The notes beneath the pieces were generated by a model. The model had not been told where the DNA came from and searched no databases. It was given only the letters and a program-made list of their open reading frames with translations. A stretch of DNA of 64,000 nucleotides from Terriglobales bacterium (lineage in GTDB: Bacteria > Acidobacteriota > Terriglobia > Terriglobales > Acidobacteriaceae). The stretch lies in assembly GCA_035487355.1 (NCBI GenBank), contig DATHMF010000006.1:1-64000 (forward strand), read 5' to 3'. The position numbers and the translations under genes are program-made. This document shows, piece after piece, positions 1 through 64,000 of the stretch (the stretch's first letter is position 1; each line of letters starts with the position of its first letter).

Positions 1-646
1 AGCCAGTTTTTGAAGCGCGCTCTGGGCTTTCGCTTTGATTGGGTTGCCCGGCTCTTGGGTTCTCGATAGTTTTTGGCCCGGCGCTGGTCGCTGCGGGTTT
101 CGCTTGTCTGGGTCCATCGGGATGCACCTCCGCGCCCGTTGCGTGCGCACCCGTTGGATGCCCGCCGGTTGCATGCCCGCCCGTTGGATGCGCGCCTGTT
201 GAATGCGCGCCTGTTGAATGAAAGACCAGGCGCGGGAAAACCACATCGCCGGCGGAGCGCTGTCCCCGTTCCTCGTCGCGAACTTCTCTTCCCATGACTT
301 GCAGCAGGACTGTGGTGAGATATCCGATGCCCATGGCGCCGCGGAAAACATCAACCTCGCCCTGGCCGAGCTGGTTCATGGCCTGGCGCAGGTAGTCGGC
401 GATCTGCGAGGCGGTCTGCAGGGGGTTGGGCGGCAGGCAAAGCGTCTGCACCGGCTTGCGATTCCCTGCCCCGCCCGCGCCGCTGGCGGCCCTTCTCTTC
501 TCTTGCAGTGCGGGGTCGTGGAAAAAACAATACTCGCTGCCTGTCCGGGGATGGGCCTTGCACTCCGCTCCGTCATTGCGTTTGTGGCAGCAACCGCGTT
601 GCTGGCTGGAGTCCGTCTTCACTCCAAAAAGCTGGGTGATCTTCAT
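1..646 (-). CDS. Partial Cys/His (zinc-binding-like) small protein, 3' end outside window
   Basis: The frame is open from an ATG at 646 to the window edge (215 codons, no stop), so the C-terminus is missing. GGGAGGAA lies just upstream of the ATG and supports the start. Residues 19-43 hold C19, C20, H21, C29, H32, C40 and H43; the order Gly-x-x-Cys, then Tyr-Cys-Phe-Phe-His-Asp-Pro is the short Cys/His motif seen at the N-terminus of many small acidobacterial proteins of unknown function. After a Gly/Ala-rich linker comes a probably helical segment (about 75-120), then six copies of His-x-Thr-Gly-(Ala/Gly) at 143-172, then a Pro/Ala/Gln-rich tail. A tandem TGATATCA palindrome sits about 75 bases upstream of the ATG and could be its operator. 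Metal binding is inferred from the Cys/His spacing. I cannot assign a function. Confidence 0.75.
   Translation of the reverse strand, partial: MKITQLFGVKTDSSQQRGCCHKRNDGAECKAHPRTGSEYCFFHDPALQEKRRAASGAGGAGNRKPVQTLCLPPNPLQTASQIADYLRQAMNQLGQGEVDVFRGAMGIGYLTTVLLQVMGREVRDEERGQRSAGDVVFPRLVFHSTGAHSTGAHPTGGHATGGHPTGAHATGAEVHPDGPRQAKPAATSAGPKTIENPRAGQPNQSESPERASKTG
131..220 (-). repeat. In-frame 15-bp tandem repeat, six units
   Basis: Six consecutive 15-bp units fill exactly 90 bases and encode His-x-Thr-Gly-(Ala/Gly) in the minus-strand gene. Units differ at few positions, so the array probably varies in copy number between strains. The period keeps the reading frame, so unit gain or loss would change length without a frameshift. 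Confidence 0.9.
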
Positions 647-720
647 AGATATTCCTCCCGTGTCCCTTTAAGAGATACCTGAGGATAATGATGGCATGGA
701 ATTGGCGAAAATCAGCAGAA

Positions 721-739
721 TGATATCAGAATGATATCA
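721..739. promoter_or_regulatory. Tandem palindrome TGATATCA-N3-TGATATCA, candidate operator
   Basis: Two perfect 8-bp palindromes lie with starts 11 bp apart, one helical turn, about 75 bases upstream of the ATG at 646. The same arrangement recurs at 1176-1194 and, with one mismatch, at 37184-37202. Identical spacing at three non-coding places fits a site for a protein binding as two side-by-side dimers. The binding protein is unknown. Confidence 0.5.
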
Positions 740-744
740 TTTGT

Positions 745-792
745 GGATTGGGTCATTGGGTCATTGAGTCATCGGGTCATCGGATCATTTTA
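745..792. repeat. 8-bp tandem repeat, unit TCATYGGG
   Basis: About six adjacent 8-mers related to TCATTGGG/TCATCGGG run directly into the first copy of the dispersed element. The last unit has decayed to TCATTTTA. A shorter echo precedes the second copy of that element near 905-926. Confidence 0.75.
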
Positions 793-1028
793 GGGCTGTC
801 ATCCTGAGCGGAGCCGCGCTTCGCGGCGAAGTCGAAGGACCCCGAGAATATATCGGTCGCCCTTGCAGCCGAAAGGCATTCTCTAAAGAAATGTTGCGTC
901 CGGGCATGGGTCATCGGATCATTTTAGGGCTGTCATCCTGAGCGGAGCCGCGCTTCGCGGCGAAGTCGAAGGACCCCGAGAATATTCCGGTCGCCCTTGC
1001 CGCATCAAGGCATTCTCTGAAGAACGTC
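774..1028. repeat. Dispersed intergenic element, two direct copies (774-895 and 908-1028)
   Basis: Both copies share about 75 nearly identical bases, including GTCATCCTGAGCG and GTCGAAGGACCCCGAGAATA, then a diverged part ending in AAGGCATTCTCT. A CCGCG-CTT-CGCGG hairpin lies inside each. A shorter relative in reverse orientation is at 37369-37408. The phrase 'GTCATCCTGAGCG...GAAGGA' is a common intergenic sequence in several bacterial groups; its function is unknown to me. Confidence 0.8.
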
Positions 1029-1123
1029 AGCGGGTTTAATTTCCTTGGAGCCGGGGTGCCCCACTCGCGCGTCAGCGCGTGTGGGATGGTCGCGTTCGCT
1101 GGGTATCAGGATGACAACCCAAA

Positions 1124-1155
1124 AGATCTGCGTTGATCCGCGTTCATCAGCGGCG
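1124..1155. repeat. Degenerate dispersed phrase (GATCTGCGTTGATCCGCG type)
   Basis: This is a run of alternating CGTTGATCCGCG and CGTTCATCAGCGG words. Related words occur in another gap at about 37244-37282 (CCGCGGATTCCACGGATT). It is non-coding, and I infer that it is a decayed dispersed repeat. Confidence 0.5.
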
Positions 1156-1175
1156 GAAAAGAAGATTTTCTAGAG

Positions 1176-1194
1176 TGATATCACTCTGATATCA
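1176..1194. promoter_or_regulatory. Second tandem palindrome TGATATCA-N3-TGATATCA
   Basis: Two perfect TGATATCA palindromes stand 11 bp apart, as at 721-739. The nearest gene starts are more than 500 bp away (646 on the minus strand), so the target promoter is unclear. It may belong to a lost gene or act as a distal site. Confidence 0.4.
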
Positions 1195-1446
1195 AAAAGC
1201 CCGTTCTCCGAGGATTGTGGTTCATAATTGCGTGACGGCATTCAGCATGCCGCGTTGGTTTGAGGTCTTTGAAAATTCGCAAAACAGTCCCAGTTTGCCG
1301 ACCCACGGCACGCCGGAACAGGTTTTGGGCCGTAGACGCAGGTCTGGAGGACTACTCCCTGCGGTCTTATCCTCCCCGTATGTCATTGAACATTAGTGGC
1401 TTATCGCCGCATGGACTACTCAAAGTAATGGGGGAGAGGGGAAGCA

Positions 1447-2460
1447 CTACTCAAAAGGTACAGGCCGGCCAGAAAGTCGGTAAATCTCTTCAATCACAGC
1501 CAGGCTGCGCCGGCCGTCAGTGCCGTCGCAGCGCGGCTTTCCGTCCTCTCGAATGGCGCGAATGAAATCTTCAATGGCGCGTTGATGTCCGCGGACGTCG
1601 CTCACCAGGGGTGAAGAGGCGCTTGGGTTCTGGTCGCGCATGTTTTCGCTGATCAAGCCCTCAGGTTTTTTCCGCAGATCGGCGCTTACGATGCTGTCGT
1701 GTTCAAGAATGACGGTACCTTCAGAGCCTGTAATCTCCACGCGGCGAGGATATCCCGGATAGGCGGCCGTCGTGGCCTGCAGCACTCCCAGCGCACCACT
1801 GGAAAATTCGAGCAGAGCAAGAGCGGTATCTTCGGTCTCGATCTCATGCAGCATGGTTCGAGTGTTGGCTTTTATGTTTTTGATGTCTCCCATGAGCCAG
1901 AGCAGCAAGTCAACCGTGTGCACGCCTTGATTCATCAGTGCGCCTCCACCGTCGAGCGCCCAGGTCCCACGCCAGCGCGAGTCGCGGTAATACTCCGGAG
2001 GCCGGTACCACTTCACGCGCGCATCCGCCAGCAACGGCCGGCCTAATGCGCCGTCTTGAATGAATTGCCGAAGCCGGCAAATATCCGGCTTGAAGCGGTC
2101 CTGAAAGATTACCCCTAGCTTCACTTCCGCTTTCCTGCATTCAGCAATCAGCGCATCGGCGCGCTCGGTGCTGATATCAATGGGTTTTTCCACCAGCACA
2201 TGCAATCCGTGATGCGCTGCCGCAATTCCCTGGCTGGCATGCAAACCCGAGGGGCCGCCAATGATCACCATCTCCATGGAAGGGTGCCCAAGAAATGTTT
2301 CGAAGTCGCTGTAAGCTGTGGCGCCCCAGTCGCGGCTCAGCTGATCAACTTTGTTCTTGTTCGCGCCATAGACGGCTGTGACTTCTACTCCAGCAATTGC
2401 GCGCGCGGCGCGGGCATGTGTATTGCTGATGTTCCCACCGCCGATCAAACCGATCTTCAT
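1447..2460 (-). CDS. Gfo/Idh/MocA-family oxidoreductase
   Basis: Predicted NAD(P)-dependent sugar or cyclitol dehydrogenase of 337 residues, normal for the family. The N-terminal Rossmann motif GLIGGGNIS is at 4-12. The EKP motif that holds the cofactor and catalytic Lys is at 91-93. The C-terminal sheet domain carries GTWALDGGGALMNQGVH at 166-182, with H181 or its neighbour in the usual catalytic place. No signal peptide is seen, so it should be cytoplasmic, unlike the genes upstream. It is the last gene of the minus-strand cluster, 34 bp after the redoxin gene. Family members next to TIM-barrel isomerases often oxidise a sugar hydroxyl, for example to a 3-keto sugar, before C-O or C-C cleavage. 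The substrate cannot be read from sequence. Confidence 0.9.
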   Translation of the reverse strand: MKIGLIGGGNISNTHARAARAIAGVEVTAVYGANKNKVDQLSRDWGATAYSDFETFLGHPSMEMVIIGGPSGLHASQGIAAAHHGLHVLVEKPIDISTERADALIAECRKAEVKLGVIFQDRFKPDICRLRQFIQDGALGRPLLADARVKWYRPPEYYRDSRWRGTWALDGGGALMNQGVHTVDLLLWLMGDIKNIKANTRTMLHEIETEDTALALLEFSSGALGVLQATTAAYPGYPRRVEITGSEGTVILEHDSIVSADLRKKPEGLISENMRDQNPSASSPLVSDVRGHQRAIEDFIRAIREDGKPRCDGTDGRRSLAVIEEIYRLSGRPVPFE

Positions 2461-2494
2461 CTATTAAGCGTACCTCGGCCTTCTGCAGTGCCCG

Positions 2495-3697
2495 TTAGAA
2501 AGTGCTGTTCCAATAAGCCTGCTGCCCAATGTAGCGGTCGTCCGGCAGGTTCTTGAGGATTGCACGCCGTACCTCCACGGCGTTTATGGCGCCCTGGGTT
2601 TTGAAAAGAACTTCGCCATTTGCGCCGATCAGTACCGTATAGGGAACGCCGCCGCTCCAACCGGTTCCGAACGCGGATACCGCGTCAGCCGAGTCGGTGC
2701 CGGCAAACAACAAGTTCCGGTTGATGGCGTGGTGCTCTTCCAGGAATGACTGCACGAACTTCTTCTCGTCTGGGTTGTTGATGCTGACTGTAACGATATC
2801 CACCGCGCGCTTCTTGTACTGACGAACCATCTTCTGCAGCTCGGGAAATTCCACGGCACAAGGTTCGCACCACGTGGCCCAGAAGTTCACCAGCAACAGT
2901 TTGCCGGTGCCGATGTTCGCCCGCAACGCCTTGATCTGATCAACCGAGGCCATCTCGACGTTCACCGGCTCCCGCTCAGATTCACCGATTTCTGCCTGTG
3001 CTCCCGCCTCTTTGTAAGCCCACTTGGTGGAGCAGCCCACAGCCGGAGCGCTGGTTACCGCCACCGGCTTTCCGGAAAGCAACGCCTCGATGGCATCTCT
3101 GGTCTCGTGCTTGGTCGCCAACTCTTCACGGGTACTGTTATCAATGCGGCCTTCGTACTGCAAGGTTCGCTGCGCGTCGAACACAAATGCGTGCGGGGTA
3201 GCCGTGGGTCCGTACTTCAGCGCGACCGCCTGGTTAACGCCGTCGGATAAATAAGGATAGTTGAAGTTGCGGTACTGGGCGCGAAGCTTCATATCTTCAA
3301 GCGAATCTCCCAGGTCGGTGTGGCCCATCTCGCTCAAGTGCACTGCCTTGGGATCGTTGGGATTGATAGCAACCAGCGCCACGCCGCGGTCACGATAGTC
3401 GGCCGCAAGCTGCTTGATCCGCTTTTCATACATCTGGGCCACCGGGCAATGATCACAGGTGAACACGATGACGAGCACCTTGCTGGAGGCGTAGTCGCTC
3501 AGCTTATGCATCTTGCCATCCGTGCCCGGCAGATTGAAATCCGGCGCTTGTGCTCCGATCTTGAGAATCGCGGGAACGTCTCCGCTCTCGTGCACGGGCT
3601 TGTCCTGTGCCTGCCCCACCACACTCAGGAGGAGTGCAAACGCAACCAGGCCGGCAATCTTTACGCCATAGACCGCAATTTTGAACGGCGACTTCAT
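2495..3697 (-). CDS. Exported double-domain redoxin (AhpC/TSA-like plus TlpA-like)
   Basis: Predicted exported thiol-disulfide protein of 400 residues with an N-terminal hydrophobic segment (about 12-30). The first domain (about 45-210) is peroxiredoxin-like, with CDHC at 81-84 and a TPHAFVFD stretch near 167. C222 lies in the Gly-Cys-x-x-Lys linker often seen after this domain. The second domain (about 250-390) is TlpA/ResA-like, with WCEPC at 276-280. Two CxxC-type centres in one chain suggest electron relay or thiol repair in the periplasm. The ATG overlaps the stop of the TIM-barrel gene by four bases, indicating translational coupling. Its placement among exported metabolic enzymes suggests that it maintains their thiols or metal sites, which is inference. 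Confidence 0.85.
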
Positions 3698-4614
3698 ACT
3701 GTCAATCCCAGCCTCTCTTCAAGATACTTCTTGCTGATCAGCGCCGACTCTTTCGGCGTTCTGGATTTATCGGGCTCATGGTCCAGCTCGACCACCGCCC
3801 AGCCGCGGAACTTGATTTTGTGCAGAGCAGCAAACACGGCAGGCAGGTCTACTTTGCCGCGTCCAAGCTCAAGGAAGTTCTCAGCATTTCTTGGATCTGC
3901 GGAATTTGGCCCCGGCTCACCCAAATCCTTGATATGAAGAAAGAGCAGCCGGTCGCGATACTTCTCAATTACCTTGGCTGGATCGCCTCCGCCCGCCTGG
4001 TAATGCGCAATATCCATCTCTAATTTCACGTAGCGTGGATCGCTCGAATCCATCAACCGATCGAGACCTTCCGGGCGCTCGCTGACCGAGTTCATATGAT
4101 TGTGATATCCCAGCGTGATGCCCAAATCGGCGGTACGCTTGCCGATCTCGGTTATCAAGCGGCCCAACTGCTTGTAGTCAGCGGCCGTAATGGCCTGGCT
4201 TTTTGGCTCTTGGTCAAGGACCTGAAGGTAAAGCCCTCCTACATCGTGCAAAAACTTTGCATTCGCAGCGTGCAAGGCAATATCCTGTGCCTCCAATGCC
4301 GGATCAACATGCACTTCGCCGCTGGAAAGTGCAACCATGGTGAGCTGGTGTTGCTGCAGCAGGTCGCGCAACTCGGCGGACTGGAAATCTCTTATGGCGT
4401 TGGCCCGGAGCTGGATGCCGCGATAACCGAGCGAAGAGATGTCGTCTATGGCCTGTCTTTCTTTGTCGCCCCAGGTGATGGCGGCATATCCAATACGGAT
4501 ATCCGGTGGCGCAGCGCTGATGGCTTTGTACGCGGGAATTGACGATGCGACAGTCGCAGCAGCCGCGATGCCCAGGCTGCCGATAAATTCACGACGCGAG
4601 ACTTTGAATCCCAT
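3694..4614 (-). CDS. Tat-exported TIM-barrel sugar isomerase/epimerase (AP endonuclease 2-like)
   Basis: Protein of 306 residues with a twin-arginine signal ([10 protein letters not shown] near 6-15, then an Ala-rich core). The mature part is a xylose isomerase-like TIM barrel. Likely metal and substrate positions are visible in [27 protein letters not shown] and VVELDHEP, which together match the Glu/Asp/His/Glu ligand order of this superfamily. GGAGAG stands before the ATG. The family covers sugar epimerases and enzymes that cleave oxidised glycosides by beta-elimination. Export by Tat suggests folding with metal in the cytoplasm before transport. It is a paralogue in type, not a near copy, of the gene at 5763-6749. 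Confidence 0.85.
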
Positions 4615-4716
4615 GAATCTCTCCTATAGATGTTTGCTGGGACGAAATAACCCGTAGTCAGTTTCAGGCAAACCAAACTGCCTGGATTTAAGGATAGACC
4701 ACACTCTATCATCTAC

Positions 4717-5652
4717 CTATTCCGGTGGCGGCGCCGTGGAAGGAGGCACCGGCTTTCCGCTGGCAGTATTTGGCTCCATCAACTCGATGCGGGTTCCATC
4801 CGGATCAAATAAGTTCGCCTGACGCTTCCCGTTCACCCCAGTCCTGATCTCAATCTTCTGGCCATAGTTCTTGCGCGCCGGACTCGCTTCCAAGGCAGCC
4901 ACCGCCTTCTCGATATCGGGTGTCATCAGGCAAACATGGTTCTTCACTCCCGTCTCTCTAGCATCGGGCGGATTGGAGTAGAGCATGAGTTCGAGGTAAT
5001 CATTTCCATCCGGGACGCGCATATTGACCCAGCTCAATATCTTGCCCGAAGAGCTGCCCCTCCAGAACTCCTGGAAGCCGAGAATGTCGCCGTAAAACTT
5101 CTGCGACAGATCAAGATGACGCACCGTCACGCCCACATGCGGCATGTGAGTGGAAATGCGCGTCTCGGGCAGGTGCTTTCCCTTTTCGCGCCTGGTCCAG
5201 CTATCGGGCTCGTATTGCACGATCTCTACCGTGTGCCCGTCGGGATCGGTAATATTAAAGTTGGAATTGCCAATCTTGCCTTTGCCAACTTTTTCAGGCA
5301 CCTTGATGCCCTTGGAGGCGAGATACGTACGCATGCCTTCCGCCGAATCAGTAAAGAAAGAGATGTGATTCAGGTGGACTCCATCCTGCTTGGGGTCTTC
5401 TGCAAACAGTTCCAGGTATTGGTCTTCGTTAATTTTGATAAATGCTATGCGGTCGGTGCCGTCGTCACGTTTCAACGTATAAGGCTCTTCAAACCCAAGA
5501 AAATCCTTATAGAATGCACGAGCCTTCTGCAAATCGCTGACGTATAGCGCCATGTGAGAAATACCGAGAACGTGCGGACGCTTTACCTCATCGGCCGCCC
5601 GCAGGGTGGTAAGAAGAATTGATACAAATAGAAAAATTGCTATTCGGTTCAT
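4717..5652 (-). CDS. Exported VOC-fold protein, four beta-alpha-beta modules (glyoxalase/extradiol dioxygenase-like)
   Basis: Protein of 311 residues with a Sec signal (MNRIAIFLFVSILLTTLRA). Four VOC modules follow, making two complete domains. Each starts with a His motif (GISHMALYV, LNHISFF, MPHVGVTV, KNHVCLM) and ends with a Glu-containing strand (YLELFAED, VEIVQYEP, YLELMLY, IELMEP). All His and Glu expected for two metal sites are therefore present. The tail after the last module is Pro-rich. The family includes lyases, isomerases and ring-cleaving dioxygenases, so the reaction is open. The gene at 10911-11774 is a clear paralogue, with the same signal peptide and the same CTTTCAACTT(T)A-like leader directly before the ATG, which indicates duplication within the cluster. 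Confidence 0.85.
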   Translation of the reverse strand: MNRIAIFLFVSILLTTLRAADEVKRPHVLGISHMALYVSDLQKARAFYKDFLGFEEPYTLKRDDGTDRIAFIKINEDQYLELFAEDPKQDGVHLNHISFFTDSAEGMRTYLASKGIKVPEKVGKGKIGNSNFNITDPDGHTVEIVQYEPDSWTRREKGKHLPETRISTHMPHVGVTVRHLDLSQKFYGDILGFQEFWRGSSSGKILSWVNMRVPDGNDYLELMLYSNPPDARETGVKNHVCLMTPDIEKAVAALEASPARKNYGQKIEIRTGVNGKRQANLFDPDGTRIELMEPNTASGKPVPPSTAPPPE

Positions 5653-5762
5653 TAAGTTGAAGCCCCCTGGTTTGATATAGCAGTTTCATGGTCATGCATT
5701 CGCTCTCCCAGCGCCTGAAGCTGGGGCCCACTTTCGCTCCATCATGGTTAGTAAACAGCTTG

Positions 5763-6749
5763 TCAGGCTGTCTCTGCAATCGCCTGCCGGAGTTCAGCAA
5801 GGAACTTCGGCACCACCGTAAAAGGATCATAATCCTTTCCCTTTGCGGAGAGTGTTTCAATCGGAAGATAGCCGCGGTAGCCCGACGAGCGGACAATGCG
5901 GATAAATCTTTTCAGATCAAGCGGCACATCGCTTTCCGCGCCAAACGCGCTTTGCTTCACCTGCCAGTTCACGGCATAGGGTGCTACTTTGGCCATGTCG
6001 GCGTATGGGTCCTTCGATTTGAAGTAGCCGGTATCCACGATGGCACCGCACCACTCGGAGTCGACCAGGTTGATGAGCTTCAAAAGATGATCACCCGTTT
6101 TGAGAAAGTCTCCGTGATTCTGCACCCCAATGATTACGCCATATTTCTTGCCGTGTGCCGCACACTCTCGCAGGTCGGCCGCTATCCAGTCTGCAACCTG
6201 GTCCCAAGTGTAACCTTTGGCCACCTGCTCCCAGCTCAAGTTTTTCATCTGGGTATCAGCAAATACGCGCAGCACCGGAGCACCCATGCGCGACGCGACC
6301 TCGACCCATTGCTTGATGTGCTCTACATCGGCGGCCCGCTTGGCTTTGTCGGGCAGGGTAAAGTTGTTGCGGACGCCCGACCCGCTGATGCCGATGCCAA
6401 ATTCGAAGGCTTTGCGTTTGAGGTCGTTCACATAGTCATCGCTGGGCACATCGGGATATCCCGGGAAAAAATACCCGGTGGCATCGAATCCGTCAAAATT
6501 ATACTTGGCGCAGAAGTCAACGAGTTCGAATAAGTCGATCCCCGAACCGTGGCGTTTGACCTTGTCATTCAGCATTTTGCTGAAGGAATATGCATTGAGC
6601 GAAACCTTGAGCATAGACCCGCCCAGCCTCTTGATTGGCTGCGTCTCGGCGAGAGCGGAAAGCCCACCGAGGCCGAGGCCTGCGGCAGCCGCGAGCGGAA
6701 GCACGCTCGCACTTTTGAGAAAGTCCCTACGATTGTGATTGAGTTTCAT
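5763..6749 (-). CDS. Tat-exported TIM-barrel sugar isomerase/epimerase, second copy
   Basis: I chose the ATG at 6749 because it opens the protein with a standard Tat signal (MKLNHNRRDFLKSASVLP, then an Ala/Gly/Leu core); the longer frame to 6800 would bury it. The mature protein, about 300 residues, is a xylose isomerase-like TIM barrel. Candidate ligands lie in IGVQNHGDF, GAIVDTGYF, VNWQVKQ and YLPIETLS. The start lies only 7 bases after the stop of the Spy-like gene and has no clear ribosome site, so coupled translation is likely. It differs clearly from the enzyme at 3694-4614, so the two may act on successive intermediates. Confidence 0.85.
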   Translation of the reverse strand: MKLNHNRRDFLKSASVLPLAAAAGLGLGGLSALAETQPIKRLGGSMLKVSLNAYSFSKMLNDKVKRHGSGIDLFELVDFCAKYNFDGFDATGYFFPGYPDVPSDDYVNDLKRKAFEFGIGISGSGVRNNFTLPDKAKRAADVEHIKQWVEVASRMGAPVLRVFADTQMKNLSWEQVAKGYTWDQVADWIAADLRECAAHGKKYGVIIGVQNHGDFLKTGDHLLKLINLVDSEWCGAIVDTGYFKSKDPYADMAKVAPYAVNWQVKQSAFGAESDVPLDLKRFIRIVRSSGYRGYLPIETLSAKGKDYDPFTVVPKFLAELRQAIAETA

Positions 6750-6756
6750 GATGTGA

Positions 6757-7479
6757 TTATTTTTGTGCCATTGCAGTGGAGAGCTGTTGTATATCTGCAT
6801 CGATCTTCTTCTGCTGCTCCGGCGTCAGCGGCGGAGCATTGTCGCGGCGAGCAGCTTGCTTAACCTGCAATGTCATCGCTCGTTGTTCCTCCGACGACAA
6901 GGCCGAGTAATTGGATATCGCCTGGCTCAGCAACTCTTCTGCGTCAAACGGGTCGGTGCTGGCCTCAGCTTTCTTGCCTCCACCGTTTTTTGAGCCACTC
7001 TTCCTATCACCCTGCAGCGCATCGCTCGTGCCCTTGGTCACGGCTTCTATTTCGGCATCCATTTTCTTTTGCTGATCGGGCGTGAGCAAGGGCCGAATCT
7101 GGCGACGCGCGGAGACTTTAATCTTCAGCATCATGGCTTGTTTCTCTTCTGGTGTAAATGCTGCGAAGCGGAGTAGAGGCTTGCTCACCGACTCTTCACT
7201 GTGCAGGAGCGGCTCGATCTTGAGTTCCTGTTCGCAAGTCAGGCCAAATGCCGCTGTCATTCTTTCCAGGAGCGAGTGTTTCCCCGGAGGCAGACCTTCG
7301 CAAGCCGGCGCAGGTTGCGGAGCCGGTGCAGCCTGCGCCGTTTGTGGTGCAGCGTGTACAACAGCAAGAGGGTTGTTGAGCAAGACCGCAAATGTGCACA
7401 ATGCCAGCATCAAGACAGACAAACCTGTGGTTCTCATCTGTCCAAGGCATCGGTTTCTATAAGTCGTCATCGTCATCAT
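6757..7479 (-). CDS. Exported Spy/CpxP-like protein with repeated LTPxQQ segments
   Basis: Protein of up to 240 residues with an N-terminal signal (hydrophobic core about 18-45). A Pro/Ala-rich linker leads into two similar helical repeats. Each has 'Glu-Glu-(Lys/Gln)-x-Ala-Met-x-Leu-x-(Ile/Val)-Lys', then a basic stretch, then LTPDQQKKMDAEI (first) or LTPEQQKKIDADI (second). LTxxQ helices are typical of Spy/CpxP periplasmic chaperones and related proteins. Three in-frame ATGs (7479, 7476, 7470) follow AAGGAG; 7470 has the best spacing. The gene follows the receptor gene by 15 bp. I infer a periplasmic chaperone-like role, with moderate certainty. Confidence 0.7.
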   Translation of the reverse strand: MMTMTTYRNRCLGQMRTTGLSVLMLALCTFAVLLNNPLAVVHAAPQTAQAAPAPQPAPACEGLPPGKHSLLERMTAAFGLTCEQELKIEPLLHSEESVSKPLLRFAAFTPEEKQAMMLKIKVSARRQIRPLLTPDQQKKMDAEIEAVTKGTSDALQGDRKSGSKNGGGKKAEASTDPFDAEELLSQAISNYSALSSEEQRAMTLQVKQAARRDNAPPLTPEQQKKIDADIQQLSTAMAQK

Positions 7480-7494
7480 TCTCCTTGGTTATTT

Positions 7495-10400
7495 TCAAAA
7501 TCTGTAGATCAGGGCCAATTGCATGACGCGCGCAGCATTGGCCTTGGTAATGCTGCCGCCGGCAGCGGTATCAATTGAAGTGTTGGGAAGCTGGAAGTTC
7601 GTATGGTTCGTGAGGTTGAACGCTTCCCAGCGGAACTGCAATCTGCCGTACTCACTGATGCTGAAATTCCTGGATACCGATAGATTGATGGCAAGAGAGC
7701 CGGGGCCATCGAGAATGTTCCGCCCAGAGTTGCCGTAACGAAAAGCAGTGAGCGGAACGATCTGAAAGGCGGCAAGATTGAACCACGCCAGGTGAGATGG
7801 GTTGGACAGGGTGCCGCTGGCGATACGGTCGGGGCGAGTGGGTTGGCCCTTGTCTACTGAGAAGCCTTGCGTTTGCACAGGCGTGAAGGGTTGGCCGCTG
7901 TACGCTGTCCCAGTGCCGGCAAGTTGCCAGCCGCGCACGAAAATATTTCTGGTAAAGGGAAGCTGGTAGATGACGCTGGTGCTGAAGACATGGCGGATGT
8001 CGAAGTCCGAGCGTCCTCGTTCGCTTCTCAGATTCAGCGAGTCCTGGGCAAAGCCTTTGAAGCCGCCATCCCCCGCGTAGTTCAGGCCTGAGTTTTCATC
8101 GATGGATTTACCGTAGGTGTAGTTGGCGCGGAAAGACAGGCCATTGTGAGACTGTTTGCGCAAAGTCACAGTGCCCGCGTTGTAATTGGAAGTGGCCCCG
8201 AAAGAGTAAAACTCGATATCACCATAGAAATTTGAAAACGGACGGGGACAAGCAGGACAGGTGCCGTCGGCCAACGCCAACTGTGGATTTTGGTTCCGCA
8301 ACTGCTGATTGATGTCGTATTTTCGCCCTAAATGCGTCCCTTTCGATCCGGTGTAACCTGCCTCGATGGCCACGCCTTTACCCAATTCGCGTTCGATGGT
8401 GAAGTTCCAGCTTTGCAGGTAAGGCTCGGGCGCGTTCACGGCAAACCCGGTTGGGGTAAGTATGCCCTGATCCTTGGCCAGCGCGGACGGAAACGGATTG
8501 GAAAGGGTTATCTGACCGGGATTGCTGGTTGATCCTGTAAAGGTTTGGCTAACGGAAAACGGAAAGCCGCCGGAGATATCGGTGCGGATAGCGCTCAATC
8601 TCGACCCGGTATAGAAGATGCCATAACCGCCCCGTACTACAGTTTGGTTGTTATTGAACGGCCGCCAGGCAAAGCCTATGCGTGGCGCCACGGCCTTATA
8701 GTCGGTGTGAACTGTGGACTTCGGCAGTCCAAAGTCGCTCGCCACTCCCACCTGGCCGGTAAGTCCCACGCCGGCAAGGATGGAAGCCAGGTTGGGCACG
8801 GTCGCAGCGCTGCCCAGGATCACCTTTCCCGTAGCGGGAACATAGTTTGAAAATTGCCCGTCTTTTTCATAAGGCGCAACTGGGACTTCATACCGCACAC
8901 CCAGGTTGAGAGTCAGGCTGGGAAGGACTTTGTAGTCGTCCTGAACGTAGATCGCATAGTTGTTGCTGAAAATATGGTTGGTTACCGTGCCGGTTTTCAG
9001 AGTGGTGGTATCGGGAAGGCCGAGAAGAAAATCCGCAAACGGGACGCCGCTAAATGTCTTCTTGAACGAGAAGACACCGTTGAATCCGTCGTTAGTCGGC
9101 TGGAAGTAACCCACGCGCAAGATCTCGCCGCCGATTTTGATAGTGTGCTTTCCCTTGTTCCAGGTCACCACATCACTTAAGTCGTAACTATTGACGGTAA
9201 ACCGGATCGGATTGAAATGGCTGTCGCCCACGGTGGCGAAACCCGTGATGCTGAAACTGGGGAAGCCTTCCAGGGCCGGGTTATTGGTGGTTCCGGGGAT
9301 CCCAAGCTGCGCCGCAAAGTTGGTTCCGGCATCAGCGCTGACCTGATGGCTGGTACTGCGCGTGAGTCCTACATGGAACTCATTGATCAGAGTTGGGGTA
9401 AAAATTCGCGTCTCGGAAATGCCGTAGATTGCGTCGCCGCGGCGCGTGGTACTGCCGAAAGTCCCCAGCGGAGAGCCAGAAGTAGGATTAATAGAGTCTG
9501 AAGAGCGATGGATTACATGCACAGAAAGATTGTCTTTCTCGCCCAGTCTCTGGTCTACCTTAAGCACAAAGTTGTCGTAATTATCGACGTTGTTGTTATT
9601 CGCGATGTAATTGCTGCCTCCGTTGAGAAGAGGGTCAAGGTTGGGAAGAGGATAGAGGTTCAGCAACGCCTGCGATACCGGACTGATGCATGTGGCCGGA
9701 ATCTGGCTGCCGGTAAAGGTCTTGCAGGACCCGCTTTTGAACGGAGACTTCAGCGTCCCCTTGGATTGCGAAAAATTTCCCTGGCGCTCGAGCAGAGTGG
9801 GCACAACGGTGATGGAAGGAGAGCCTTGTACCTGCCGCTGGCTTTCCCAGCTCACCATGAAAAACGTGCGGTCATGACCGTTGTACAGCTTGGGAATCAC
9901 CACCGGACCGGTGAGTGTGCCTCCGAACTGGTTGCGACGGAGTTTGTTCTTGGTCGTCAAGTCGAAGAAATTGCGTGCATCGAACATATCGTTGCGCACA
10001 AACTCAAAGAGCGAAGCGTGAAGCCGGTTGCCCCCCGACTTGAGCAGCATGTTGACCACGCCCCCGGCCAGGCGTCCGTATTCCGCCGAGTATCCGGAGG
10101 TCTGAAACTTGAATTCCTGCAGGGCATCGAGCGGCGGGCTGACCTGCACGCCGGCATCGCGGGCACTCTGGTCGTTGAACCCGTCAATGATGACGTTGCT
10201 GGCGTCGGCGCGGGCGCCATTCGTAACATAGGCCGAGCCCTTGGCTCCTTGTTCGCCGGGCTGAACTCCCGGAACGGTGAAGGCCAAATCGTTGAAATCC
10301 CTTCCATTCAACGGGATCTCCGCGATCTCCTGCGGCGCAACAACATCGCCCTTAGAAGAGGTCTCGGTGTTGATGAGAGGCACTTGGGCATTGACTTCAA

Positions 10401-10761
10401 TAGTCTGCGAGACTGCCCCTAGTTCCAGAGGAGCATCAAGGCGCGCCGTTTGGTCGGCTTTCAATTCCAGGTTAGCCTCACGTAGTTGCTTGAAGCCGGC
10501 CTTGTCAATGGTTACTTCATAGACCCCGGGTAACAGGTTGGAAACGGTGTATTCTCCGCCACTCCCGCTTCGCGCGGTGCGAACCTGGTTGGTGTTCACG
10601 TTGCGTATCTTGATTTCAGCGTCAAGAATTGACGCGTGCGAGGTGTCTGTAACTCGACCCACCAGGGTCGCTGTGGGCTCCTGCGCCATCCCTATGCCAG
10701 CCAGCATGAAGGTGAGAAGCGCTACGAACAGCAAGGCAACTGTCTTAGTATTAGTCCTCAT
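7495..10761 (-). CDS. TonB-dependent receptor-like outer membrane protein with carboxypeptidase-regulatory-like domain (Oar type)
   Basis: Protein of 1088 residues. A signal peptide (about 1-26, ending GIGMA) precedes a carboxypeptidase-regulatory-like beta sandwich (about 29-110: ATLVGRVTD ... PGVYEVTIDKAGF). A plug domain follows (EIAEIPLNGRDFNDLAF) and then a long barrel that ends in Arg-Phe, the usual C-terminal signal for outer membrane assembly. GGAGGAGG lies directly before the ATG. It shares the layout of 24747-28034 and 37494-40826. Members of this group are abundant in Acidobacteriota and probably import large oligomers, but substrates are mostly unknown. Its place among sugar-modifying enzymes suggests a glycoside or related compound. 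Confidence 0.9.
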   Translation of the reverse strand: MRTNTKTVALLFVALLTFMLAGIGMAQEPTATLVGRVTDTSHASILDAEIKIRNVNTNQVRTARSGSGGEYTVSNLLPGVYEVTIDKAGFKQLREANLELKADQTARLDAPLELGAVSQTIEVNAQVPLINTETSSKGDVVAPQEIAEIPLNGRDFNDLAFTVPGVQPGEQGAKGSAYVTNGARADASNVIIDGFNDQSARDAGVQVSPPLDALQEFKFQTSGYSAEYGRLAGGVVNMLLKSGGNRLHASLFEFVRNDMFDARNFFDLTTKNKLRRNQFGGTLTGPVVIPKLYNGHDRTFFMVSWESQRQVQGSPSITVVPTLLERQGNFSQSKGTLKSPFKSGSCKTFTGSQIPATCISPVSQALLNLYPLPNLDPLLNGGSNYIANNNNVDNYDNFVLKVDQRLGEKDNLSVHVIHRSSDSINPTSGSPLGTFGSTTRRGDAIYGISETRIFTPTLINEFHVGLTRSTSHQVSADAGTNFAAQLGIPGTTNNPALEGFPSFSITGFATVGDSHFNPIRFTVNSYDLSDVVTWNKGKHTIKIGGEILRVGYFQPTNDGFNGVFSFKKTFSGVPFADFLLGLPDTTTLKTGTVTNHIFSNNYAIYVQDDYKVLPSLTLNLGVRYEVPVAPYEKDGQFSNYVPATGKVILGSAATVPNLASILAGVGLTGQVGVASDFGLPKSTVHTDYKAVAPRIGFAWRPFNNNQTVVRGGYGIFYTGSRLSAIRTDISGGFPFSVSQTFTGSTSNPGQITLSNPFPSALAKDQGILTPTGFAVNAPEPYLQSWNFTIERELGKGVAIEAGYTGSKGTHLGRKYDINQQLRNQNPQLALADGTCPACPRPFSNFYGDIEFYSFGATSNYNAGTVTLRKQSHNGLSFRANYTYGKSIDENSGLNYAGDGGFKGFAQDSLNLRSERGRSDFDIRHVFSTSVIYQLPFTRNIFVRGWQLAGTGTAYSGQPFTPVQTQGFSVDKGQPTRPDRIASGTLSNPSHLAWFNLAAFQIVPLTAFRYGNSGRNILDGPGSLAINLSVSRNFSISEYGRLQFRWEAFNLTNHTNFQLPNTSIDTAAGGSITKANAARVMQLALIYRF

Positions 10762-10910
10762 TTTTCCTCCTCCAGCACCCTGTACTGCCGGTTTTCCTAA
10801 CCGGTCTATATTTTTCGGGGGTTTTCAGCGGAGAGGGTGCTGTTAACCACGACCTCCGCCTTCCCTTCTTGCGCGTACTCGATTCTGTTGCTTATTTATC
10901 CTTTCCGTCC

Positions 10911-11774
10911 TCAATTCTCTTTGGGTGGCTCCATCAGCTCAACCCGATTTCCATCCAAGTCATATAGTTCAGCTACATGCTTACCATTTCCTAGAACGTG
11001 GTTCTCAATCTCACGAAAACTCTTGGCCGCGGGCTCGGCCGAAAGCATCGCGGTGACCTTGGGCACGTCGGGTACAGAAAGGCAGATGTGATCTTTAACG
11101 TGATAACGATCAATCGTGGCTAGTTTCCGTTCGAAGCCGAGCTCAAAGCGGTCGGGCCCTGCGCCTATCTTCATCTTCGTATTGTCTCCCGTTCCTTCAA
11201 ACCCAAAAGCGTCGCCGTAAAACTTGGCGGCCACGTCGCGGTCGCCGATCAGGAGCCCAACGTGATCAATGTGAGTTGAAATGCGCGACTCCGGCATGAA
11301 TTTGCCTTTGCCCTTCGCCGTCAAACTATGGGGTTCATACTGGACGATCTGGATCGTGAAGCCGAACGGGTCAGTAACATCGAAGCTCAAATCACCGGCT
11401 TGGTCCTTGGTTACCGCCTCGGGGACCTTGACGCCAATGGAAGCCAGGTAGGTACGCATGCCGCTCGCATCGTCGGTCTCGAAGCCAACATCATGAAGAA
11501 AACCGTGGTTCTTGGGATCTTCAGCAATGAGTTCGACGAACTGATGATCGTTGATTTTGACGAATACCACGTGCTCAGCCCCATCTGGGTTCTTCAAGGA
11601 AAAGGCCTCTTTGAAGCCGAGAAAATCTTCGTAGTAGGCGCGGGCTTTGCTCAGATCGCTGACATAGTAGGCAATATGTGCAACGCCGAGAACACGTGGA
11701 TGCTTTGCTTCCTCCGCGGCTCGAACCGTCATAACCAAGCACGGTAAAAGAAGAAAAACTGCAATTCGGTTCAT
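10911..11774 (-). CDS. Exported VOC-fold protein, paralogue of 4717-5652
   Basis: I start this at the ATG at 11774, which matches the paralogue's N-terminus (MNRIAVFLLLPCLVMTVRA), and not at 11858. The protein then has about 287 residues: signal peptide and four VOC modules (GVAHIAYYV, FLHDVGF, IDHVGLLI, KDHICLSV). The strand that ends module 2 reads IQIVQYEP where the paralogue has VEIVQYEP, so one expected Glu ligand of the first site is Gln. The second site looks complete. It is the first gene of the minus-strand cluster, 149 bp before the receptor, and diverges from the regulator at 11955. The altered ligand suggests that the first domain is structural or uses a different metal set. Confidence 0.85.
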   Translation of the reverse strand: MNRIAVFLLLPCLVMTVRAAEEAKHPRVLGVAHIAYYVSDLSKARAYYEDFLGFKEAFSLKNPDGAEHVVFVKINDHQFVELIAEDPKNHGFLHDVGFETDDASGMRTYLASIGVKVPEAVTKDQAGDLSFDVTDPFGFTIQIVQYEPHSLTAKGKGKFMPESRISTHIDHVGLLIGDRDVAAKFYGDAFGFEGTGDNTKMKIGAGPDRFELGFERKLATIDRYHVKDHICLSVPDVPKVTAMLSAEPAAKSFREIENHVLGNGKHVAELYDLDGNRVELMEPPKEN

Positions 11775-11954
11775 TAAAGTTGAAAGTCCCTTCGTGTGTT
11801 GCGCGACATTTAATGCTGAAGGAAAAAGCCCAGCAAGTGAATTCACGGTTAAAGTCATTTGTTGTACCCGCGCCTCACAACTTCATATTTTGCAGTCACT
11901 TAGATTAGAAAACTCTTTACGTAAAGACCTGCTGAGTAATCCCCCGGTTTTTTC

Positions 11955-13289
11955 GTGGGATGGAATACCGCCACTTGGGATACAATGCCGCCTGCGCCAG
12001 TGCCTCGGAAAAATCCCATCAGCGCTGTTGATAGCCGGAAACTGCTAGTTGAGCGGGTCGCCTCCAGCAGCTATCTCAGCAAATCAGCCCGGCTGCGCGA
12101 CATGTTTCTCTATCTGTGTGAGCGTGTGCTTGAACAATCCGCGGATGAGATTCACGAGCATGAAGTAGGACACAAAGTCTTCGGACGCCCTCCAGACTAT
12201 GACACCACTGCCGACAACATAGTCCGGGTTCATGCCACCATGCTGCGTAAGCGCATTGAGCTGTATTTTGCGACTGAAGGCAGCCGTGAGCCTGTCATTA
12301 TTGATATCCCCAAGGGGAACTATGCTCCCGTCTTCCACAAGCGCCCTGTCACTCCACAGCCGCAGCCGGTACCTATGCCCGCTGTTCCGGTTGAACGCCG
12401 GTTCAATTGGAAGATGTGGCTGCCTATAGCTATAGCGACGGTCTTTGCTTGCACAACCGGTTTTCTGTTCTTTCGAATTCACGCCCTGACGCAAGGTAAT
12501 AACGCGATACCGGCAAACCAGGTGGCTGTCCGGCAATTCTGGTCTCAAATTTTTCGCCCCGATAAACCGGCGGACATCGTTCTCGATGATGCAGCGCTCG
12601 GTTTTTTTCAGGAGTTCACACCGCATCAGGTTACGCTTTCAGAGTATTTTGATCGCAGTTATCTGCAGTCCGTTGACCAGAGTGCCGCTACCGCTAAGCT
12701 GGACCGCAATTTCACAGGACCATTGATTTTGAAGCGGCAGTCAAGTTACGCGGATACTGCGCTCCTCTGGAAGCTTGCCCAGACCGCTGCCGCATTGCGA
12801 AGCGACGCCAAGCTCCACTTTGCCCGCGACTACTCGTTCCGTGAAGTGAAAGCTGACAATGTTATTCTTCTCGGCAATAGCCGGTCCAACCCATGGATCG
12901 AGCCCTTCGAGAGTCATCTGGCGTTGCGCTGGAAGTTCGACAATTCGCTTAGCGCTTATTACCCCGTAGATACCGCTGTGGCTGACCAGGAAAAATTCCA
13001 TATCATCACACAAACCAGTGAGCCGCATGAAGGCTACGCTACAGTTTCGCTTCTTCCGAATTTGGGCGGTACCGGCAAGGTGCTGATTATCTCTGGAACC
13101 GGGGGCGCCGCCGTGGGTGCTGCCCTGGATTTTCTTTCCGACGAACCGTCTGTATCACAACTCCGTTCTCGTCTGCCTCAAAGCAGGGCTGCTGATTTTC
13201 CATATTTTGAAGCTCTGCTGAGAGTAAAGAGCCGGAGCAGTTCACCGAGGGACACAACCATCGTCGTCTGCCGTCCGCCGCAACTATAA
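11955..13289 (+). CDS. Membrane-anchored winged-helix-type regulator, one-component (ToxR/CadC-like plan)
   Basis: Protein of 444 residues. The N-terminal region (about 25-130: SARLRDMFLYLCERVLE, HKVFGRPPDY, DNIVRVHATMLRKRIELYF, DIPKGNYAPVF) is a domain common in acidobacterial regulators and resembles a winged helix in 'transcriptional regulator' proteins. A Pro-rich linker and one transmembrane helix (about 153-175) follow. The C-terminal part of about 265 residues should be periplasmic. The plan fits direct signalling from periplasm to promoter. It is divergent from the receptor/VOC/TIM-barrel cluster, with 180 bp between, and is a likely regulator of it. A second in-frame ATG at 11985 is possible; neither start has a good ribosome site. 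Confidence 0.7.
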   Translation: MGWNTATWDTMPPAPVPRKNPISAVDSRKLLVERVASSSYLSKSARLRDMFLYLCERVLEQSADEIHEHEVGHKVFGRPPDYDTTADNIVRVHATMLRKRIELYFATEGSREPVIIDIPKGNYAPVFHKRPVTPQPQPVPMPAVPVERRFNWKMWLPIAIATVFACTTGFLFFRIHALTQGNNAIPANQVAVRQFWSQIFRPDKPADIVLDDAALGFFQEFTPHQVTLSEYFDRSYLQSVDQSAATAKLDRNFTGPLILKRQSSYADTALLWKLAQTAAALRSDAKLHFARDYSFREVKADNVILLGNSRSNPWIEPFESHLALRWKFDNSLSAYYPVDTAVADQEKFHIITQTSEPHEGYATVSLLPNLGGTGKVLIISGTGGAAVGAALDFLSDEPSVSQLRSRLPQSRAADFPYFEALLRVKSRSSSPRDTTIVVCRPPQL

Positions 13290-13339
13290 AAACAAAGAAC
13301 TGGGAGTATCTGGTGCTGGGAGAAAATAAATTAAGAAAG

Positions 13340-13369
13340 CCCTTAACAGATAAGTCGTTATCTGAAGGG
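13340..13369 (+). promoter_or_regulatory. Imperfect hairpin upstream of thioredoxin 2
   Basis: CCCTT-AA-CAGATAA, loop GTCG, then TTATCTG-AAGGG: a 7-bp perfect stem extended by 5 bp after a two-base bulge. It lies between the regulator stop and the thioredoxin start. No T-run follows, so it is not a classical terminator; it may be an operator or an RNA structure. Confidence 0.35.
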
Positions 13370-13484
13370 GGCCGTGATCAGTTCATCGTGTGATGAAGTG
13401 AATCACTCGGGCGATCAATTCTTTGGTTTCGCACTGAAATACAATCGGGTTGACTATCGAAAGGTCTGCAGGAGGTATGGGAAA

Positions 13485-13931
13485 ATGCCTTTAGTCCGAA
13501 TTTGTAAGGATTGCGGGCAAAAAAACCGAATTCCGGCGAGGCATCTGGCTGATACCGGACGCTGCGGCGCTTGCAAGGCCCCCTTACCGCCGGCAGACGA
13601 ACCTCTGGAAGTTGATCCTGAACTATTCAACGAAATAGTCCAAAATGCTCGCGTCCCGGTGTTGGTGGATTTCTGGGCTGCTTGGTGCGGTCCTTGCCTG
13701 AGAGCTGCACCCGAGGTTGCCCGCACCGCCGCAGATATGGCTGGTCATGCCGTGGTCGTAAAAGTTGATACAGAACGTTATCCCGAACTCGCCGCCCGCT
13801 TCAATGTTCGTGGCATTCCGAATTTTGTGGTTTTGTACGGCGGCCGTTTGATGGTGCAGCAAGCTGGCCTGGTTGACCACACCCAGATGGAGGGCTGGTT
13901 GCGATCTGCCAGCCCTGCCTCGGCGATTTAG
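13485..13931 (+). CDS. trxC: Thioredoxin 2-type protein with N-terminal zinc-ribbon motif
   Basis: I chose the ATG at 13485, which has AGGAGG nine bases upstream and starts the protein at MPLVRICKDCG; the longer frame to 13374 adds unrelated residues. The 148-residue protein has CKDC and, about 22 residues later, CGAC, the four Cys expected to bind zinc in thioredoxin 2. The thioredoxin fold follows with active site FWAAWCGPC and the cis-Pro loop GIPNFVV. It should reduce disulfides in the cytoplasm and is linked to oxidative stress in the family. The gene stands alone between the regulator and the phosphodiesterase-like gene. Confidence 0.9.
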   Translation: MPLVRICKDCGQKNRIPARHLADTGRCGACKAPLPPADEPLEVDPELFNEIVQNARVPVLVDFWAAWCGPCLRAAPEVARTAADMAGHAVVVKVDTERYPELAARFNVRGIPNFVVLYGGRLMVQQAGLVDHTQMEGWLRSASPASAI

Positions 13932-14193
13932 CTGCCCATGCACAGAGAACATTGCACCAGTTTCCTGATTTGGGATATTAATGCGCCGTAGCCAATTACA
14001 ATCGGTTGATCCCGCAACGGTGTGCGTATACATTCCATCGCGATTCGAAGCTGATACCAGCAGATGATTACTGCAGAATTACAGAAATATTAAAGATTCA
14101 TGAAAACTGACTGGCACATGTATCAGGAAATCTGCAAGCAATTACAATTGGCGTGGCATTTATTTTGCCGATAACCCCATCCTAAGGTGGAAT

Positions 14194-16233
14194 GTGAAAA
14201 TAAGAACCGCAATCGCTGGAATCACTGTCGCAATAGAGTTATTGATCTGCGCGTTGTTTGCCGGGGCCCAGATCCAGGACGCCTCTCCATCATCCCCAGT
14301 CGAACCAGCAGCCCCGCATAATTTCGTGCTCTTTATCGCCGACGGATTGCGCCACGATGCAGTCAATCCAGACGCAGCGCCTGCGATGTTCAGCTTGCGT
14401 CAGCATGGAGTTGATTTTGTTAATAGTCATGCTTTGTATCCTACTTTTACAACTCCAAACGCTTCGGCGTTCGCCACAGGACACGGATTGGGTGACACTG
14501 GTGACTTTGGCAATGCTTTGTACGTCGGACACGCTATCGGCAAGGATGTCTCATCGGGAACTCTTACTCCTTTCATTGAGAACAACCTGTTTTTGGCCAA
14601 GCTGAATGACTACTACGGCGGCAACTATCTCGGAGAGCCGACTCTAGTGGATTTGGCCCGCGCAAACGGCTACGCAGTTGCGGTGGTTGGCAAACATGGC
14701 CCCACGGCAATCCAGGACATCTCTGAGATTCGGGCGATCATCAACGATTTCCAGCCAACATCGGCAACGATTATTGACGACACCACCAGTCCGCAAGGAA
14801 TACCGCTTCCGCCTGACATTAAAATCGAAATGAACGCTTCCGGATTAAGTGGGACTGCCCCTGACCGCAGCAATGGCCAGCAGGAGCCCAGTTCCCGCGG
14901 CAACAATGGACGCCCTGGCACCCTCGTCGCGAATTTTAATCAGCAACAGTATTTCGCGAACGTCGCCACACAAGCGGTCTTACCTGCTTTCAAGAAAGAG
15001 CTGAAGCCGTTCTTCCTTATTTTCTGGTCACGTGATCCTGATGGCACGCAGCACAATCAAGGAGACAGCCTCGATCAACTGTATCCGGGAATTAACGGCC
15101 CAACGTCACGAACCGCGATTCGTAACGCCGACAACGATCTCTGGCAGATTGTTGATTATCTGAAAGCCAATAATCTTGACCGCAACACAGATATCATTGT
15201 GGTTGCCGACCACGGTTTTTCGACAATCAGCAAGAGAGAAATATCCCGCACGGGCGCACCAACCAAGAGCTATGCTGCCAGCAAAACCTACCTTGATGTA
15301 AAAGAAGGATACTTGCCATCTGGCTTCCTGGCCATTGATCTCGCACACGCCTTGAAGAAGCCACTGTATGACCCGGATGCCACGCCCTTCGTCTCTGAAA
15401 CCGGCAATTACTACCAAAAGATCAGCATCTGCGATTGTGATGACTCTAAATTCCTGCAGCACCCTTCATCTGGGAACGGCGTCATCGGAGGAAGCGGCAG
15501 GATGCCGGGCCCCAACGAGATCACCGATGCAGAGATCGTGGTCGCCGCCAATGGCGGCACCGATCTCATTTACCTGCCGCAGGAACGCGGCGAAAAAGCT
15601 GAAGCCAACAAACAACTCGCCCAGAGCATCAGCCAGTTCCTTGTGCAGCAGGATTATGTAGATGGCATCTTTGTACGCGATGACTTAGGCGACCTTCCCG
15701 GGACACTGCCTCTCAGTGCGATCGGCCTCATGGGGGCCACCAAGCTGCCTAAGCCTGCTCTTGTTGTGAGCTTCAAGAATTTCTCACTGAGTCTCGACTC
15801 TCTCCTCACCCGCGTGGAGATCTCCGATTCTTCGCTTCAGGAAGGACAAGGCATGCACGGCAGCTTCAGCCGGGCGGATACTTTTAACAACATGATAGCG
15901 TTTGGTCCCGACTTCAAGTCCGAGTACGTAGACCGGGCGCCGGCCAGTAATGCAGATATTGCTGTAACCATCGCTGCAGTCATGAAATGGAAGTTCCCAG
16001 AAGGCAACGGAACCCTTCGCGGACGCGTTCTCAGCGAAGCCATCAAAGGTGGCCCAGACACGCTTACATTTACCCAGCCGCCTCCAAGAAAGTCCTCTCA
16101 GCCCGGTGCAAATGGATTGGGGACCGTACTGCATTATCAGGTGCTTGGAGAATACACTTACTACGATCAAGCCTGTCTGGTGAACACAGCGCCTGCGAAC
16201 CCGCTTGAAGACAAGCAGCTCGACTGCCAATGA
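14194..16233 (+). CDS. Exported alkaline-phosphatase-superfamily enzyme (phosphodiesterase/nucleotide pyrophosphatase-like)
   Basis: Start is GTG, preceded by AAGGTGG. The 679-residue protein has a signal peptide (about 1-26). The metal site is seen in FVLFIADGLRHD (D50), YPTFTTPNASAFATGHG (nucleophile probably T86, by analogy with TxTFPN in nucleotide pyrophosphatases), FWSRDPDGTQHNQGD and IVVADHGFS. All elements of a two-zinc alkaline phosphatase-type centre are therefore present. The substrate could be a phosphodiester, phosphonate or sulfate; the Thr and not a Cys/Ser-x-Pro-x-Arg signature argues against a formylglycine sulfatase. Its stop overlaps the next gene by four bases. Confidence 0.85.
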   Translation: MKIRTAIAGITVAIELLICALFAGAQIQDASPSSPVEPAAPHNFVLFIADGLRHDAVNPDAAPAMFSLRQHGVDFVNSHALYPTFTTPNASAFATGHGLGDTGDFGNALYVGHAIGKDVSSGTLTPFIENNLFLAKLNDYYGGNYLGEPTLVDLARANGYAVAVVGKHGPTAIQDISEIRAIINDFQPTSATIIDDTTSPQGIPLPPDIKIEMNASGLSGTAPDRSNGQQEPSSRGNNGRPGTLVANFNQQQYFANVATQAVLPAFKKELKPFFLIFWSRDPDGTQHNQGDSLDQLYPGINGPTSRTAIRNADNDLWQIVDYLKANNLDRNTDIIVVADHGFSTISKREISRTGAPTKSYAASKTYLDVKEGYLPSGFLAIDLAHALKKPLYDPDATPFVSETGNYYQKISICDCDDSKFLQHPSSGNGVIGGSGRMPGPNEITDAEIVVAANGGTDLIYLPQERGEKAEANKQLAQSISQFLVQQDYVDGIFVRDDLGDLPGTLPLSAIGLMGATKLPKPALVVSFKNFSLSLDSLLTRVEISDSSLQEGQGMHGSFSRADTFNNMIAFGPDFKSEYVDRAPASNADIAVTIAAVMKWKFPEGNGTLRGRVLSEAIKGGPDTLTFTQPPPRKSSQPGANGLGTVLHYQVLGEYTYYDQACLVNTAPANPLEDKQLDCQ

Positions 16234-17240
16234 GCACTGAAGATCAACTATTGACGCATCCGAAGCCTTGCTCCTCATTACATTGGCGAGGTATGCGTTT
16301 GTCTTTCTTAACGTTTCCCATCTTAGGATTAGCTGTTTTCGGATTATGTATTTTCGCTTCGGCATTGTCTTTTTGCCAGGAAAAAGAAAGACGTGATTGC
16401 CCATCCGATCACGATCAATTTATGAAAATCCAGCAAGACGCCGAACAGAACAAACCTGATGCACAAACGATTCTGGCCTCTTGCTATGAATTAGGACGTA
16501 ATGTAGAGCCGAATGGAAAAGAGGCAATCCGCTGGCTCACGCAGGCTGCTGAACTTGGATATGCGCCGGCGGAATACGAATTAGGCCGCACCTACCTCTA
16601 CGGACGCGGGATTCCTGCTGACTACCAATTAGCGCTGCTCTGGGAAAAGAAGGCCGCCGAGCAGGGCGAACGCGAAGCCCAGCGAGATTTGGCGTTCATG
16701 TACGAAAGAGGGCTGGGCGTTGAGCAAAACGCTGAACAGGCTGTCCTGTGGAATCGAAAAGCCGCGGAGCAAGGTGAGCCGGCAGCGCAACTCCATCTGG
16801 CAGAGGCGCTGGAAAGCAACAGTGAGAACAAAGCCGAGACATTAAGTTGGTACCGGAAAGCTGCACGGCAGAATAGGCCCGAGGCGCAGCTTCGGCTCGC
16901 TCAAATGTATGCTGAAGGTAATGGCGCCCCACAAAACTATGCGGCCGCCATGTATTGGTACAACAAGGCGGCTGAGGGCGGCCAGTCCCAGGCAATGTAT
17001 GAAATGGGCAAGCTCTACCTGGCAGGAAATCACGTGCAGCGCAATACGGAAGCTGCTTTTATCTGGTTTCAGGTTGGCGCTCGGTTCGGATCGCAAGAGA
17101 GCCGGATTGAAGCAGCGAAGCTGCAACCAACTTTAAGCAAGAAGCAAAAACTGGCTGCTGATTCGCGTATCAGCAATTGGATCAGCCATCACTCGGGTGC
17201 GCAAAAGGAAGAAGATGAGGAAGAAAGAGAGAAACACTAG
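16230..17240 (+). CDS. Exported Sel1-repeat protein
   Basis: Protein of 336 residues (316 if it starts at the second Met, 16293). A hydrophobic segment near residues 22-48 looks like a signal peptide or anchor. From about 65 to 290 there are roughly six Sel1-type helical repeats (EYELGRTYLYGRGIPADY, DLAFMYERGLGVEQN, RLAQMYAEGNGAPQN, EMGKLYLAGNHVQRN, each with a 'Lys-Ala-Ala-Glu' turn). The C-terminus is Glu-rich. Sel1 repeats mediate protein contacts. The ATGA overlap with the phosphodiesterase-like gene predicts joint translation, so the two products may interact outside the membrane. Confidence 0.85.
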   Translation: MSTEDQLLTHPKPCSSLHWRGMRLSFLTFPILGLAVFGLCIFASALSFCQEKERRDCPSDHDQFMKIQQDAEQNKPDAQTILASCYELGRNVEPNGKEAIRWLTQAAELGYAPAEYELGRTYLYGRGIPADYQLALLWEKKAAEQGEREAQRDLAFMYERGLGVEQNAEQAVLWNRKAAEQGEPAAQLHLAEALESNSENKAETLSWYRKAARQNRPEAQLRLAQMYAEGNGAPQNYAAAMYWYNKAAEGGQSQAMYEMGKLYLAGNHVQRNTEAAFIWFQVGARFGSQESRIEAAKLQPTLSKKQKLAADSRISNWISHHSGAQKEEDEEEREKH

Positions 17241-17334
17241 ATGCTATCTTCAGTCCTGCGGTTCACGAGCTGGCGATTGAATACTGGGATTATTGGTTAA
17301 AATCGGCACCTCCAGAGCGGCAAAGTCGCGCGGC

Positions 17335-18927
17335 TCAGCGTTGTTCTCCGCGATTCAAACGGGACGAGTTGGCCGCCGCCTGGAGTTGTACGAACTTGTT
17401 CAACGGACTCGCACTGGTGATCCTTCTCCGCGGCACTTCCAATTCGGGCATCGGTCTGCCCTGGAATAGACGCCGACAGGGCTTAGCCAGCCAGCGAGCC
17501 CAGCGGTTTGCTTTACTTCTCCGCGCACTGTCGGTCGTAATCCCAGTACTGGCATACATCTGCCGATAGAGTTTGGAGATGAATAGGAAGGCCAGACGCG
17601 CCCTGATCGTGGGAGTGCATCTCGAGCGTTGCCAAATGGATCCTATGCTATAGAAGCGGTCCCAAACATTCTGGGTTCGTTGCCTTAGCTCTTCAGAGCT
17701 CATGGTGGGGTGCGGCATGAACATCTTTGGTCTGAGTTCCGGCGGGATCAGCCAGTATCGGGTGAGCGGAATGCCGGAAATCGTCCGCGCATCGCCTTGC
17801 CCCTTTTCCCAGCGTTCGAAATCCACGGTGCCGGGAAAAGGTGTGAGCATCACGAACTGTGCGAAGGTCAGTCCCGCCTTGTGCGCCAAATATAATGTTG
17901 CATCGAAGGTGTCTTCGCGATCGGTTGGCAGCCCGAAAATGAACGAGCCAAGAACATGCACACCGTGGTCGCGGAAGATTTGGAGCTGGCGGGCGAGATT
18001 CTCTCCCGAGCAGTTGAAATCCTTATAGACAGCCTTTAATCCCTCTGCGGTAACAGCTTCTACGCCCACCAGCGCACCCCTGATTCGGGCAGCCCGCATA
18101 GCGTCCAAGTACCGGGGATCTTCCGCTGCCTCCATGGTGATTTGGGTAAAGAAGGTCATGTCCTTTGGCAATTCGGCGAGACGGGCCATCAACTCAAATC
18201 TCTCGTCCCGAATGGAGTGCAACTCAGCAAGTTTATGCTGATTGTTTTGCCGTTCGGCCAACCTGATGTCGGTGAGCGATACGGGGTAAAAGTTGTCATC
18301 GGCCAAGGCGACAAAACGGAAGCCTCGGCGCCGCAATTGCACGATTTCTTCAATGATGATGTCGGATGTACGCTGGCGTGGCTGCTGGCCGTCCGTGCGC
18401 CAGACGGAGCAAAACGAACAATGCTTAGGACAGCCGCGGACGGTCTGCACCGACGCCCACATATAGCTATCGGGCGGCAGCAGGTCCCATCGCGCCGGCT
18501 TGAACTCGTCTGCCTGGATTTGTCCGCCGGAATAGATTCTCTCCGGGGCGCCCTTACGGCAGTCCTCCAGCGCTCGTCCCCAGGCGATATCTCCATCGCC
18601 TGTCACCACAGCATCGGCGCACCCGTGCTCAAAGGCTTCATCTGGATAGAGACTGGCTTGAATGCCTCCAAAGATGACCCATGCCCCCCGTTCCCGTGCG
18701 ATGCGCCCAATCGCGTAACCTCGCAGGGCATTGCCAGTGTGGATTCCTATGCCAACCACGTCGCCCTTTTGAACGCGCAAAGGATCCAGATGTTCTAAAG
18801 TTTCATCACAGATTTCGGGATCCCCAAAGGAGGCTGGAGTTGCGCCGGCAAGGACGTAGAGCCATCGGGGTGTTATGACCGCAGTTCCGAAGGAAGTATC
18901 GCTGGGATTGACGAGATGTATTTTCAT
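17335..18927 (-). CDS. B12-binding-type radical SAM protein
   Basis: I prefer the ATG at 18927 (MKIHLVNPSD), typical for this family; a TTG at 18960 would add 11 residues. About 530 residues. The N-terminal half resembles a cobalamin-binding Rossmann domain (VVGIGIHTGNALRGY, WVIFGGIQASLYPDEA, VTGDGD), but I see no clear Asp-x-His-x-x-Gly motif. The radical SAM cluster motif is RGCPKHCSFCSVWR, three Cys spaced CxxxCxxC, near residue 166. A glycine-rich SAM-contact stretch (LVGVEAVT) and a basic C-terminal tail follow. Such proteins often act as methyltransferases or C-C bond-forming enzymes on lipids, cofactors or natural products. No neighbour points to the substrate. Confidence 0.85.
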   Translation of the reverse strand: MKIHLVNPSDTSFGTAVITPRWLYVLAGATPASFGDPEICDETLEHLDPLRVQKGDVVGIGIHTGNALRGYAIGRIARERGAWVIFGGIQASLYPDEAFEHGCADAVVTGDGDIAWGRALEDCRKGAPERIYSGGQIQADEFKPARWDLLPPDSYMWASVQTVRGCPKHCSFCSVWRTDGQQPRQRTSDIIIEEIVQLRRRGFRFVALADDNFYPVSLTDIRLAERQNNQHKLAELHSIRDERFELMARLAELPKDMTFFTQITMEAAEDPRYLDAMRAARIRGALVGVEAVTAEGLKAVYKDFNCSGENLARQLQIFRDHGVHVLGSFIFGLPTDREDTFDATLYLAHKAGLTFAQFVMLTPFPGTVDFERWEKGQGDARTISGIPLTRYWLIPPELRPKMFMPHPTMSSEELRQRTQNVWDRFYSIGSIWQRSRCTPTIRARLAFLFISKLYRQMYASTGITTDSARRSKANRWARWLAKPCRRLFQGRPMPELEVPRRRITSASPLNKFVQLQAAANSSRLNRGEQR

Positions 18928-19187
18928 AGGTTCGCTGAAAGAGGAGGAACGAGCGCTCAAAGCCTTGTACCAGCGGCCAGTCTATTTGGAAGCCCACGCG
19001 CATTTCTCCCTCCCGGAAGTGGAGTGTAATTCTTTGTCCTGCCGGTGACTGTTCAATTTTGCACACTTTTGAATTAATCGTGGGCTTTGCGAGGGTAACA
19101 ACAGCGCGGGATCGCGCGAACCAGAGGGCGGTTCACAGACTGGCCCCGCAAGCGTATTTAGCGTTGCGGGGCCCTCGCATAAAACGC

Positions 19188-19895
19188 TTAGTACAAGCCG
19201 TCTATTCCGTTCGGATTCTCAGCCGTTTCAGCGTAGGCGCGCGCCGCAGCAGCTCGATGGGTTGCTGCGTCTGCATCAAACGGCACCACAACGTAGCGAA
19301 GCGCGCCGGCTGCAACATGCACGATGTTATGGTAGGCCAGGTAATCTACACCGCCTTTGGAGCCACCGATGGTGGAATTCACTCCCGGAGCGAGGTAGAC
19401 CACATAAACCGTACTGTCATTGGGCGCAGGTATGGATTTGTTCGCCAGCAACTCCACCAGCTTGTGCTGGATCGCAAGATCGTTGACGGTGCTGAGAACA
19501 CTGAAATCATCCACACTCGGAGCAGCTCGAAAAGCTTTGATTTGGTAGCTTTGCAGATCGTTCAAAGCTGAGCTGTTTGAGCTGGAGCTGTTGTTGGCCA
19601 GCAGGTCAGAGAGCCCTGCCTCGCGTGCCCGCACTCCACCCTCGGCCCAACGGCTGCCTAGAAAAATGCTCACCTGTTGAACAGATTTCATCATCGCTCC
19701 GCCGTGGTATTTCTTCGGGGTGGGTGAAGCAGCAGTTGGTTCTTCTTTAGGAACAGTTTGGACTTTGCCGCCGTCGTCATCAAAAACAAAATTTGGTTCA
19801 GCAGGCCGGTCAATCGCTGCGCCCGATTGCTGCGCCACCAGCCATGGGGTTGCACAGCTTGCGAAGAGAAGAATAAGAATTGCAAATCGGTTCAT
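19188..19895 (-). CDS. Small exported protein of unknown function, EXORDIUM/PHI-1-like features
   Basis: Protein of 235 residues with a signal peptide (MNRFAILILLFASCATPWLVAQ). The mature part has VQQVSIFLGSRWAEG, a helical region with an Asn/Ser-rich loop, VYVVYLAPGVNSTIGG, YLAYHNIVH and LRYVVVPFDAD. The order 'strand-GSRW ... VYVVYLxPG ... YHN ... Y-V-V-x-P' recalls bacterial relatives of the plant phosphate-induced EXORDIUM family, but I cannot confirm this. The gene ends 24 bp before the large phosphoesterase gene's start side on the same strand would suggest a join: its start (19895) lies just downstream of that gene's stop (19919), so both may share one transcript. Confidence 0.65.
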   Translation of the reverse strand: MNRFAILILLFASCATPWLVAQQSGAAIDRPAEPNFVFDDDGGKVQTVPKEEPTAASPTPKKYHGGAMMKSVQQVSIFLGSRWAEGGVRAREAGLSDLLANNSSSSNSSALNDLQSYQIKAFRAAPSVDDFSVLSTVNDLAIQHKLVELLANKSIPAPNDSTVYVVYLAPGVNSTIGGSKGGVDYLAYHNIVHVAAGALRYVVVPFDADAATHRAAAARAYAETAENPNGIDGLY

Positions 19896-19918
19896 GGTTT
19901 TCTCCCTGTTGTGAAACC

Positions 19919-22900
19919 TTATTGTGTCACTTTGAGCGAAACGTCATCTACGACAAATGAAGTTTGCAGCGTACTGTCTTCCACGCCCTTAAAGAAGATC
20001 TGAATTGTCTGCCCTTTGAAAGAGCTGACGTCGAAAGTTTGCTGCTGATACCCCGCAGCCGCATTCAGGTTAGAGAACGTTGCGAGCGTTGACAGCACGG
20101 TGCCGGAAGAATTCAGCACTTGGACGTTCAGCGTATCGAAGGCTGTAGTTGTGCTGGTCTCAGCGGTATCAATGTGCAGCCAGAAGGTCAGGCTTGCGGC
20201 CGTGGCATTGGCTGGGATTGTGACTTGCTGCGCCAGGGTATCTGTGTGGGTTGTTCCATAGCCATCCAACCATGCGTCCCAGCTTCCAGTGTGCGGTGGT
20301 TCGCTGCTGGAATTGTTGATCACGCCAGTGGTGGCCGTCCAGGGTGCAGGATTCGTGGAGCCGTTCTCGAAGCCACCATTGCCGATGAGTTCCGTTATGG
20401 TGCCACCCGAGTTGGAAACAGTCACGGTTACCGTGGATGAAGTCCCAACGTTCCCCGCCGCATCGAAGGCCTTGGAAACGATGGTGTGCGAACCGTTGGC
20501 AACCGATGTCGTAGACCAGTTAAACGATAGCGATGTGGAGTTGGTGTTTGAAGCTGCTACCGTCCCATCAATCAGAATCTGTATCTGGGTAACGCCCACG
20601 TCATCGGAGGCGGTCGCGTTGATGGTAACCGCTCCCGAGACGGTAGCGCCATTAGCGGGAGCTGTGATGGAAGTGGTTGGAGGCGTCGTGTCCGGAGGCC
20701 CGGGTGTGGTGACGTTCAAGGCGAAGTCATCCACTACGAATGAGGTTTGCAAGGTGAAATCTTCTTTGCCTTGCAGGAAGATCTGGATGGTCTGGCCTTT
20801 GAAGGAACTCAAGTCAAATGTCTTCTGCTGATAGCCGCTGGCATGGTTCAAGTTGGAGTACGTTGCCAGCGTTGACAGCACTGTGCCTGAGCTATTGCGC
20901 ACCTGTACGGTCAGTGTGTCAAAAGCCCGAGTCGTGCTGGTTTCAGCAGTATCAATGTGCAGGAAGAAGCTTAAAGAAGCCGCCGTTGCATTGGACGGGA
21001 TGCTGACTTGCTGCATCAGCGTATCGGTCGTAGTCGAGCCATGACCGTCGAGCCAGGCGTCCCATGTGCCGGAATGAGGCGGTTCTGTGCTGGTGCTGTT
21101 AATCACCCTGTTTGTCGATTGAGTTGTAGTCACAGTCCAGGGCGCAGGATTGGAAGATCCATTTTCAAATCCCGGATTACCGAGGATCTGTGTTGTTCCG
21201 CCACCACCCGAAGCTGTAACAGTCAGTGAGACGGTTGTGGTGTGAGTCACGCCGCCACCACTCGCAGTCACCGTCACGCTGACAGTGCCAGTCGTCGCTG
21301 TGCTGCTGGCGGTAAATGTGAGCGTTGAGCTTCCGCTACCAGGAGCCGCAATCGAAGTCGGGCTAAAGCTGGCAGTTACACCTGAAGGCAAACCGGAGGC
21401 AGACAGTGACACGGCAGAGTTGAAGCCACCACTGACTGTAGTTGAAATCGAGCTAGTGCCCGAACTGCCCTGAACCACCGAGACGCTGGTGGGCGAAGCG
21501 CTGACAGTGAAGTCAGGCGTTGCGGCAGCCGTAACAGTCAGTGAGACGGTTGTAGTGTGAGTCACGCCACCGCCACTCGCCGTCACCGTCACGTTAACGG
21601 TGCCGGTCGTAGCCGTGCTGCTGGCAGTAAATGTAAGCGTCGAGCTTCCACTGCCGGGGGCCGCAATCGAAGTTGGATTGAAGCTGGCAGTCACACCCGA
21701 AGGCAAGCCAGAAGCAGAGAGTGACACAGCAGAGTTGAAGCCGCCGCTGACTGTAGTTGAAACCGTGCTGCTGCCTGAACTGCCCTGAACCACCGAGACG
21801 CTGGTAGGAGAAGCGCTGACCGTGAAGTCGGGCGTTGCGGCGGAAGTAATAGTCAACGATACAGTTGTGGTGTGAGTCACTCCACCACCACTTGCCGTCA
21901 CCGTCACGCTCACAGTGCCGGTCGTCGCAGTACTGCTGGCGGTGAATGTAAGCGTCGAGCTTCCGCTGCCAGGAGCCGCAATTGAAGTTGGATTGAAGCT
22001 GGCAGTCACCCCCGAAGGCAAGCCAGAGGCCGACAGTGAAACAGCAGAATTGAAGCCGCCACTCACTGTAGTTGAAATCGTGCTGCTACCCGAGCTGCCT
22101 TGAACCACCGAGAGGCTCGCTGGCGATGCGCTTACGGTGAAATCGGCTGGCGCGTTCACAGTCAAAGAAACGGTAGTAGTGTGAGTCACACCACCTCCGC
22201 TCGCGGTGACCGTCACATTCACTGTGCCAGTCGTCGCCGTGCTGCTGGCAGTGAATGTAAGCGTCGAGCTTCCGCTGCCAGGTGCAGCTATCGAACTTGG
22301 ACTGAAGCTGGCAGTTACGCCTGAAGGCAGGCCTGAGGCTGACAGTGACACGGCAGAGTTGAAACCGCCGCTGACTGTAGTCGAAACCGTGCTGCTGACC
22401 GAGCTGCCTTGAGTAACACTCACCGAAGCCGGCGACGCCGATACGCTGAAGTCGGCTGTTGCCTGCTTCCACACATCGGAGATCGGCGTGGCCGTGGCCG
22501 CGCTGCCCACGTGGGTCAGGCCGTATAAATCCTCAAGAGTGCGCAGAATATTGAAGTGATTGACGGTCTCGCTGAACTGCCCTTGCTTCACCATCGGACC
22601 GATGAAGATTGTCGGAATCTGGTTGCTGCTGGAGTTGTCGTCTTCATCCCAAGTCACAATCAGAAGGCTGTTGTGGGTCTGCGCAAACTGAACGTAACCA
22701 TTAATGTGCTGTTGCAACCATGTATCGCCCTGGGCGATGGTGCCATCGTGCATGTCGTCATTGAGGTTGGGGATCACGAACGAAAGTGTTGGCAGTGTCG
22801 TGAGGTCCGTGGGAAAGCTGGTGAACGGTTGGTTCGCGCTGGTAGCAACGTTGCTGAAATTGATCCAGGGAGAATGTTTGCGAGCATAGGCCCCGGATGT

Positions 22901-24430
22901 GCACACCGTGGACCCCGCGGAGGGCAGGTCTTCGGAGAAGCCTGTGAAAGAAAGTCCTGCCGCTGTCAGTTCGCTGCCCAAGTTCTCTCCTGAAAAAGTA
23001 TGCGGGCAGGAATCATCGGTAATGCCTTGGTTCGATCCTGAAAACAGGTCCAGGTAATTGGGCTGGCTGGGATGCTCAATGGCAAACGATTGGGTAAACA
23101 AGGCGCCCTGTTGCGCAAGGCTGTTGATATAAGGAGCCGAAGATGAACCGATGATAGACGAGAACGAATGGTTCTCCTCCATAACAATTATTACGTGATC
23201 AGGCGGAGTGATGCCCAAAACGTTTGTTTGGGGAATCGTTAAGGATATGGTCGTGGTATGAGTAACGCCGCCACCGCTAGCAGTCACGGTTATATTCGAT
23301 GTCCCGATGGTTGCCGTGCTGCTGGCAGTAAATGTGAGTGTTGAGCTGCCACTGCCGGGCGCGGCGATCGAAGCCGGGTTAAAGCTGGCTGTCACGCCTG
23401 TAGGTAAGCCGGAAGCGGAGAGCGACACAGCCGAATTGAAACCACCACTGACTGATGTTGAAATAGTCGTGTTGCCCGAACCGCCCTGTGTAACCGACAA
23501 GCTGGCAGGTGATGCACTCAAGGTGAAGTTGGGTGATGCAGCAGGACTAATGGTGAGAGCCACAGTCGTAGTGTGAGTAACGCCAGCGCCGCTGGCGGTC
23601 ACAATTGCGTTAACCGTGCCGGTTGTCGCTGTACCGCTGGCGGAAAATGTCAGCGTCGAGCTTCCGCTACCGGGCGCTGCGATTGAACTTGGGTTAAAGC
23701 TGGCAGTCACTCCCGAAGGCAGGCCTGAAACCGATAATGAAATCGCCGAATTGAAACCGCCGCTCACAGCAGTTGAAATGCTGGTACTGCCCGAACTGCC
23801 CTGGGTCACAGACAAGCTCGTAGGAGAAGCGCTCAGAGTGTAGTCTGGCGTTCCCGCACCCGGATTAAAAATAATGTCCAGGATCGGGTGGATTTCAATT
23901 TGGTTGGGTGCCGCGCCGGTTTGCCCGTGCGGAAAGTCGAACATTCCCACGCCTTTGATTCGTACGGGAATGTTGGCTGTTTGAAAGCTTGTGGTAGCGG
24001 TCAATCTGGCGTCAAATTCGGAGCGCGCATTTTGAATGCCGGCAAAAAATGGGCTGCCGGAGCCAACGCACGTGGGCGACGGTATCTCCGTAACCATGGT
24101 GTTGCCGGAAGCATCCTGCATGACCAGATGGTAATCGGAGTCACTTTCCAGCTTGTAAAGCGTCAAGGTAGCATCCAAGGTCCACTCAGTGGTCTCGGCC
24201 GGGGCGACGCGATTGTTTGGTGGAATCGGATTGGGCGTAGTGAACGCCCGCAGGTTGGTGACCGTTGTGCTGGTTGGAGAACTCAGGTTCACCGATCCAG
24301 CATCAGCATCCGTGCCCGTTTTGACCGACCAGCGCTCAACGCCGCATTGGGCGAGAACATTGCTGGAAGCCGAAACTACGATGAGAAGAACTGCAATCAG
24401 GAAAAATACGCGCGTACGTAGATACATCAA
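19919..24430 (-). CDS. Giant secreted phosphoesterase with six Ig-like repeats and two C-terminal jelly-roll-like domains
   Basis: Protein of 1503 residues with a signal peptide (about 1-27). Order: an N-terminal domain (about 28-195); two Ig-like repeats of about 100 residues; a phosphoesterase domain (about 405-655) with DHVIIVMEENHSF, the acid phosphatase/phospholipase C-type metal motif, plus HPSQPNYLDLFSG and LIVTWDEDD; four more Ig-like repeats (each SxSPxSxSVxQGSS ... GGFNSAVSLSASGLPSGV ... TVTASGGGVTHTTT); a first sheet domain (GNPGFENGS ... SFVVDDFAL); a Big-type Ig domain; and a second copy of the sheet domain (GNGGFENGS ... SFVVDDVSL). It probably acts at the cell surface or in the medium on phosphate esters or phospholipids. 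The catalytic domain is inserted between repeats. Confidence 0.85.
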   Translation of the reverse strand: MMYLRTRVFFLIAVLLIVVSASSNVLAQCGVERWSVKTGTDADAGSVNLSSPTSTTVTNLRAFTTPNPIPPNNRVAPAETTEWTLDATLTLYKLESDSDYHLVMQDASGNTMVTEIPSPTCVGSGSPFFAGIQNARSEFDARLTATTSFQTANIPVRIKGVGMFDFPHGQTGAAPNQIEIHPILDIIFNPGAGTPDYTLSASPTSLSVTQGSSGSTSISTAVSGGFNSAISLSVSGLPSGVTASFNPSSIAAPGSGSSTLTFSASGTATTGTVNAIVTASGAGVTHTTTVALTISPAASPNFTLSASPASLSVTQGGSGNTTISTSVSGGFNSAVSLSASGLPTGVTASFNPASIAAPGSGSSTLTFTASSTATIGTSNITVTASGGGVTHTTTISLTIPQTNVLGITPPDHVIIVMEENHSFSSIIGSSSAPYINSLAQQGALFTQSFAIEHPSQPNYLDLFSGSNQGITDDSCPHTFSGENLGSELTAAGLSFTGFSEDLPSAGSTVCTSGAYARKHSPWINFSNVATSANQPFTSFPTDLTTLPTLSFVIPNLNDDMHDGTIAQGDTWLQQHINGYVQFAQTHNSLLIVTWDEDDNSSSNQIPTIFIGPMVKQGQFSETVNHFNILRTLEDLYGLTHVGSAATATPISDVWKQATADFSVSASPASVSVTQGSSVSSTVSTTVSGGFNSAVSLSASGLPSGVTASFSPSSIAAPGSGSSTLTFTASSTATTGTVNVTVTASGGGVTHTTTVSLTVNAPADFTVSASPASLSVVQGSSGSSTISTTVSGGFNSAVSLSASGLPSGVTASFNPTSIAAPGSGSSTLTFTASSTATTGTVSVTVTASGGGVTHTTTVSLTITSAATPDFTVSASPTSVSVVQGSSGSSTVSTTVSGGFNSAVSLSASGLPSGVTASFNPTSIAAPGSGSSTLTFTASSTATTGTVNVTVTASGGGVTHTTTVSLTVTAAATPDFTVSASPTSVSVVQGSSGTSSISTTVSGGFNSAVSLSASGLPSGVTASFSPTSIAAPGSGSSTLTFTASSTATTGTVSVTVTASGGGVTHTTTVSLTVTASGGGGTTQILGNPGFENGSSNPAPWTVTTTQSTNRVINSTSTEPPHSGTWDAWLDGHGSTTTDTLMQQVSIPSNATAASLSFFLHIDTAETSTTRAFDTLTVQVRNSSGTVLSTLATYSNLNHASGYQQKTFDLSSFKGQTIQIFLQGKEDFTLQTSFVVDDFALNVTTPGPPDTTPPTTSITAPANGATVSGAVTINATASDDVGVTQIQILIDGTVAASNTNSTSLSFNWSTTSVANGSHTIVSKAFDAAGNVGTSSTVTVTVSNSGGTITELIGNGGFENGSTNPAPWTATTGVINNSSSEPPHTGSWDAWLDGYGTTHTDTLAQQVTIPANATAASLTFWLHIDTAETSTTTAFDTLNVQVLNSSGTVLSTLATFSNLNAAAGYQQQTFDVSSFKGQTIQIFFKGVEDSTLQTSFVVDDVSLKVTQ
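21190..22470 (-). repeat. Tandem DNA repeats of about 300-315 bp coding Ig-like domains (further copies at about 23240-23860)
   Basis: Four adjacent units here and two more near 23240-23860 code for nearly identical Ig-like domains. The same words recur at 315-bp, 315-bp and about 291-bp steps, and at 309 bp for the separate pair. High identity at DNA level, including third positions, points to recent duplication or gene conversion. Confidence 0.8.
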
Positions 24431-24746
24431 ACCCTCCGGACAAGCTGGTTAAGATTTGACTGCAATGGCGACAGCAAACTACATGATTTGTTGCAGGCGG
24501 CTGGCCTGCATGTTAGGAGCTACTATCAATGCTCGTAGACAATATCAAATTCTGTGTTAACAGTGAATGAATTTGCATGTAAATATTTGGTAAATTTCAA
24601 AATCAGAAGAAGCTGCCGCTCTTTTCCACAGTGAGATTACGTATTAACCCAGCTTTCATTATTTTTTAACTGTCCGTTCATCGAATGCCTCTGGCTGATT
24701 ATTTAGCATATCGCTTACTCATCATTAAATTTAAGGGGATGCGAAC
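24431..24746. other. Divergent promoter gap between phosphoesterase and TonB-type receptor
   Basis: 316 bp, AT-richer than the flanks, with no open gene. It must hold the promoters for both divergent genes. AAGGGGATG lies just before the receptor ATG at 24747. I see no strong inverted repeat. Confidence 0.6.
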
Positions 24747-27700
24747 ATGAGGCGGTTTTTGTTTCTTTCGTTGGTAATACTTCTTTCGAGCAGCGTGCTC
24801 TTTGCTCAATTTGACTCCGCAAGCGTCTTGGGAGCAGTGCGGGATAGCACGGGTGCTCTGGTATCGGGCGCGAACGTCACGCTCACCAATCTGGAAACTG
24901 GAATCAGCGCCCAAAGCACCACGACCGATGCTGGGCAGTACGAATTTCCCTCCGTGCGTGTTGGCCGGTACAAAATCGTTGTGGAAAAGCAAGGATTCGC
25001 CAAGGCAATCGCCGATGATGTCGTCGTCAATGTGAGTGCCCGCCAGCGGGTTGATCTTACGCTCTCACCAGCACAAGCGACAGAGTCGGTCGAAGTCAAT
25101 GATGCCGTGAGTTTAGTTGAAACTGATTCCAGCCAACGCGGACAGATCGTCTCCAAAACTCAGGCTGTGGAATTGCCGCTCAATGGACGCGAATATTCGC
25201 AGCTCGTTCTGCTCACCAGCGGAGTGCGGCAATCGGCGGTAGGAACCGGCAGCGTCTCGACCAACCGCGAGGGTTCGTTCAACGTCAATGGCCTGCGCAG
25301 CACCTTCAATAACTATCTTCTCGATGGACTCGATAACAACGCCTACGGAACCAGCAACCAGGGTTTTTCCAATCAGGTGGTCCAGCCTTCGCCTGACGCA
25401 CTGGCCGAATTCCAGGTAGTTACAAACAATGAAAGCGCCGAGTACGGGCGTGCCGGCGGAGCGACCATCAATGTCGCTTACGCCAGCGGCGGCAACCATA
25501 TTCACGGCACGGTGTATGAGTTTCTGCGCAACAACGCTGTTAATGCTTTCCCGTTTCCCAAGCCCCCGGATGGAAGAAAGCCGCAGTTCAATCGCAACCA
25601 GTTCGGGTTTACCTTTGGCGGTCCAATCATCCAACAAAAGGCCTTCTACTTTGTGGATTACGAAGGTTTCCGGCAGAGTAGAGGAATCGTCTCTACCTCC
25701 ACGATACCCACACTGGCGCAACGCTCCGGCATTCTTAACAAGAATGTTTACAATCCACTTACCGGGGTACTCTACCCAGCCGGCACACAGGTTCCAGCCA
25801 GTGCGATATCGCCCTTTGCGCAAAGCGTTTTGGCTGCGCTTCCTCAGCCTACCAATTCCGCTGCATCGAACAATTACGTCATCACTCAGCGTTTCACAAA
25901 CCACACTGACAAGTACGACGCCAAGTTCGATTATCAATTCAACGAGAAGATCAATGGATTTCTGCGCTTGAGCCAGCGCAAAGCCAATCTGGTGGATAAC
26001 CCTCCGATTCCCTTACCTTCAGGCGGGGCCGGCAATGGCAATACCAGAATTTTGAACCAGCAGATCGCCACCGGATTTACCTGGGCGCGCAGCGCGACAC
26101 AATTACTGGAAGCCCGCTTTGGAATTTCTCGCACTCAAGGCGGAAAATTTCCGCTGGCGCTCGGTCTGCCGAGCGCGCAGAGCCTTTTTGGAATTCCCGG
26201 ATTGCCCACGGACCCGCGCATCACTGGTGGCGTTCCAACCGAGTTGATCTCAGGGTTCTCCGATCTGGGTAGACAGGCGACCAATCCGCAATGGCAATAT
26301 CCTCTGGTCTACAACCCCAAGATCAACTATTCGATCTTTCATAAACGGCATTCCATAAAGTTTGGATACGAATATCAGTGGATCGGGACCACGGTTCAAG
26401 ACGTAAATCCGCTCTACGGACGTGACTCTTATACTGGCGGCTTCAGCCGCTACCCCACCGGAGCACAAGGCGGGCTGACTGCGATTGCAAATGGTCCTAT
26501 TTATAATTTTGCCGATTTTCTCTTCGGTGCGCGCGCTCAATATGCGTTAAGCACATTTTTTATCGCCCACTTGCGCCAGCAACAGCACTACACATATATC
26601 CAGGATGATTGGAAGGTAACCGACCGGCTGACGCTCAATCTCGGGCTGCGCTATGAATACGCCACTCCCTATTACGAGAAAAACAACCATCTGACGAACT
26701 TCGATCCTGCTTCGCTCAGCATGATCTCGGCCAAAGATGGAGGCATTACCGACCGTGCCCTGGTCAATCCTGATCGCAACGACTTCGCCCCACGCTTTGG
26801 CTTTGCCTTCGCTCCGACCAATAAGATGTCAATTCGCGGAGGCTACGGCGTCAGTTACATTCATTACAACCGCGCCGGTGCTGGAAATCTGCTTCCCATC
26901 AATGGCCCGCAGGTGATCAATGCCGTGGTCAACCAAACCAACCCTCGCGCTGCGACTTTCCTGACCACCGATCAGGGCTATCCCTTGGGCATCACTGCAC
27001 CCAGCAACTTTAATCCGCTCACCGCCAACATCACCTACGTTCCTAAGAACTACCGCACCAGCTACGTTCAAAGCTGGTTTCTTTCCGTGCAACGCGAACT
27101 GGCCAAAAACACCATCATTGACGTCGCCTATGTTGGCAACCATGCCGCCAAATTGCTGCTCTTTGCCAATTTCAATCAGGCCCATCCTTATAACAGCGGC
27201 ACCCTCGCCCAGAACCGGCCCATTTCTGCTTTTGGCGATATCACTTACGCCTTCAATGGTGGAGATGCGAATTATCACAGCTTGCAAGTACGCTTTGAGC
27301 ATCGCTATTCCGGCGGACTTACTTTACTGAACTCCTTTACTTACTCTCACGCCATTGATAATGGATCGGGATCGCTGGAGAATCCTTTCGGCAACTTCCC
27401 CGCCCCGCAGGATATCTATAATCTCAGGGCCGAGCGTGCAACCTCCGCCTATGACCAACCGCTGACCAACACCACCAGCCTGGTTTATGAACTTCCTTTC
27501 GGCCATAGCAGAAAATTTTTGAATTCATTGCCCGGCTTTGCCGATCAGGCTGTTGGCGGATGGGAGATCAGCGTTATCAATCAGGCCAATAGCGGCCAAC
27601 CCATCACCATTACCTACAGCCCTTCAGCAAACGTGCAGGTCTCGGGAATTCAGCAGGACTTCCGCGGGGCCAATAACTACCGCCCCAACCTGATTCCGGG

Positions 27701-28034
27701 AATTCCGGTTCTCACTGGCTTCAACCCAGCGAGTGGGCTTCCCTATTTGAATAGTGCCGCCTTCGCCGTACCAACCGGCACACCCTTCGGCAATGCTGGT
27801 CGCAACATCGCCCGCGGTCCAAATTTCAACCAGTTGGACTTTGCCGCGAACAAGAATTTCCGGCTGCCCTTTGAAGGGACTTACCTGCAATTCCGCGCCG
27901 AGTTCTTTAACCTCTTCAACCACGCTAACTTCATCCCGCCACCCAGCAACATCTCGAGCGGGGGCTCATTCGGTAAGATTACCAGTGCTTATGATCCGCG
28001 TCTGATTCAATTCGGCTTGAAGCTGGGCTTTTAG
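24747..28034 (+). CDS. TonB-dependent receptor-like outer membrane protein (Oar type), second of three
   Basis: Protein of 1095 residues: signal peptide (about 1-20, ending VLFAQ), carboxypeptidase-regulatory-like domain (about 24-105: SVLGAVRDSTGALVSGANV ... VGRYKIVVEKQGF), plug (AVELPLNGREYSQLVLL and a conserved 'Leu-Leu-Asp-Gly-Leu-Asp-Asn-Asn'), and a long beta barrel ending LKLGF with terminal Phe. It is divergent from the giant phosphoesterase, so the two may serve one nutrient, for example phosphate-containing polymers; this is inference. A ribosome site (AAGGGG) precedes the ATG. Confidence 0.9.
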   Translation: MRRFLFLSLVILLSSSVLFAQFDSASVLGAVRDSTGALVSGANVTLTNLETGISAQSTTTDAGQYEFPSVRVGRYKIVVEKQGFAKAIADDVVVNVSARQRVDLTLSPAQATESVEVNDAVSLVETDSSQRGQIVSKTQAVELPLNGREYSQLVLLTSGVRQSAVGTGSVSTNREGSFNVNGLRSTFNNYLLDGLDNNAYGTSNQGFSNQVVQPSPDALAEFQVVTNNESAEYGRAGGATINVAYASGGNHIHGTVYEFLRNNAVNAFPFPKPPDGRKPQFNRNQFGFTFGGPIIQQKAFYFVDYEGFRQSRGIVSTSTIPTLAQRSGILNKNVYNPLTGVLYPAGTQVPASAISPFAQSVLAALPQPTNSAASNNYVITQRFTNHTDKYDAKFDYQFNEKINGFLRLSQRKANLVDNPPIPLPSGGAGNGNTRILNQQIATGFTWARSATQLLEARFGISRTQGGKFPLALGLPSAQSLFGIPGLPTDPRITGGVPTELISGFSDLGRQATNPQWQYPLVYNPKINYSIFHKRHSIKFGYEYQWIGTTVQDVNPLYGRDSYTGGFSRYPTGAQGGLTAIANGPIYNFADFLFGARAQYALSTFFIAHLRQQQHYTYIQDDWKVTDRLTLNLGLRYEYATPYYEKNNHLTNFDPASLSMISAKDGGITDRALVNPDRNDFAPRFGFAFAPTNKMSIRGGYGVSYIHYNRAGAGNLLPINGPQVINAVVNQTNPRAATFLTTDQGYPLGITAPSNFNPLTANITYVPKNYRTSYVQSWFLSVQRELAKNTIIDVAYVGNHAAKLLLFANFNQAHPYNSGTLAQNRPISAFGDITYAFNGGDANYHSLQVRFEHRYSGGLTLLNSFTYSHAIDNGSGSLENPFGNFPAPQDIYNLRAERATSAYDQPLTNTTSLVYELPFGHSRKFLNSLPGFADQAVGGWEISVINQANSGQPITITYSPSANVQVSGIQQDFRGANNYRPNLIPGIPVLTGFNPASGLPYLNSAAFAVPTGTPFGNAGRNIARGPNFNQLDFAANKNFRLPFEGTYLQFRAEFFNLFNHANFIPPPSNISSGGSFGKITSAYDPRLIQFGLKLGF

Positions 28035-28513
28035 AGCTGTTTTCACATCCGACTCGGAGGGCAGGTTCGAGACATGTATCAGGGCGCGAGGTCACTTGTG
28101 CCGTCGCCCACCCTATTGAAATTGGGGCTTTCGGCCCCTGCGTGCGAAACATGTTTTTTTGCGCCGCAAAGGCACTCTCTGAGAATCCCTGTTTTTCTCT
28201 GTGCCTCTGTGTCTCTGTGGTGTAACGTCCCGAAATACCCGATCAATGTCCTGCCCCTTTCCGTCCTACAGATCGTTTTTCGCTCATAACTTTTCCAGGT
28301 GCATCCCGTCTAAGTTTGGAAGAGCAGTTTTACAGAGTCGCAGCGAGTTTCGTGCCTGCAGTCAGGCAGCAGGTGGGCACGCAAAAGCGTTGCAGACTCC
28401 GCGCCAACGATGTACGCCATCCTCGGGGCAGACCTCCTGTCTTGATGGCGAGTTCAAGGCTGCCTCAAACCGGGTCCCCGCGTTTAGGGGGAAAAAAGGG
28501 AGTTAAGGTTTAT
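28035..28513. other. Non-coding gap with degenerate repeat phrases
   Basis: No supported gene is seen; the frames here look random, with Arg/Pro/Ser-rich content. A CTCTGTGCCTCTGTGTCTCTGTGG phrase at about 28191-28220 belongs to the dispersed ACAGAG family also seen at 41077-41107. The ribosome site of the next gene lies at the right end. Confidence 0.6.
28191..28220. repeat. Dispersed CACAGAGACACAGAG-type phrase
   Basis: In the minus orientation it reads CCACAGAGACACAGAGGCAC. Relatives lie at 41077-41107 and, in a CACAAAGGACACAAAGG variant, at 37291-37310, 59667-59690 and 59787-59808. All are in gaps between genes. Confidence 0.6.
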
Positions 28514-28912
28514 ATGAAGCTATTGATAATTTCCAAGAAGCTGCTGCCAGCGCTGGCCTTGCTTGTGGCTACGAGCGCGTTCGCAGCCGACAAGGCTTCG
28601 TTGCAATTGTATGAAGCGGCAACCGTAAGCGGACATAAACTGGCCCCAGGCGAATACCAGCTTAAGTGGGATGGAGCCGGCCCCAGCGTCGAGCTTAACA
28701 TCTTGTCGAAAGGGAAGGTGGTAGCAACTGTACCCGCGCACTTGGTCGAGCAGAGCAATGTGGAACGTAGAAATACGTACAAGGTTCACATGAACGATGA
28801 TGGCACAGCTACTCTGGTCAAGATTGATTTTGCCGGCAAGAAATATGCGCTTTCTCTCACCGACGACTCAGCCTCGGGTGAAGCAACGGCCCAGAAAGAC
28901 AGCAAGCAGTGA
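28514..28912 (+). CDS. Small exported protein of unknown function, beta-rich
   Basis: I start at the ATG at 28514, preceded by AAAGGGAG and TAAGGT, because it begins a clean signal peptide (MKLLIISKKLLPALALL ... AFAAD). The longer frame to 28316 is Arg-rich and unlikely. The mature part, about 108 residues, alternates short strands (LQLYEAATVSGHKLAPGEY, LKWDGAGPSVELNILSKGKVV, YKVHMNDDGTATLVKIDF). Such small periplasmic proteins are common in Acidobacteriota with no known role. The Ser/Ala/Lys tail looks disordered. Confidence 0.75.
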   Translation: MKLLIISKKLLPALALLVATSAFAADKASLQLYEAATVSGHKLAPGEYQLKWDGAGPSVELNILSKGKVVATVPAHLVEQSNVERRNTYKVHMNDDGTATLVKIDFAGKKYALSLTDDSASGEATAQKDSKQ

Positions 28913-29032
28913 AGTATCGAGAAACCACTTGGAGGGGCACAAACAATGTACGGCACAATGCTACAAAAAGTGCTGTCCCGCAAAGCGGAAGAGAATGCAA
29001 TCCGCCCTGCGGGACTTTGTGGAACTGATTCT

Positions 29033-30541
29033 TCATCCTATGCGCGTACAAACCGCTTTCACTTCTGTGTATAGCTCGAGAACATCCTTACCCATTTCGC
29101 GTCCCCAGCCCGATTGCTTATACCCGCCGAAGGGCAGCGCCGCGTCGAAGATGTTGTAGCAGTTGATCCACACCGTTCCTGCTTTCAGCTCTGCGGCAAG
29201 TTGGTGCGCTTTGCTGATGTCTTTGGTCCATATCCCGGCCGCGAGTCCGTAGACCGTGTCATTGGCGGTGGCCACCACGTCATCAGCGTCTTTGAACGGA
29301 ATCGCCGTAACTACGGGTCCAAAGATCTCTTCCTGTACGACTTTCATCTTCGGATTCGTGTTGACCAGCACCGTCGGCTCGACAAAATAGCCTTTATTGC
29401 CGGAACGCTTGCCGCCCGTCGTTGCCTTGGCTCCTTCCGAGAAGCCTGATTCCAGGTATCCACAAACGCGCTGTAACTGTTCGTGGGAAACCAGCGGCCC
29501 CATCTGTGTCTGTGGATCCATGCCCGCTCCGACGCGGATCTTCTTTGCCTGTTGCGATACGCCTTCGACAACGCGATCAAAAATATTGCTCTCTATGTAG
29601 AGCCGCGATCCCGCGCAGCAACACTGCCCGTGGTTAAAGAAGATTGCGCTCGCCGCACCTTTCACCGCGGTATCAACATCGGCATCGCTGAAAACGACAT
29701 TGGGCGATTTGCCTCCCAATTCCAGCGAAACCTTCTTGAGATTGCCCGCAGCCGCTTGCAGCACCAGCTTGCCGACTTCGGTTGAACCTGTGAAAGCAAC
29801 CTTATCAACATCCGGATGAGCAGCCAGCGCGGCCCCGGCGGTTTCACCAAACCCTGTGACGATGTTCAATACGCCGGCAGGAATCCCGGCTTGCAGCGCC
29901 ATTTCACCCAGCAAGAGTGCAGAAAGCGGGGTTTGCTCTGCCGGCTTGAGTACGACAGTACAGCCGGTTGCCAAAGCTGGTCCAAGCTTCCACGCAGCCA
30001 TCAATAGTGGGAAGTTCCACGGAATGATTTGAGCGACCACGCCTACCGGCTCGCGCAGAGTGTAGCTGAAATACTTTGCCCCCGGGGTATACGGCACAGA
30101 AATTGGTATGGTTGTGCCCTCTACTTTCGTGGCCCAACCCGCCATGTAACGAAACAAATCCACCGCTAATGGGACGTCTGCCGCGCGCGCCACGCCGATG
30201 GGCTTGCCGTTATCCAGCGTTTCGAGTTCTGCAAATTGCTCGAGGTTTTGCTCCATGAGGTCCGCCAGCTTCCAGATCGCGCGTCCGCGCTCGGAGGGCG
30301 TCATTTTGCGCCACGGACCATTTTCAAATGCCCGGCGCGCTGCCTTTACCGCCAGGTCTACATCTTGCTTATCCCCTTCGGCCACTTGTACCAGTGCTTC
30401 TTCGGTCGAAGGGTCGAGGGTGGCAAAAGTCTTTCCCGATGTGGCGTCAACCCACTTGCCATCAATCAGCATCTTTTTGGGTTTGGACAAGAACTGAAGG
30501 ACATGCTCGTTCAACTGCGTTGCTGTAGCTGTGGCACCCAT
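29033..30541 (-). CDS. NAD(P)-dependent aldehyde dehydrogenase
   Basis: Protein of 502 residues, the usual length for ALDH class 1/2-like enzymes. Visible motifs are PWNFP (174-178), the cofactor loop FTGSTEVGK (250-258), ELGGK with catalytic-base E274, and GQCCCAGSR with the nucleophile expected at the middle Cys, C308. EEIFGPV and the PFGGYKQSGWGREMG segment near the end are complete. No signal peptide is seen. It should oxidise aldehydes to acids in the cytoplasm. It stands alone, divergent from the nucleoside genes at 30838 onwards. A role in removing acetaldehyde made by the nearby DeoC aldolase is possible, but only position suggests it. Confidence 0.95.
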   Translation of the reverse strand: MGATATATQLNEHVLQFLSKPKKMLIDGKWVDATSGKTFATLDPSTEEALVQVAEGDKQDVDLAVKAARRAFENGPWRKMTPSERGRAIWKLADLMEQNLEQFAELETLDNGKPIGVARAADVPLAVDLFRYMAGWATKVEGTTIPISVPYTPGAKYFSYTLREPVGVVAQIIPWNFPLLMAAWKLGPALATGCTVVLKPAEQTPLSALLLGEMALQAGIPAGVLNIVTGFGETAGAALAAHPDVDKVAFTGSTEVGKLVLQAAAGNLKKVSLELGGKSPNVVFSDADVDTAVKGAASAIFFNHGQCCCAGSRLYIESNIFDRVVEGVSQQAKKIRVGAGMDPQTQMGPLVSHEQLQRVCGYLESGFSEGAKATTGGKRSGNKGYFVEPTVLVNTNPKMKVVQEEIFGPVVTAIPFKDADDVVATANDTVYGLAAGIWTKDISKAHQLAAELKAGTVWINCYNIFDAALPFGGYKQSGWGREMGKDVLELYTEVKAVCTRIG

Positions 30542-30837
30542 GATTGTTTACCTCCGTATGGTTTTGGTTGGGCAGGAATAACGAAATTACATTCAGATCT
30601 TTATTTTCACTAGTTGTCGCTCCGATCCAAATGCCTGGTTCAAATACCGCAAAACATATCATCGGCATGCTAAGGGAGTGTTAAAAGCGTTACCGATAAT
30701 TAAGAAATACTCCGTTAACTAGTCTAATACCACTGTTGGACGAATAACAGGCGATTATGGCTTCCCTGCTTTTGCAGGTTGGCCGCGCTTGCATACGGGA
30801 GTTCAATTAGAATTGTTCTTTGCTTCCACCCAAACCT

Positions 30838-31251
30838 ATGTCTAAGCTTGCAACCAAAGACTATGATCTGCTTCTGCAATCAGCCCGCGAGATTCTCCGG
30901 CATGCCCATGCTCCGTACTCCGGATTCAAAGTAGGGGCAGCAATCCTGACCCAAGAGGGAAAGATCTTTACCGGATGCAATGTCGAGAACGCCTCCTATG
31001 GATTGACCATCTGTGCCGAGCGATCCGCAATTTTCACAGCGGTTGCCAATTCTGCAGGAGGAAAACTGGCGCTGCGCGCAGTTGCCGTGGTCAATGAAAA
31101 GGAGGTCCCGTGCCCTCCCTGTGGAGCGTGCCGCCAGGTAATTTCCGAGTTTGGCATGGACACCATTGTGCTGTTTAAGTCCGAGGCGGGTTACCAGGAG
31201 CTGACCATCTCCGATCTGTTACCCTCAAGCTTCCAATTCCCAAAGAGTTGA
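30838..31251 (+). CDS. cdd: Cytidine deaminase
   Basis: I use the ATG at 30838 (137 residues); a TTG at 30820 would add six. Catalytic zinc motif CAE at 59-61 and PCGACRQ with zinc Cys at 95 and 98 are intact, as is the N-terminal APYSGFKVGAA substrate segment and GCNVENASYG. It deaminates cytidine and deoxycytidine to uridine and deoxyuridine. No clear ribosome site precedes the ATG. It is the first gene of a plus-strand group with deoC and the nucleoside phosphorylase. Confidence 0.95.
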   Translation: MSKLATKDYDLLLQSAREILRHAHAPYSGFKVGAAILTQEGKIFTGCNVENASYGLTICAERSAIFTAVANSAGGKLALRAVAVVNEKEVPCPPCGACRQVISEFGMDTIVLFKSEAGYQELTISDLLPSSFQFPKS

Positions 31252-31335
31252 CTGCAACGCTCTGGCTAAAACTTAAATGCGAATGGAGAAATTCTTGAGC
31301 ACTACGTGCCGATCCGAAACGAAAGGAAGAGTTTC

Positions 31336-32016
31336 ATGCCAACTGTGAGCGATTGGCAATCAGCCGCCAAACTCATTGATCACACCCTGCTGAAACCGGA
31401 GGCAACAGCCAATCAGATCACACAGCTCTGCCAGGAAGCGCTGAAGTTTGGCTTCGCCAGTGTCTGCGTGCAACCCTGCTACGTGCCGATGGTCAGTTCT
31501 CTTCTTCAGGATTCGGCAGTGAAGGTTTGCACCGTCATCGGATTTCCTTCGGGAGCAACCCTGACCGATTGCAAACGCTTTGAAGCATTCGAGGTACTGG
31601 CGAGGGGCGCCCGCGAGCTGGATATGGTCATTAATATTGGCGCGCTGAAGTCGGGGGCCGATGCCACAGTCCAGGCGGATATCTATGCCGTTTCCGATGC
31701 TGTGCATCAAGAGCGTGCAATCCTCAAGGTGATTATTGAGACGGCGCTGCTTACGCAAGAGGAAAAAATCAAGGCCTGCGAGCTTGCCGTGGCCGCTGGC
31801 GCCGAGTTTGTGAAAACCAGCACCGGATTTGCCGGCGGCGGAGCGACCGTGGAAGATGTGGCGCTCATGCGCAAAACGGTGGGCGATCGCGCCAAGGTCA
31901 AAGCTTCAGGCGGCATTCGCACCCTGGCTGATTTTCAGGCGATGGTTTCTGCCGGCGCAGACCGAGTGGGAGCTTCCGCTTCGGTCGCGATTGTGCGCGA
32001 ACTCGGGGCCCCATAG
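31336..32016 (+). CDS. deoC: Deoxyribose-phosphate aldolase
   Basis: The start at 31336 has AAGGAAGAG before it and gives 226 residues. [11 protein letters not shown] near the N-terminus, D96 in ELDMVINIG, the Schiff-base Lys K160 in EFVKTSTGF, and K189 in KASGGIR match the DeoC catalytic set. It splits 2-deoxyribose 5-phosphate into glyceraldehyde 3-phosphate and acetaldehyde. It lies between cdd and the phosphorylase, so deaminated pyrimidine deoxynucleosides can be fully degraded, except that a phosphopentomutase gene is not in this window. Confidence 0.95.
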
Positions 32017-32047
32017 CCATCAATTCAATAGAAGAAGGTATGCATGA

Positions 32048-33358
32048 ATGCATGTTACTGACCTGATCCGCAAGAAGCGTGATGGCGTTGAGCTACAGCC
32101 ATCGGAGATAGAATTCCTCGTCATCGGCTATACCGCAGGACAGATTCCTGATTACCAGATGTCTGCCTGGCTCATGGCCGTGGTTCTGCGAGGCATGACC
32201 CGTGCTGAATTGGCGGCATTGACTTCGGTGATGCTGCACTCGGGCGAGGTCTTGGACTTATCTGAGCTTGATGGCCCTAAGGTTGATAAGCATTCCACGG
32301 GCGGCGTGGGCGACAAGACTTCTCTGGTGATTGCGCCCATTGTTGCTGCCGGTGGCGTCTTTGTCCCCATGGTCAGCGGACGTGGGCTGGGGCACACGGG
32401 CGGCACGCTCGACAAGCTCGAGTCTATTGCCGGCTTCAACGTAAATCTTTCCGCTGCCGATTTCCGGCGTGTTCTTTCCTCTTGCGGCTGTGCCCTGGCT
32501 GGGCAGACGGGCGAGATTGCACCGGCTGACAAAAAGATCTATGCCTTGCGCGACGTGACCGGCACGGTCGAGAGCCCTTACCTGATTTGTGCCTCCATCA
32601 TGAGCAAGAAAATGGCGGAAGGAATTGATGCATTAGTGCTGGATGTGAAGACCGGCAACGGCGCCTTTATGAAATCAGAGCAGGATGCTGCATTCCTCGC
32701 CGAGCTGATGGTCGAAACCGGGGAACGTTTGGGGAAGAAAATCGTTGCTTTAATTACCGACATGGACCAGCCCCTCGGACAAGCCATAGGCAATTCCCTG
32801 GAAGTTGTAGAGTGCCTGGAAATCATGGATGGCGGTGGACCGGCCGACCTTCGTGAATTATGTTTATTGCTTTCGTCGCGAATGTTTCTGCTTGCCAAAC
32901 GGGTTGCAACCCTGGATGAAGGAAAGAATCTTGCAGCAGAGATGATCTCTACCGGCCTGGCGCACGAAAAGTTCCGCGAGATCGTTGGACTGCAAGGGGG
33001 CAATGTCGCGGCGATTGACGACCCGACGCTGCTGCCACAGGCGGAGCACCAGATCGAGATACTGAGTCCGGCTTCCGGCTTTGTCACTTCCATGCTTTGC
33101 GAACAATTGGGAACAGCCAGCGTGCTTCTGGGTGGTGGCCGCGAACGCAAAGAAGATTCAGTTGATCCTGCGGTGGGAATGATCCTTCACAAAAAGGTGG
33201 GCGACCAGGTCGCAGCCGATGAGCCGCTCTGCACTATTTATTACAACTCGACAGCGCGTCTGGAGAGCGCGCAGCCTCTCATTGAAGAGAGCTACAAGAT
33301 TGAGGATGCTCCTCCGAAAAAAGCCAGGCCGCTCATCCATCGCGTAATCGGAGAGTAA
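32048..33358 (+). CDS. Pyrimidine-nucleoside/thymidine phosphorylase
   Basis: Protein of 436 residues, right length for the family. The phosphate-binding signature KHSTGGVGDK lies at 81-90, with SGRGLGHTGGTLDKLESI at 110-127 and LDVKTGNGAFM further on. The C-terminal alpha/beta domain is complete. It cleaves thymidine, deoxyuridine or uridine with phosphate to base and (deoxy)ribose 1-phosphate. AAGAAGG precedes the ATG by a short gap, and the gene follows deoC by 31 bp. Whether it is DeoA-like (thymidine) or Pdp-like (uridine too) cannot be settled by eye. Confidence 0.95.
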   Translation: MHVTDLIRKKRDGVELQPSEIEFLVIGYTAGQIPDYQMSAWLMAVVLRGMTRAELAALTSVMLHSGEVLDLSELDGPKVDKHSTGGVGDKTSLVIAPIVAAGGVFVPMVSGRGLGHTGGTLDKLESIAGFNVNLSAADFRRVLSSCGCALAGQTGEIAPADKKIYALRDVTGTVESPYLICASIMSKKMAEGIDALVLDVKTGNGAFMKSEQDAAFLAELMVETGERLGKKIVALITDMDQPLGQAIGNSLEVVECLEIMDGGGPADLRELCLLLSSRMFLLAKRVATLDEGKNLAAEMISTGLAHEKFREIVGLQGGNVAAIDDPTLLPQAEHQIEILSPASGFVTSMLCEQLGTASVLLGGGRERKEDSVDPAVGMILHKKVGDQVAADEPLCTIYYNSTARLESAQPLIEESYKIEDAPPKKARPLIHRVIGE

Positions 33359-33367
33359 CATAAATTC

Positions 33368-34252
33368 TCAGCGCGGATTATCCAGCTGTGCCACATCCTG
33401 TGCGATCTGAGGTATCACTGCCTGAAGCAGCGTTTTAAATTGCCCAGCCACGCGCCGTCCTGTCTCAAGTACTTCCTGGTGATTGAGTGGAGCATCAAGA
33501 ACGCCCGCAGCCATGTTGGTGACGCAAGAGATGGCAAGCACCTTGATTTTCATCTGGCGGGCAACAATCGCCTCAGGAACAGTGGACATGCCCACCAAGT
33601 CGGCGCCAATTGCCCGCAGATAGTGGATTTCAGCAGGAGTCTCATAGCTTGGCCCCAACAAGGCAGCGTATACACCTTCCGGCATCTCGAAGCCGAGTTG
33701 CCGGGCGGCATCCACTGCGATCTTTCGATAGGCTTTCGAATATGCCTCGGTCATGTCAATAAACCGAGGACCGAAGCGTTCATCCTCAGGACCCACCAGA
33801 GGATTCTGCCCTAGAAGATTGATATGGTCGCGGATCACGACCAGCCGCCCCTGGCCGTACTGCAGATTAATTCCTCCGGCGGCGTTGGTGAGGATGGCCG
33901 CGCGCACGCCTAACCGTCCGAGAACGCGTATGGGGAAGGCGGCCTTCTGTGCCGAGTTCCCTTCATAAAGATGCACCCTTCCCTGCATGGTGGCGACCGG
34001 CCACTTGCCGATCTTGCCGAGGACAAGCTGACCGGCGTGGCCGACGGCGGTGGAGCGCGAGAAATGAGGGATATCGCCAAAGCTGATTTTGACAGCTTCG
34101 GTCATTTCGTCGGCGAAGGCGCCCAGTCCGGAACCGAGCACTACGGCCACTGTAGGGCGTAGTGAGGTCCGGCTGAGAATGAATTTTGCCGCCTCTTCGG
34201 CTTGGAGGAATTGGTCTGCCGGTACGTCACTACGTTGCGGGATAGCTGTCAT
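33368..34252 (-). CDS. Purine nucleoside phosphorylase, class I trimeric type
   Basis: Protein of 294 residues. VAVVLGSGLGAFAD near the start is the phosphate loop; FSRSTAVGHAGQLVLG, ILTNAAGGIN, LLGPSYETPAEI and a VGMSTVPEA segment follow in the order of class I enzymes. It converts inosine, guanosine and deoxy forms to base plus (deoxy)ribose 1-phosphate. It converges on the pyrimidine phosphorylase (nine bases between stops). Inosine from the exported adenosine deaminase-family enzyme nearby would be a natural substrate if imported. Confidence 0.95.
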   Translation of the reverse strand: MTAIPQRSDVPADQFLQAEEAAKFILSRTSLRPTVAVVLGSGLGAFADEMTEAVKISFGDIPHFSRSTAVGHAGQLVLGKIGKWPVATMQGRVHLYEGNSAQKAAFPIRVLGRLGVRAAILTNAAGGINLQYGQGRLVVIRDHINLLGQNPLVGPEDERFGPRFIDMTEAYSKAYRKIAVDAARQLGFEMPEGVYAALLGPSYETPAEIHYLRAIGADLVGMSTVPEAIVARQMKIKVLAISCVTNMAAGVLDAPLNHQEVLETGRRVAGQFKTLLQAVIPQIAQDVAQLDNPR

Positions 34253-34329
34253 GTTTGTTTTCCATTCTCTTTCACAGTTGTCATTCCGAACTGCTCGAGC
34301 CGTAAGGAATCTGCATTCCTGCGTTTTAG

Positions 34330-34713
34330 TTACTGAGTGCGCGGGATCCGGAGTTTATGGACCAGATTTTTTCCAGACTCAACGCATACGGGCTGCATAT
34401 GTTCCGGCAGGCGCTTCTTATACGGACAAACCAGAAAATCGCCGTACAACTCATCATCAAACGTCGGCACAAGTTTGCGCAGGTACTCTGGCATCTCCTC
34501 TTTTTCGGTGGGGACGCTGAACATATGATGCGTTCCGATCGCCCACATCCGCGTGGAGGGGGTGCCATTGTAGAACCCAAGCCTTCCGTGCACGGTAATG
34601 CACGCCTGAGTAACACGGGGGTCGTTCTTGCACGTCCCGGCAAATGCCTGTACAAACATACCCGAAATCACCACGAGTACCGCCGCTCTTTTCACATTAG
34701 CCATGTCTCTCAC
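34330..34713 (-). CDS. Small exported protein of unknown function
   Basis: Protein of 127 residues from a GTG at 34713, or 124 from the ATG at 34704, which I consider as likely. A signal peptide ends at about FAGTC. The mature part has two or three Cys pairs in reach (Cys-Lys-Asn-Asp, Thr-Gln-Ala-Cys, Leu-Val-Cys-Pro, Pro-Val-Cys) and the phrases VHGRLGFYNGTPSTRMWAIG and DELYGDFLVCPY. Four Cys in an exported protein suggest disulfides. I do not recognise the family. It lies divergently upstream of the adenosine deaminase-family gene. Confidence 0.65.
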   Translation of the reverse strand: MRDMANVKRAAVLVVISGMFVQAFAGTCKNDPRVTQACITVHGRLGFYNGTPSTRMWAIGTHHMFSVPTEKEEMPEYLRKLVPTFDDELYGDFLVCPYKKRLPEHMQPVCVESGKNLVHKLRIPRTQ

Positions 34714-34807
34714 TTATCTGTTTCTCTGTCGATGCAGGCTCGCTGGAGTTTTTGTAAATTGGCATTCTAAATGTTATATTGCCGCTCTACTCCAATCGAG
34801 GTCTGCC

Positions 34808-36253
34808 GTGCTACGTAAGAACGTTTATTTTCTCATCACACTCCTGTTTTTGACTTTCAGGCCAGCCCTGGCCCAGCGTGCGGCCACTCCAGAAGAGAAA
34901 ACAGCGAAGTATTTTGATTCTGTGCGGCATCAGCCCTCTTTGCTGCAGGATTTCTTGCAGCGGATGCCAAAAGGTGGAGACCTGCACAATCATCTATCAG
35001 GTGCGGTTTATGCCGAGAGCTTTGTGCGCTGGGCGGTACAGGATGGCTTGTGTGTTGATCGCACTAGCTCATCCATCGTGCCGCCGCCGTGTGATGCCGA
35101 GAAAGGCAGGGTTCCGGCGGCTACGGCTTACCAGGATGTTGGGCTCTATACCCAACTTCTCGGGACTTTTTCCATGCGGGGATGGCGGCCGGGGCTCGAA
35201 TCCGGTCACGACCATTTCTTTGCTACCTTCGGCAAGTTCGGAGCCGCCACAACAAACCATACCGCCGAGATGTTGACGGAGGTCCGGTCGCGGGCTGCGA
35301 ACGAGCACCTGCAATATCTGGAGGTCATGTTCAATCCTGATGGAGGAGAGGCCGCGCGGCTGGGGGCACGCCTGGGCTGGAATGACGATCTTGCCAAGAT
35401 GCGAGATCAGCTCTTGTCGGGCGGGCTGACTGATGTTGTGGCCAACGCGCGCAAGGGGCTGGATAACATTGAAGCCAAGGAGCAATCAGAGTTGCATTGC
35501 GGCGAACCACAAGCAGATGCGGGCTGCAAGGTCGAGACGCGCTATCTGTATCAGGTGGCGCGGGGGCTGGCCAAAGAGCAGGTATTTGCTCAGATACTTG
35601 CTGGGTTTGAGATGGCCTCGCAGGATCCGCGGGTGGTTGGACTGAACCTCGTCATGGCAGAAGACTGGTACGTCCCTACACATGACTTCAGCCTGCACAT
35701 GGACATGCTGGATTTTCTGCACAAGCTGTATCCCAAAGTCCATATCACTTTGCACGCCGGCGAGGTGACGACCCAACTGGTGGCGCCGGAAGAAATGTTC
35801 CACATCCGCGCCTCGGTGGAGCGCGGCCATGCCGAGCGCATCGGGCATGGAGTGGACATGATGCACGAGGCTGATCCGACCGGGCTGCTGCGCGAGATGG
35901 CTAAACGGAAAATTCTAGTAGAAATTTGCCTGACCAGTAATGACGTCATCCTGGGCGTGAGTGGAGCGCGGCATCCGCTGCCGGTGTATATGCGCTTTGG
36001 AGTGCCGGTTGCCCTGGCGACGGATGACGAGGGTGTTTCCCGCTCCAGCATGACCCAGGAATACCAACGTGCGGCTGAGACCTATGACCTGGGATACAAA
36101 GATCTGAAAAAGATGGCGCGGGCAAGCCTGGCCTACAGCTTTTTGCCGGAAAGTGAGAAGGCACGCGCAGAGCGGGAGCTAGAAACGGCGTTTGCGGAGT
36201 TTGAAAGGCAGTTCTCAATTCCCGGTTCTCAGTTCTCAGAAAAGACACGGTAG
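34808..36253 (+). CDS. Exported adenosine deaminase-family hydrolase (ADGF/ADA2-like)
   Basis: I start at the GTG at 34808, which follows GAGGTC and opens a signal peptide (LRKNVYFLITLLFLTF ... ALAQ); the frame to 34628 is unlikely. About 481 residues. The metal-dependent deaminase motifs are present: GGDLHNHLSGA (His 60 and 62), ITLHAGEV, RIGHGVDM and ALATDDEGVSRS. The length exceeds cytoplasmic adenosine deaminase, as in secreted ADGF/ADA2 forms. It should convert adenosine or deoxyadenosine outside the cytoplasm. The C-terminal residues QFSIPGSQFSEKTR are encoded by a copy of a dispersed repeat that continues into the gap, so the native end was probably replaced. Confidence 0.85.
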   Translation: MLRKNVYFLITLLFLTFRPALAQRAATPEEKTAKYFDSVRHQPSLLQDFLQRMPKGGDLHNHLSGAVYAESFVRWAVQDGLCVDRTSSSIVPPPCDAEKGRVPAATAYQDVGLYTQLLGTFSMRGWRPGLESGHDHFFATFGKFGAATTNHTAEMLTEVRSRAANEHLQYLEVMFNPDGGEAARLGARLGWNDDLAKMRDQLLSGGLTDVVANARKGLDNIEAKEQSELHCGEPQADAGCKVETRYLYQVARGLAKEQVFAQILAGFEMASQDPRVVGLNLVMAEDWYVPTHDFSLHMDMLDFLHKLYPKVHITLHAGEVTTQLVAPEEMFHIRASVERGHAERIGHGVDMMHEADPTGLLREMAKRKILVEICLTSNDVILGVSGARHPLPVYMRFGVPVALATDDEGVSRSSMTQEYQRAAETYDLGYKDLKKMARASLAYSFLPESEKARAERELETAFAEFERQFSIPGSQFSEKTR

Positions 36254-36447
36254 ACGCCGCCGCAAACAATCGCAGAGAGCCCCCCCACTACTTAAGTAGT
36301 CGGTGCAGCGCTAACTCGTACAAAATCAACTATATACGGGCCATTCAGCGTAGTGTCCAAGTAGTGGTCTGGAACGCAGTTCTCAGTTCCCGGTTCTGAG
36401 TTCTGAAAAGCAGTTCCCAGTTCACGGTTCTCAGTTCTCAGAAAAGG
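36211..36447. repeat. Dispersed phrase GTTCTCAGTTCCCGGTTCTCAG, copies at 36211-36245, 36379-36410 and 36411-36447
   Basis: Three copies of an interleaved 'GTTCTCAGTTC/CCCGGTTCT' phrase ending in CAGAAAAG. The first lies inside the 3' end of the deaminase gene and supplies its last codons; the others lie in the gap. Such phrases occur in many unrelated genomes and look like decayed dispersed repeats. Confidence 0.75.
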
Positions 36448-36466
36448 CGGCATAAAAGGGGGCCCG

Positions 36467-36750
36467 GGTACTTGCTAGCTAGTGGTTGAGAGCAGTAAAA
36501 CTAGCCGGAACCCGCATAAACACTGGGTAAAACTGGTGACGGGTGGGGATACTTGCTGAATAGTGAGGCGTCGTACCCAGTACTCAGAAAGTCCCTGCTC
36601 ATTCCACAGCCCAGAAAACCGAGCCCACAGCATATGGGCACGTAGTTTGGGCCGACGGTACTTGCTAGCAAGTGGTTGAGAGCAGCAAAAACTAGTCGGG
36701 ACCCTTGTAAACACTGGACAAAACCGGTGTCGCGTGGAGGTACTTGCTGG
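36467..36750. repeat. Two diverged direct repeats of about 92 bp (36467-36558 and 36657-36750)
   Basis: Both copies read GGTACTTGCTAGC(T/A)AGTGGTTGAGAGCAG, then AAACTAG, ACCC, TAAACACTGG and AAAAC(T/C)GGTG, and both close with a second (A/G)TACTTGCTG. Start-to-start distance is 190 bp. The word TACTTGCT thus occurs four times and flanks each unit. Confidence 0.8.
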
Positions 36751-36923
36751 GGTCAGGATAAGTATCCAGCAATCAGGTTTTCAAAGAGCTTTCGTCTCGA
36801 GCAATTTCAAAACTGCTGCACCCGCCCGGCACCGGGGCTAAAGCCCACTCAGGTTGGCGTTTCAACGTGGGCCTAAAGGCCCACTCTTCTACGGTGCAGA
36901 TACAGCAATTATGGAATCACCCT

Positions 36924-37077
36924 AAGGGCCCTGCGGTAAACCGCTCGCCCTCGCGCTACTCTCCGCGCACTTGGCGCTGGCTTCGCGCTCGGCTTTCTCA
37001 TAAGGGCTCCGCGGTGAACCGCTTTGCCCTCGCGCTGCGCTCGCGCAACTCGGCGCTCACTTCGCGCTCACCCCTAA
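36924..37077. repeat. Two adjacent diverged direct repeats of about 77 bp
   Basis: Each copy starts TAAGGGC, continues with GCGGT(A/G)AACCGCT, a CCCTCGCGCT run and ends with GGCGCT then CTTCGCGCTC. The GCGGTAAACCGC part is itself an inverted repeat. The copies lie head to tail with no spacer. Confidence 0.75.
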
Positions 37078-37183
37078 GAGCTTTCTTCTAAGTAAGTCTC
37101 CAGGGTGGGCCTCACTTCGAGAAATGGGCTTGGCCATTCCTCAAGGATAATGATGACCTAAAATGTGCATGGGGGTACGGTTT

Positions 37184-37202
37184 TGATATCACAGTGATAC
37201 CA
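37184..37202. promoter_or_regulatory. Tandem palindrome TGATATCA-N3-TGATACCA
   Basis: Third instance of the 11-bp-spaced pair, with one mismatch in the second half-site. No gene start is close: the receptor at 37494-40826 ends nearby and the deaminase gene ends about 930 bp away. It may mark a lost promoter. Confidence 0.35.
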
Positions 37203-37368
37203 CTTTCTTAAAATGAGGCAACCGCAGAAGATAAAAACCTACCGCGGATTCCACGGATTGCGCGGATAAGATCTGATTATCTGAAAATCGTTAACCACAA
37301 AGGACACATGACCGAACAACCCGATCCCAAAGCAATCATAAAAGCGTCACCAGTAACGGTAGACTGCA

Positions 37369-37408
37369 CATTCTCCTCAGATTCTTCGCTTGCGCTCAGA
37401 ATGACATT
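37369..37408 (-). repeat. Reversed short copy of the dispersed CATCCTGAGCG element
   Basis: On the minus strand it reads GTCATTCTGAGCGCAAGCGA, then AGAATCTGAGGA, clearly related to the two copies at 774-1028 but shortened. Confidence 0.7.
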
Positions 37409-37448
37409 TTGCAGAAGCGGACGTTTTTTATGCAGTGAGAAAGAAAAA

Positions 37449-37476
37449 CGCGGCAGCCGAAGCTGCCGCGTTTTTT
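37449..37476. terminator. Strong bidirectional intrinsic terminator
   Basis: A perfect 9-bp GC stem CGCGGCAGC / GCTGCCGCG with loop CGAA is flanked by six T on the plus strand and a TTTTTCTTT run on the minus strand. It lies 18 bp past the stop of the minus-strand receptor gene, which it most likely terminates. Confidence 0.9.
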
Positions 37477-37493
37477 CTTAAGCTTTCAGGCAG

Positions 37494-40400
37494 TTAGAAC
37501 TTGACGCGAATGCCGACCTGGATCTGCCTGGGAGTATATATGAAGTTGCTGTTGGTGCTGGTTATGGTTCCAAACAACGGTGCGAAGTTGTTGGCTGGGG
37601 TATCCACGTTGAAATTGAGGCAAGGAGCAGCAGCGCTGCAGGTGAATGGGCCCGTTGGGGTCTGGACCGTGCCTGTCGTGGCGATATATCCGGTGCTATT
37701 CACGCCGGTTACGTTCTGCTTATTGGCGATGTTGAAAAAGTCGCCACTCAACTCCAGCTCATATTTTTCCTGGACTTTGAAGTGCTTGGCAAAGCGTATA
37801 TCAGACACCCAGGTCGTGGGCCGGCGGAAGGTGTTGCGACCAACGACGTCAATCCGTGTGTCGCCGCCGGAGCCGTTCAAGCCACTGTTAAGGCCGCCCG
37901 GAGCCGAGCCAGCAGAGGTAAGCGAGTAAGGCAATCCATTTTGGATCTGATAAATAGGGTCGAACTCCCAGTCATTGGCCAGAATTCCCAACCAGCCACC
38001 CACCTTCCAGGGTGAGGTCATGACAGCGTGGGCCACGAAGCGGTGGCGTACGTCATAGATGGAGTTGCCTTTTTCCAAGCGAATGTTGTTGGGAACCAGT
38101 AAGTCATTGGTATCGGAGAATGTGCTCTGGTTCTGGTTAAAGTCTATTGCATGCGACCAGGTGTAGCTCACTGAAAACTGCACGTGATGGCTCATGCGAT
38201 GGTTGACTTGGGTGACCAAAGCGTTATAGCTGCTATTAATGCCGCTAAAGATGGTGGTCACATTGCCAAAATTAGGGTCTTTACGCTGGGTGAACAGCGG
38301 CTCGGTGATGGTGGGAGTCTTGATAGGACCACCGTTCAAGATCTTGTATGTAACGGTTCCGACAGGATTCGTACAGCCTGTCGCCCCAGTTAGATCCTGG
38401 CTGGTACAGACATTGAGGTCTGTAAAGCCTGGCAGGCTGCGTCCCATACTGCCGAGGTAGCTGACAGAGAGAACAGTGCCCCATCCCAATTCATGTTCCA
38501 GCGTCAAATCCGTCTGATGAATCTGGGGGTTTTGGAGGTTCTTAGCGAAAAAGGCGATGCTCGGCTTTGCACCGGGGCAAGTGGGTTGTGCTCCCAGGAT
38601 TTGTGGAAAAGGAAGGGTACAAGGCCCAGATACGGCTGAGGTAGGACTTAATGAAAAGAATGGCTGGCCACCCGGCATGCCGGTTGCTGTCAGAGCGTTG
38701 TAGATGGTGGAGTTAATGACGCGTCCGTAGTAGATGCCATAACCGCCACGCAGAACAGTCTTTCCGTCGCCAAAGATGTCATAGGCGAAGCCGATACGCG
38801 GACCAATATTGTTCTTGTCGCTGGGCATGTGGCCGGTCAGGGGAGCCAGCGGGTTCACCAAATTGCTGAACGGGCTGGGGAACTGCTCGTATTCATAGCG
38901 CAAGCCCAAAGAGAGGCTGAGGCGAGGCAGCACCTTCCAGTCATCCTGCGCGAAAAATGCATAGTCGTTGGTATTGAACTCGAAACCCAGGGGCCCAAAT
39001 GCCTGAGAGAAGCTCGAGTAGCAAGGCCGTGGCACAGCAAGCGATCCACACGTATTCTGCTTATTGAGATCGGAGAAATAGTTCAACAAGCTGCTGTAGC
39101 TGAAGCTACCGAACTGGGTACGGAGGTTTTTCGAGTGGTCATGCACATGGCCGAAGTCCATGCCAAATTTGATGTTGTGGTTGCCGTGGGTCCAGTTCAC
39201 CGTATCGGCGATCTGGTTACGGGTCTCATCAGGGAACGCGGGACGCTGCAGGAACGTGGGTACGCCAAAGGTGAAGCCGTTGGTGATAGAAACTGAGGGT
39301 GGCAAACCCAGCGGATTGTTGTAGGGGACGGGCGTGGTTGTGTTGACCAGTGTCGCCACCTCGTAAGGGGAAGGACTCTGGGTAAATTCGAACTCGAAGT
39401 CGCGGCCGTACTGATAACGAAGTTCGTTCACAATATTCGATGTGAGGGTGCTGTCAAGTTTGGCGACCCCCCAAGTTTCTTTTACAAAGTCATTCCCGAA
39501 GCTGGCTTTTCCGTTTGTATTGGTAGCCTGGGTCTGAACGCCAGCGGGCGATGCCCAGCGCATGCGATTCACAGAAAACGAGGCGTGGTGCTTGGGTGTG
39601 ATCTGCCAGTCAATCTTGGGGAAGAAAATGTTCTGCTCCCCGGTGCGCGGAACTGGTCCCAACATCGTGGACAATCCGATGAGGTCATTGTTGTAAATGG
39701 TTGCTGCCTGCGCTGGGGTTACTCCCAGACGCGTTCCCAGCGTAGTGAGAGTAGCTGCCGATGGTGCTGCAAAAAAGGCATTGGGATTGCTGGTTACTGC
39801 AGTACCAGGAAAGTTATGAATCTGATAGTCAAAGGCCAGAAAGAAGAACAGCTTGTCCTTTATGATTGGCCCGCCCACTCCGAAGCCCGCCATCTTGCGC
39901 CAATCCTTGGGCTTAATGTTGTGGGAGGTGAAGATACCGGTTACAGGGTCCGGAGTGGAGACTTTTGTGAAAGCATTGGCTGCAGCCCAGCCGTTATCGC
40001 GATCATAGAAATACGCTTCACCATGGAAGTCATTTCCACCGCTCTTGGTGACAGTGTTGATCACACCCCCGGCAGAGCGGCCATACTCGGCGGAATAATT
40101 TGAGGTGTTCACCTGGAACTCTTCAACCGCCGCTTTTGGCGTGGAATAAGCAATGCGTGTGCGGCCGCGCTCTTCGGAGAAGAACGCCTGATTATTGTCT
40201 CCGCCATCAATTGTGTTGTTGTTGAGGAGAGTGCTGATGCCGCGGAAGCTGACGAGGCCAAAACCATTGGAGTCGCTGACCGCGGTGGGAGTCAAAAGTG
40301 TAAAGCTGGACCACCTGCCACCGTTGATGGGCAGGTTAGAAATTTCGGTTTGGTTCAGTGTGGGTGCAAGCTCGGGTGTGTTGTAGTTGATTTGCGGCGT

Positions 40401-40826
40401 CTCGGATGTAACCTCAACGGTCGTCACCGTACCGGCCACAGCCAGATGAACAGGGACTGTAGTAACGCTGCCTACCTGGACCACGACCTGTGTCGCCTTG
40501 AAGGCGGCGAAACCCTGCTTATCGATAGTTACGGTATAAATACCCGATTGCAGGTGAATGACACGGAAATAGCCCGAGCTATCACTGGTTCCATTTTTTT
40601 CAGCGTTCGTCGCATCATTGTGAACCACCACCTTCGCCCCTGAAACCAGGGCCCCGGCGGTGTCGGTCACAGTGCCGTCAATGGCCCCATCAGTGGTGGA
40701 CTGGGCGGCAGCGAAGCCAACCATGATGAATGTACATGTCATTGCCAGCAAGATCTGGGCCAGCAAGATCTGGCGCGCAGAAGATAAACAACCGCTAAAA
40801 ATATTTAGCCTAGCCTGTTTTTGCAT
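37494..40826 (-). CDS. TonB-dependent receptor-like outer membrane protein (Oar type), third of three
   Basis: Protein of 1110 residues. The N-terminus has a signal with an internal AQILLAQILLA duplication, coded by a 15-bp repeat. The carboxypeptidase-regulatory-like domain follows (about 48-125: GAIDGTVTDTAGALVSGAKV ... SGIYTVTIDKQGF), then the plug (EISNLPINGGRWSSFTLL, NNNTIDGGDNNQAFF), and the barrel ending GIRVKF. AGGAGGGGAG precedes the ATG. It lies between the exported adenosine deaminase-family gene and the NupC-type transporter, so nucleosides, nucleotides or nucleic acid fragments are candidate cargo. AAGATTAAT repeats upstream may control it. Confidence 0.9.
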   Translation of the reverse strand: MQKQARLNIFSGCLSSARQILLAQILLAMTCTFIMVGFAAAQSTTDGAIDGTVTDTAGALVSGAKVVVHNDATNAEKNGTSDSSGYFRVIHLQSGIYTVTIDKQGFAAFKATQVVVQVGSVTTVPVHLAVAGTVTTVEVTSETPQINYNTPELAPTLNQTEISNLPINGGRWSSFTLLTPTAVSDSNGFGLVSFRGISTLLNNNTIDGGDNNQAFFSEERGRTRIAYSTPKAAVEEFQVNTSNYSAEYGRSAGGVINTVTKSGGNDFHGEAYFYDRDNGWAAANAFTKVSTPDPVTGIFTSHNIKPKDWRKMAGFGVGGPIIKDKLFFFLAFDYQIHNFPGTAVTSNPNAFFAAPSAATLTTLGTRLGVTPAQAATIYNNDLIGLSTMLGPVPRTGEQNIFFPKIDWQITPKHHASFSVNRMRWASPAGVQTQATNTNGKASFGNDFVKETWGVAKLDSTLTSNIVNELRYQYGRDFEFEFTQSPSPYEVATLVNTTTPVPYNNPLGLPPSVSITNGFTFGVPTFLQRPAFPDETRNQIADTVNWTHGNHNIKFGMDFGHVHDHSKNLRTQFGSFSYSSLLNYFSDLNKQNTCGSLAVPRPCYSSFSQAFGPLGFEFNTNDYAFFAQDDWKVLPRLSLSLGLRYEYEQFPSPFSNLVNPLAPLTGHMPSDKNNIGPRIGFAYDIFGDGKTVLRGGYGIYYGRVINSTIYNALTATGMPGGQPFFSLSPTSAVSGPCTLPFPQILGAQPTCPGAKPSIAFFAKNLQNPQIHQTDLTLEHELGWGTVLSVSYLGSMGRSLPGFTDLNVCTSQDLTGATGCTNPVGTVTYKILNGGPIKTPTITEPLFTQRKDPNFGNVTTIFSGINSSYNALVTQVNHRMSHHVQFSVSYTWSHAIDFNQNQSTFSDTNDLLVPNNIRLEKGNSIYDVRHRFVAHAVMTSPWKVGGWLGILANDWEFDPIYQIQNGLPYSLTSAGSAPGGLNSGLNGSGGDTRIDVVGRNTFRRPTTWVSDIRFAKHFKVQEKYELELSGDFFNIANKQNVTGVNSTGYIATTGTVQTPTGPFTCSAAAPCLNFNVDTPANNFAPLFGTITSTNSNFIYTPRQIQVGIRVKF

Positions 40827-40913
40827 AGCTCTCCCCTCCTAAAAGAATTAATTGTTATTTTGTTTTTATAGGAATGCCTGCGAACTGCATTCGTCTCATG
40901 ATCTTACAAAACC

Positions 40914-40962
40914 AAGATTAATAGCTCGTTAAAAAATCTATAAGATTAATAAGATTAATCTT
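40914..40962. promoter_or_regulatory. Three AAGATTAAT repeats with a palindrome, candidate operator
   Basis: AAGATTAAT occurs at 40914-40922, 40942-40950 and 40951-40959; the last forms the 12-bp palindrome AAGATTAATCTT. The set lies about 90-135 bp upstream of the receptor ATG at 40826. Repeats 9 and 28 bp apart fit a multi-site operator. The regulator is unknown. Confidence 0.45.
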
Positions 40963-41076
40963 CGCCTGGCCCGGTGAGTACAACCCAAGGATAAGAGCCT
41001 GGCACAAGAGATTCAAGCCTTAAAAGCGACTTTATCTTTGTGGAAAAGTGGGGTTTCCTGTGGAAAAAGGGTTCTA

Positions 41077-41107
41077 ACCACAGAAGCACAGAGACACAGA
41101 GTTTTTA
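41077..41107. repeat. Dispersed CACAGAGACACAGAG-type phrase
   Basis: Reads AACCACAGAAGCACAGAGAC, then ACAGAG and a T-rich end. Same family as 28191-28220, in opposite orientation. Confidence 0.6.
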
Positions 41108-41379
41108 TTGGGGTTTTAGTGTGAGCAGGACCTCTCGCGGCGTTTGGGATTTCGCCTAGCAGCCCAGACTTTACAACGCAGCCGGGGACGGCTGTGCCAC
41201 ACCAGTCTCGCGCTCATCCATGTTCTTCTCGCCCCAAACAGTTTCCTCTGGATTCTTCCTTGCCTGAGCGGTTTTTCCACAGCCTATTGACTTGGGCAGA
41301 TACAATAGACGGGATTTCCCGATCAAAACTTGAAGAAGCTTTGTTTTGAAGGGGCTAGGTTGCACAATGAGGGAGCTCA

Positions 41380-42609
41380 ATGGCGCGATTTTCTGGCTTG
41401 TTAGGCATCATTGTTCTATTGACGCTGGCGTATGTTTTTTCCACCAACCGGCGCGCGATCCGTCTCAAGACCGTACTGTGGGGCGTGACTCTACAGTTTC
41501 TTTTTGCCGTGCTTGTGATCCGCTGGACGTTCGGCCAGGCAATCATGGGCTGGGCAGGCGCCAAGGTAAATACGCTGCTTTCTTATTCGTTTGAAGGCTC
41601 GAAATTTGTCTTCGGCGAACTGGGCGTGAAGCAGTCTTCCATGGGGTTCTTTTTTGCCTTCCAGGTGTTGCCGACCATCATCTTTATATCGGCGTTTTTC
41701 GCGGTGCTCTACTACTTTGGCATCATGCAGTTGATCATCCGGGTGATGGCGAGGGCGATGACCTGGTTCATGGGAGTAAGCGGGGCGGAGTCGCTGGATG
41801 TGGCCGCTTCAATCTTCATGGGACAGACGGAGGCGCCGCTGACGATTCGTCCGCTGCTGCCGGAGTGCACCAAGTCGGAGTTGATGACCATCATGACCGC
41901 CGGAATGGCCCATGTCTCGGGCGGAATCATGGCGGCCTACATCTTGTATGGGATTGAAGCGCGGCACCTGCTGGCGGCGGTGATCATGACCGCTCCGGGG
42001 ACGATTCTGGTTTCGAAGATGCTGGTGCCGGAGACGGAACAGCCCAAGACCGCAGGAACGGTCCAGATCGCTAAAGACGAGTTGCATAAAGACTCTAACC
42101 TGCTGGCGGCGATTGCCCGCGGCACGATTGACGGTGGACAGTTGGCCTTCAATGTCGCCATCATGCTGATCTCTTTTATCGCGCTCATCGCGCTGCTGAA
42201 CGGGGTCATGGGCGGAATTCACAACCACTTCAGTTATTTTCCGGAGAGCATTCAGAAGGTGCTGGGGTTTATCTTCGCGCCCGTGGCTTGGCTGATCGGG
42301 ATACCCTGGAAAGACTGCGGAGCAGTGGGAAATCTGCTGGGCACGCGCATGGTGATCAATGAGCTCTACGCCTATACCCTGCTGGGGGCACAAAAAGCCA
42401 CGCTTGATCCGCGGTCGTTCACCATCGCGACCTTTGCGCTGTGCGGGTTTGCCAACTTCAGCTCAATCGGAATTCAGATCGGCGGCATCGGAGCGCTTGC
42501 CCCCAACAAACGGGAGCAACTGGCGAAACTCGGCTTTCGCGCCATGCTGGCGGGAACGATGGCGAATTTGATGTCTGCGGCCATCGTAGGCATTCTGATG
42601 AAGAGTTGA
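41380..42609 (+). CDS. NupC/CNT-family nucleoside transporter
   Basis: Inner membrane protein of 409 residues with about nine or ten hydrophobic segments. Family signatures include FFFAFQVLPTIIFISAFF, GVSGAESLDVAASIFMGQTE (substrate and cation site), ECTKSELMTIMTAGMAHVSGG and GFANFSSIGIQIGGIGALAP. It should carry nucleosides into the cytoplasm with sodium ions or protons. GAGGGAGCTC precedes the ATG. It supplies substrates for the cdd, phosphorylase and PNP enzymes encoded 7-10 kb to the left. The start at 41380 fits the family's short first helix (LLGIIVLLTLAYVFS). Confidence 0.95.
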   Translation: MARFSGLLGIIVLLTLAYVFSTNRRAIRLKTVLWGVTLQFLFAVLVIRWTFGQAIMGWAGAKVNTLLSYSFEGSKFVFGELGVKQSSMGFFFAFQVLPTIIFISAFFAVLYYFGIMQLIIRVMARAMTWFMGVSGAESLDVAASIFMGQTEAPLTIRPLLPECTKSELMTIMTAGMAHVSGGIMAAYILYGIEARHLLAAVIMTAPGTILVSKMLVPETEQPKTAGTVQIAKDELHKDSNLLAAIARGTIDGGQLAFNVAIMLISFIALIALLNGVMGGIHNHFSYFPESIQKVLGFIFAPVAWLIGIPWKDCGAVGNLLGTRMVINELYAYTLLGAQKATLDPRSFTIATFALCGFANFSSIGIQIGGIGALAPNKREQLAKLGFRAMLAGTMANLMSAAIVGILMKS

Positions 42610-42729
42610 TTTCTCTTTTAAAGCATTTTCAATGTTGCTGTACCCTCTCTTTTCTTTCCGGCGCTCCTCCCGCTTTGCGGGATGCGCGCATGCCTTCGGC
42701 AGAGCGGAGTTGTTTTTCAGTAGCTTAAC

Positions 42730-42749
42730 GGCACAGCTAAAGCTGTGCC
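42730..42749. repeat. GGCACAGCTAAAGCTGTGCC palindrome
   Basis: Perfect 9-bp arms around AA. The core GCTAAAGC recurs in GGGGCTAAAGCCC at about 36837 and in GGGCCTAAAGGCCC at about 36870, which suggests one family of small palindromic elements. Confidence 0.6.
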
Positions 42750-42856
42750 CCTCCGAAAGATCGAACTGAAATTGAGTTTTTCCGCAACATCTAAATCCGT
42801 GCCCTGACACAAACCTATTTTTGAAACACGCTCGAGATAACAGTTGCGGGTTCATA

Positions 42857-42890
42857 TCTTCTATATGCTCATCTCTTCATATATAGAAGA
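42857..42890. promoter_or_regulatory. Imperfect inverted repeat upstream of multicopper oxidase
   Basis: Arms TCTTCTATATG and CATATATAGAAGA differ by a two-base insertion and surround about ten bases. It lies close to the expected promoter of the gene at 42930. It could bind a dimeric regulator; metal control is only a guess from the gene. Confidence 0.4.
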
Positions 42891-42929
42891 CGGCAGGTCT
42901 CGATGAGATATATTGTCCTGTGAGCCTGT

Positions 42930-44360
42930 ATGAAGCCGGGTTGGGATGATTACTCTGTCAGTCGCCGAAACTTTCTCAGCACTGCTACTCTAGCTGCTTG
43001 CGGATTAAGCGCAAGCTCTGCCCTGCCCTATTTCGACCTTGGGAAGCCAGGGGCCACACCTGAGAAGGCCGACATCACACTCAAGATCGCGCCGGTTTCC
43101 TTTGAAATCGCTCCCAAAAAGATACTGCACACCATCGGCTACAACGGCCAAGTGCCCGGTCCGGTTTTGCGGATGAAAGAAGGTGTACCGGTTGTAGTGG
43201 ACGTATACAACCATACTGACCACAGCGAGCTTGTGCACTGGCATGGGCAAACGATCTCCGTTGCAGCGGACGGATCAGCGGAAGAGGGCACCGCTGAAGT
43301 TTCGGCACAAGGGCATCGCCGATACAGTTTCACGCCCGGGCCTGCGGGCAGCCGCTGGTACCACAGCCACGCATTCGCAGGAAAGAACCTTCATCGCAGC
43401 CTGTACAGCGGCCAGTTTGGTTTTGTCTATATCGAGCCGAAGAACGATCCGGGCCGGTATGACCGCGAAGTCTTCCTGGCAATGCATCAGTGGGAGCCTT
43501 ACTTCACGGCCATGGGGGAGGATATCGGCGGCGCGCCTCCGCCACCCAACAATGGTCTTGAGATCGGATATCGTTCTTTTTCTTTCAATGACAAAGCACT
43601 GGGTCACGGTGAGCCGGTGCGCGTACATGAGGGAGAGCGCGTGCTGTTTCACTTGTTGAATGCCAGCGCAACCGAGACGGTGAATGTGGCTCTGGCTTCG
43701 CATTCGTTTGAATTGGTTGCACTCGATGGTAATCCTGTACCCTCGCCGCAAACTGTCAAGACGCTGCAAGTGGGGCCGGCAGAGCGTATTGATGCCATCG
43801 TGACTATGGATTCTCCGGGCGTATGGATTATGGGTTCAATGGATGACGATGACCGCAAGCATGGTTTCGGCATCGTGGTTGAATACGCTGGACACAAAGG
43901 CAAACCGCAGTGGATACCACAGAAACAAACTCCGTGGGATTACACGATCTTTGACCGCAAACTCAACAATATCGGCATTACCGCGCCTCCCGACGGCCAA
44001 TTCGATTTGGCGATCCGCAAAATCCCCGGCGGACACGGCGGCTTTAACCGCTGGATCATCAACGGCAAGTCTTATCCCAACACAGATCCACTGATGGTCC
44101 AAAATGGGAAACGCTATCGCATGGTCTTTCGCAACGAAAGCGACGATGCGCATCCGCTGCACCTGCATCGTCACAGCGTCGAGCTAACCAACATTGCCGG
44201 CAAGGCAACCAATGGGATCTTCAAAGACGTTGTCATGGTAGACCCATACAAAACGGTTGAGGTAGATTTCACTGCGAATAATCCTGGGAACTCGCTGCTA
44301 CACTGCCACCAGCAACTTCACATGGATTTCGGCTTTATGACCCTGGTCAAATACGCATGA
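42930..44360 (+). CDS. Tat-exported multicopper oxidase
   Basis: Protein of 476 residues with a Tat signal (SRRNFLSTATLA at 11-22). All four copper-binding blocks are present: HWHG (His 103, 105), WYHSHA (His 145, 147), HPLHLHRH, and HCHQQLHMDFGFM near the C-terminus, with Met as probable axial ligand of the type 1 copper. Three cupredoxin domains fit the length. It oxidises a phenol, metal ion or other reductant with reduction of oxygen to water, in the periplasm. The chromate-transporter-family gene starts seven bases after its stop, so they are probably one transcript. It has no Met-rich insert like CueO, so a cuprous oxidase role is not proven. Confidence 0.9.
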   Translation: MKPGWDDYSVSRRNFLSTATLAACGLSASSALPYFDLGKPGATPEKADITLKIAPVSFEIAPKKILHTIGYNGQVPGPVLRMKEGVPVVVDVYNHTDHSELVHWHGQTISVAADGSAEEGTAEVSAQGHRRYSFTPGPAGSRWYHSHAFAGKNLHRSLYSGQFGFVYIEPKNDPGRYDREVFLAMHQWEPYFTAMGEDIGGAPPPPNNGLEIGYRSFSFNDKALGHGEPVRVHEGERVLFHLLNASATETVNVALASHSFELVALDGNPVPSPQTVKTLQVGPAERIDAIVTMDSPGVWIMGSMDDDDRKHGFGIVVEYAGHKGKPQWIPQKQTPWDYTIFDRKLNNIGITAPPDGQFDLAIRKIPGGHGGFNRWIINGKSYPNTDPLMVQNGKRYRMVFRNESDDAHPLHLHRHSVELTNIAGKATNGIFKDVVMVDPYKTVEVDFTANNPGNSLLHCHQQLHMDFGFMTLVKYA

Positions 44361-44367
44361 CTACTGC

Positions 44368-45546
44368 ATGAGCCACACAGGAACGACGACGAATCCCGGC
44401 TCCAGTATTGCCACAGCCCAACAGCCATCCTTGGGCGAGCTGGCACTGGTTTTTCTGAAGCTCGGAACAACCGCATTCGGCGGGCCGGCAGCACATATCG
44501 CGATGATGGAAGAGGAGTTCGTTCGCCGCCGTGGCTGGCTCACGCAGCAGGAATTTCTCGATCGTTTGGGCGCGGCCAATCTTATCCCTGGTCCCAGCTC
44601 GACTGAAATGGCGATACACATCGGTCTCGCCAAGCGAGGATGGCGAGGGTTCCTGGTTGCAGGTTGCTGCTTTATCATTCCCGCTGCGCTGCTTGTAGGC
44701 TTCATTGCTGCAGCGTATGTTCGCTTTGGTTCCATGCCGCGGGTCGGCGGCATTCTCTATGCCGTGAAACCGGTCGTGATTGCTGTGGTCGCGCAAGCCT
44801 TCTGGAACCTGGCAAAGCCTGCCGTCAAAAACACTTGGCTCGGAATTATTGGCGCGCTTTCCGCTGCGGCTTACATTTTTCATGCTCATGAACTGCTCAT
44901 ACTTTTGCTCGCGGGGATTGCTGCCACCATCCCGCTTTGGCGGAATCTTGGCCGCAGCGCTTCGGTTTTTTCATTTAGTTTTCCGCTTGCATCCCTGGGA
45001 ATGAATTTGGCGCTGCCCAACAATGCCCTGCCCTTTAGTTTGTTGCGGCTGTTTCTTACCTTTGCCAAGATAGGTTCAGTATTATTCGGCAGTGGCTATG
45101 TGCTGCTGGCGTTTCTGCGCTCTGACTTCGTAGACCGGCTCCACTGGTTGACGGAAAAACAGTTGCTGGATTCGGTGGCCGTTGGCCAGGTTACACCCGG
45201 TCCAGTCTTCACTACCGCGACCTTCATCGGCTATCTGGTGGGTGGAGTTCCCGGGGCCATCGTAGCTACGCTTGCCATCTTTCTTCCGGCTTTCTTTTTT
45301 GTTGCCGCCAGCGGACCGTTGATCTCGCGTATTCGCAAGTCGCCAGTGGCCTCTCGATTTCTTGATGGCGTCATCGTGGGCTCTCTCGCACTGATGGGTG
45401 TAGTCGCGTGGCAACTTGGCAGAGCTGCCATCGTGGATGTCACTACTATTATTATTGCTTTGGTGAGCGCCGCTCTACTGTTTCGTTTTCGGATCAACTC
45501 CGCCTGGCTGGTACTTGCGGCGGGATTGATTGGATGGAGCTTGTGA
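44368..45546 (+). CDS. chrA: Chromate transporter family protein, two-domain form
   Basis: Protein of 392 residues with about ten to twelve hydrophobic segments, made of two homologous halves. Each half has the family motif: FLKLGTTAFGGPAAHIAMM plus LIPGPSSTEMAIHIG in the first, and FAKIGSVLFGSGYVLLAFL plus QVTPGPVFTTATFIG in the second. It is predicted to export chromate or another oxyanion across the inner membrane; several family members have no chromate role. The gene follows the multicopper oxidase by seven bases and ends three bases before a strong terminator. Confidence 0.9.
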   Translation: MSHTGTTTNPGSSIATAQQPSLGELALVFLKLGTTAFGGPAAHIAMMEEEFVRRRGWLTQQEFLDRLGAANLIPGPSSTEMAIHIGLAKRGWRGFLVAGCCFIIPAALLVGFIAAAYVRFGSMPRVGGILYAVKPVVIAVVAQAFWNLAKPAVKNTWLGIIGALSAAAYIFHAHELLILLLAGIAATIPLWRNLGRSASVFSFSFPLASLGMNLALPNNALPFSLLRLFLTFAKIGSVLFGSGYVLLAFLRSDFVDRLHWLTEKQLLDSVAVGQVTPGPVFTTATFIGYLVGGVPGAIVATLAIFLPAFFFVAASGPLISRIRKSPVASRFLDGVIVGSLALMGVVAWQLGRAAIVDVTTIIIALVSAALLFRFRINSAWLVLAAGLIGWSL

Positions 45547-45548
45547 AG

Positions 45549-45587
45549 ACCCTATCCTTAATTAATTTAAGGATAGGGTGCGTTTTT
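45549..45587 (+). terminator. Intrinsic terminator after chrA
   Basis: Perfect 13-bp stem ACCCTATCCTTAA / TTAAGGATAGGGT with loop TTAAT, then GCG and five T. It begins three bases after the chrA stop and probably ends the oxidase-chrA transcript. The minus-strand GH2 gene ends 20 bp to the right, so it also separates convergent genes. Confidence 0.9.
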
Positions 45588-45606
45588 GTGTCTCGAGGAA
45601 TTCTCA

Positions 45607-48120
45607 TCACGGAACCGAGGGACGCGGCGTAGCCGTTTTGGATTCAATTGTCGCTTCTGCCGGCTCTAACGACGGCGCAGTGGCCCGCAAAGTGATAGCT
45701 CCGGCTTGCCTGGTGGATTGCACGATGATCTGAGCGAGGCCATTGAAGGCCTTGCGTTGGGAGGCCTTGTCGGGTTCGTGGCTGCTGGGGTTTCCATTCC
45801 CTACTCCCAGGATGCGGGCATTGGGGCTAACTTCAAAGCTGACCTCGTTATCAGCTACTGGAACCAAGCGGCCTTTTGCGTCAACGATTGAAACCGTCAC
45901 CATGGAGACATCTTCACCATCGGCATCAATCGTGCTACGGTCAGGCGTGAGCTTGATGGCAGCGGGCTCGCCGGTGGTTTCTACTTTTTCGGTGATCGTC
46001 TGCTTGCCGTTCTTGAAACATTTAGCTAATAAGGTGCCGGGGGAATACTTTACTTTCCATACCAGGTGAGAGTTCGGGGTCATGGTCTGCTTCCCGAGGC
46101 TTTTGCCGTTGAGAAACAACTCTATCTGCTCGCAGTTGCTTTGGCACCAGACTTCGATTTCCTGGCCTTCTTTTCCGCTCCAGTTCCAGTGCGGCAAGAT
46201 GTGCAGAGTCGGCTTCTCGGTCCACCAGGCCTGATAGTAATAAAAATCGTCTTTGGGGAATCCGCATGTGTCGAGAATCCCAAAATGGGAGCTGATACAT
46301 GGCCACGCGTACGGAGTGGGCTCGCCGCGATAATCGAAGCCTGTCCAGACGAATGCTCCCTCGATAAAGGGCCGCGCTGAATAGAAGGTCCACCAGTCCT
46401 CGGCGGTTGCACCCCAGCGCGGGGCATTCAAGTCATAAGCACTCATGTAGCCTGCGGTTTTGTCATTGGCATAGATGCCGCGCGTGCTGAGTGTGCTGGC
46501 TTCTTCGGTGCCGATGATAGGCTGGTCGGGAAAAGTCTTGTGGAAGGCATCGTAGTCGCCGGCATGTTTGTAGTTGCATCCCTGAACGTCAACTACTGAC
46601 GAGAACCCTTTGCCCCAAGCGCCGTTCATGGCCACGGTCACGGGGCGAGTGGGGTCGAGGTCTTTTACTACATTCTTCATAGTGCGGGCGATGCGGGCGC
46701 CCACATCTGTACCCTGAATTCCTCCCTCCTCATTGCCGAGCGACCACATGAAAACACTGGGATGATTGCGGTCGCGCAAGATTAACCGCCGCAATTCATC
46801 CAGAATTTCGGGGCTGCTGCCCATCAAGCGATGCTCATCCAATACGAGCATCCCCAAGCGGTCGCAGGCCTCGAGCAATTCTGGTGTGGGATCGTTATGC
46901 GAGCTGCGATAGGCGTTGCCCCCCATTTCTTTCAGCTTTTCAATGCGGAAATACTGCACTCGATTAGGTAACGCTGAACCCAGCCCGGCGTGGTCCTGAT
47001 GATTGCTGGTGCCCTTGATTTCTACGTGCTTGCCATTCAGGAAGAATCCTTTGTCGGGATCGAAGCTGATGGTGCGAATGCCGAATGAGGTTTCATACTT
47101 ATCTACTTCGTCATTGTTTTGCTTGACAGTCGTCAGCAGACGATAAAGGTGGGGCTCCTCGAGTGACCACAGCTTAGGATCGTGAACTACGATCTGTTGC
47201 GCCGACTCGCGTTCTTCTCCAGCGCGGAGAGTAATTTCAGACGGTTCGCCGCTCGCTACCACTTTGCCGTTTTCATCCTGGATGGTTGAGAGCACGGTGC
47301 AAACTGTGTCTTTCCCGCTTTCGTTGACTACGCGGGTCCGCGCCGTCACGGCGGCCTGGCCCTCTTTCACTTCCGAGGTGACGAATGTGCCCCAATGGGC
47401 AACGTGCACCGGACTGGTTTTCACCAGCCACACGTGACGATAGATTCCGGCGCCTTCATAAAACCATCCTTCGAACTGGGTGGCATCAACCCGCACGGAA
47501 ACGACGTTGCTGCCTCCATAGTTGAGGTAATCTGTAACGTCGTACCAGAAGCTGGTGTATCCGCTGGTGTTGGTGCCCAAGAGATGGCCGTTGATCCATA
47601 CGCGGCAATCGCGAAACACACCATCAAACTCAAGCCACAGCCGGCGGCCTTCGTCCGTTTTGGGAACGTCAAACGCCCGGCGATACCAGCCAATGCTGTT
47701 TTCCGGAAACGCGCGGCCCACCGGTTTGAAGCCGTGATTTTTATCGGAATTCTGATCGAAGGGCAGCTCCACCACCCAATCATGTGGCAAATCAACGGTG
47801 CGCCAGGCGCTGTCGTCAAATTTAGGCGCCGCTGCACCGCGAGCGCGGCCTGCTTTGGTGAGGTCGGACCCAGCCCCAAAATCGAAATCCAATTTGGGAT
47901 CGCTGGCGTGACCCAGATGAAATCGCCATCCGGAATCCATCAAGAGCCGCTCTCTTACGGACGTGCTCTGACACTGGGCGAAGATCGCCGAGAGCAGACA
48001 CACGGCTATGGTCAGCCATTGGATTATGTTTTTCGTCTTTAATTTGGATTCTAATTTGGATTTGCGATTTGATTCACGATTTGAAACGCAAGAAAAGATA
48101 TCATGCGGGGTGGTTGGCAT
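45607..48120 (-). CDS. Exported GH2 beta-galactosidase-like glycosidase
   Basis: I use the ATG at 48120 (837 residues); a GTG at 48174 would add 18. A hydrophobic signal-like segment (IIQWLTIAVCLLSAIFAQCQ) follows a hydrophilic stretch of about 30 residues that is unusually long and coded by TTTGGATT/CGATTTG repeats. GH2 order: sugar-binding jelly roll (WRTVDLPHDW ... WINGHLLG), Ig-like domain, TIM barrel with acid/base motif MWSLGNEEGG and nucleophile region IIGTEEAS, then C-terminal Ig-like domains (LFLNGKSLGK ... VSIVDAKGRLVPVADN). It should release galactose or a related sugar from oligosaccharides in the periplasm. It is divergent from aldose 1-epimerase, a natural partner. Confidence 0.85.
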   Translation of the reverse strand: MPTTPHDIFSCVSNRESNRKSKLESKLKTKNIIQWLTIAVCLLSAIFAQCQSTSVRERLLMDSGWRFHLGHASDPKLDFDFGAGSDLTKAGRARGAAAPKFDDSAWRTVDLPHDWVVELPFDQNSDKNHGFKPVGRAFPENSIGWYRRAFDVPKTDEGRRLWLEFDGVFRDCRVWINGHLLGTNTSGYTSFWYDVTDYLNYGGSNVVSVRVDATQFEGWFYEGAGIYRHVWLVKTSPVHVAHWGTFVTSEVKEGQAAVTARTRVVNESGKDTVCTVLSTIQDENGKVVASGEPSEITLRAGEERESAQQIVVHDPKLWSLEEPHLYRLLTTVKQNNDEVDKYETSFGIRTISFDPDKGFFLNGKHVEIKGTSNHQDHAGLGSALPNRVQYFRIEKLKEMGGNAYRSSHNDPTPELLEACDRLGMLVLDEHRLMGSSPEILDELRRLILRDRNHPSVFMWSLGNEEGGIQGTDVGARIARTMKNVVKDLDPTRPVTVAMNGAWGKGFSSVVDVQGCNYKHAGDYDAFHKTFPDQPIIGTEEASTLSTRGIYANDKTAGYMSAYDLNAPRWGATAEDWWTFYSARPFIEGAFVWTGFDYRGEPTPYAWPCISSHFGILDTCGFPKDDFYYYQAWWTEKPTLHILPHWNWSGKEGQEIEVWCQSNCEQIELFLNGKSLGKQTMTPNSHLVWKVKYSPGTLLAKCFKNGKQTITEKVETTGEPAAIKLTPDRSTIDADGEDVSMVTVSIVDAKGRLVPVADNEVSFEVSPNARILGVGNGNPSSHEPDKASQRKAFNGLAQIIVQSTRQAGAITLRATAPSLEPAEATIESKTATPRPSVP

Positions 48121-48280
48121 CCGTACATAATAAAGGCATACCCTCTCGTCGACTAGTAGAGATAGGAGTCGCACGTCATTTTTCGCAGTGCGAAAATCAT
48201 CTCGGAATTGATCACGGCGCTGCTTATCTTTACTATATTAGGTCTTTGCGCAGACACGATTTTCACAAGGAATATCCCAG

Positions 48281-49339
48281 GTGATCGAGAAGCAAGCTTT
48301 TGGAACCACCCTTGACGGACTGCCGGTTGATCTCTACACAATAACGAATTCACAGGGCGTGGAGGTGCGTGCGAGCAATTATGGCGGCGTCATCACTTCC
48401 CTGCTGGTGCCCGACAAAAATGGAAAGCCCGATAACGTTGTTCTCGGCTTCGATAGCCTGGAAGAATATTTCATCAACGGTCCCTGGTTCGGCGCAATCA
48501 TTGGACGTTATGCCAACCGTATTGCCAATGGCAAATTCACTCTCGACGGGATTGAGTACTCCCTGGCCATCAACAACGGACCGAATGCCTCGCATGGCGG
48601 CATCAAGGGGTTCAGCAAAGCTCTTTGGCAGGCTGAGCCATTTCAAGACCTACATGAAGCGGGCGTTATCTTCTTATATTTAAGCAAAGACGGAGAAGAA
48701 GGATATCCCGGCAACTTGAGCGCAAAGGTCACTTACACGCTCACAGACCGGAATGAACTTATCTTCGACTATGAGGCCACGACGGACAAAGCTACTCCCC
48801 TGAATTTTACGCAGCACACCTATTTCAACCTCGCCGGAGACGGAAAACGAGACGTGCTGGAACACGAACTCACGCTTAACGCCGACCGCTTCACCCCGAT
48901 TAATAAGACCATGGTTCCTACAGGTGAACTTTGTTCTGTTCAAGGAACACCTATGGATTTCAGCAAGCCCACGACGATTGGCGCGCGGATCCACGAGAAT
49001 TACGAGCAACTGGTGTTGGCACGCGGTTACGACCACAACTTCGTGATCAATGGAAAAAGCGACGATTTTAAATTTGCGGCGCGGGTTTATGAACCAACCA
49101 GTGGACGAGCGCTCGAAGCCTACACCACTGAACCCGGAGTTCACCTCTATTCTGCTAATTTTCTAGACGGGACCATCAAGAGAAAACAGGGCTACGTTTA
49201 TCAGCAACGCTACGGCTTTTGCCTTGAGACGCAGCATTTTCCGGATTCACCCAATCACCCGAATTTTCCCACAACAATTCTGAGACCGGGCCAAGCCTAC
49301 AATTCGCGCACGGTGTACAAATTCTCAACGCAGAAATAG
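48281..49339 (+). CDS. galM: Aldose 1-epimerase (mutarotase)
   Basis: Start is GTG with AAGGAA nine bases upstream; 352 residues. Key regions are RASNYGGVITSLLVPD, IIGRYANRIANGKF, ASHGGIKGF, the catalytic His segment LNFTQHTYFNLAG, GYDHNFVI and the Glu segment TTEPGVHLYSANF. It interconverts alpha and beta aldoses, so it would feed beta-galactose from the neighbouring GH2 enzyme to catabolism. No signal peptide is seen. A T-rich hairpin follows at 49450-49484. Confidence 0.95.
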   Translation: MIEKQAFGTTLDGLPVDLYTITNSQGVEVRASNYGGVITSLLVPDKNGKPDNVVLGFDSLEEYFINGPWFGAIIGRYANRIANGKFTLDGIEYSLAINNGPNASHGGIKGFSKALWQAEPFQDLHEAGVIFLYLSKDGEEGYPGNLSAKVTYTLTDRNELIFDYEATTDKATPLNFTQHTYFNLAGDGKRDVLEHELTLNADRFTPINKTMVPTGELCSVQGTPMDFSKPTTIGARIHENYEQLVLARGYDHNFVINGKSDDFKFAARVYEPTSGRALEAYTTEPGVHLYSANFLDGTIKRKQGYVYQQRYGFCLETQHFPDSPNHPNFPTTILRPGQAYNSRTVYKFSTQK

Positions 49340-49449
49340 TCAAAAACCACAAATGCGGGCCACGTTGAGTTTTCCTAAAAACATCCTCCACTGATTACGT
49401 TGACGAACGTGCACTAGTTGGGGATTATCAAATCCTTCTCCAGGGATTT

Positions 49450-49484
49450 AAGGGGGTCGGCTTTTAGATGCCTACCCCCTTTTT
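49450..49484 (+). terminator. Terminator-like hairpin after galM
   Basis: AAGGGGGT-C-GGC pairs with GCC-T-ACCCCCTT, with one mismatch, and is followed by a short T-run. It lies about 110 bp past the galM stop. Confidence 0.7.
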
Positions 49485-49693
49485 ACTCAATTAACCATTG
49501 AGGGTACCGTCTCCTACGGTGACTTAACATCCCTGCTTATATTAAAGAAACAAAAGAGTTTCGCCATTTCTTAACATCTTGTAACCGTTCGGCTACTTCC
49601 GAAATCCTGGGCTTTGACTCATCCTGTGGTTGATGTGCAGGAAGGCTTTGAGACTTTGAGGCCATTGGTGTGCGGACCAATAGCCCAAAAAGG

Positions 49694-49729
49694 ATGCGGT
49701 CTTATTGTCGCCAGACGGTAAGACCGCAT
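49694..49729. promoter_or_regulatory. 11-bp perfect inverted repeat ATGCGGTCTTA / TAAGACCGCAT
   Basis: The arms surround 14 bases and lie about 125 bp before the His-rich exported protein gene. No T-run follows. It could be an operator or a leader hairpin for the two metal-related genes downstream. Confidence 0.45.
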
Positions 49730-49853
49730 TCGTTTAAACCAGTGATGCAGTCCAGCAAACCAGGGGAGGATGTGATGAGGAAAGGATTTATTTTCATACA
49801 TCCTGCACGCCCTGATTTGCGTATTTCGACAGACGCGAGATAGCATAGTTGAG

Positions 49854-50282
49854 ATGGTCCGCAAGACGATTTCGCTGATTGTGATCCTGTCGCTTTCACA
49901 GGCGTTTGCTTTTGCGGCAATTTGCGACATGCGCTGCCAAATCATGCAGACAGACATGAGCCATGCCAAAACCGCTGCATCCCATGAGCACCATCATCCG
50001 GCGGGCCACATGCATGCCAACCATGCGATGCATGAGCACGCAGATGTGCACTGCGCAAACACCACATCATCCTGTCACCTGGACGTAGGCACCGGCTGCG
50101 CAACTACCTGCATTTCTGTGTCAAAGGCGGGCAAAAGCTTCGTTTCAACTCCGAACCCCGTGCTTGCTGCTTCCCTGGAAAAGACCGACGAAGCTGCGAC
50201 CGACTCCGCACAATTTTCGGAATCTATACCTTTGCCTCTACTGACGAGGCCTGCCTCAAGCTTTACCGTCCTAAGAATTTGA
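49854..50282 (+). CDS. Small exported His/Met/Cys-rich protein, probable metal binder
   Basis: Protein of 142 residues with a signal peptide (MVRKTISLIVILSLSQAFAFA). Residues 24-95 are rich in His, Met and Cys (CDMRCQIMQTDMSH, HEHHHPAGHMHANHAMHEH, HCANTTSSCHLDVGTGC). The mix of soft and imidazole ligands suggests copper or another transition metal, and the six or more Cys could form disulfides. It is 38-95 bp upstream of the next gene, which has a similar Met/His-rich segment. I do not recognise a named family. Metal binding is inferred from composition. Confidence 0.7.
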   Translation: MVRKTISLIVILSLSQAFAFAAICDMRCQIMQTDMSHAKTAASHEHHHPAGHMHANHAMHEHADVHCANTTSSCHLDVGTGCATTCISVSKAGKSFVSTPNPVLAASLEKTDEAATDSAQFSESIPLPLLTRPASSFTVLRI

Positions 50283-50376
50283 CCCCGAAAAACTCTGCTG
50301 AATCGCTCGCACTCTACGTGTGCGTGTAAACGATCTGATGTTTTCGCTTTCGGCGATCGAGTTTTTCAAGGGACTC

Positions 50377-51762
50377 ATGCATTTTATTTCGAGAAAGTTT
50401 TCGCTCGGCCTGCTTTTATTGGCCTTTTACGCAACGCTGCGTGCGCAGGAGACGCATGGCGACATGCAAACCCAGACCCCATCGCAACAGCATCCTGCAA
50501 TGCCCGATATGGACATGGAACACATGAAGCATGGCAAAACCATGGAAATGAATATGGGTGAAACACCCACCACGTTCATCGAAGAAATTGAAAGTCATTC
50601 GTCTTCCGGGAGCGATGCCCAGCCCAATTCAACGCCAACATCGATGCTTATGAGTATGAAAGGCAATTGGATGCTCATGTTGCACGGCGTGGCTTTTCTC
50701 AGTGAGCAACAGCAAAGCGGCGAGCGCGGGGGCGACAAATTCTTCTCCACCAACTGGGTCATGCCCATGGCCCAGCGAAAATTCGGGAAGAGTACGCTCA
50801 CTCTGCGGGCCATGTTGAGCTTTGAGCCGGCAACGGTCACAAAGCGGTACTATCCGGAATTGTTTCAGCAAGGGGAAACCGCCTTCAGCAAACCCATTGT
50901 AGATGGACAGCATCCCCACAATTTCCTCATGGAAGTTGCTGCGCTGTATGACCTACGATTGGGAGAGAAGAGCCTGCTTTCTTTTTATGCTGCTCCTGTG
51001 GGTGATCCAGCGATGGGGCCGACAGCCTATCCGCATCGCGCGTCCGCGTCTGAAAATCCACTAGCTGCGCTTGGGCATCACCTCCAGGATTCCACACACA
51101 TCGCCGATGATGTTCTTACTTTGGGTATTACCCATAGCGCCGTGCGCCTGGAAGTCTCCGGCTTCCACGGCAGAGAGCCTGATGAAAACCGCTGGAAACT
51201 GGACTCAGGCAAAATTAATTCCTGGTCCACCCGGCTGACAGTCAATCCCGGGCAGAATTGGAGCGGCCAATATTCGTTTGCCCATCTGGCCAGTCCTGAG
51301 GCCCTGCATCCTAAAGAAGATGTTGACCGCATGACCGCGTCGGTAACCTACAACCACCCCATTAAAAATGGGAACTGGGCAACGCTGCTGTTGTGGGGAC
51401 GCAATCGAAGCCGTCCGACAGGCCTGGTTTGGAACGGCTATCTCGCCGAATCCACTTTGCAATTCAGTACGAGGAATTACGTGTGGGCGCGTTTTGAGAA
51501 TGTGGACCGCACCAGTGAATTGCTGTTGAAGAACAGCTTTGAACCAGCGAGTTTCGAGGAAAGCATTATCGGACGCGTACAGGCATCAACCCTTGGTTAC
51601 GACCGGGATATTGATCTGGTTCCGCATCTTGCAACTGCAATTGGAGGCCGAGTCACCTTCTATGGCGTGCCAGATACGTTGAAGCCGATTTACGGCTCGC
51701 ATCCGGTAGGGGTTGTTCTTTTTGTTCGAATACGCCCGTTTGGAAAAAAGGGTAATCCCTGA
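50377..51762 (+). CDS. Probable outer membrane protein with Met/His-rich N-terminus, copper-associated
   Basis: I choose the ATG at 50377, which has AAGGGACTC before it and starts a signal peptide (MHFISRKFSLGLLLLAFYATLRAQ); a GTG at 50320 is the longer option. About 461 residues. Just after the signal comes a Met/His-rich stretch (HPAMPDMDMEHMKHGKTMEM). The rest shows alternating, aromatic-rich strands typical of a beta barrel (NWVMPMAQRKFGKSTLTL, TRNYVWARFENVDRTSELL) and ends near VVLFVRIRPFGKK. Proteins of this kind often sit beside copper-handling genes in Acidobacteriota. It follows the His/Met/Cys-rich gene, probably in one transcript. Confidence 0.7.
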   Translation: MHFISRKFSLGLLLLAFYATLRAQETHGDMQTQTPSQQHPAMPDMDMEHMKHGKTMEMNMGETPTTFIEEIESHSSSGSDAQPNSTPTSMLMSMKGNWMLMLHGVAFLSEQQQSGERGGDKFFSTNWVMPMAQRKFGKSTLTLRAMLSFEPATVTKRYYPELFQQGETAFSKPIVDGQHPHNFLMEVAALYDLRLGEKSLLSFYAAPVGDPAMGPTAYPHRASASENPLAALGHHLQDSTHIADDVLTLGITHSAVRLEVSGFHGREPDENRWKLDSGKINSWSTRLTVNPGQNWSGQYSFAHLASPEALHPKEDVDRMTASVTYNHPIKNGNWATLLLWGRNRSRPTGLVWNGYLAESTLQFSTRNYVWARFENVDRTSELLLKNSFEPASFEESIIGRVQASTLGYDRDIDLVPHLATAIGGRVTFYGVPDTLKPIYGSHPVGVVLFVRIRPFGKKGNP

Positions 51763-52089
51763 GAATCAAGGCCGCAGTTTGATCGTCTTCGAAAAATCTC
51801 GATCGGCCATTTTGCTGGAGGGCATGGCCGATCGAGAAGCCAACATTGGGCTAAAAGGGTTCACATTCTTGTTCTCGGGAGAACAAGAACGGCATCCTGA
51901 AACTGCCTTACTGTCCACGGAATTGCACGAGGAGATTGCGGACAGCATCCCAATTTCCTGAGGGACAATAGGCTTTCCCCACTAGCTAGTCAAGCACGAA
52001 ATTCTAAAACGTTACTTTAGGATAACTAAACGGCCGCAATCCTCCGGCACTCCAGGCACGGCATCTTCGATCAAGCTACGCGATTGCTT
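51763..52089. other. Gap with two strong palindromes
   Basis: 327 bp. Two inverted repeats, 51799-51836 and 51866-51889, are listed separately. An 82-codon plus frame (51713-51961) overlaps the preceding gene and crosses both palindromes, so I regard it as chance. Confidence 0.55.
51799..51889. repeat. Two consecutive perfect inverted repeats
   Basis: First: CTCGATCGGCCAT / ATGGCCGATCGAG, 13-bp arms with 12 bases between (51799-51836). Second: TTCTTGTTCTC-GG-GAGAACAAGAA, 11-bp arms (51866-51889). Both lie 36-127 bp past the stop of the outer membrane protein gene. Neither has a T-run, so they may be mRNA-stabilising hairpins or protein sites. Confidence 0.7.
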
Positions 52090-52635
52090 CTACTGCTGGG
52101 GTGCAGCAGCAGGATAAGGATGGTCCTCTGCTTGCCGTATCTTCACGACAAAATAGAAGAATGTCGGGGGCACCTGAACGCTTTTGAACCAGTGCGGCGT
52201 ACCGGGAGGTATTACGATCACGTCTCCCTTGGTGAGCAGGTGCGCTTCGCCGCCGTCAATAGCAGACCCACGGACCTCTTCCGGCGCCGTTACTTTCGGG
52301 TCAATAATTTTGCCGCCAGTGATAAAGGTTGCAGTCCCGTCGACAATATAAAAAACGTCGGTGTCCCTGGTATGAAGTTCCGCTTTACCGGGCGTATCGT
52401 GCTTGCCACCGATGACCTTGTAGTTGCGGCCGTCTCCGGGAACAAGTGTGCCCCCCTTGTCGAATGCTGCTTTGACATCGGCGCTGGGGAAATATCTCAC
52501 TTCCTCGGTCGCAGATGGGGCCGGAGTCGCAGCCGGGGCAGGCGCCTTGGGGTCTGTGGTTTGCGAACAGCCTATGGCTCCCAGGCCGAAGATAGCAAGG
52601 GAAACCACGACAATTTCAAAAAGAAACTTTCTCAT
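52090..52635 (-). CDS. Cupin-domain lipoprotein
   Basis: Protein of 181 residues with a lipoprotein signal (hydrophobic core, then GAIGC, so Cys 23 would be lipidated). An Ala/Pro-rich spacer leads to a cupin fold (about 70-165) with the metal-type motif ELHTRDTDVFYIVDG and a second His in GTPHWFKS. The first motif lacks the usual His-x-His pair, so metal binding is uncertain. GGAGGAAT precedes the ATG. It lies just downstream of the LysR gene on the same strand, 104 bp away. Role unknown; some related cupins take part in stress or sugar binding. Confidence 0.8.
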   Translation of the reverse strand: MRKFLFEIVVVSLAIFGLGAIGCSQTTDPKAPAPAATPAPSATEEVRYFPSADVKAAFDKGGTLVPGDGRNYKVIGGKHDTPGKAELHTRDTDVFYIVDGTATFITGGKIIDPKVTAPEEVRGSAIDGGEAHLLTKGDVIVIPPGTPHWFKSVQVPPTFFYFVVKIRQAEDHPYPAAAPQQ

Positions 52636-52739
52636 ATCAGGTATTCCTCCGGGTAAAAGCTATCGCGCCGCAGCTCGTTCTGGCAAGGCGGCAAATATGG
52701 GAAAAATTCAACTGCATACGCGTTGGTCCTTCATGTGGC

Positions 52740-53630
52740 TCATTTCTCAGTCAGTGTAGTCTGAAGGAAACTCGCAATGGATTGCGTCAGCTTACGTGGA
52801 TAATCGGTCTTCGCCATGGCAAGCGCCTGTTTTCTCATCAGGCGGTATCCCCCGACGCGCTGGATATGGAAAAACCTGCTTTGACCACGCAGCGCGTGTT
52901 CCGGAAGTATGGAACACCCGAAACCGGATTCGACCAAGCGCTTGATGGCTTCGGTATCGTCAGCCTCCATCACGACGTGCGGCGTCAAACCGATTTCATC
53001 GAAAAAGCGGTCAATGACCGATCTCATATTACTCCGCTTGGGATAAAGCAGAAACGGAACGGTGGCCAGCTCAGAGGGACGGATGGTCGTGATGTGCCCC
53101 CCGCGAACACGCGTGGTAGATGGACGTATGAAAAGCAATTCTTCTTCAAAAAGCGGGGTTATCCTGATGTTCTCTTCCGGAAATGGGAGAGAGATAAGTC
53201 CGAGATCAAAGCGACGGTCGAGCAAACCATGAACAATTTCTTCAGTCACTCCGACAGAAACCCGAATTTCGGTCTTTGGATACTGTTTCCGCAACAACCG
53301 AAGTGGCCGGCCAAGACGATAAATTAAGGTCGTAACCCCGGTGGCAAAGTTGAAGGGGCGCGTATCGGTTGAGGGATCGTTCTCGAAATCGTGCTGCAAC
53401 TGGACCATTTGCTTGATCACGGCCCGGGCATGTTCGGTCAGGCGGAATGCAGCCGGCGTGGGCAGCAGCCGCTTGCCTGACCGCACAAACAGTTCCGTGC
53501 GAAGTTCAGAAGCCAGGTTATGGAGTTGAAGACTGATAGCACCGGGTGACAGGTGGACCTTTTCAGCCGCCCGGGTCACACTTGAAGAATCCATCACTGC
53601 GAGGAAAAGCTCGAGTTGGCGAATATCCAT
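52740..53630 (-). CDS. LysR-family transcriptional regulator
   Basis: Protein of 296 residues. The N-terminal winged helix-turn-helix is typical (MDIRQLELFLAVMDSSSVTRAA, HLSPGAISLQLHNLASELRTELF). The C-terminal part (about 90-296) has the effector-binding alpha/beta fold (YRLGRPLRLL, RRFDLGLISLPFPEENI). GGAGAAGGAA precedes the ATG. It probably activates or represses the divergent GH31 gene or the downstream cupin lipoprotein gene. The effector is unknown. Confidence 0.95.
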   Translation of the reverse strand: MDIRQLELFLAVMDSSSVTRAAEKVHLSPGAISLQLHNLASELRTELFVRSGKRLLPTPAAFRLTEHARAVIKQMVQLQHDFENDPSTDTRPFNFATGVTTLIYRLGRPLRLLRKQYPKTEIRVSVGVTEEIVHGLLDRRFDLGLISLPFPEENIRITPLFEEELLFIRPSTTRVRGGHITTIRPSELATVPFLLYPKRSNMRSVIDRFFDEIGLTPHVVMEADDTEAIKRLVESGFGCSILPEHALRGQSRFFHIQRVGGYRLMRKQALAMAKTDYPRKLTQSIASFLQTTLTEK

Positions 53631-54015
53631 TTCCTTCTCCCAATCATCATCTCATATGCCGGCAAAATCTCCACCGGCTGGCTGCAAGAACCGGCGCCGA
53701 CACAGCAGTGACCCAAAGCCCGTTAAAAAGCCTGCCCCGCGAAACTATACCTTGAGACGGTTTGTTGCGATGTCTAGCTTACCAATCGTTAAGCCTAACT
53801 AAACAAAACTTTTAGATTTTCGGGCTTGACTCTTTTGACACTAAGCACCTATGGTGCCTCAACCGAAACCTCTAGACCGGTTTTACAGATGTAAAACCGG
53901 TCTAGTTTTTGCCTGTGTACTCGATCTCGTAATATTCTGATTCATGCTAAAAACAGCACCAGCACCCCCTTGCTGGATTAACTAATATCTAATGGCATCG
54001 AAAGGATTCTGAGGG
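53631..54015. other. Divergent gap with orphan terminator
   Basis: 385 bp between the LysR and GH31 starts. TTGACT (53826-53831) and TTGACA (53835-53840) with TATGGT (about 53850) could be a plus-strand promoter immediately before the hairpin at 53872-53910. No gene is seen. Confidence 0.55.
53872..53910 (+). terminator. Orphan intrinsic terminator in the GH31 leader
   Basis: A perfect 15-bp stem CTAGACCGGTTTTAC / GTAAAACCGGTCTAG with loop AGAT is followed by five T on the plus strand. No plus-strand gene lies upstream; the divergent LysR gene starts 240 bp to the left. The GH31 ATG is about 105 bp downstream. It may be an attenuator or the end of a very short RNA. Confidence 0.75.
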
Positions 54016-56319
54016 ATGAATAATAGGTCCGGATATTTATACGTAGCCATACTGATTGCATCTTCTTTTTTTGTATTGTCGGGTCCCAAGAGCTGGGCTG
54101 CGGCAGAAACGCTGGACTCCTCTGCGTTGCGAATTGAATTGAATACCAGTCCTTATTCTTTTCGTATTCTCGAAAAATCTACCGGGGAGGTACTGCTTTC
54201 ACACAGCAGCACGGCCTTCACCGCAGACCATCACGTTGTGACCCAGGCAACCGACGTCACAAAACAGCCGAAAAGTCTGCAGGCTGCGCTGGTGTTGGCA
54301 GGAACCGACAAAAAAGCGCATCTGACGTTCACCTTTTCCAAGCCTGAAGTGGTTCAAGTCAAGCTGGCATACGACGACAATACTTCCGGTGAGACTTACG
54401 AAGAGTTCAACGACCAGAACGAACACTATTACGGTATTTGGGAATACCCTTTTGCCGGCAGCATTGATAACCGCGGTACCGACCAGGACTTTCTCGGCTT
54501 CCGCCATGGGCCTGACGTCAACTACGACAGCGCGCGAGCGCCTTTTTACATGACATCAAAGAAATATGCGCTGTACGTTGAGTCTACCGCCCAGGGACAT
54601 TACACAATTGCCAAAGATGGCAAGACCGGGTTTTCTTTCCTGGAGCCGCAACTGACCTACGATGTCATCTATGGGCCTTCCTACTCGGACATGCTCAATC
54701 GCTACGTGGAGCTGGCGGGTGGTGCATTCATGCCTCCGACCTGGGCCTTTGGAACCATCTGGTGGAGAGATGACAACCACGAAGACTTGGGTAACTCCAA
54801 GAACGCACAAGAGCTGGTCATGGATGATGCCGATCATTTGCGCAGTCTGCACATCCCCGCCAGCGCGATCTGGCTCGACCGTCCCTTCGGAACCGGCCAG
54901 ATGGGCTGGGGCAATATGGATTTCGACCCGTCGTTCCCCGATCCTCCCAAGATGATCAGCGACCTGAAAGACCGCGGCATGTTTCTGCTGATATGGATCG
55001 CAAACCGGAGTTGGAACCAGCTTTATAAAGAGGGAACGGAAAAAGGCTATCTCTTCCCGGGAATCGAAGAAAAGGTAGGACCGGCCGGCGATGAGCGCCG
55101 TCCAGAGGTCAACCAATGGTTGAAGGACAAGCTGAATGCGTATGTTCGTCTGGGCATTAAGGGTTACAAGATTGATCGGGGTGAAGAAGAGGAGCTGCCG
55201 CACTCGTTTGAAAACCTGAACGCTATTCTTTATCCAAAGTTGGCGGCTGAAGGACTGGCAGACGCATACGGAAAGGACTACTTCATATTCACACGAAACG
55301 TCAATGATACCGCCCGAAAGTACACTGCGGTTTGGAACGGCGATACGCGCGCCACTTTTCCGGGGTTGGCGGTTTCGGTCAAGACGGGACAGCGTAGCGG
55401 CGCCATCAATTTCCCAATGTGGGGTTCCGATACCGGCGGTTATATTAACCGTCCTGCTCCCACCAAAGAGCTGTTTGCTCGCTGGTTGGAATTCAGCGCC
55501 TACAGCTCAATGATGGAGGTGATGATCGGCCCGAAGCGAACCATCTGGTATGACTACGATCCGGAGCTGGTAGACATCACCAGGAAATACACTACCGCGC
55601 ATCACGATCTCATCCCATACACGCGGTCTTATATGTATCAGGCCACGCAGACAGGCATGCCCATCATGCGGTCGCTCATCTTTGCTTATCCCTCCGATAC
55701 GAAACTGTACGACACCTGGGATGAGTACCTGTATGGAGCGGATCTGCTGGTAGCTCCAGTCACAACGGAAGGGGCCACCAGCCGCAATGTCTACCTTCCT
55801 GACGGAATCTGGATGGACTACAACGATAAGACCACGCTCTACAAAGGAGCCTCAGCGATCACAGCGAAAGCCCCTCTGGGGACGATTCCCGTTTTCGTGC
55901 GTGAAGGCGCAATCATTCCCCGAGGCGATATCTTGAAAGCGAACAACAGTTGGGATGCAAACTGGAGTCCGAAGCTGCGTATCGAGGTCTTCCCCTCAAA
56001 TACATCTGCCAGCCAGTTCGATTACTTTACGGGAGACGCCGCGAAGACAATCTCTGTCGCTCCTAAAAACAAAGGCATCGAAATCAGCTTTGCCGATTTA
56101 GGAGTCAATGGCGACCTGGAGGTGTATTGCAACAGCGTCAAAGGCGTGGTGCGCAACGGCGTCACGCTGCATGAAGGCACAGACTACAAATATGACGCGC
56201 ACGCACAGAAGCTAACCATCCCCTTCAAGGGCGCCACTACACTGGCAATCCAGGGGGCCCAGGGGTTATTCATTGCGAGCAACTGCCAGTCAACGGGGGA
56301 TACCTGTTCTCTTTATTGA
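54016..56319 (+). CDS. Exported GH31 glycosidase (alpha-glucosidase/alpha-xylosidase-like)
   Basis: Protein of 767 residues with a signal peptide (about 1-32, ending SWAAAE). An N-terminal sheet domain (about 35-240) precedes the TIM barrel. The barrel has IWLDRPFGTGQMGWG, the nucleophile region GYKIDRGEEEELP (D387, where many family members have KTDFGE), WNGDTRATFPG with likely acid/base D443, and MWGSDTGGY. C-terminal sheet domains follow (VFVREGAIIPRGDI). It should act on alpha-linked glucosides, xylosides or related sugars in the periplasm or outside. The unusual residues around the nucleophile make the exact specificity uncertain. No ribosome site is strong: GAGGG lies close to the ATG. 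Confidence 0.9.
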   Translation: MNNRSGYLYVAILIASSFFVLSGPKSWAAAETLDSSALRIELNTSPYSFRILEKSTGEVLLSHSSTAFTADHHVVTQATDVTKQPKSLQAALVLAGTDKKAHLTFTFSKPEVVQVKLAYDDNTSGETYEEFNDQNEHYYGIWEYPFAGSIDNRGTDQDFLGFRHGPDVNYDSARAPFYMTSKKYALYVESTAQGHYTIAKDGKTGFSFLEPQLTYDVIYGPSYSDMLNRYVELAGGAFMPPTWAFGTIWWRDDNHEDLGNSKNAQELVMDDADHLRSLHIPASAIWLDRPFGTGQMGWGNMDFDPSFPDPPKMISDLKDRGMFLLIWIANRSWNQLYKEGTEKGYLFPGIEEKVGPAGDERRPEVNQWLKDKLNAYVRLGIKGYKIDRGEEEELPHSFENLNAILYPKLAAEGLADAYGKDYFIFTRNVNDTARKYTAVWNGDTRATFPGLAVSVKTGQRSGAINFPMWGSDTGGYINRPAPTKELFARWLEFSAYSSMMEVMIGPKRTIWYDYDPELVDITRKYTTAHHDLIPYTRSYMYQATQTGMPIMRSLIFAYPSDTKLYDTWDEYLYGADLLVAPVTTEGATSRNVYLPDGIWMDYNDKTTLYKGASAITAKAPLGTIPVFVREGAIIPRGDILKANNSWDANWSPKLRIEVFPSNTSASQFDYFTGDAAKTISVAPKNKGIEISFADLGVNGDLEVYCNSVKGVVRNGVTLHEGTDYKYDAHAQKLTIPFKGATTLAIQGAQGLFIASNCQSTGDTCSLY

Positions 56320-56498
56320 TCACCCTCGGCCGGTTTTTTCTGCTCGGCCGCGTGTGCTTCAATTTGCTCTCGTAACGAACCTGCCCGGCCTGCGGTTTCA
56401 TCCGCGGGCCGGCCTTGTTTGAGCTGTTCAATCTGCTGGCGCAGGCGCTGTGCCCTTTTGGCCTGTTCTTTCCTGGAACGCAAGAACTTATCTGCCAT
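56313..56498 (-). CDS. Small basic coiled-coil-like protein
   Basis: Protein of 61 residues (MADKFLRSRKEQAKRAQRLR start), rich in Arg, Lys, Gln and Glu, with heptad-like spacing of Leu and Ala. GGGGGT lies before the ATG. Its 3' end overlaps the 3' end of the GH31 gene by seven bases in convergent orientation. No family is recognised. The high helix tendency and absence of signal suggest a cytoplasmic binding or structural role. Confidence 0.6.
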   Translation of the reverse strand: MADKFLRSRKEQAKRAQRLRQQIEQLKQGRPADETAGRAGSLREQIEAHAAEQKKPAEGDQ

Positions 56499-56888
56499 AC
56501 CAGACCCCCAATATGGAAGGAAAAAGATAACTTCCAGACTGTTACTATTTTAGCTTCTTAATGTGGTCTCGCAGTCTTTTTGCGCGTCCCGCGCTACTCT
56601 CGGCAAACGGAGAGATTGCCGCGGCACTCGGTGTTGCAGGCTTGACAGAAATAACAGTTTTGCTCCAGCTTTTTCATTTCAGGAAAGTTGCAGGGTGTTT
56701 CCCCGAATCATGTGTCCGCGATGAACGCATAACTCTCCACTAACTTCAACTTCACGGCCGTCGTGCTAACATTCTAGGGAGAAGATTCTGTTGAGATGTC
56801 TGATCTGCCCCAACATTAATAATATTTCTTTAAAGGATGATGAGTTTTTGCAGTCAGCGTGGCCTGAATCAGTATTCCTCTATCTACT
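56499..56888. other. Upstream region of PEP carboxylase
   Basis: 390 bp without a supported gene. A 60-codon plus frame (56561-56743) has no family features. The region should hold the ppc promoter; AAAGGATGATGAG near 56833 is not followed by a usable start, and I see no distinct operator. Confidence 0.5.
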
Positions 56889-59654
56889 ATGACAAGAACA
56901 CAACCCTTGTGGAAATGCGAAAGTCAGACTGCACGTCTTGCAGAGTTGACCGCGCGAAGCGGTGAAATCAAAGAAGCGCCGCTTCGCCGCGATGTGCGAT
57001 CACTCGGCATAATTTTGGGCAGAGTGATCAAGGAGCAACGCGGAGAGCAACAGTTCCAGGCAGTGGAACAGCTTCGCGAGTTGCTCATCAAACATCGCCA
57101 GCAAAAGAATTCTGCGGCTGGACCTCCTCTGATTCATCAGGCGCGGCAGCTTATCGAAAAGATGAGCCTGGCCGATGCTTATTACACCACCAAGGCATTT
57201 TCGATTTATTTTGAACTTACGAACCTGGCAGAGACGAACCATCGCGGACGCCGTCGGCAGGCGGCCCAGGCCGATCCGGAAAGACCTCCCTTACCAGGCT
57301 CCTTCAGCGGGACCCTGCGCCGAATCCGTAATGACGATATCAGCGAAGGCCAGGCTTTGGAGTATCTCCGGCAGGTGCGCGTTATTCCGGTATTCACGGC
57401 GCATCCGACGGAGGTGGCGCGGCGGACCGTGCTCTCTACCCGTCGTCGCATTGCGCAGCAATTGGCGCTATTGGACCGGCTTCCCTTGAGCGACGCTGAA
57501 GCCAGTAAACACGAGCACATCATCACCGCTGAGATTTCCCTGCTTTGGCAGACGGATGAAGTCCGCTTGCGGCAACAGACCGTCGCCGATGAGATCAAAA
57601 TGGGGCTCGATTACTATCTGATCTCCATTCTCGATACCATTCCCGGTCTTTACGAAGAGATAGCTGAAGCTTTTCGTGATGCATACGACAGCGAGCTCAA
57701 GGCCAGCGAACTTCCCGATGTGGTTTCCTTTGGATCGTGGATCGGCGGCGACCGCGACGGAAATCCGTACGTTACGCCCGACAGCACGCGCAGCAGTTTA
57801 CAGATGTCCAGAAATCTCATTTTGGATCACTATATTCGCAAGTGTGAACAACTGTTCGAGCACTTGAGCCCTTCCACGCGCCAGGTGCCGGCATCGCGCG
57901 AGCTGCTGGAAAGGCTGGAAGTCTATGCGCAGCAGCTTCCGGAGATCCATTCGAATCTCTCTCGATTTTCCGGGAATGAAGCCTACCGGCAGATGCTGGC
58001 CTATATTGTGCAGCGTCTGCGCTGCAGCCGCGAGGAGCCTTGCCCCGCGAACGCTTACTCCGGGCCGGAAGAATTTGCGCTGGATTTGCGGCTCATGCGC
58101 GAGAGCCTGCAGGCGCATTCCGGCGAACGCCTGAATGAATTGGTGCTCGATCCGCTGTTGAGGCAGGTTTCCATCTTTGGCTTCCATCTGCAGAAGCTTG
58201 ATATTCGCCAGCATGCGCGCGTGCATAGCAAAGCGGTTGAAGAGCTATCGGGAATGTTGCCCGGACAGGCGAAAACGACTCCCGATGTAGAAATTTCTCC
58301 GCCTACACAAAACGCTCTGGAAACTTTGCGCACGGTAGCTGAACTTAAGCACCATTCCCCAAAGGCGATTGAAGCCTATGTCATCAGCGGGGCCCGTAGT
58401 GAGGAAGATATATGGAACCTCATTCGGCTGGCGGGACTCTCCGGGCTTCATGTTGGGGCATCGGCCGGCGGAAAAAATCCGGGAGTAATGCCGGTGCCGT
58501 TGTTCGAATCCATCGAGGACCTGCGAAATTGTCCTCAGGTGTGCCGCAGGCTTTGGAACTCGGCAGAATATGCGCCGTTGCTGGAATCCTGGGGACATCG
58601 CCAGGAAATCATGCTGGGCTACTCCGATTCCAACAAAGATGGCGGCATGCTCACCAGTACATGGGAGCTCCATAAAACCCACCGCGAGCTGCACCAGGTT
58701 GCGGCTGAATGCGGCGTGAAGCTGCGCCTGTTCCACGGGCGCGGCGGCACCGTAGGACGCGGAGGCGGGCCTACTCACGCGGCCATCGTGGCGCAACCCC
58801 GGGGCGCATTCAGCGGTGAGATACGAATTACCGAACAGGGCGAGGTCATGAACTGGAAGTATTCTGACCCGGTGCTCTCGGAATGGAACCTTGAGCTGAT
58901 GATCGCAGCCTCGCTTGAAGCCGTAGTTTCTTCTCACGATACCCAGCCCAATACGGAGAACGGCTGGGATTGGGCGATGGAAGCCATGTCGGAGCAGGCG
59001 TATACGTTCTATCGAAAAAATATCGCCGAGAACGCTGACATCATGCCCTATTTCGAGCAGGCCACCCCGGTGAATGAGCTGGAATTTGCCCGGATCGGAT
59101 CGCGTCCCCCACGGCGCAGCCAAAGCCGGTCACTCGATGACCTGCGCGCTATCCCATGGGTCTTCGGATGGATGCAAAGCCGCCACGGCCTGCCGGCGTG
59201 GTTTGGTATCGGTCACGCTCTGGAGAATTTTGTGAGCGCAGACGCAAGCCGGGAAAAACTGCTGCAGGAGATGCTGCAAAAGTTTCCGCTTTTTTCGGTG
59301 CTCATACGCAACGTGGAAATTACCATGGCCAAAGCGGATTTGAGCATCGCCCGGCTCTACGCTGAGTTGGTGCCTGATGAGCAGCTTCGCCAGCGGGTCT
59401 TTGAGATGATCTCGAAAGAATTCGACCGCAGTCTGCAAATGGTGCTGCGCGTCACCGGGCAATCAGAGCTGCTGCAGGATAATCCGGTGCTGGCCCGCTC
59501 CATTCGCTTGCGCAACCCGTATGTCGATCCCATGAGCCTGATCCAAGTGGAATTGCTGCGCCGCAAACGCGCGGGCAACAACAGCACAGAGCTAAATTAC
59601 GCTTTGGCCGCTACCATCAACGGAATTGCAGCCGGGCTGCACAATACTGGGTGA
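56889..59654 (+). CDS. ppc: Phosphoenolpyruvate carboxylase
   Basis: Protein of 921 residues, normal for bacterial PEP carboxylase. Catalytic signatures are intact: VFTAHPTEVARRTVL with H172, GGDRDGNPYVT, LGYSDSNKDGGMLTSTW, FHGRGGTVGRGGGPTHAA and GEIRITEQGEVMNWKYSDP. The C-terminus ends with the conserved Asn-Thr-Gly. It makes oxaloacetate from PEP and bicarbonate to refill the TCA cycle. It stands alone, followed by a long inverted repeat and the convergent DeoR gene. Confidence 0.95.
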   Translation: MTRTQPLWKCESQTARLAELTARSGEIKEAPLRRDVRSLGIILGRVIKEQRGEQQFQAVEQLRELLIKHRQQKNSAAGPPLIHQARQLIEKMSLADAYYTTKAFSIYFELTNLAETNHRGRRRQAAQADPERPPLPGSFSGTLRRIRNDDISEGQALEYLRQVRVIPVFTAHPTEVARRTVLSTRRRIAQQLALLDRLPLSDAEASKHEHIITAEISLLWQTDEVRLRQQTVADEIKMGLDYYLISILDTIPGLYEEIAEAFRDAYDSELKASELPDVVSFGSWIGGDRDGNPYVTPDSTRSSLQMSRNLILDHYIRKCEQLFEHLSPSTRQVPASRELLERLEVYAQQLPEIHSNLSRFSGNEAYRQMLAYIVQRLRCSREEPCPANAYSGPEEFALDLRLMRESLQAHSGERLNELVLDPLLRQVSIFGFHLQKLDIRQHARVHSKAVEELSGMLPGQAKTTPDVEISPPTQNALETLRTVAELKHHSPKAIEAYVISGARSEEDIWNLIRLAGLSGLHVGASAGGKNPGVMPVPLFESIEDLRNCPQVCRRLWNSAEYAPLLESWGHRQEIMLGYSDSNKDGGMLTSTWELHKTHRELHQVAAECGVKLRLFHGRGGTVGRGGGPTHAAIVAQPRGAFSGEIRITEQGEVMNWKYSDPVLSEWNLELMIAASLEAVVSSHDTQPNTENGWDWAMEAMSEQAYTFYRKNIAENADIMPYFEQATPVNELEFARIGSRPPRRSQSRSLDDLRAIPWVFGWMQSRHGLPAWFGIGHALENFVSADASREKLLQEMLQKFPLFSVLIRNVEITMAKADLSIARLYAELVPDEQLRQRVFEMISKEFDRSLQMVLRVTGQSELLQDNPVLARSIRLRNPYVDPMSLIQVELLRRKRAGNNSTELNYALAATINGIAAGLHNTG

Positions 59655-59659
59655 AACGA

Positions 59660-59818
59660 AAATCTTTACCACAAAGGACACAAAGGAAAAACCGCAAGGA
59701 ACACAAAGAAAATACTTCAAATATCAGTTTTAGGTTCACTATTATTTAAACCTGACAATGAATACCAATCCTTCGTGCCCTTGCAGTTTCCTTTGTGTCC
59801 TTTGTGGTTAAAGATTTT
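59660..59818. repeat. Long inverted repeat between ppc and the DeoR gene
   Basis: Left arm 59660-59690 (AAAATCTTTACCACAAAGGA, then CACAAAGGAAA) pairs with right arm 59787-59818, 31 of 32 bases, with one single-base bulge; partial pairing extends inward (GCAAGG / CCTTGC). About 96 bases lie between. The arms are two opposed copies of the dispersed CACAAAGGACACAAAGG phrase. It sits between convergent genes and could act as a terminator-like barrier, but no GC-rich stem is present. Confidence 0.8.
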
Positions 59819-59833
59819 GCTTTTGTCTGAATG

Positions 59834-60595
59834 CTAGACCAGCTTTACCGTAATCCCGGCCTCTCTTAAGGCTTGCAGGTCGGTCTTGCCGATCTGGTTG
59901 TCTGTAATGACGCGGCGAATAGCTGAGGTAGGCGCAATCAGGGACAAAGTGCGCTCTCCAAACTTGCTGGAATCACACACCACGATTGTTTCCCGCGCGA
60001 TCTCCATCATGACGCGGTTCACTTTGGCTTCCAGCAAATCGGGAGTGGTAACTCCGAATTCAGGATCGAACCCATCCACAGCCAGAAAAAACAGATCGGC
60101 GCTTAACTTTCTGAGCGACTCTTCCGCCAAAGGGCCCACCAATGAAAAAGAATTTCTTCGCAGCGTGCCGCCGGTCAATATCACATCCGCGGGGCTGCCC
60201 GCCAGTTCGGCAGCAATATTGACGGCATTGGTAATGATCGTCAAGTCGCGCACGGTGTGTAAAGCCCGGGCAATTTCAGTCGAGGTCGGGCCGGCATCCA
60301 AAACCACTGATTGCCCCGCCTGCACCATCTGAGCGGCGGCACTGGCGATGCGCAGCTTTTCCTTGGAGTGGCGTTTCTCTTTTTCACCGCGGGCAGGATC
60401 AAACCATGCGCCCGTGCGCCGCAACAGCGCTCCACCGTGCGTACGATGCAAAAGTCCTTCGGTGTGCAGCTCTTCCAGGTCCTTGCGAATGGTGATAGGA
60501 GAAGTTTTCAGCTTTTCTGCCAGCTCTTTGACCAGCACCCGGCCCTCGTGCTGAATCATATTCAGGATTGCCCTACGCCGCTCTTCGCTCAGCAA
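59834..60595 (-). CDS. DeoR/GlpR-family transcriptional regulator
   Basis: Protein of 253 residues. The N-terminal winged helix-turn-helix reads RRAILNMIQHEGRVLVKELA and TSPITIRKDLEELHTEG. The C-terminal sugar-phosphate isomerase-like sensor domain has VVLDAGPTSTEIARAL, TIITNAVNIAAEL, VILTGGTLRRNSFSLVGPL and VVCDSSKFG. Such regulators bind phosphorylated sugars and repress sugar catabolic genes. It faces the gene at 60760 divergently (164 bp between), which is the most likely target. Confidence 0.95.
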   Translation of the reverse strand: MLSEERRRAILNMIQHEGRVLVKELAEKLKTSPITIRKDLEELHTEGLLHRTHGGALLRRTGAWFDPARGEKEKRHSKEKLRIASAAAQMVQAGQSVVLDAGPTSTEIARALHTVRDLTIITNAVNIAAELAGSPADVILTGGTLRRNSFSLVGPLAEESLRKLSADLFFLAVDGFDPEFGVTTPDLLEAKVNRVMMEIARETIVVCDSSKFGERTLSLIAPTSAIRRVITDNQIGKTDLQALREAGITVKLV

Positions 60596-60759
60596 AGCTC
60601 AACCTCGTGCGTCAGTTTGGTGTTGCAGCGTCTTTTTGCTTTTGTCTGCTACTCGAATGTTGCACAAGTCCGCCGTCTAGACAAGCCTTGATCGCACTTT
60701 GCTAATCCAGGATAATGGAATGAGCAACTTATTTGGATCACCGGGGTTAAAACTGCTGA

Positions 60760-62769
60760 GTGAATAATCCAGTACGATTACCCTTTATGCTCCGCACAAA
60801 TCAGAAAAGAATCCTTTTTATTCTTGGCGCTATTCTTGCAGCCTGCCTGCTTTTGCCTTTGGCAAATAGCCAGAAATCCCCAACCCACTCAGACCGGGAT
60901 TCCACTGCAGGCCCGCGCCCGGGCGATATTCGCACACTCAACCAAAAAGAACGCGAAGCAGTGCTGATACATGTCCGCACGGGAATTGAAGCAGGCTTCG
61001 AGCAGGTGGAGAGCGAAGCAAAAGACCCGAACAGCACCGTCGCACTCCGCGATGTCAGCTACGGTGCATTGGCTGCACTACAACTGGGCCGTGACCCCCA
61101 TGAGACCGAAGACCTGTTGCACCGTGCCTTTGCCCGGCAAAATATGGACTCTTCCTCTGAGAAATATGGGACCCTGCCCTGGCAGTTGAACAACGACAAC
61201 ATCCATGATGCCAACTCCATCGAGTTTGGGACGCAATCCTGGGGGCCGATTTTGTTAGGACATGGCAAGCAGCTTTCTTCCGGCTTCAAGAAAGAGATGA
61301 CGCTCCATATTCGCGCGGCCTTCGTGGCGCTGCAAAATCACAAGGTCTCCCTCAGCTATACCAACATTTATGTGATGAACACAGTCAACACGATTCTGCT
61401 GGCTGAAGCCGTCAACGACCACGATCAGCTTGAACGCGGCAACCACCAGTTAGACAACTGGATTGAATATACGAGCGCGAACGGAATCCACGAGTTTGAC
61501 AGCCCAACATATTACTGCACGACGCTAAATTCCCTGGGATTAGGTTACAGATACGCTACGCAAGCCGAAACCAAAGCCAAATTCAAGGCTATCCTTGACT
61601 ATTTTTGGAAAGATATCGCAGCAAATTATTTTGCTGGTGCACAACGGCTCTCGGGCGCGCACAGCCGTGACTACGACTTTCTTTATAGCACCGGGGCAAT
61701 TGACCTCTATCTCGCGACGGAAGGACTGGTGGCTCCGCAGCCGTATAAGAAACTCGACATGGAAAAGGCGCTCGTCGTAGAAAACGAAACTGAAGACGGC
61801 TACCACCCGGCTGCTTCTGTTCTTGCCGCGGCAGCCGTGCCCGAGCGGGTTGTCGAGCAGACCTGGGATGAAGACCGTACACACGACCGCTACAACTACA
61901 TCACACCGCAGTTTGCCATCGGCAGCGCCAATGGCGATTATGGCCCACAGGACAAGATGATTGAGGTTGAACTGGCCTCTGATAAAAATCTGCCCGGTAT
62001 CAGCATCGTGCCGGATACGTATGACCAGCCCTACGGGTTACTCAAGACTAAAGACCGGAGCGGACACTCCAAACCCTACCATCCTCCTCTTCATCCTACG
62101 ACCATTCAGCATAAGAACGTTCTCATGGCCCTGCTCGACCTGGATCCATCACGGGAGAAGGAGAGTGAAAGTTTTGCCACCAACATCCTGTTGCCAGTCC
62201 AGGCAGACCGGCTCATGTTGGATGATAAAAGTTTGCCTGCAGGTGAAATTTTCGAAAAGCCGGCACGGCTGAATTCTGTTATCGGTGTGCGGGAAGGGAA
62301 TGCCTGCTTCGTGGCCCGCGCCTTTCATGCTGACGGCGCGGATGAACAAGAAGCGGCCTTCGTCGCCGAAGCTGACCAAGCAGGATTGCAGAAGGGCGTT
62401 GGACGCTACACAATTTACCATTATCGCGGCAAGTCGAGAGTCCTGACCGATAAACATGTCCGCGTTGGAGTGCTCTTGCTGGCTGATTCATGCACCAGCG
62501 ATGACCGCCTGCGAGAACTTATGCAGGAGCTGCACGATGCGCGTGTGGAAGATAAAACTTCAGGCAAATCCGGATCACGGCTTTGGGATGTCAAAATCAA
62601 AATACGGGATGTGATTTTGGAGGCCAAGCGCGACTTGGACGCCCGCACCACGCTGCTTCGCAGCATCAACGGGCATGAGCCGCAAAATCCGAATCTTGCC
62701 GTCAACGGCAGGGTTGAAGACTTTTCCGGAGAACGCCAGCCTGTGTCGTCGGGGTTGAAGCAGCCTTAG
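60760..62769 (+). CDS. Exported protein of unknown function, helical-toroid-like
   Basis: Protein of 669 residues from a GTG, or 660 from an ATG at 60787; neither has a strong ribosome site. Signal peptide about 18-38 (LFILGAILAACLLLPLA). The region of about 60-330 consists of long helices with Trp, Tyr and Asn-rich turns (NDNIHDANSIEFGTQSWGP, SYTNIYVMNTVNTILLAEAV, IHEFDSPTYYCTTLNSLGLG), reminiscent of alpha/alpha-toroid polysaccharide lyases and glycosidases. The rest, about 340-660, appears beta-rich, as in heparinase or alginate lyase C-terminal domains. This similarity is by eye only. Divergence from a DeoR regulator supports a sugar role. Confidence 0.65.
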   Translation: MNNPVRLPFMLRTNQKRILFILGAILAACLLLPLANSQKSPTHSDRDSTAGPRPGDIRTLNQKEREAVLIHVRTGIEAGFEQVESEAKDPNSTVALRDVSYGALAALQLGRDPHETEDLLHRAFARQNMDSSSEKYGTLPWQLNNDNIHDANSIEFGTQSWGPILLGHGKQLSSGFKKEMTLHIRAAFVALQNHKVSLSYTNIYVMNTVNTILLAEAVNDHDQLERGNHQLDNWIEYTSANGIHEFDSPTYYCTTLNSLGLGYRYATQAETKAKFKAILDYFWKDIAANYFAGAQRLSGAHSRDYDFLYSTGAIDLYLATEGLVAPQPYKKLDMEKALVVENETEDGYHPAASVLAAAAVPERVVEQTWDEDRTHDRYNYITPQFAIGSANGDYGPQDKMIEVELASDKNLPGISIVPDTYDQPYGLLKTKDRSGHSKPYHPPLHPTTIQHKNVLMALLDLDPSREKESESFATNILLPVQADRLMLDDKSLPAGEIFEKPARLNSVIGVREGNACFVARAFHADGADEQEAAFVAEADQAGLQKGVGRYTIYHYRGKSRVLTDKHVRVGVLLLADSCTSDDRLRELMQELHDARVEDKTSGKSGSRLWDVKIKIRDVILEAKRDLDARTTLLRSINGHEPQNPNLAVNGRVEDFSGERQPVSSGLKQP

Positions 62770-64000
62770 CGCAGCGTATGCCGCACTGGCGGTATGGGCC
62801 GTGATTTCATGCGGTCTGCCCACAAAATCTTGTTGAGCAGCGCTGTATCCACAGCATCGGCATGAGAGAAATCCATCGCCATAGATTCCTTTGCGCCCGG
62901 AGCATTTGGTGGATTCACTTCAAACACGCGGCCATTTTTCAGGTTGCTCCTGTCCGCATCAAACGGCGGTTGGTTCCCTGCTCCCGAGAATAACGCAGCC
63001 ATATTGGCGGCGTGCGCATCGTTATTGTTCATAGGAGGCGCTCCCAGCAGTGTCTCCATGGTGCGAACCATGTTCACCGTCGTATAGAAACTGTGATCAA
63101 TAAAGGGCTGGCCTGCGTCGCTCGGCCGCGGCGAGTATTTGCTGATCACAAGAGCGATGCTGCGGTGGGCATCAACGTGGTCGGGGCCGTCTTGGGCGTC
63201 ATCTTCCACGATAAAGATCGCGGTGTTATCCCAATATGGGCTGTGTGAGACCGCTTCCACCAACCGGCCAACCGCCAGATCATTATCTGCGATGGAAGCC
63301 GTCGGCTTCGGGTTATCGGGTTTTGTGCCTGCCGTGTGATCGTTGGGAAAACGCAAGAGAGTGAACTGTGGAAGCGCGTCTTTTCCTGTGCGTTTGCGTT
63401 GCTGAACAAAACGCTGAAATTCATTCAGGAATTCATCGGCCCGCAGTTGATCAGGGTATTTGATATTAAAGTCGGCAAAACGCGGATCGAAATGCCCACG
63501 AAGTTCAGGCTTGGTGGCAATGTCGCGGGAAAGAATGGGAATATCCCACGGCCACGGGCTGGGGCCGCCATGCGGCTCTCCCAGGTAGTTAGGCAGCGGT
63601 TCGCCTTTGTGAATCACGGGCTTGGGGCAGGTGTCGCCCTCTGCCAGCGGCGTGCCTTGCGTCGGAGACTGCACTGCAGCTTTGACATTGCACCACTTGG
63701 AAGCAACGAACTCGCCATAGTGCCGGTAACTGATGCCGTGCCGGGCAAAGTTGCCCCACAGATAACCGGTGCTGGGCTCATCCACATCAGAGATACCTTC
63801 TTCAAGAGGATACCCATTGGCCACAATCCCTTCGTAGTCATAGGTGCGCTCTAAGCTGCGGTAGCCGATCTCCCAGGTCTTTTCCGTGTATTCGGTGGTG
63901 ATGGCAGCCGTGGACCAAACGTGTCCGTCGCCGGAGACTTCGCCGCTATCATAAAAATTATCCAGAACGCCGAATTGCCGTGCCAGCTTGTGCTCATTGG
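62766..64000 (-). CDS. Partial phosphoesterase (alkaline-phosphatase-like domain), 5' end outside window
   Basis: The frame is open past a GTG at 63824 to the window edge and reads KLARQFGVLDNFYDSGEVSG, GDGHVW and TYDYEGIV; these are conserved in the phosphoesterase domain, so the true start lies beyond 64000. At least 411 residues are present. Metal-related segments include SGDGHVW, FPNDHTAG, IFIVEDDAQDGPDHVDAHRS and a Tyr-Ser-Pro-Arg loop. In Acidobacteriota this domain is often fused after a YVTN-type beta propeller, which may be the missing part. It is convergent with the gene at 60760, with a four-base overlap of ends (62766-62769). Confidence 0.85.
   Translation of the reverse strand, partial: NEHKLARQFGVLDNFYDSGEVSGDGHVWSTAAITTEYTEKTWEIGYRSLERTYDYEGIVANGYPLEEGISDVDEPSTGYLWGNFARHGISYRHYGEFVASKWCNVKAAVQSPTQGTPLAEGDTCPKPVIHKGEPLPNYLGEPHGGPSPWPWDIPILSRDIATKPELRGHFDPRFADFNIKYPDQLRADEFLNEFQRFVQQRKRTGKDALPQFTLLRFPNDHTAGTKPDNPKPTASIADNDLAVGRLVEAVSHSPYWDNTAIFIVEDDAQDGPDHVDAHRSIALVISKYSPRPSDAGQPFIDHSFYTTVNMVRTMETLLGAPPMNNNDAHAANMAALFSGAGNQPPFDADRSNLKNGRVFEVNPPNAPGAKESMAMDFSHADAVDTALLNKILWADRMKSRPIPPVRHTLR

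Follow-up and report, generated by a model that had tools for sequence, protein, structure and literature searches.

A minus-strand cluster of eight genes in a soil acidobacterium is best read as encoding a modified version of the known oxidise–eliminate–reduce glycoside route. The cluster lies in a 64,000-nucleotide stretch of DNA that was analysed as a whole (the window). From the sequence, we consider it an even chance that the cluster is a catabolic unit for an unusual glycoside, with keto-sugar chemistry that takes place partly in the periplasm and partly in the cytoplasm. With somewhat less confidence, we propose that its exported two-domain VOC metalloproteins may form an enzyme class that has not been described before and that would serve the periplasmic metabolism of keto-sugars, probably keto-uronides. 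The class would occur in Acidobacteriota as well as in some Verrucomicrobiota and Ignavibacteriota, with its members encoded beside TIM eliminases and in some genomes fused to 3-keto-disaccharide hydrolase domains. No description of exported VOC proteins in keto-sugar routes was found in the open-licence literature (VOC with 3-keto-glycosides, DUF1080, uronates or Acidobacteria), in agreement with an earlier note on this DNA that presented the cluster as a candidate undescribed pathway. Glycoside hydrolases are not the only means of cleaving sugars: an oxidative, non-hydrolytic alternative has been recognised in recent years. If the proposal is true, the two exported VOC proteins, a glutamine-substituted TIM barrel and the compartment split would extend this chemistry to the Acidobacteriota of soil, which are abundant but little characterised, and would assign a function to an exported VOC family that recurs. 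A natural fusion of VOC2 to a 3-keto-disaccharide-hydrolase domain makes the question testable with one protein.

Gene content and layout of the cluster

The earlier note had described eight genes running in one direction, and ORF and domain searches recovered all of them at the same positions with the same domains. The features are as follows.

GFO, 1447..2460, minus strand: cytosolic Gfo/Idh/MocA oxidoreductase, 337 aa (PF22725, PF02894, PF01408)
RED, 2495..3697, minus strand: exported double redoxin, AhpC/TSA plus ResA/TlpA-like thioredoxin, 400 aa (PF00578, PF13905)
TIM1, 3694..4614, minus strand: Tat-exported AP_endonuc_2 TIM barrel, IolE / 3-keto-glycoside eliminase-like (PF01261)
VOC1, 4717..5652, minus strand: Sec-exported two-domain VOC protein, 311 aa (PF00903 in both halves)
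TIM2, 5763..6749, minus strand: Tat-exported AP_endonuc_2 TIM barrel, 328 aa (PF01261)
HYP, 6757..7479, minus strand: exported low-complexity protein with Spy/LTXXQ-like repeats
TBDR, 7495..10761, minus strand: Oar-type receptor (PF25183, OMP_b-brl_4 barrel, 775.7 bits; PF13620, CarboxypepD_reg; PF07715, plug)
VOC2, 10911..11774, minus strand: second exported two-domain VOC protein, a divergent ancient paralogue (PF00903)
wHTH-TM regulator, 11955..13289, plus strand: divergent, membrane-anchored protein; no Pfam match itself, TM stretch read from the sequence

By inspection, TIM1 and TIM2 carry twin-arginine Tat-type motifs, VOC1, VOC2, RED and HYP carry Sec-type leaders, and GFO carries no export signal, as had been reported for the barrels, the VOC proteins and the dehydrogenase. 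The starts of two genes were corrected: TIM2 most likely begins at ATG 6749, with the Tat motif NRRDFLK, and VOC2 begins at 11774. The intergenic gaps from GFO to VOC2 are 34, -4, 102, 110, about 7, 15 and 149 bp, forming three tight blocks (GFO-RED-TIM1, VOC1 alone, and TIM2-HYP-TBDR) plus VOC2. A single mRNA across the eight genes is possible. Promoter and terminator scans of the cluster were uninformative, returning sites no more frequently than in shuffles.

Some components of known systems were not found in the window's own cluster. No unassigned ORF of SusD size is present, and the receptor itself is of the OMP_b-brl_4/CarboxypepD_reg type, which sets the locus apart from SusC/SusD polysaccharide utilisation loci. 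Between 1400 and 11900 every minus-strand ORF of at least 150 aa is assigned, and none of these looks like the small beta subunit found in DgpB-C and CarB-C. Searches for PF06439, lyase and MFS genes gave nothing, and the cluster encodes no initial periplasmic dehydrogenase.

Conservation of the unit in other genomes

The most complete relative is locus L295, from another genus of the same family. Here VOC2::PF06439, the regulator, TIM2 (67 % identity), an MFS gene, VOC1 (50 %), TIM1 (60 %), GFO (38 %) and TBDR (51 %) share one stretch of ~13 kb. GFO homologues adjoin TIM1 in L044, L083, L295 and L298, directly so in L295, whereas RED sits between the two genes in the window. With only 38 % identity between the L295 GFO and that of the window, this position may have been taken over by a different GFO. 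Locus L254 has the L295 gene set without TIM1 and GFO. The order TBDR-HYP-TIM2 is identical to that of the window in L165 (a Bryobacteraceae genome), with gaps of at most 10 bp; L166 has VOC-TBDR-HYP with a divergent regulator and TIM2 nearby, and L044 and L298 have TBDR-TIM1-TIM3-GFO with a VOC1 orthologue also near. Receptor homologues in L165, L166, L254 and L295 are 51-64 % identical. VOC orthologues accompany PF06439-like, Tat-TIM and Tat-GFO genes in L182 (an Ignavibacteriales genome) and L042 (G030). The predicted co-occurrence of barrels, VOC proteins and receptor is thus complete in a second genus and partial in several others. The earlier note would have given up its reading had gene order not been conserved; the order TBDR-HYP-TIM2 is kept in L165 and the core gene set in L295, against that refutation.

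The wHTH-TM protein, which the earlier note had missed, is probably the ninth member of the cluster and its regulator. It stands divergently beside a VOC gene in L165, L166, L167, L189 and L201 and in the clusters L254 and L295, and its orthologue in L165 (8561-9829) matches Trans_reg_C (PF00486) at E 4.7e-4. RED and the Spy-like HYP fall outside the constant core. RED, with CxxC motifs at 80 (TCDHC) and 276 (WCEPC), was considered as a core member and rejected: around its best homologues no VOC gene was found, L177 being the one exception, and we therefore regard it as peripheral. The VOC pair and the double redoxin had been put forward together as the added combination; the VOC proteins are conserved in the unit, but the redoxin is not part of it. 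HYP matched nothing in Pfam or NCBIfam family searches; in L165 a homologue fills the space between TBDR and TIM2, and in L166 and L043 one lies behind TBDR.

A TIM, GFO or PF06439-like gene lies within 8 kb in 17/58 close VOC loci and 1/16 remote ones, a borderline difference (Fisher p 0.05-0.06) among loci that are neither independent nor fully unbiased. The remaining 41/58 close loci have no such gene within 8 kb, indicating that the VOC family has other uses. Remote VOC homologues (33-47 %) were rejected as evidence, as their neighbours are mostly unrelated genes. A search with TIM2 alone returned only two non-self matches of at least 60 % identity (G104, G432), both inside VOC clusters, and no VOC was identified near TIM2-like proteins of 36-51 % identity.

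Metal sites of the VOC proteins and TIM barrels

VOC1 carries two HEHE sites, H33/E81/H96/E143 in domain 1 and H172/E221/H239/E290 in domain 2. The domain-2 site, with the H, E, H, E ligands of glyoxalase I, is invariant in 31/31 VOC sequences. The domain-1 site is usually kept and is altered in VOC2 (H96->D, E143->Q) and a few others; VOC2 retains HEHE in domain 2. Matches to the NCBIfam glyoxalase I and YaeR models stay below cutoff (67.8 of 140 and 59.1 of 165 bits). In the tree, VOC2 groups 100/100 with the L254 VOC on a long stem, and simple tandem duplication was rejected as the origin of VOC1 and VOC2 for this reason. In two genomes of the other genus, those of L254 and L295, a 3-keto-disaccharide-hydrolase domain (3keto-disac_hyd, PF06439) forms one protein with the VOC2 orthologue; the L295 fusion is encoded at 7257-9188 of that locus.

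The two barrels differ in their sites. TIM1 has H171-N-H173, D201/H204, H227 and E276 invariant in 11 orthologues; its HxH aligns with that of IolE and of 8tcs/8tcd, and it matches the NCBIfam IolE model at 111.6 bits (cutoff 290). The same HxH, D, H, E metal/catalytic arrangement is described for AtOGE (PMC10628242). TIM1 has the metal motif of Mn eliminases and IolE. TIM2 departs from this set at Q212 and Q265 and so lacks two usual metal ligands; its Q212/D241/Q265/E300 site (numbered from start 6755) is invariant in 8 orthologues. TIM2 reaches no NCBIfam cutoff, and the structure nearest to its AF2 model (pLDDT 80.6) is 4ovx (Z 30.2).

A similar pairing of barrel and VOC domain occurs in the 3-dehydroshikimate dehydratases QuiC1/QsuB, in which one protein combines an AP_endonuc_2 TIM barrel with an HPPD-like VOC domain whose activity is unproven (PMC7442255, 5hmq). 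The QsuB active site, Glu134/Asp165/His168/Gln191/Glu239 (PMC7442255), includes Q191. Compared by motif order, not by superposition, TIM2 Q212/D241/Y244/Q265/E300 places Q265 at Q191 and Gln212 at the Glu134 position. TIM2 and VOC1 differ further in being separate genes, exported, and away from any shikimate context.

The fold of VOC1 leaves room for other readings. Its AF2 model (pLDDT 92) has the two-domain fold of type I extradiol dioxygenases and of the two-domain Mn 'glyoxalase' 3b59, with catechol, biphenyl and homoprotocatechuate dioxygenases as best matches (Z 20-23; Z 20.6-22.8 over ~250 residues by VIA-align). There is also a weak full-length match to HpaD (TIGR02295, 51.7 of 321 bits). 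The VOC proteins could accordingly be exported dioxygenases that open the catechol ring in the aglycone of aromatic glycosides, which we regard as very improbable. PS00082, the signature that holds the catalytic His and Tyr of extradiol enzymes, occurs in 0/31 sequences, and together with the domain-2 HEHE site this makes aromatic ring cleavage unlikely. E221, an additional Glu ligand of the kind seen in glyoxalase-type isomerases, never varies, and the neighbourhoods examined hold no recurrent aromatic catabolic genes. The resemblance of the HEHE site to Ni/Zn glyoxalase I allows another reading, in which the VOC pair, together with the redoxin, would protect the periplasm by removing reactive dicarbonyls or enones derived from keto-sugars and would perform no pathway step. 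An AhpC/TSA-thioredoxin redoxin does adjoin, and the family often stands away from sugar genes; this reading is nonetheless unlikely, given that the VOC2 fusion and the retention of two old VOC paralogues with TIM2 suggest a specific step and that conservation of the VOC proteins does not extend to the redoxin. Nor is the periplasm a place where glutathione-type cofactors would be expected.

We assign a similarly low likelihood to a mosaic, in which a unit of receptor, TIM2 and VOC came to lie next to a separate GFO-TIM1 unit and the two act on unrelated substrates. The two halves do occur alone, as VOC-TBDR-HYP-TIM2 in L165/L166 and TBDR-TIM1-TIM3-GFO in L044/L298, and gaps of 102-149 bp separate the blocks in the window. 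But they are rejoined with a different gene order in L295, and VOC1 orthologues also lie beside the TIM1-GFO half in L044/L298.

Proposed route and related pathways

For a single glycoside pathway, neighbouring genes suggest a uronic-acid-containing glycoside as the most likely substrate. An Alginate_lyase (PF05426) is present in L196 and similar proteins in L166 and L202, L295 and L166 encode a sugar-acid-type MFS transporter, and GFO relatives adjoin glucuronate isomerase, ManD and rhamnogalacturonidase, all above NCBIfam cutoffs. The earlier note had envisaged an outer-membrane-to-cytoplasm route for a glycoside or aromatic-sugar conjugate; the recurring unit and a GFO/TIM chemistry that points to keto-sugar cleavage agree with the route, but the aromatic part is disfavoured by the missing extradiol signature and by neighbours pointing to uronic or sugar acids.

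We infer the following order of steps, all functions being assigned by homology. The Oar-type receptor would bring an oligosaccharide or conjugate into the periplasm, where a dehydrogenase encoded outside the cluster would form a 3-keto-glycoside. TIM1, through its H-x-H/D/H/E Mn-type site, would break the glycosidic bond, or a different beta C-O bond, by beta-elimination. TIM2, the Gln-substituted sister of TIM1, and VOC1/VOC2 may then rearrange the resulting keto-sugar or enone via a metal-bound enediolate, by epimerisation, isomerisation or hydration. A small keto-sugar acid would cross the inner membrane, possibly by a sugar-acid-type MFS transporter as in related clusters, and its reduction by cytosolic GFO would yield an ordinary sugar acid. 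The membrane-anchored wHTH protein may sense the substrate and control the cluster.

GFO is proposed to be a 3-keto-sugar reductase or dehydrogenase. Its motifs are EKP at 91 and GVHTVD at 179. It reaches no NCBIfam cutoff, the best model being inositol 2-dehydrogenase (IolG, 157.3 of 355 bits), and the nearest solved structures are 3q2k (172 bits, titled only 'oxidoreductase') and the glucuronide-3-dehydrogenase 8tdi (97 bits). A role as terminal reductase fits better than the dehydrogenase-first order assumed earlier, because GFO lacks a signal while TIM1 and TIM2 are exported by Tat. As first dehydrogenase it would not share a compartment with the eliminase; for a terminal reductase this does not apply. 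Gfo reduction is the terminal step after elimination in A. tumefaciens (PMC10628242).

The closest kin are the oxidation-elimination-hydration-reduction pathways, namely A. tumefaciens AtOGE/AtHYD/Gfo (PMC10628242), the levoglucosan route, whose report names these four steps in its title (PMC7676230), the C-glycoside systems DgpA-BC and CarBC, and the Bacteroides BT_2158/BT_2159 dehydrogenase families. The cluster shares with them a Gfo/Idh/MocA protein and an AP_endonuc_2 TIM barrel with an HxH/D/H/E site, encoded near each other (with RED between), and, in related clusters, the 3-keto-disaccharide-hydrolase domain. Unlike them, it exports its barrels and not GFO, has two barrels of which one is Gln-substituted, and adds two exported VOC proteins, an Oar-type receptor and a membrane wHTH regulator. 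Of the NCBIfam models, those of the myo-inositol enzymes IolG/IolE score highest with GFO and TIM1, but far below the cutoffs, and the cluster differs in its exported TIM and VOC partners. The ycj cluster of E. coli also pairs a GFO with a TIM protein; it is cytosolic and ABC-fed and is not known to include a VOC. The TIM2 model matches its YcjR, a 3-keto-D-glucoside 4-epimerase (6wn6), at Z 24.3, as one of many equally close folds.

Genes and export signals of the cluster

The window takes up the first 64 kb of a contig of 250 kb, in a genome of 5.4 Mb. The eight genes in a single direction described in the earlier note were confirmed as ORFs with the domains claimed for them, and a divergent gene for a putative regulator forms the ninth member of the cluster.

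Genes of the cluster; Sec leaders and Tat motifs were assigned by eye and by pattern from the sequence
1447-2460, minus: Gfo/Idh/MocA oxidoreductase (GFO), without signal
2495-3697, minus: AhpC/TSA and thioredoxin double redoxin, Sec-type leader
3694-4614, minus: AP_endonuc_2 TIM barrel TIM1, Tat motif
4717-5652, minus: two-domain VOC protein VOC1, Sec-type leader
5763-6749, minus: AP_endonuc_2 TIM barrel TIM2, Tat motif
6757-7479, minus: Spy/LTXXQ-like protein (HYP), Sec-type leader
7495-10761, minus: Oar-type TonB receptor (TBDR), CarboxypepD_reg/plug/OMP_b-brl_4 domains
10911-11774, minus: two-domain VOC protein VOC2, Sec-type leader
11955-13289, plus: divergent wHTH-TM protein, putative regulator

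Intergenic gaps define three tight gene blocks. The export signals noted on both TIM barrels and both VOC proteins, and the lack of one on GFO, were also seen here, and the cleaving enzymes appear to be exported and GFO not. No SusD partner for TBDR was found in the cluster. Two more Oar-type receptors in the window (24747-28034 and 37494-40826) share only 26-29% identity with TBDR.

The regulator represents a membrane-anchored wHTH family with a ToxR/CadC-like layout that is almost invisible to Pfam. Its members lie divergently beside VOC/receptor clusters in the window and at loci L165, L166, L167, L189, L201, L254 and L295 of relatives.

Recurrence of the cluster in relatives

Searches for VOC1, TIM1, TIM2, GFO, redoxin, regulator and receptor covered 150 relatives; TIM2 was also sought across 396 genomes from the phylum and VOC2 across 398 from the family, and a VOC alignment served as query against named genomes. 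ORFs in relatives were called mechanically. No second instance of the exact eight-gene set was found in these searches. L295 (G740; same family, different genus) carries, within one stretch of ~13 kb, VOC2 fused to PF06439 (the 3-keto-disaccharide-hydrolase domain), regulator, TIM2 (67%), a sugar-acid-type MFS protein, VOC1 (50%), TIM1 (60%), GFO (38%) and TBDR (51%). L254 (G432, of the same genus as G740) has this set without TIM1 and GFO. The Bryobacteraceae locus L165 keeps the TBDR-HYP-TIM2 order of the window with gaps of at most 10 bp, and a regulator-VOC pair lies a few kb away; L166 (Terriglobia) combines a divergent regulator and the order VOC-TBDR-HYP with TIM2 and an alginate-lyase-like gene. 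Other subsets occur in L189, L196, L201 and L202. A TIM1-GFO set that also includes a receptor and a cytosolic third TIM barrel is found at both L044 and L298, where a VOC1 orthologue lies within about 8 kb. TIM2-only searches gave two non-self matches of at least 60% identity (G104, G432), both in VOC clusters. Lack of a conserved gene order had been named as grounds for rejection; that objection fails, as the unit recurs (L295, L254, L165, L166), with a loose order. These shared sets led us to accept the cluster as a putative conserved functional unit, in which redoxin and HYP are optional.

No gene of the TIM, GFO or PF06439-like type lay within 8 kb of 41 of the 58 close VOC loci, and the VOC family is therefore not confined to such clusters; enrichment of these genes near close versus remote VOC loci was borderline.

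Some loci are MAG contigs and may be chimeric (L163/L040, L201). In a sister species of the same genus (L040/L163, ~2000-2200 of L040), TIM2 is reduced to residues 257-300 and the contig continues into RND efflux genes, reflecting a real deletion or a chimeric contig. In L201 (13398-14510), a Bryobacterales MAG, the N-terminal ~107 residues from a VOC2-type protein are joined to a Spy/LTXXQ-like tail by recombination or misassembly. A second recurrent module (L044, L298, L080, L082, L084) comprises receptor, Tat TIM1, cytosolic TIM3, and cytosolic GFO and/or Tat GFO.

Active sites of the VOC and TIM proteins

The VOC1 model (pLDDT 92) adopts a predicted two-domain extradiol-dioxygenase fold. 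The PS00082 signature is absent from all 31 relatives, in which the domain-2 site H172/E221/H239/E290 is invariant; this H/E/H/E site resembles that of glyoxalase-type isomerases. Together, these features make action on a keto-sugar as isomerase, epimerase or lyase more likely than ring cleavage. The domain-1 site of VOC2 is altered (H96D, E143Q). VOC2 groups with the VOC protein of L254 in a long-stemmed clade (100/100), separate from VOC1 orthologues, and its identity is 58% to that protein versus 49% to VOC1; VOC1 and VOC2 are old paralogues. In L254 and L295, the VOC2-type protein shares one reading frame with PF06439 (E 8e-33 and 5e-33), and unfused proteins with this domain adjoin VOC genes in L196 and L202. 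The fusion is the strongest link of the VOC proteins to keto-sugar chemistry.

TIM1 residues H171/H173, D201/H204, H227 and E276 are kept in 11/11 orthologues, align with IolE and 8tcs/8tcd, and match the pattern given for the A. tumefaciens Mn eliminase AtOGE (PMC10628242). TIM2 carries Q212-N-H214, D241, Q265 and E300, all unchanged across eight orthologues, and its model (pLDDT 80.6) is nearest to 4ovx, Art22, ketose 3-epimerases, DgpB-C and YcjR. The TIM-VOC fusions QsuB/QuiC1 have Gln (Q191) in the corresponding set (PMC7442255), a parallel by motif order only.

Substrate and order of reactions

Alginate-lyase-like (PF05426) proteins occur near cluster genes in relatives, and MFS proteins there best match the D-galactonate transporter subfamily, below cutoff. 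GFO relatives of 64-70% identity adjoin glucuronate isomerase (own genome, L143), mannonate dehydratase ManD (L149) and rhamnogalacturonidase (L147), and glucuronide-3-dehydrogenase is among the GFO structural relatives. By inference from these neighbours and structures, we favour a uronic or sugar-acid glycoside as substrate.

One pathway has been described in which the last step, reduction of 3-keto-glucose, falls to a Gfo enzyme (PMC10628242), and the title on the levoglucosan route names oxidation, elimination, hydration and reduction (PMC7676230). GFO may similarly act last, as a reductase in the cytoplasm, and the compartment mismatch pointed out in the earlier note would then disappear. 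This order would need a periplasmic 3-dehydrogenase encoded outside the cluster, a scheme supported by L298, where a homologue (68%) of the L080 Tat-type GFO adjoins cytosolic GFO. Overall, the earlier observation stands and its interpretation is partly supported.

At L143 (own contig C82), a 70% GFO paralogue accompanies fucose permease, L-fuconolactonase, a galactarate-dehydratase-like protein and the glucuronate isomerase. Own contig C13 holds two very large ORFs (>1200 aa) with alginate-lyase-like parts (L268 1814-6022 and L269 1-3679), and at L269 a regulator paralogue adjoins an alginate-lyase-like gene.
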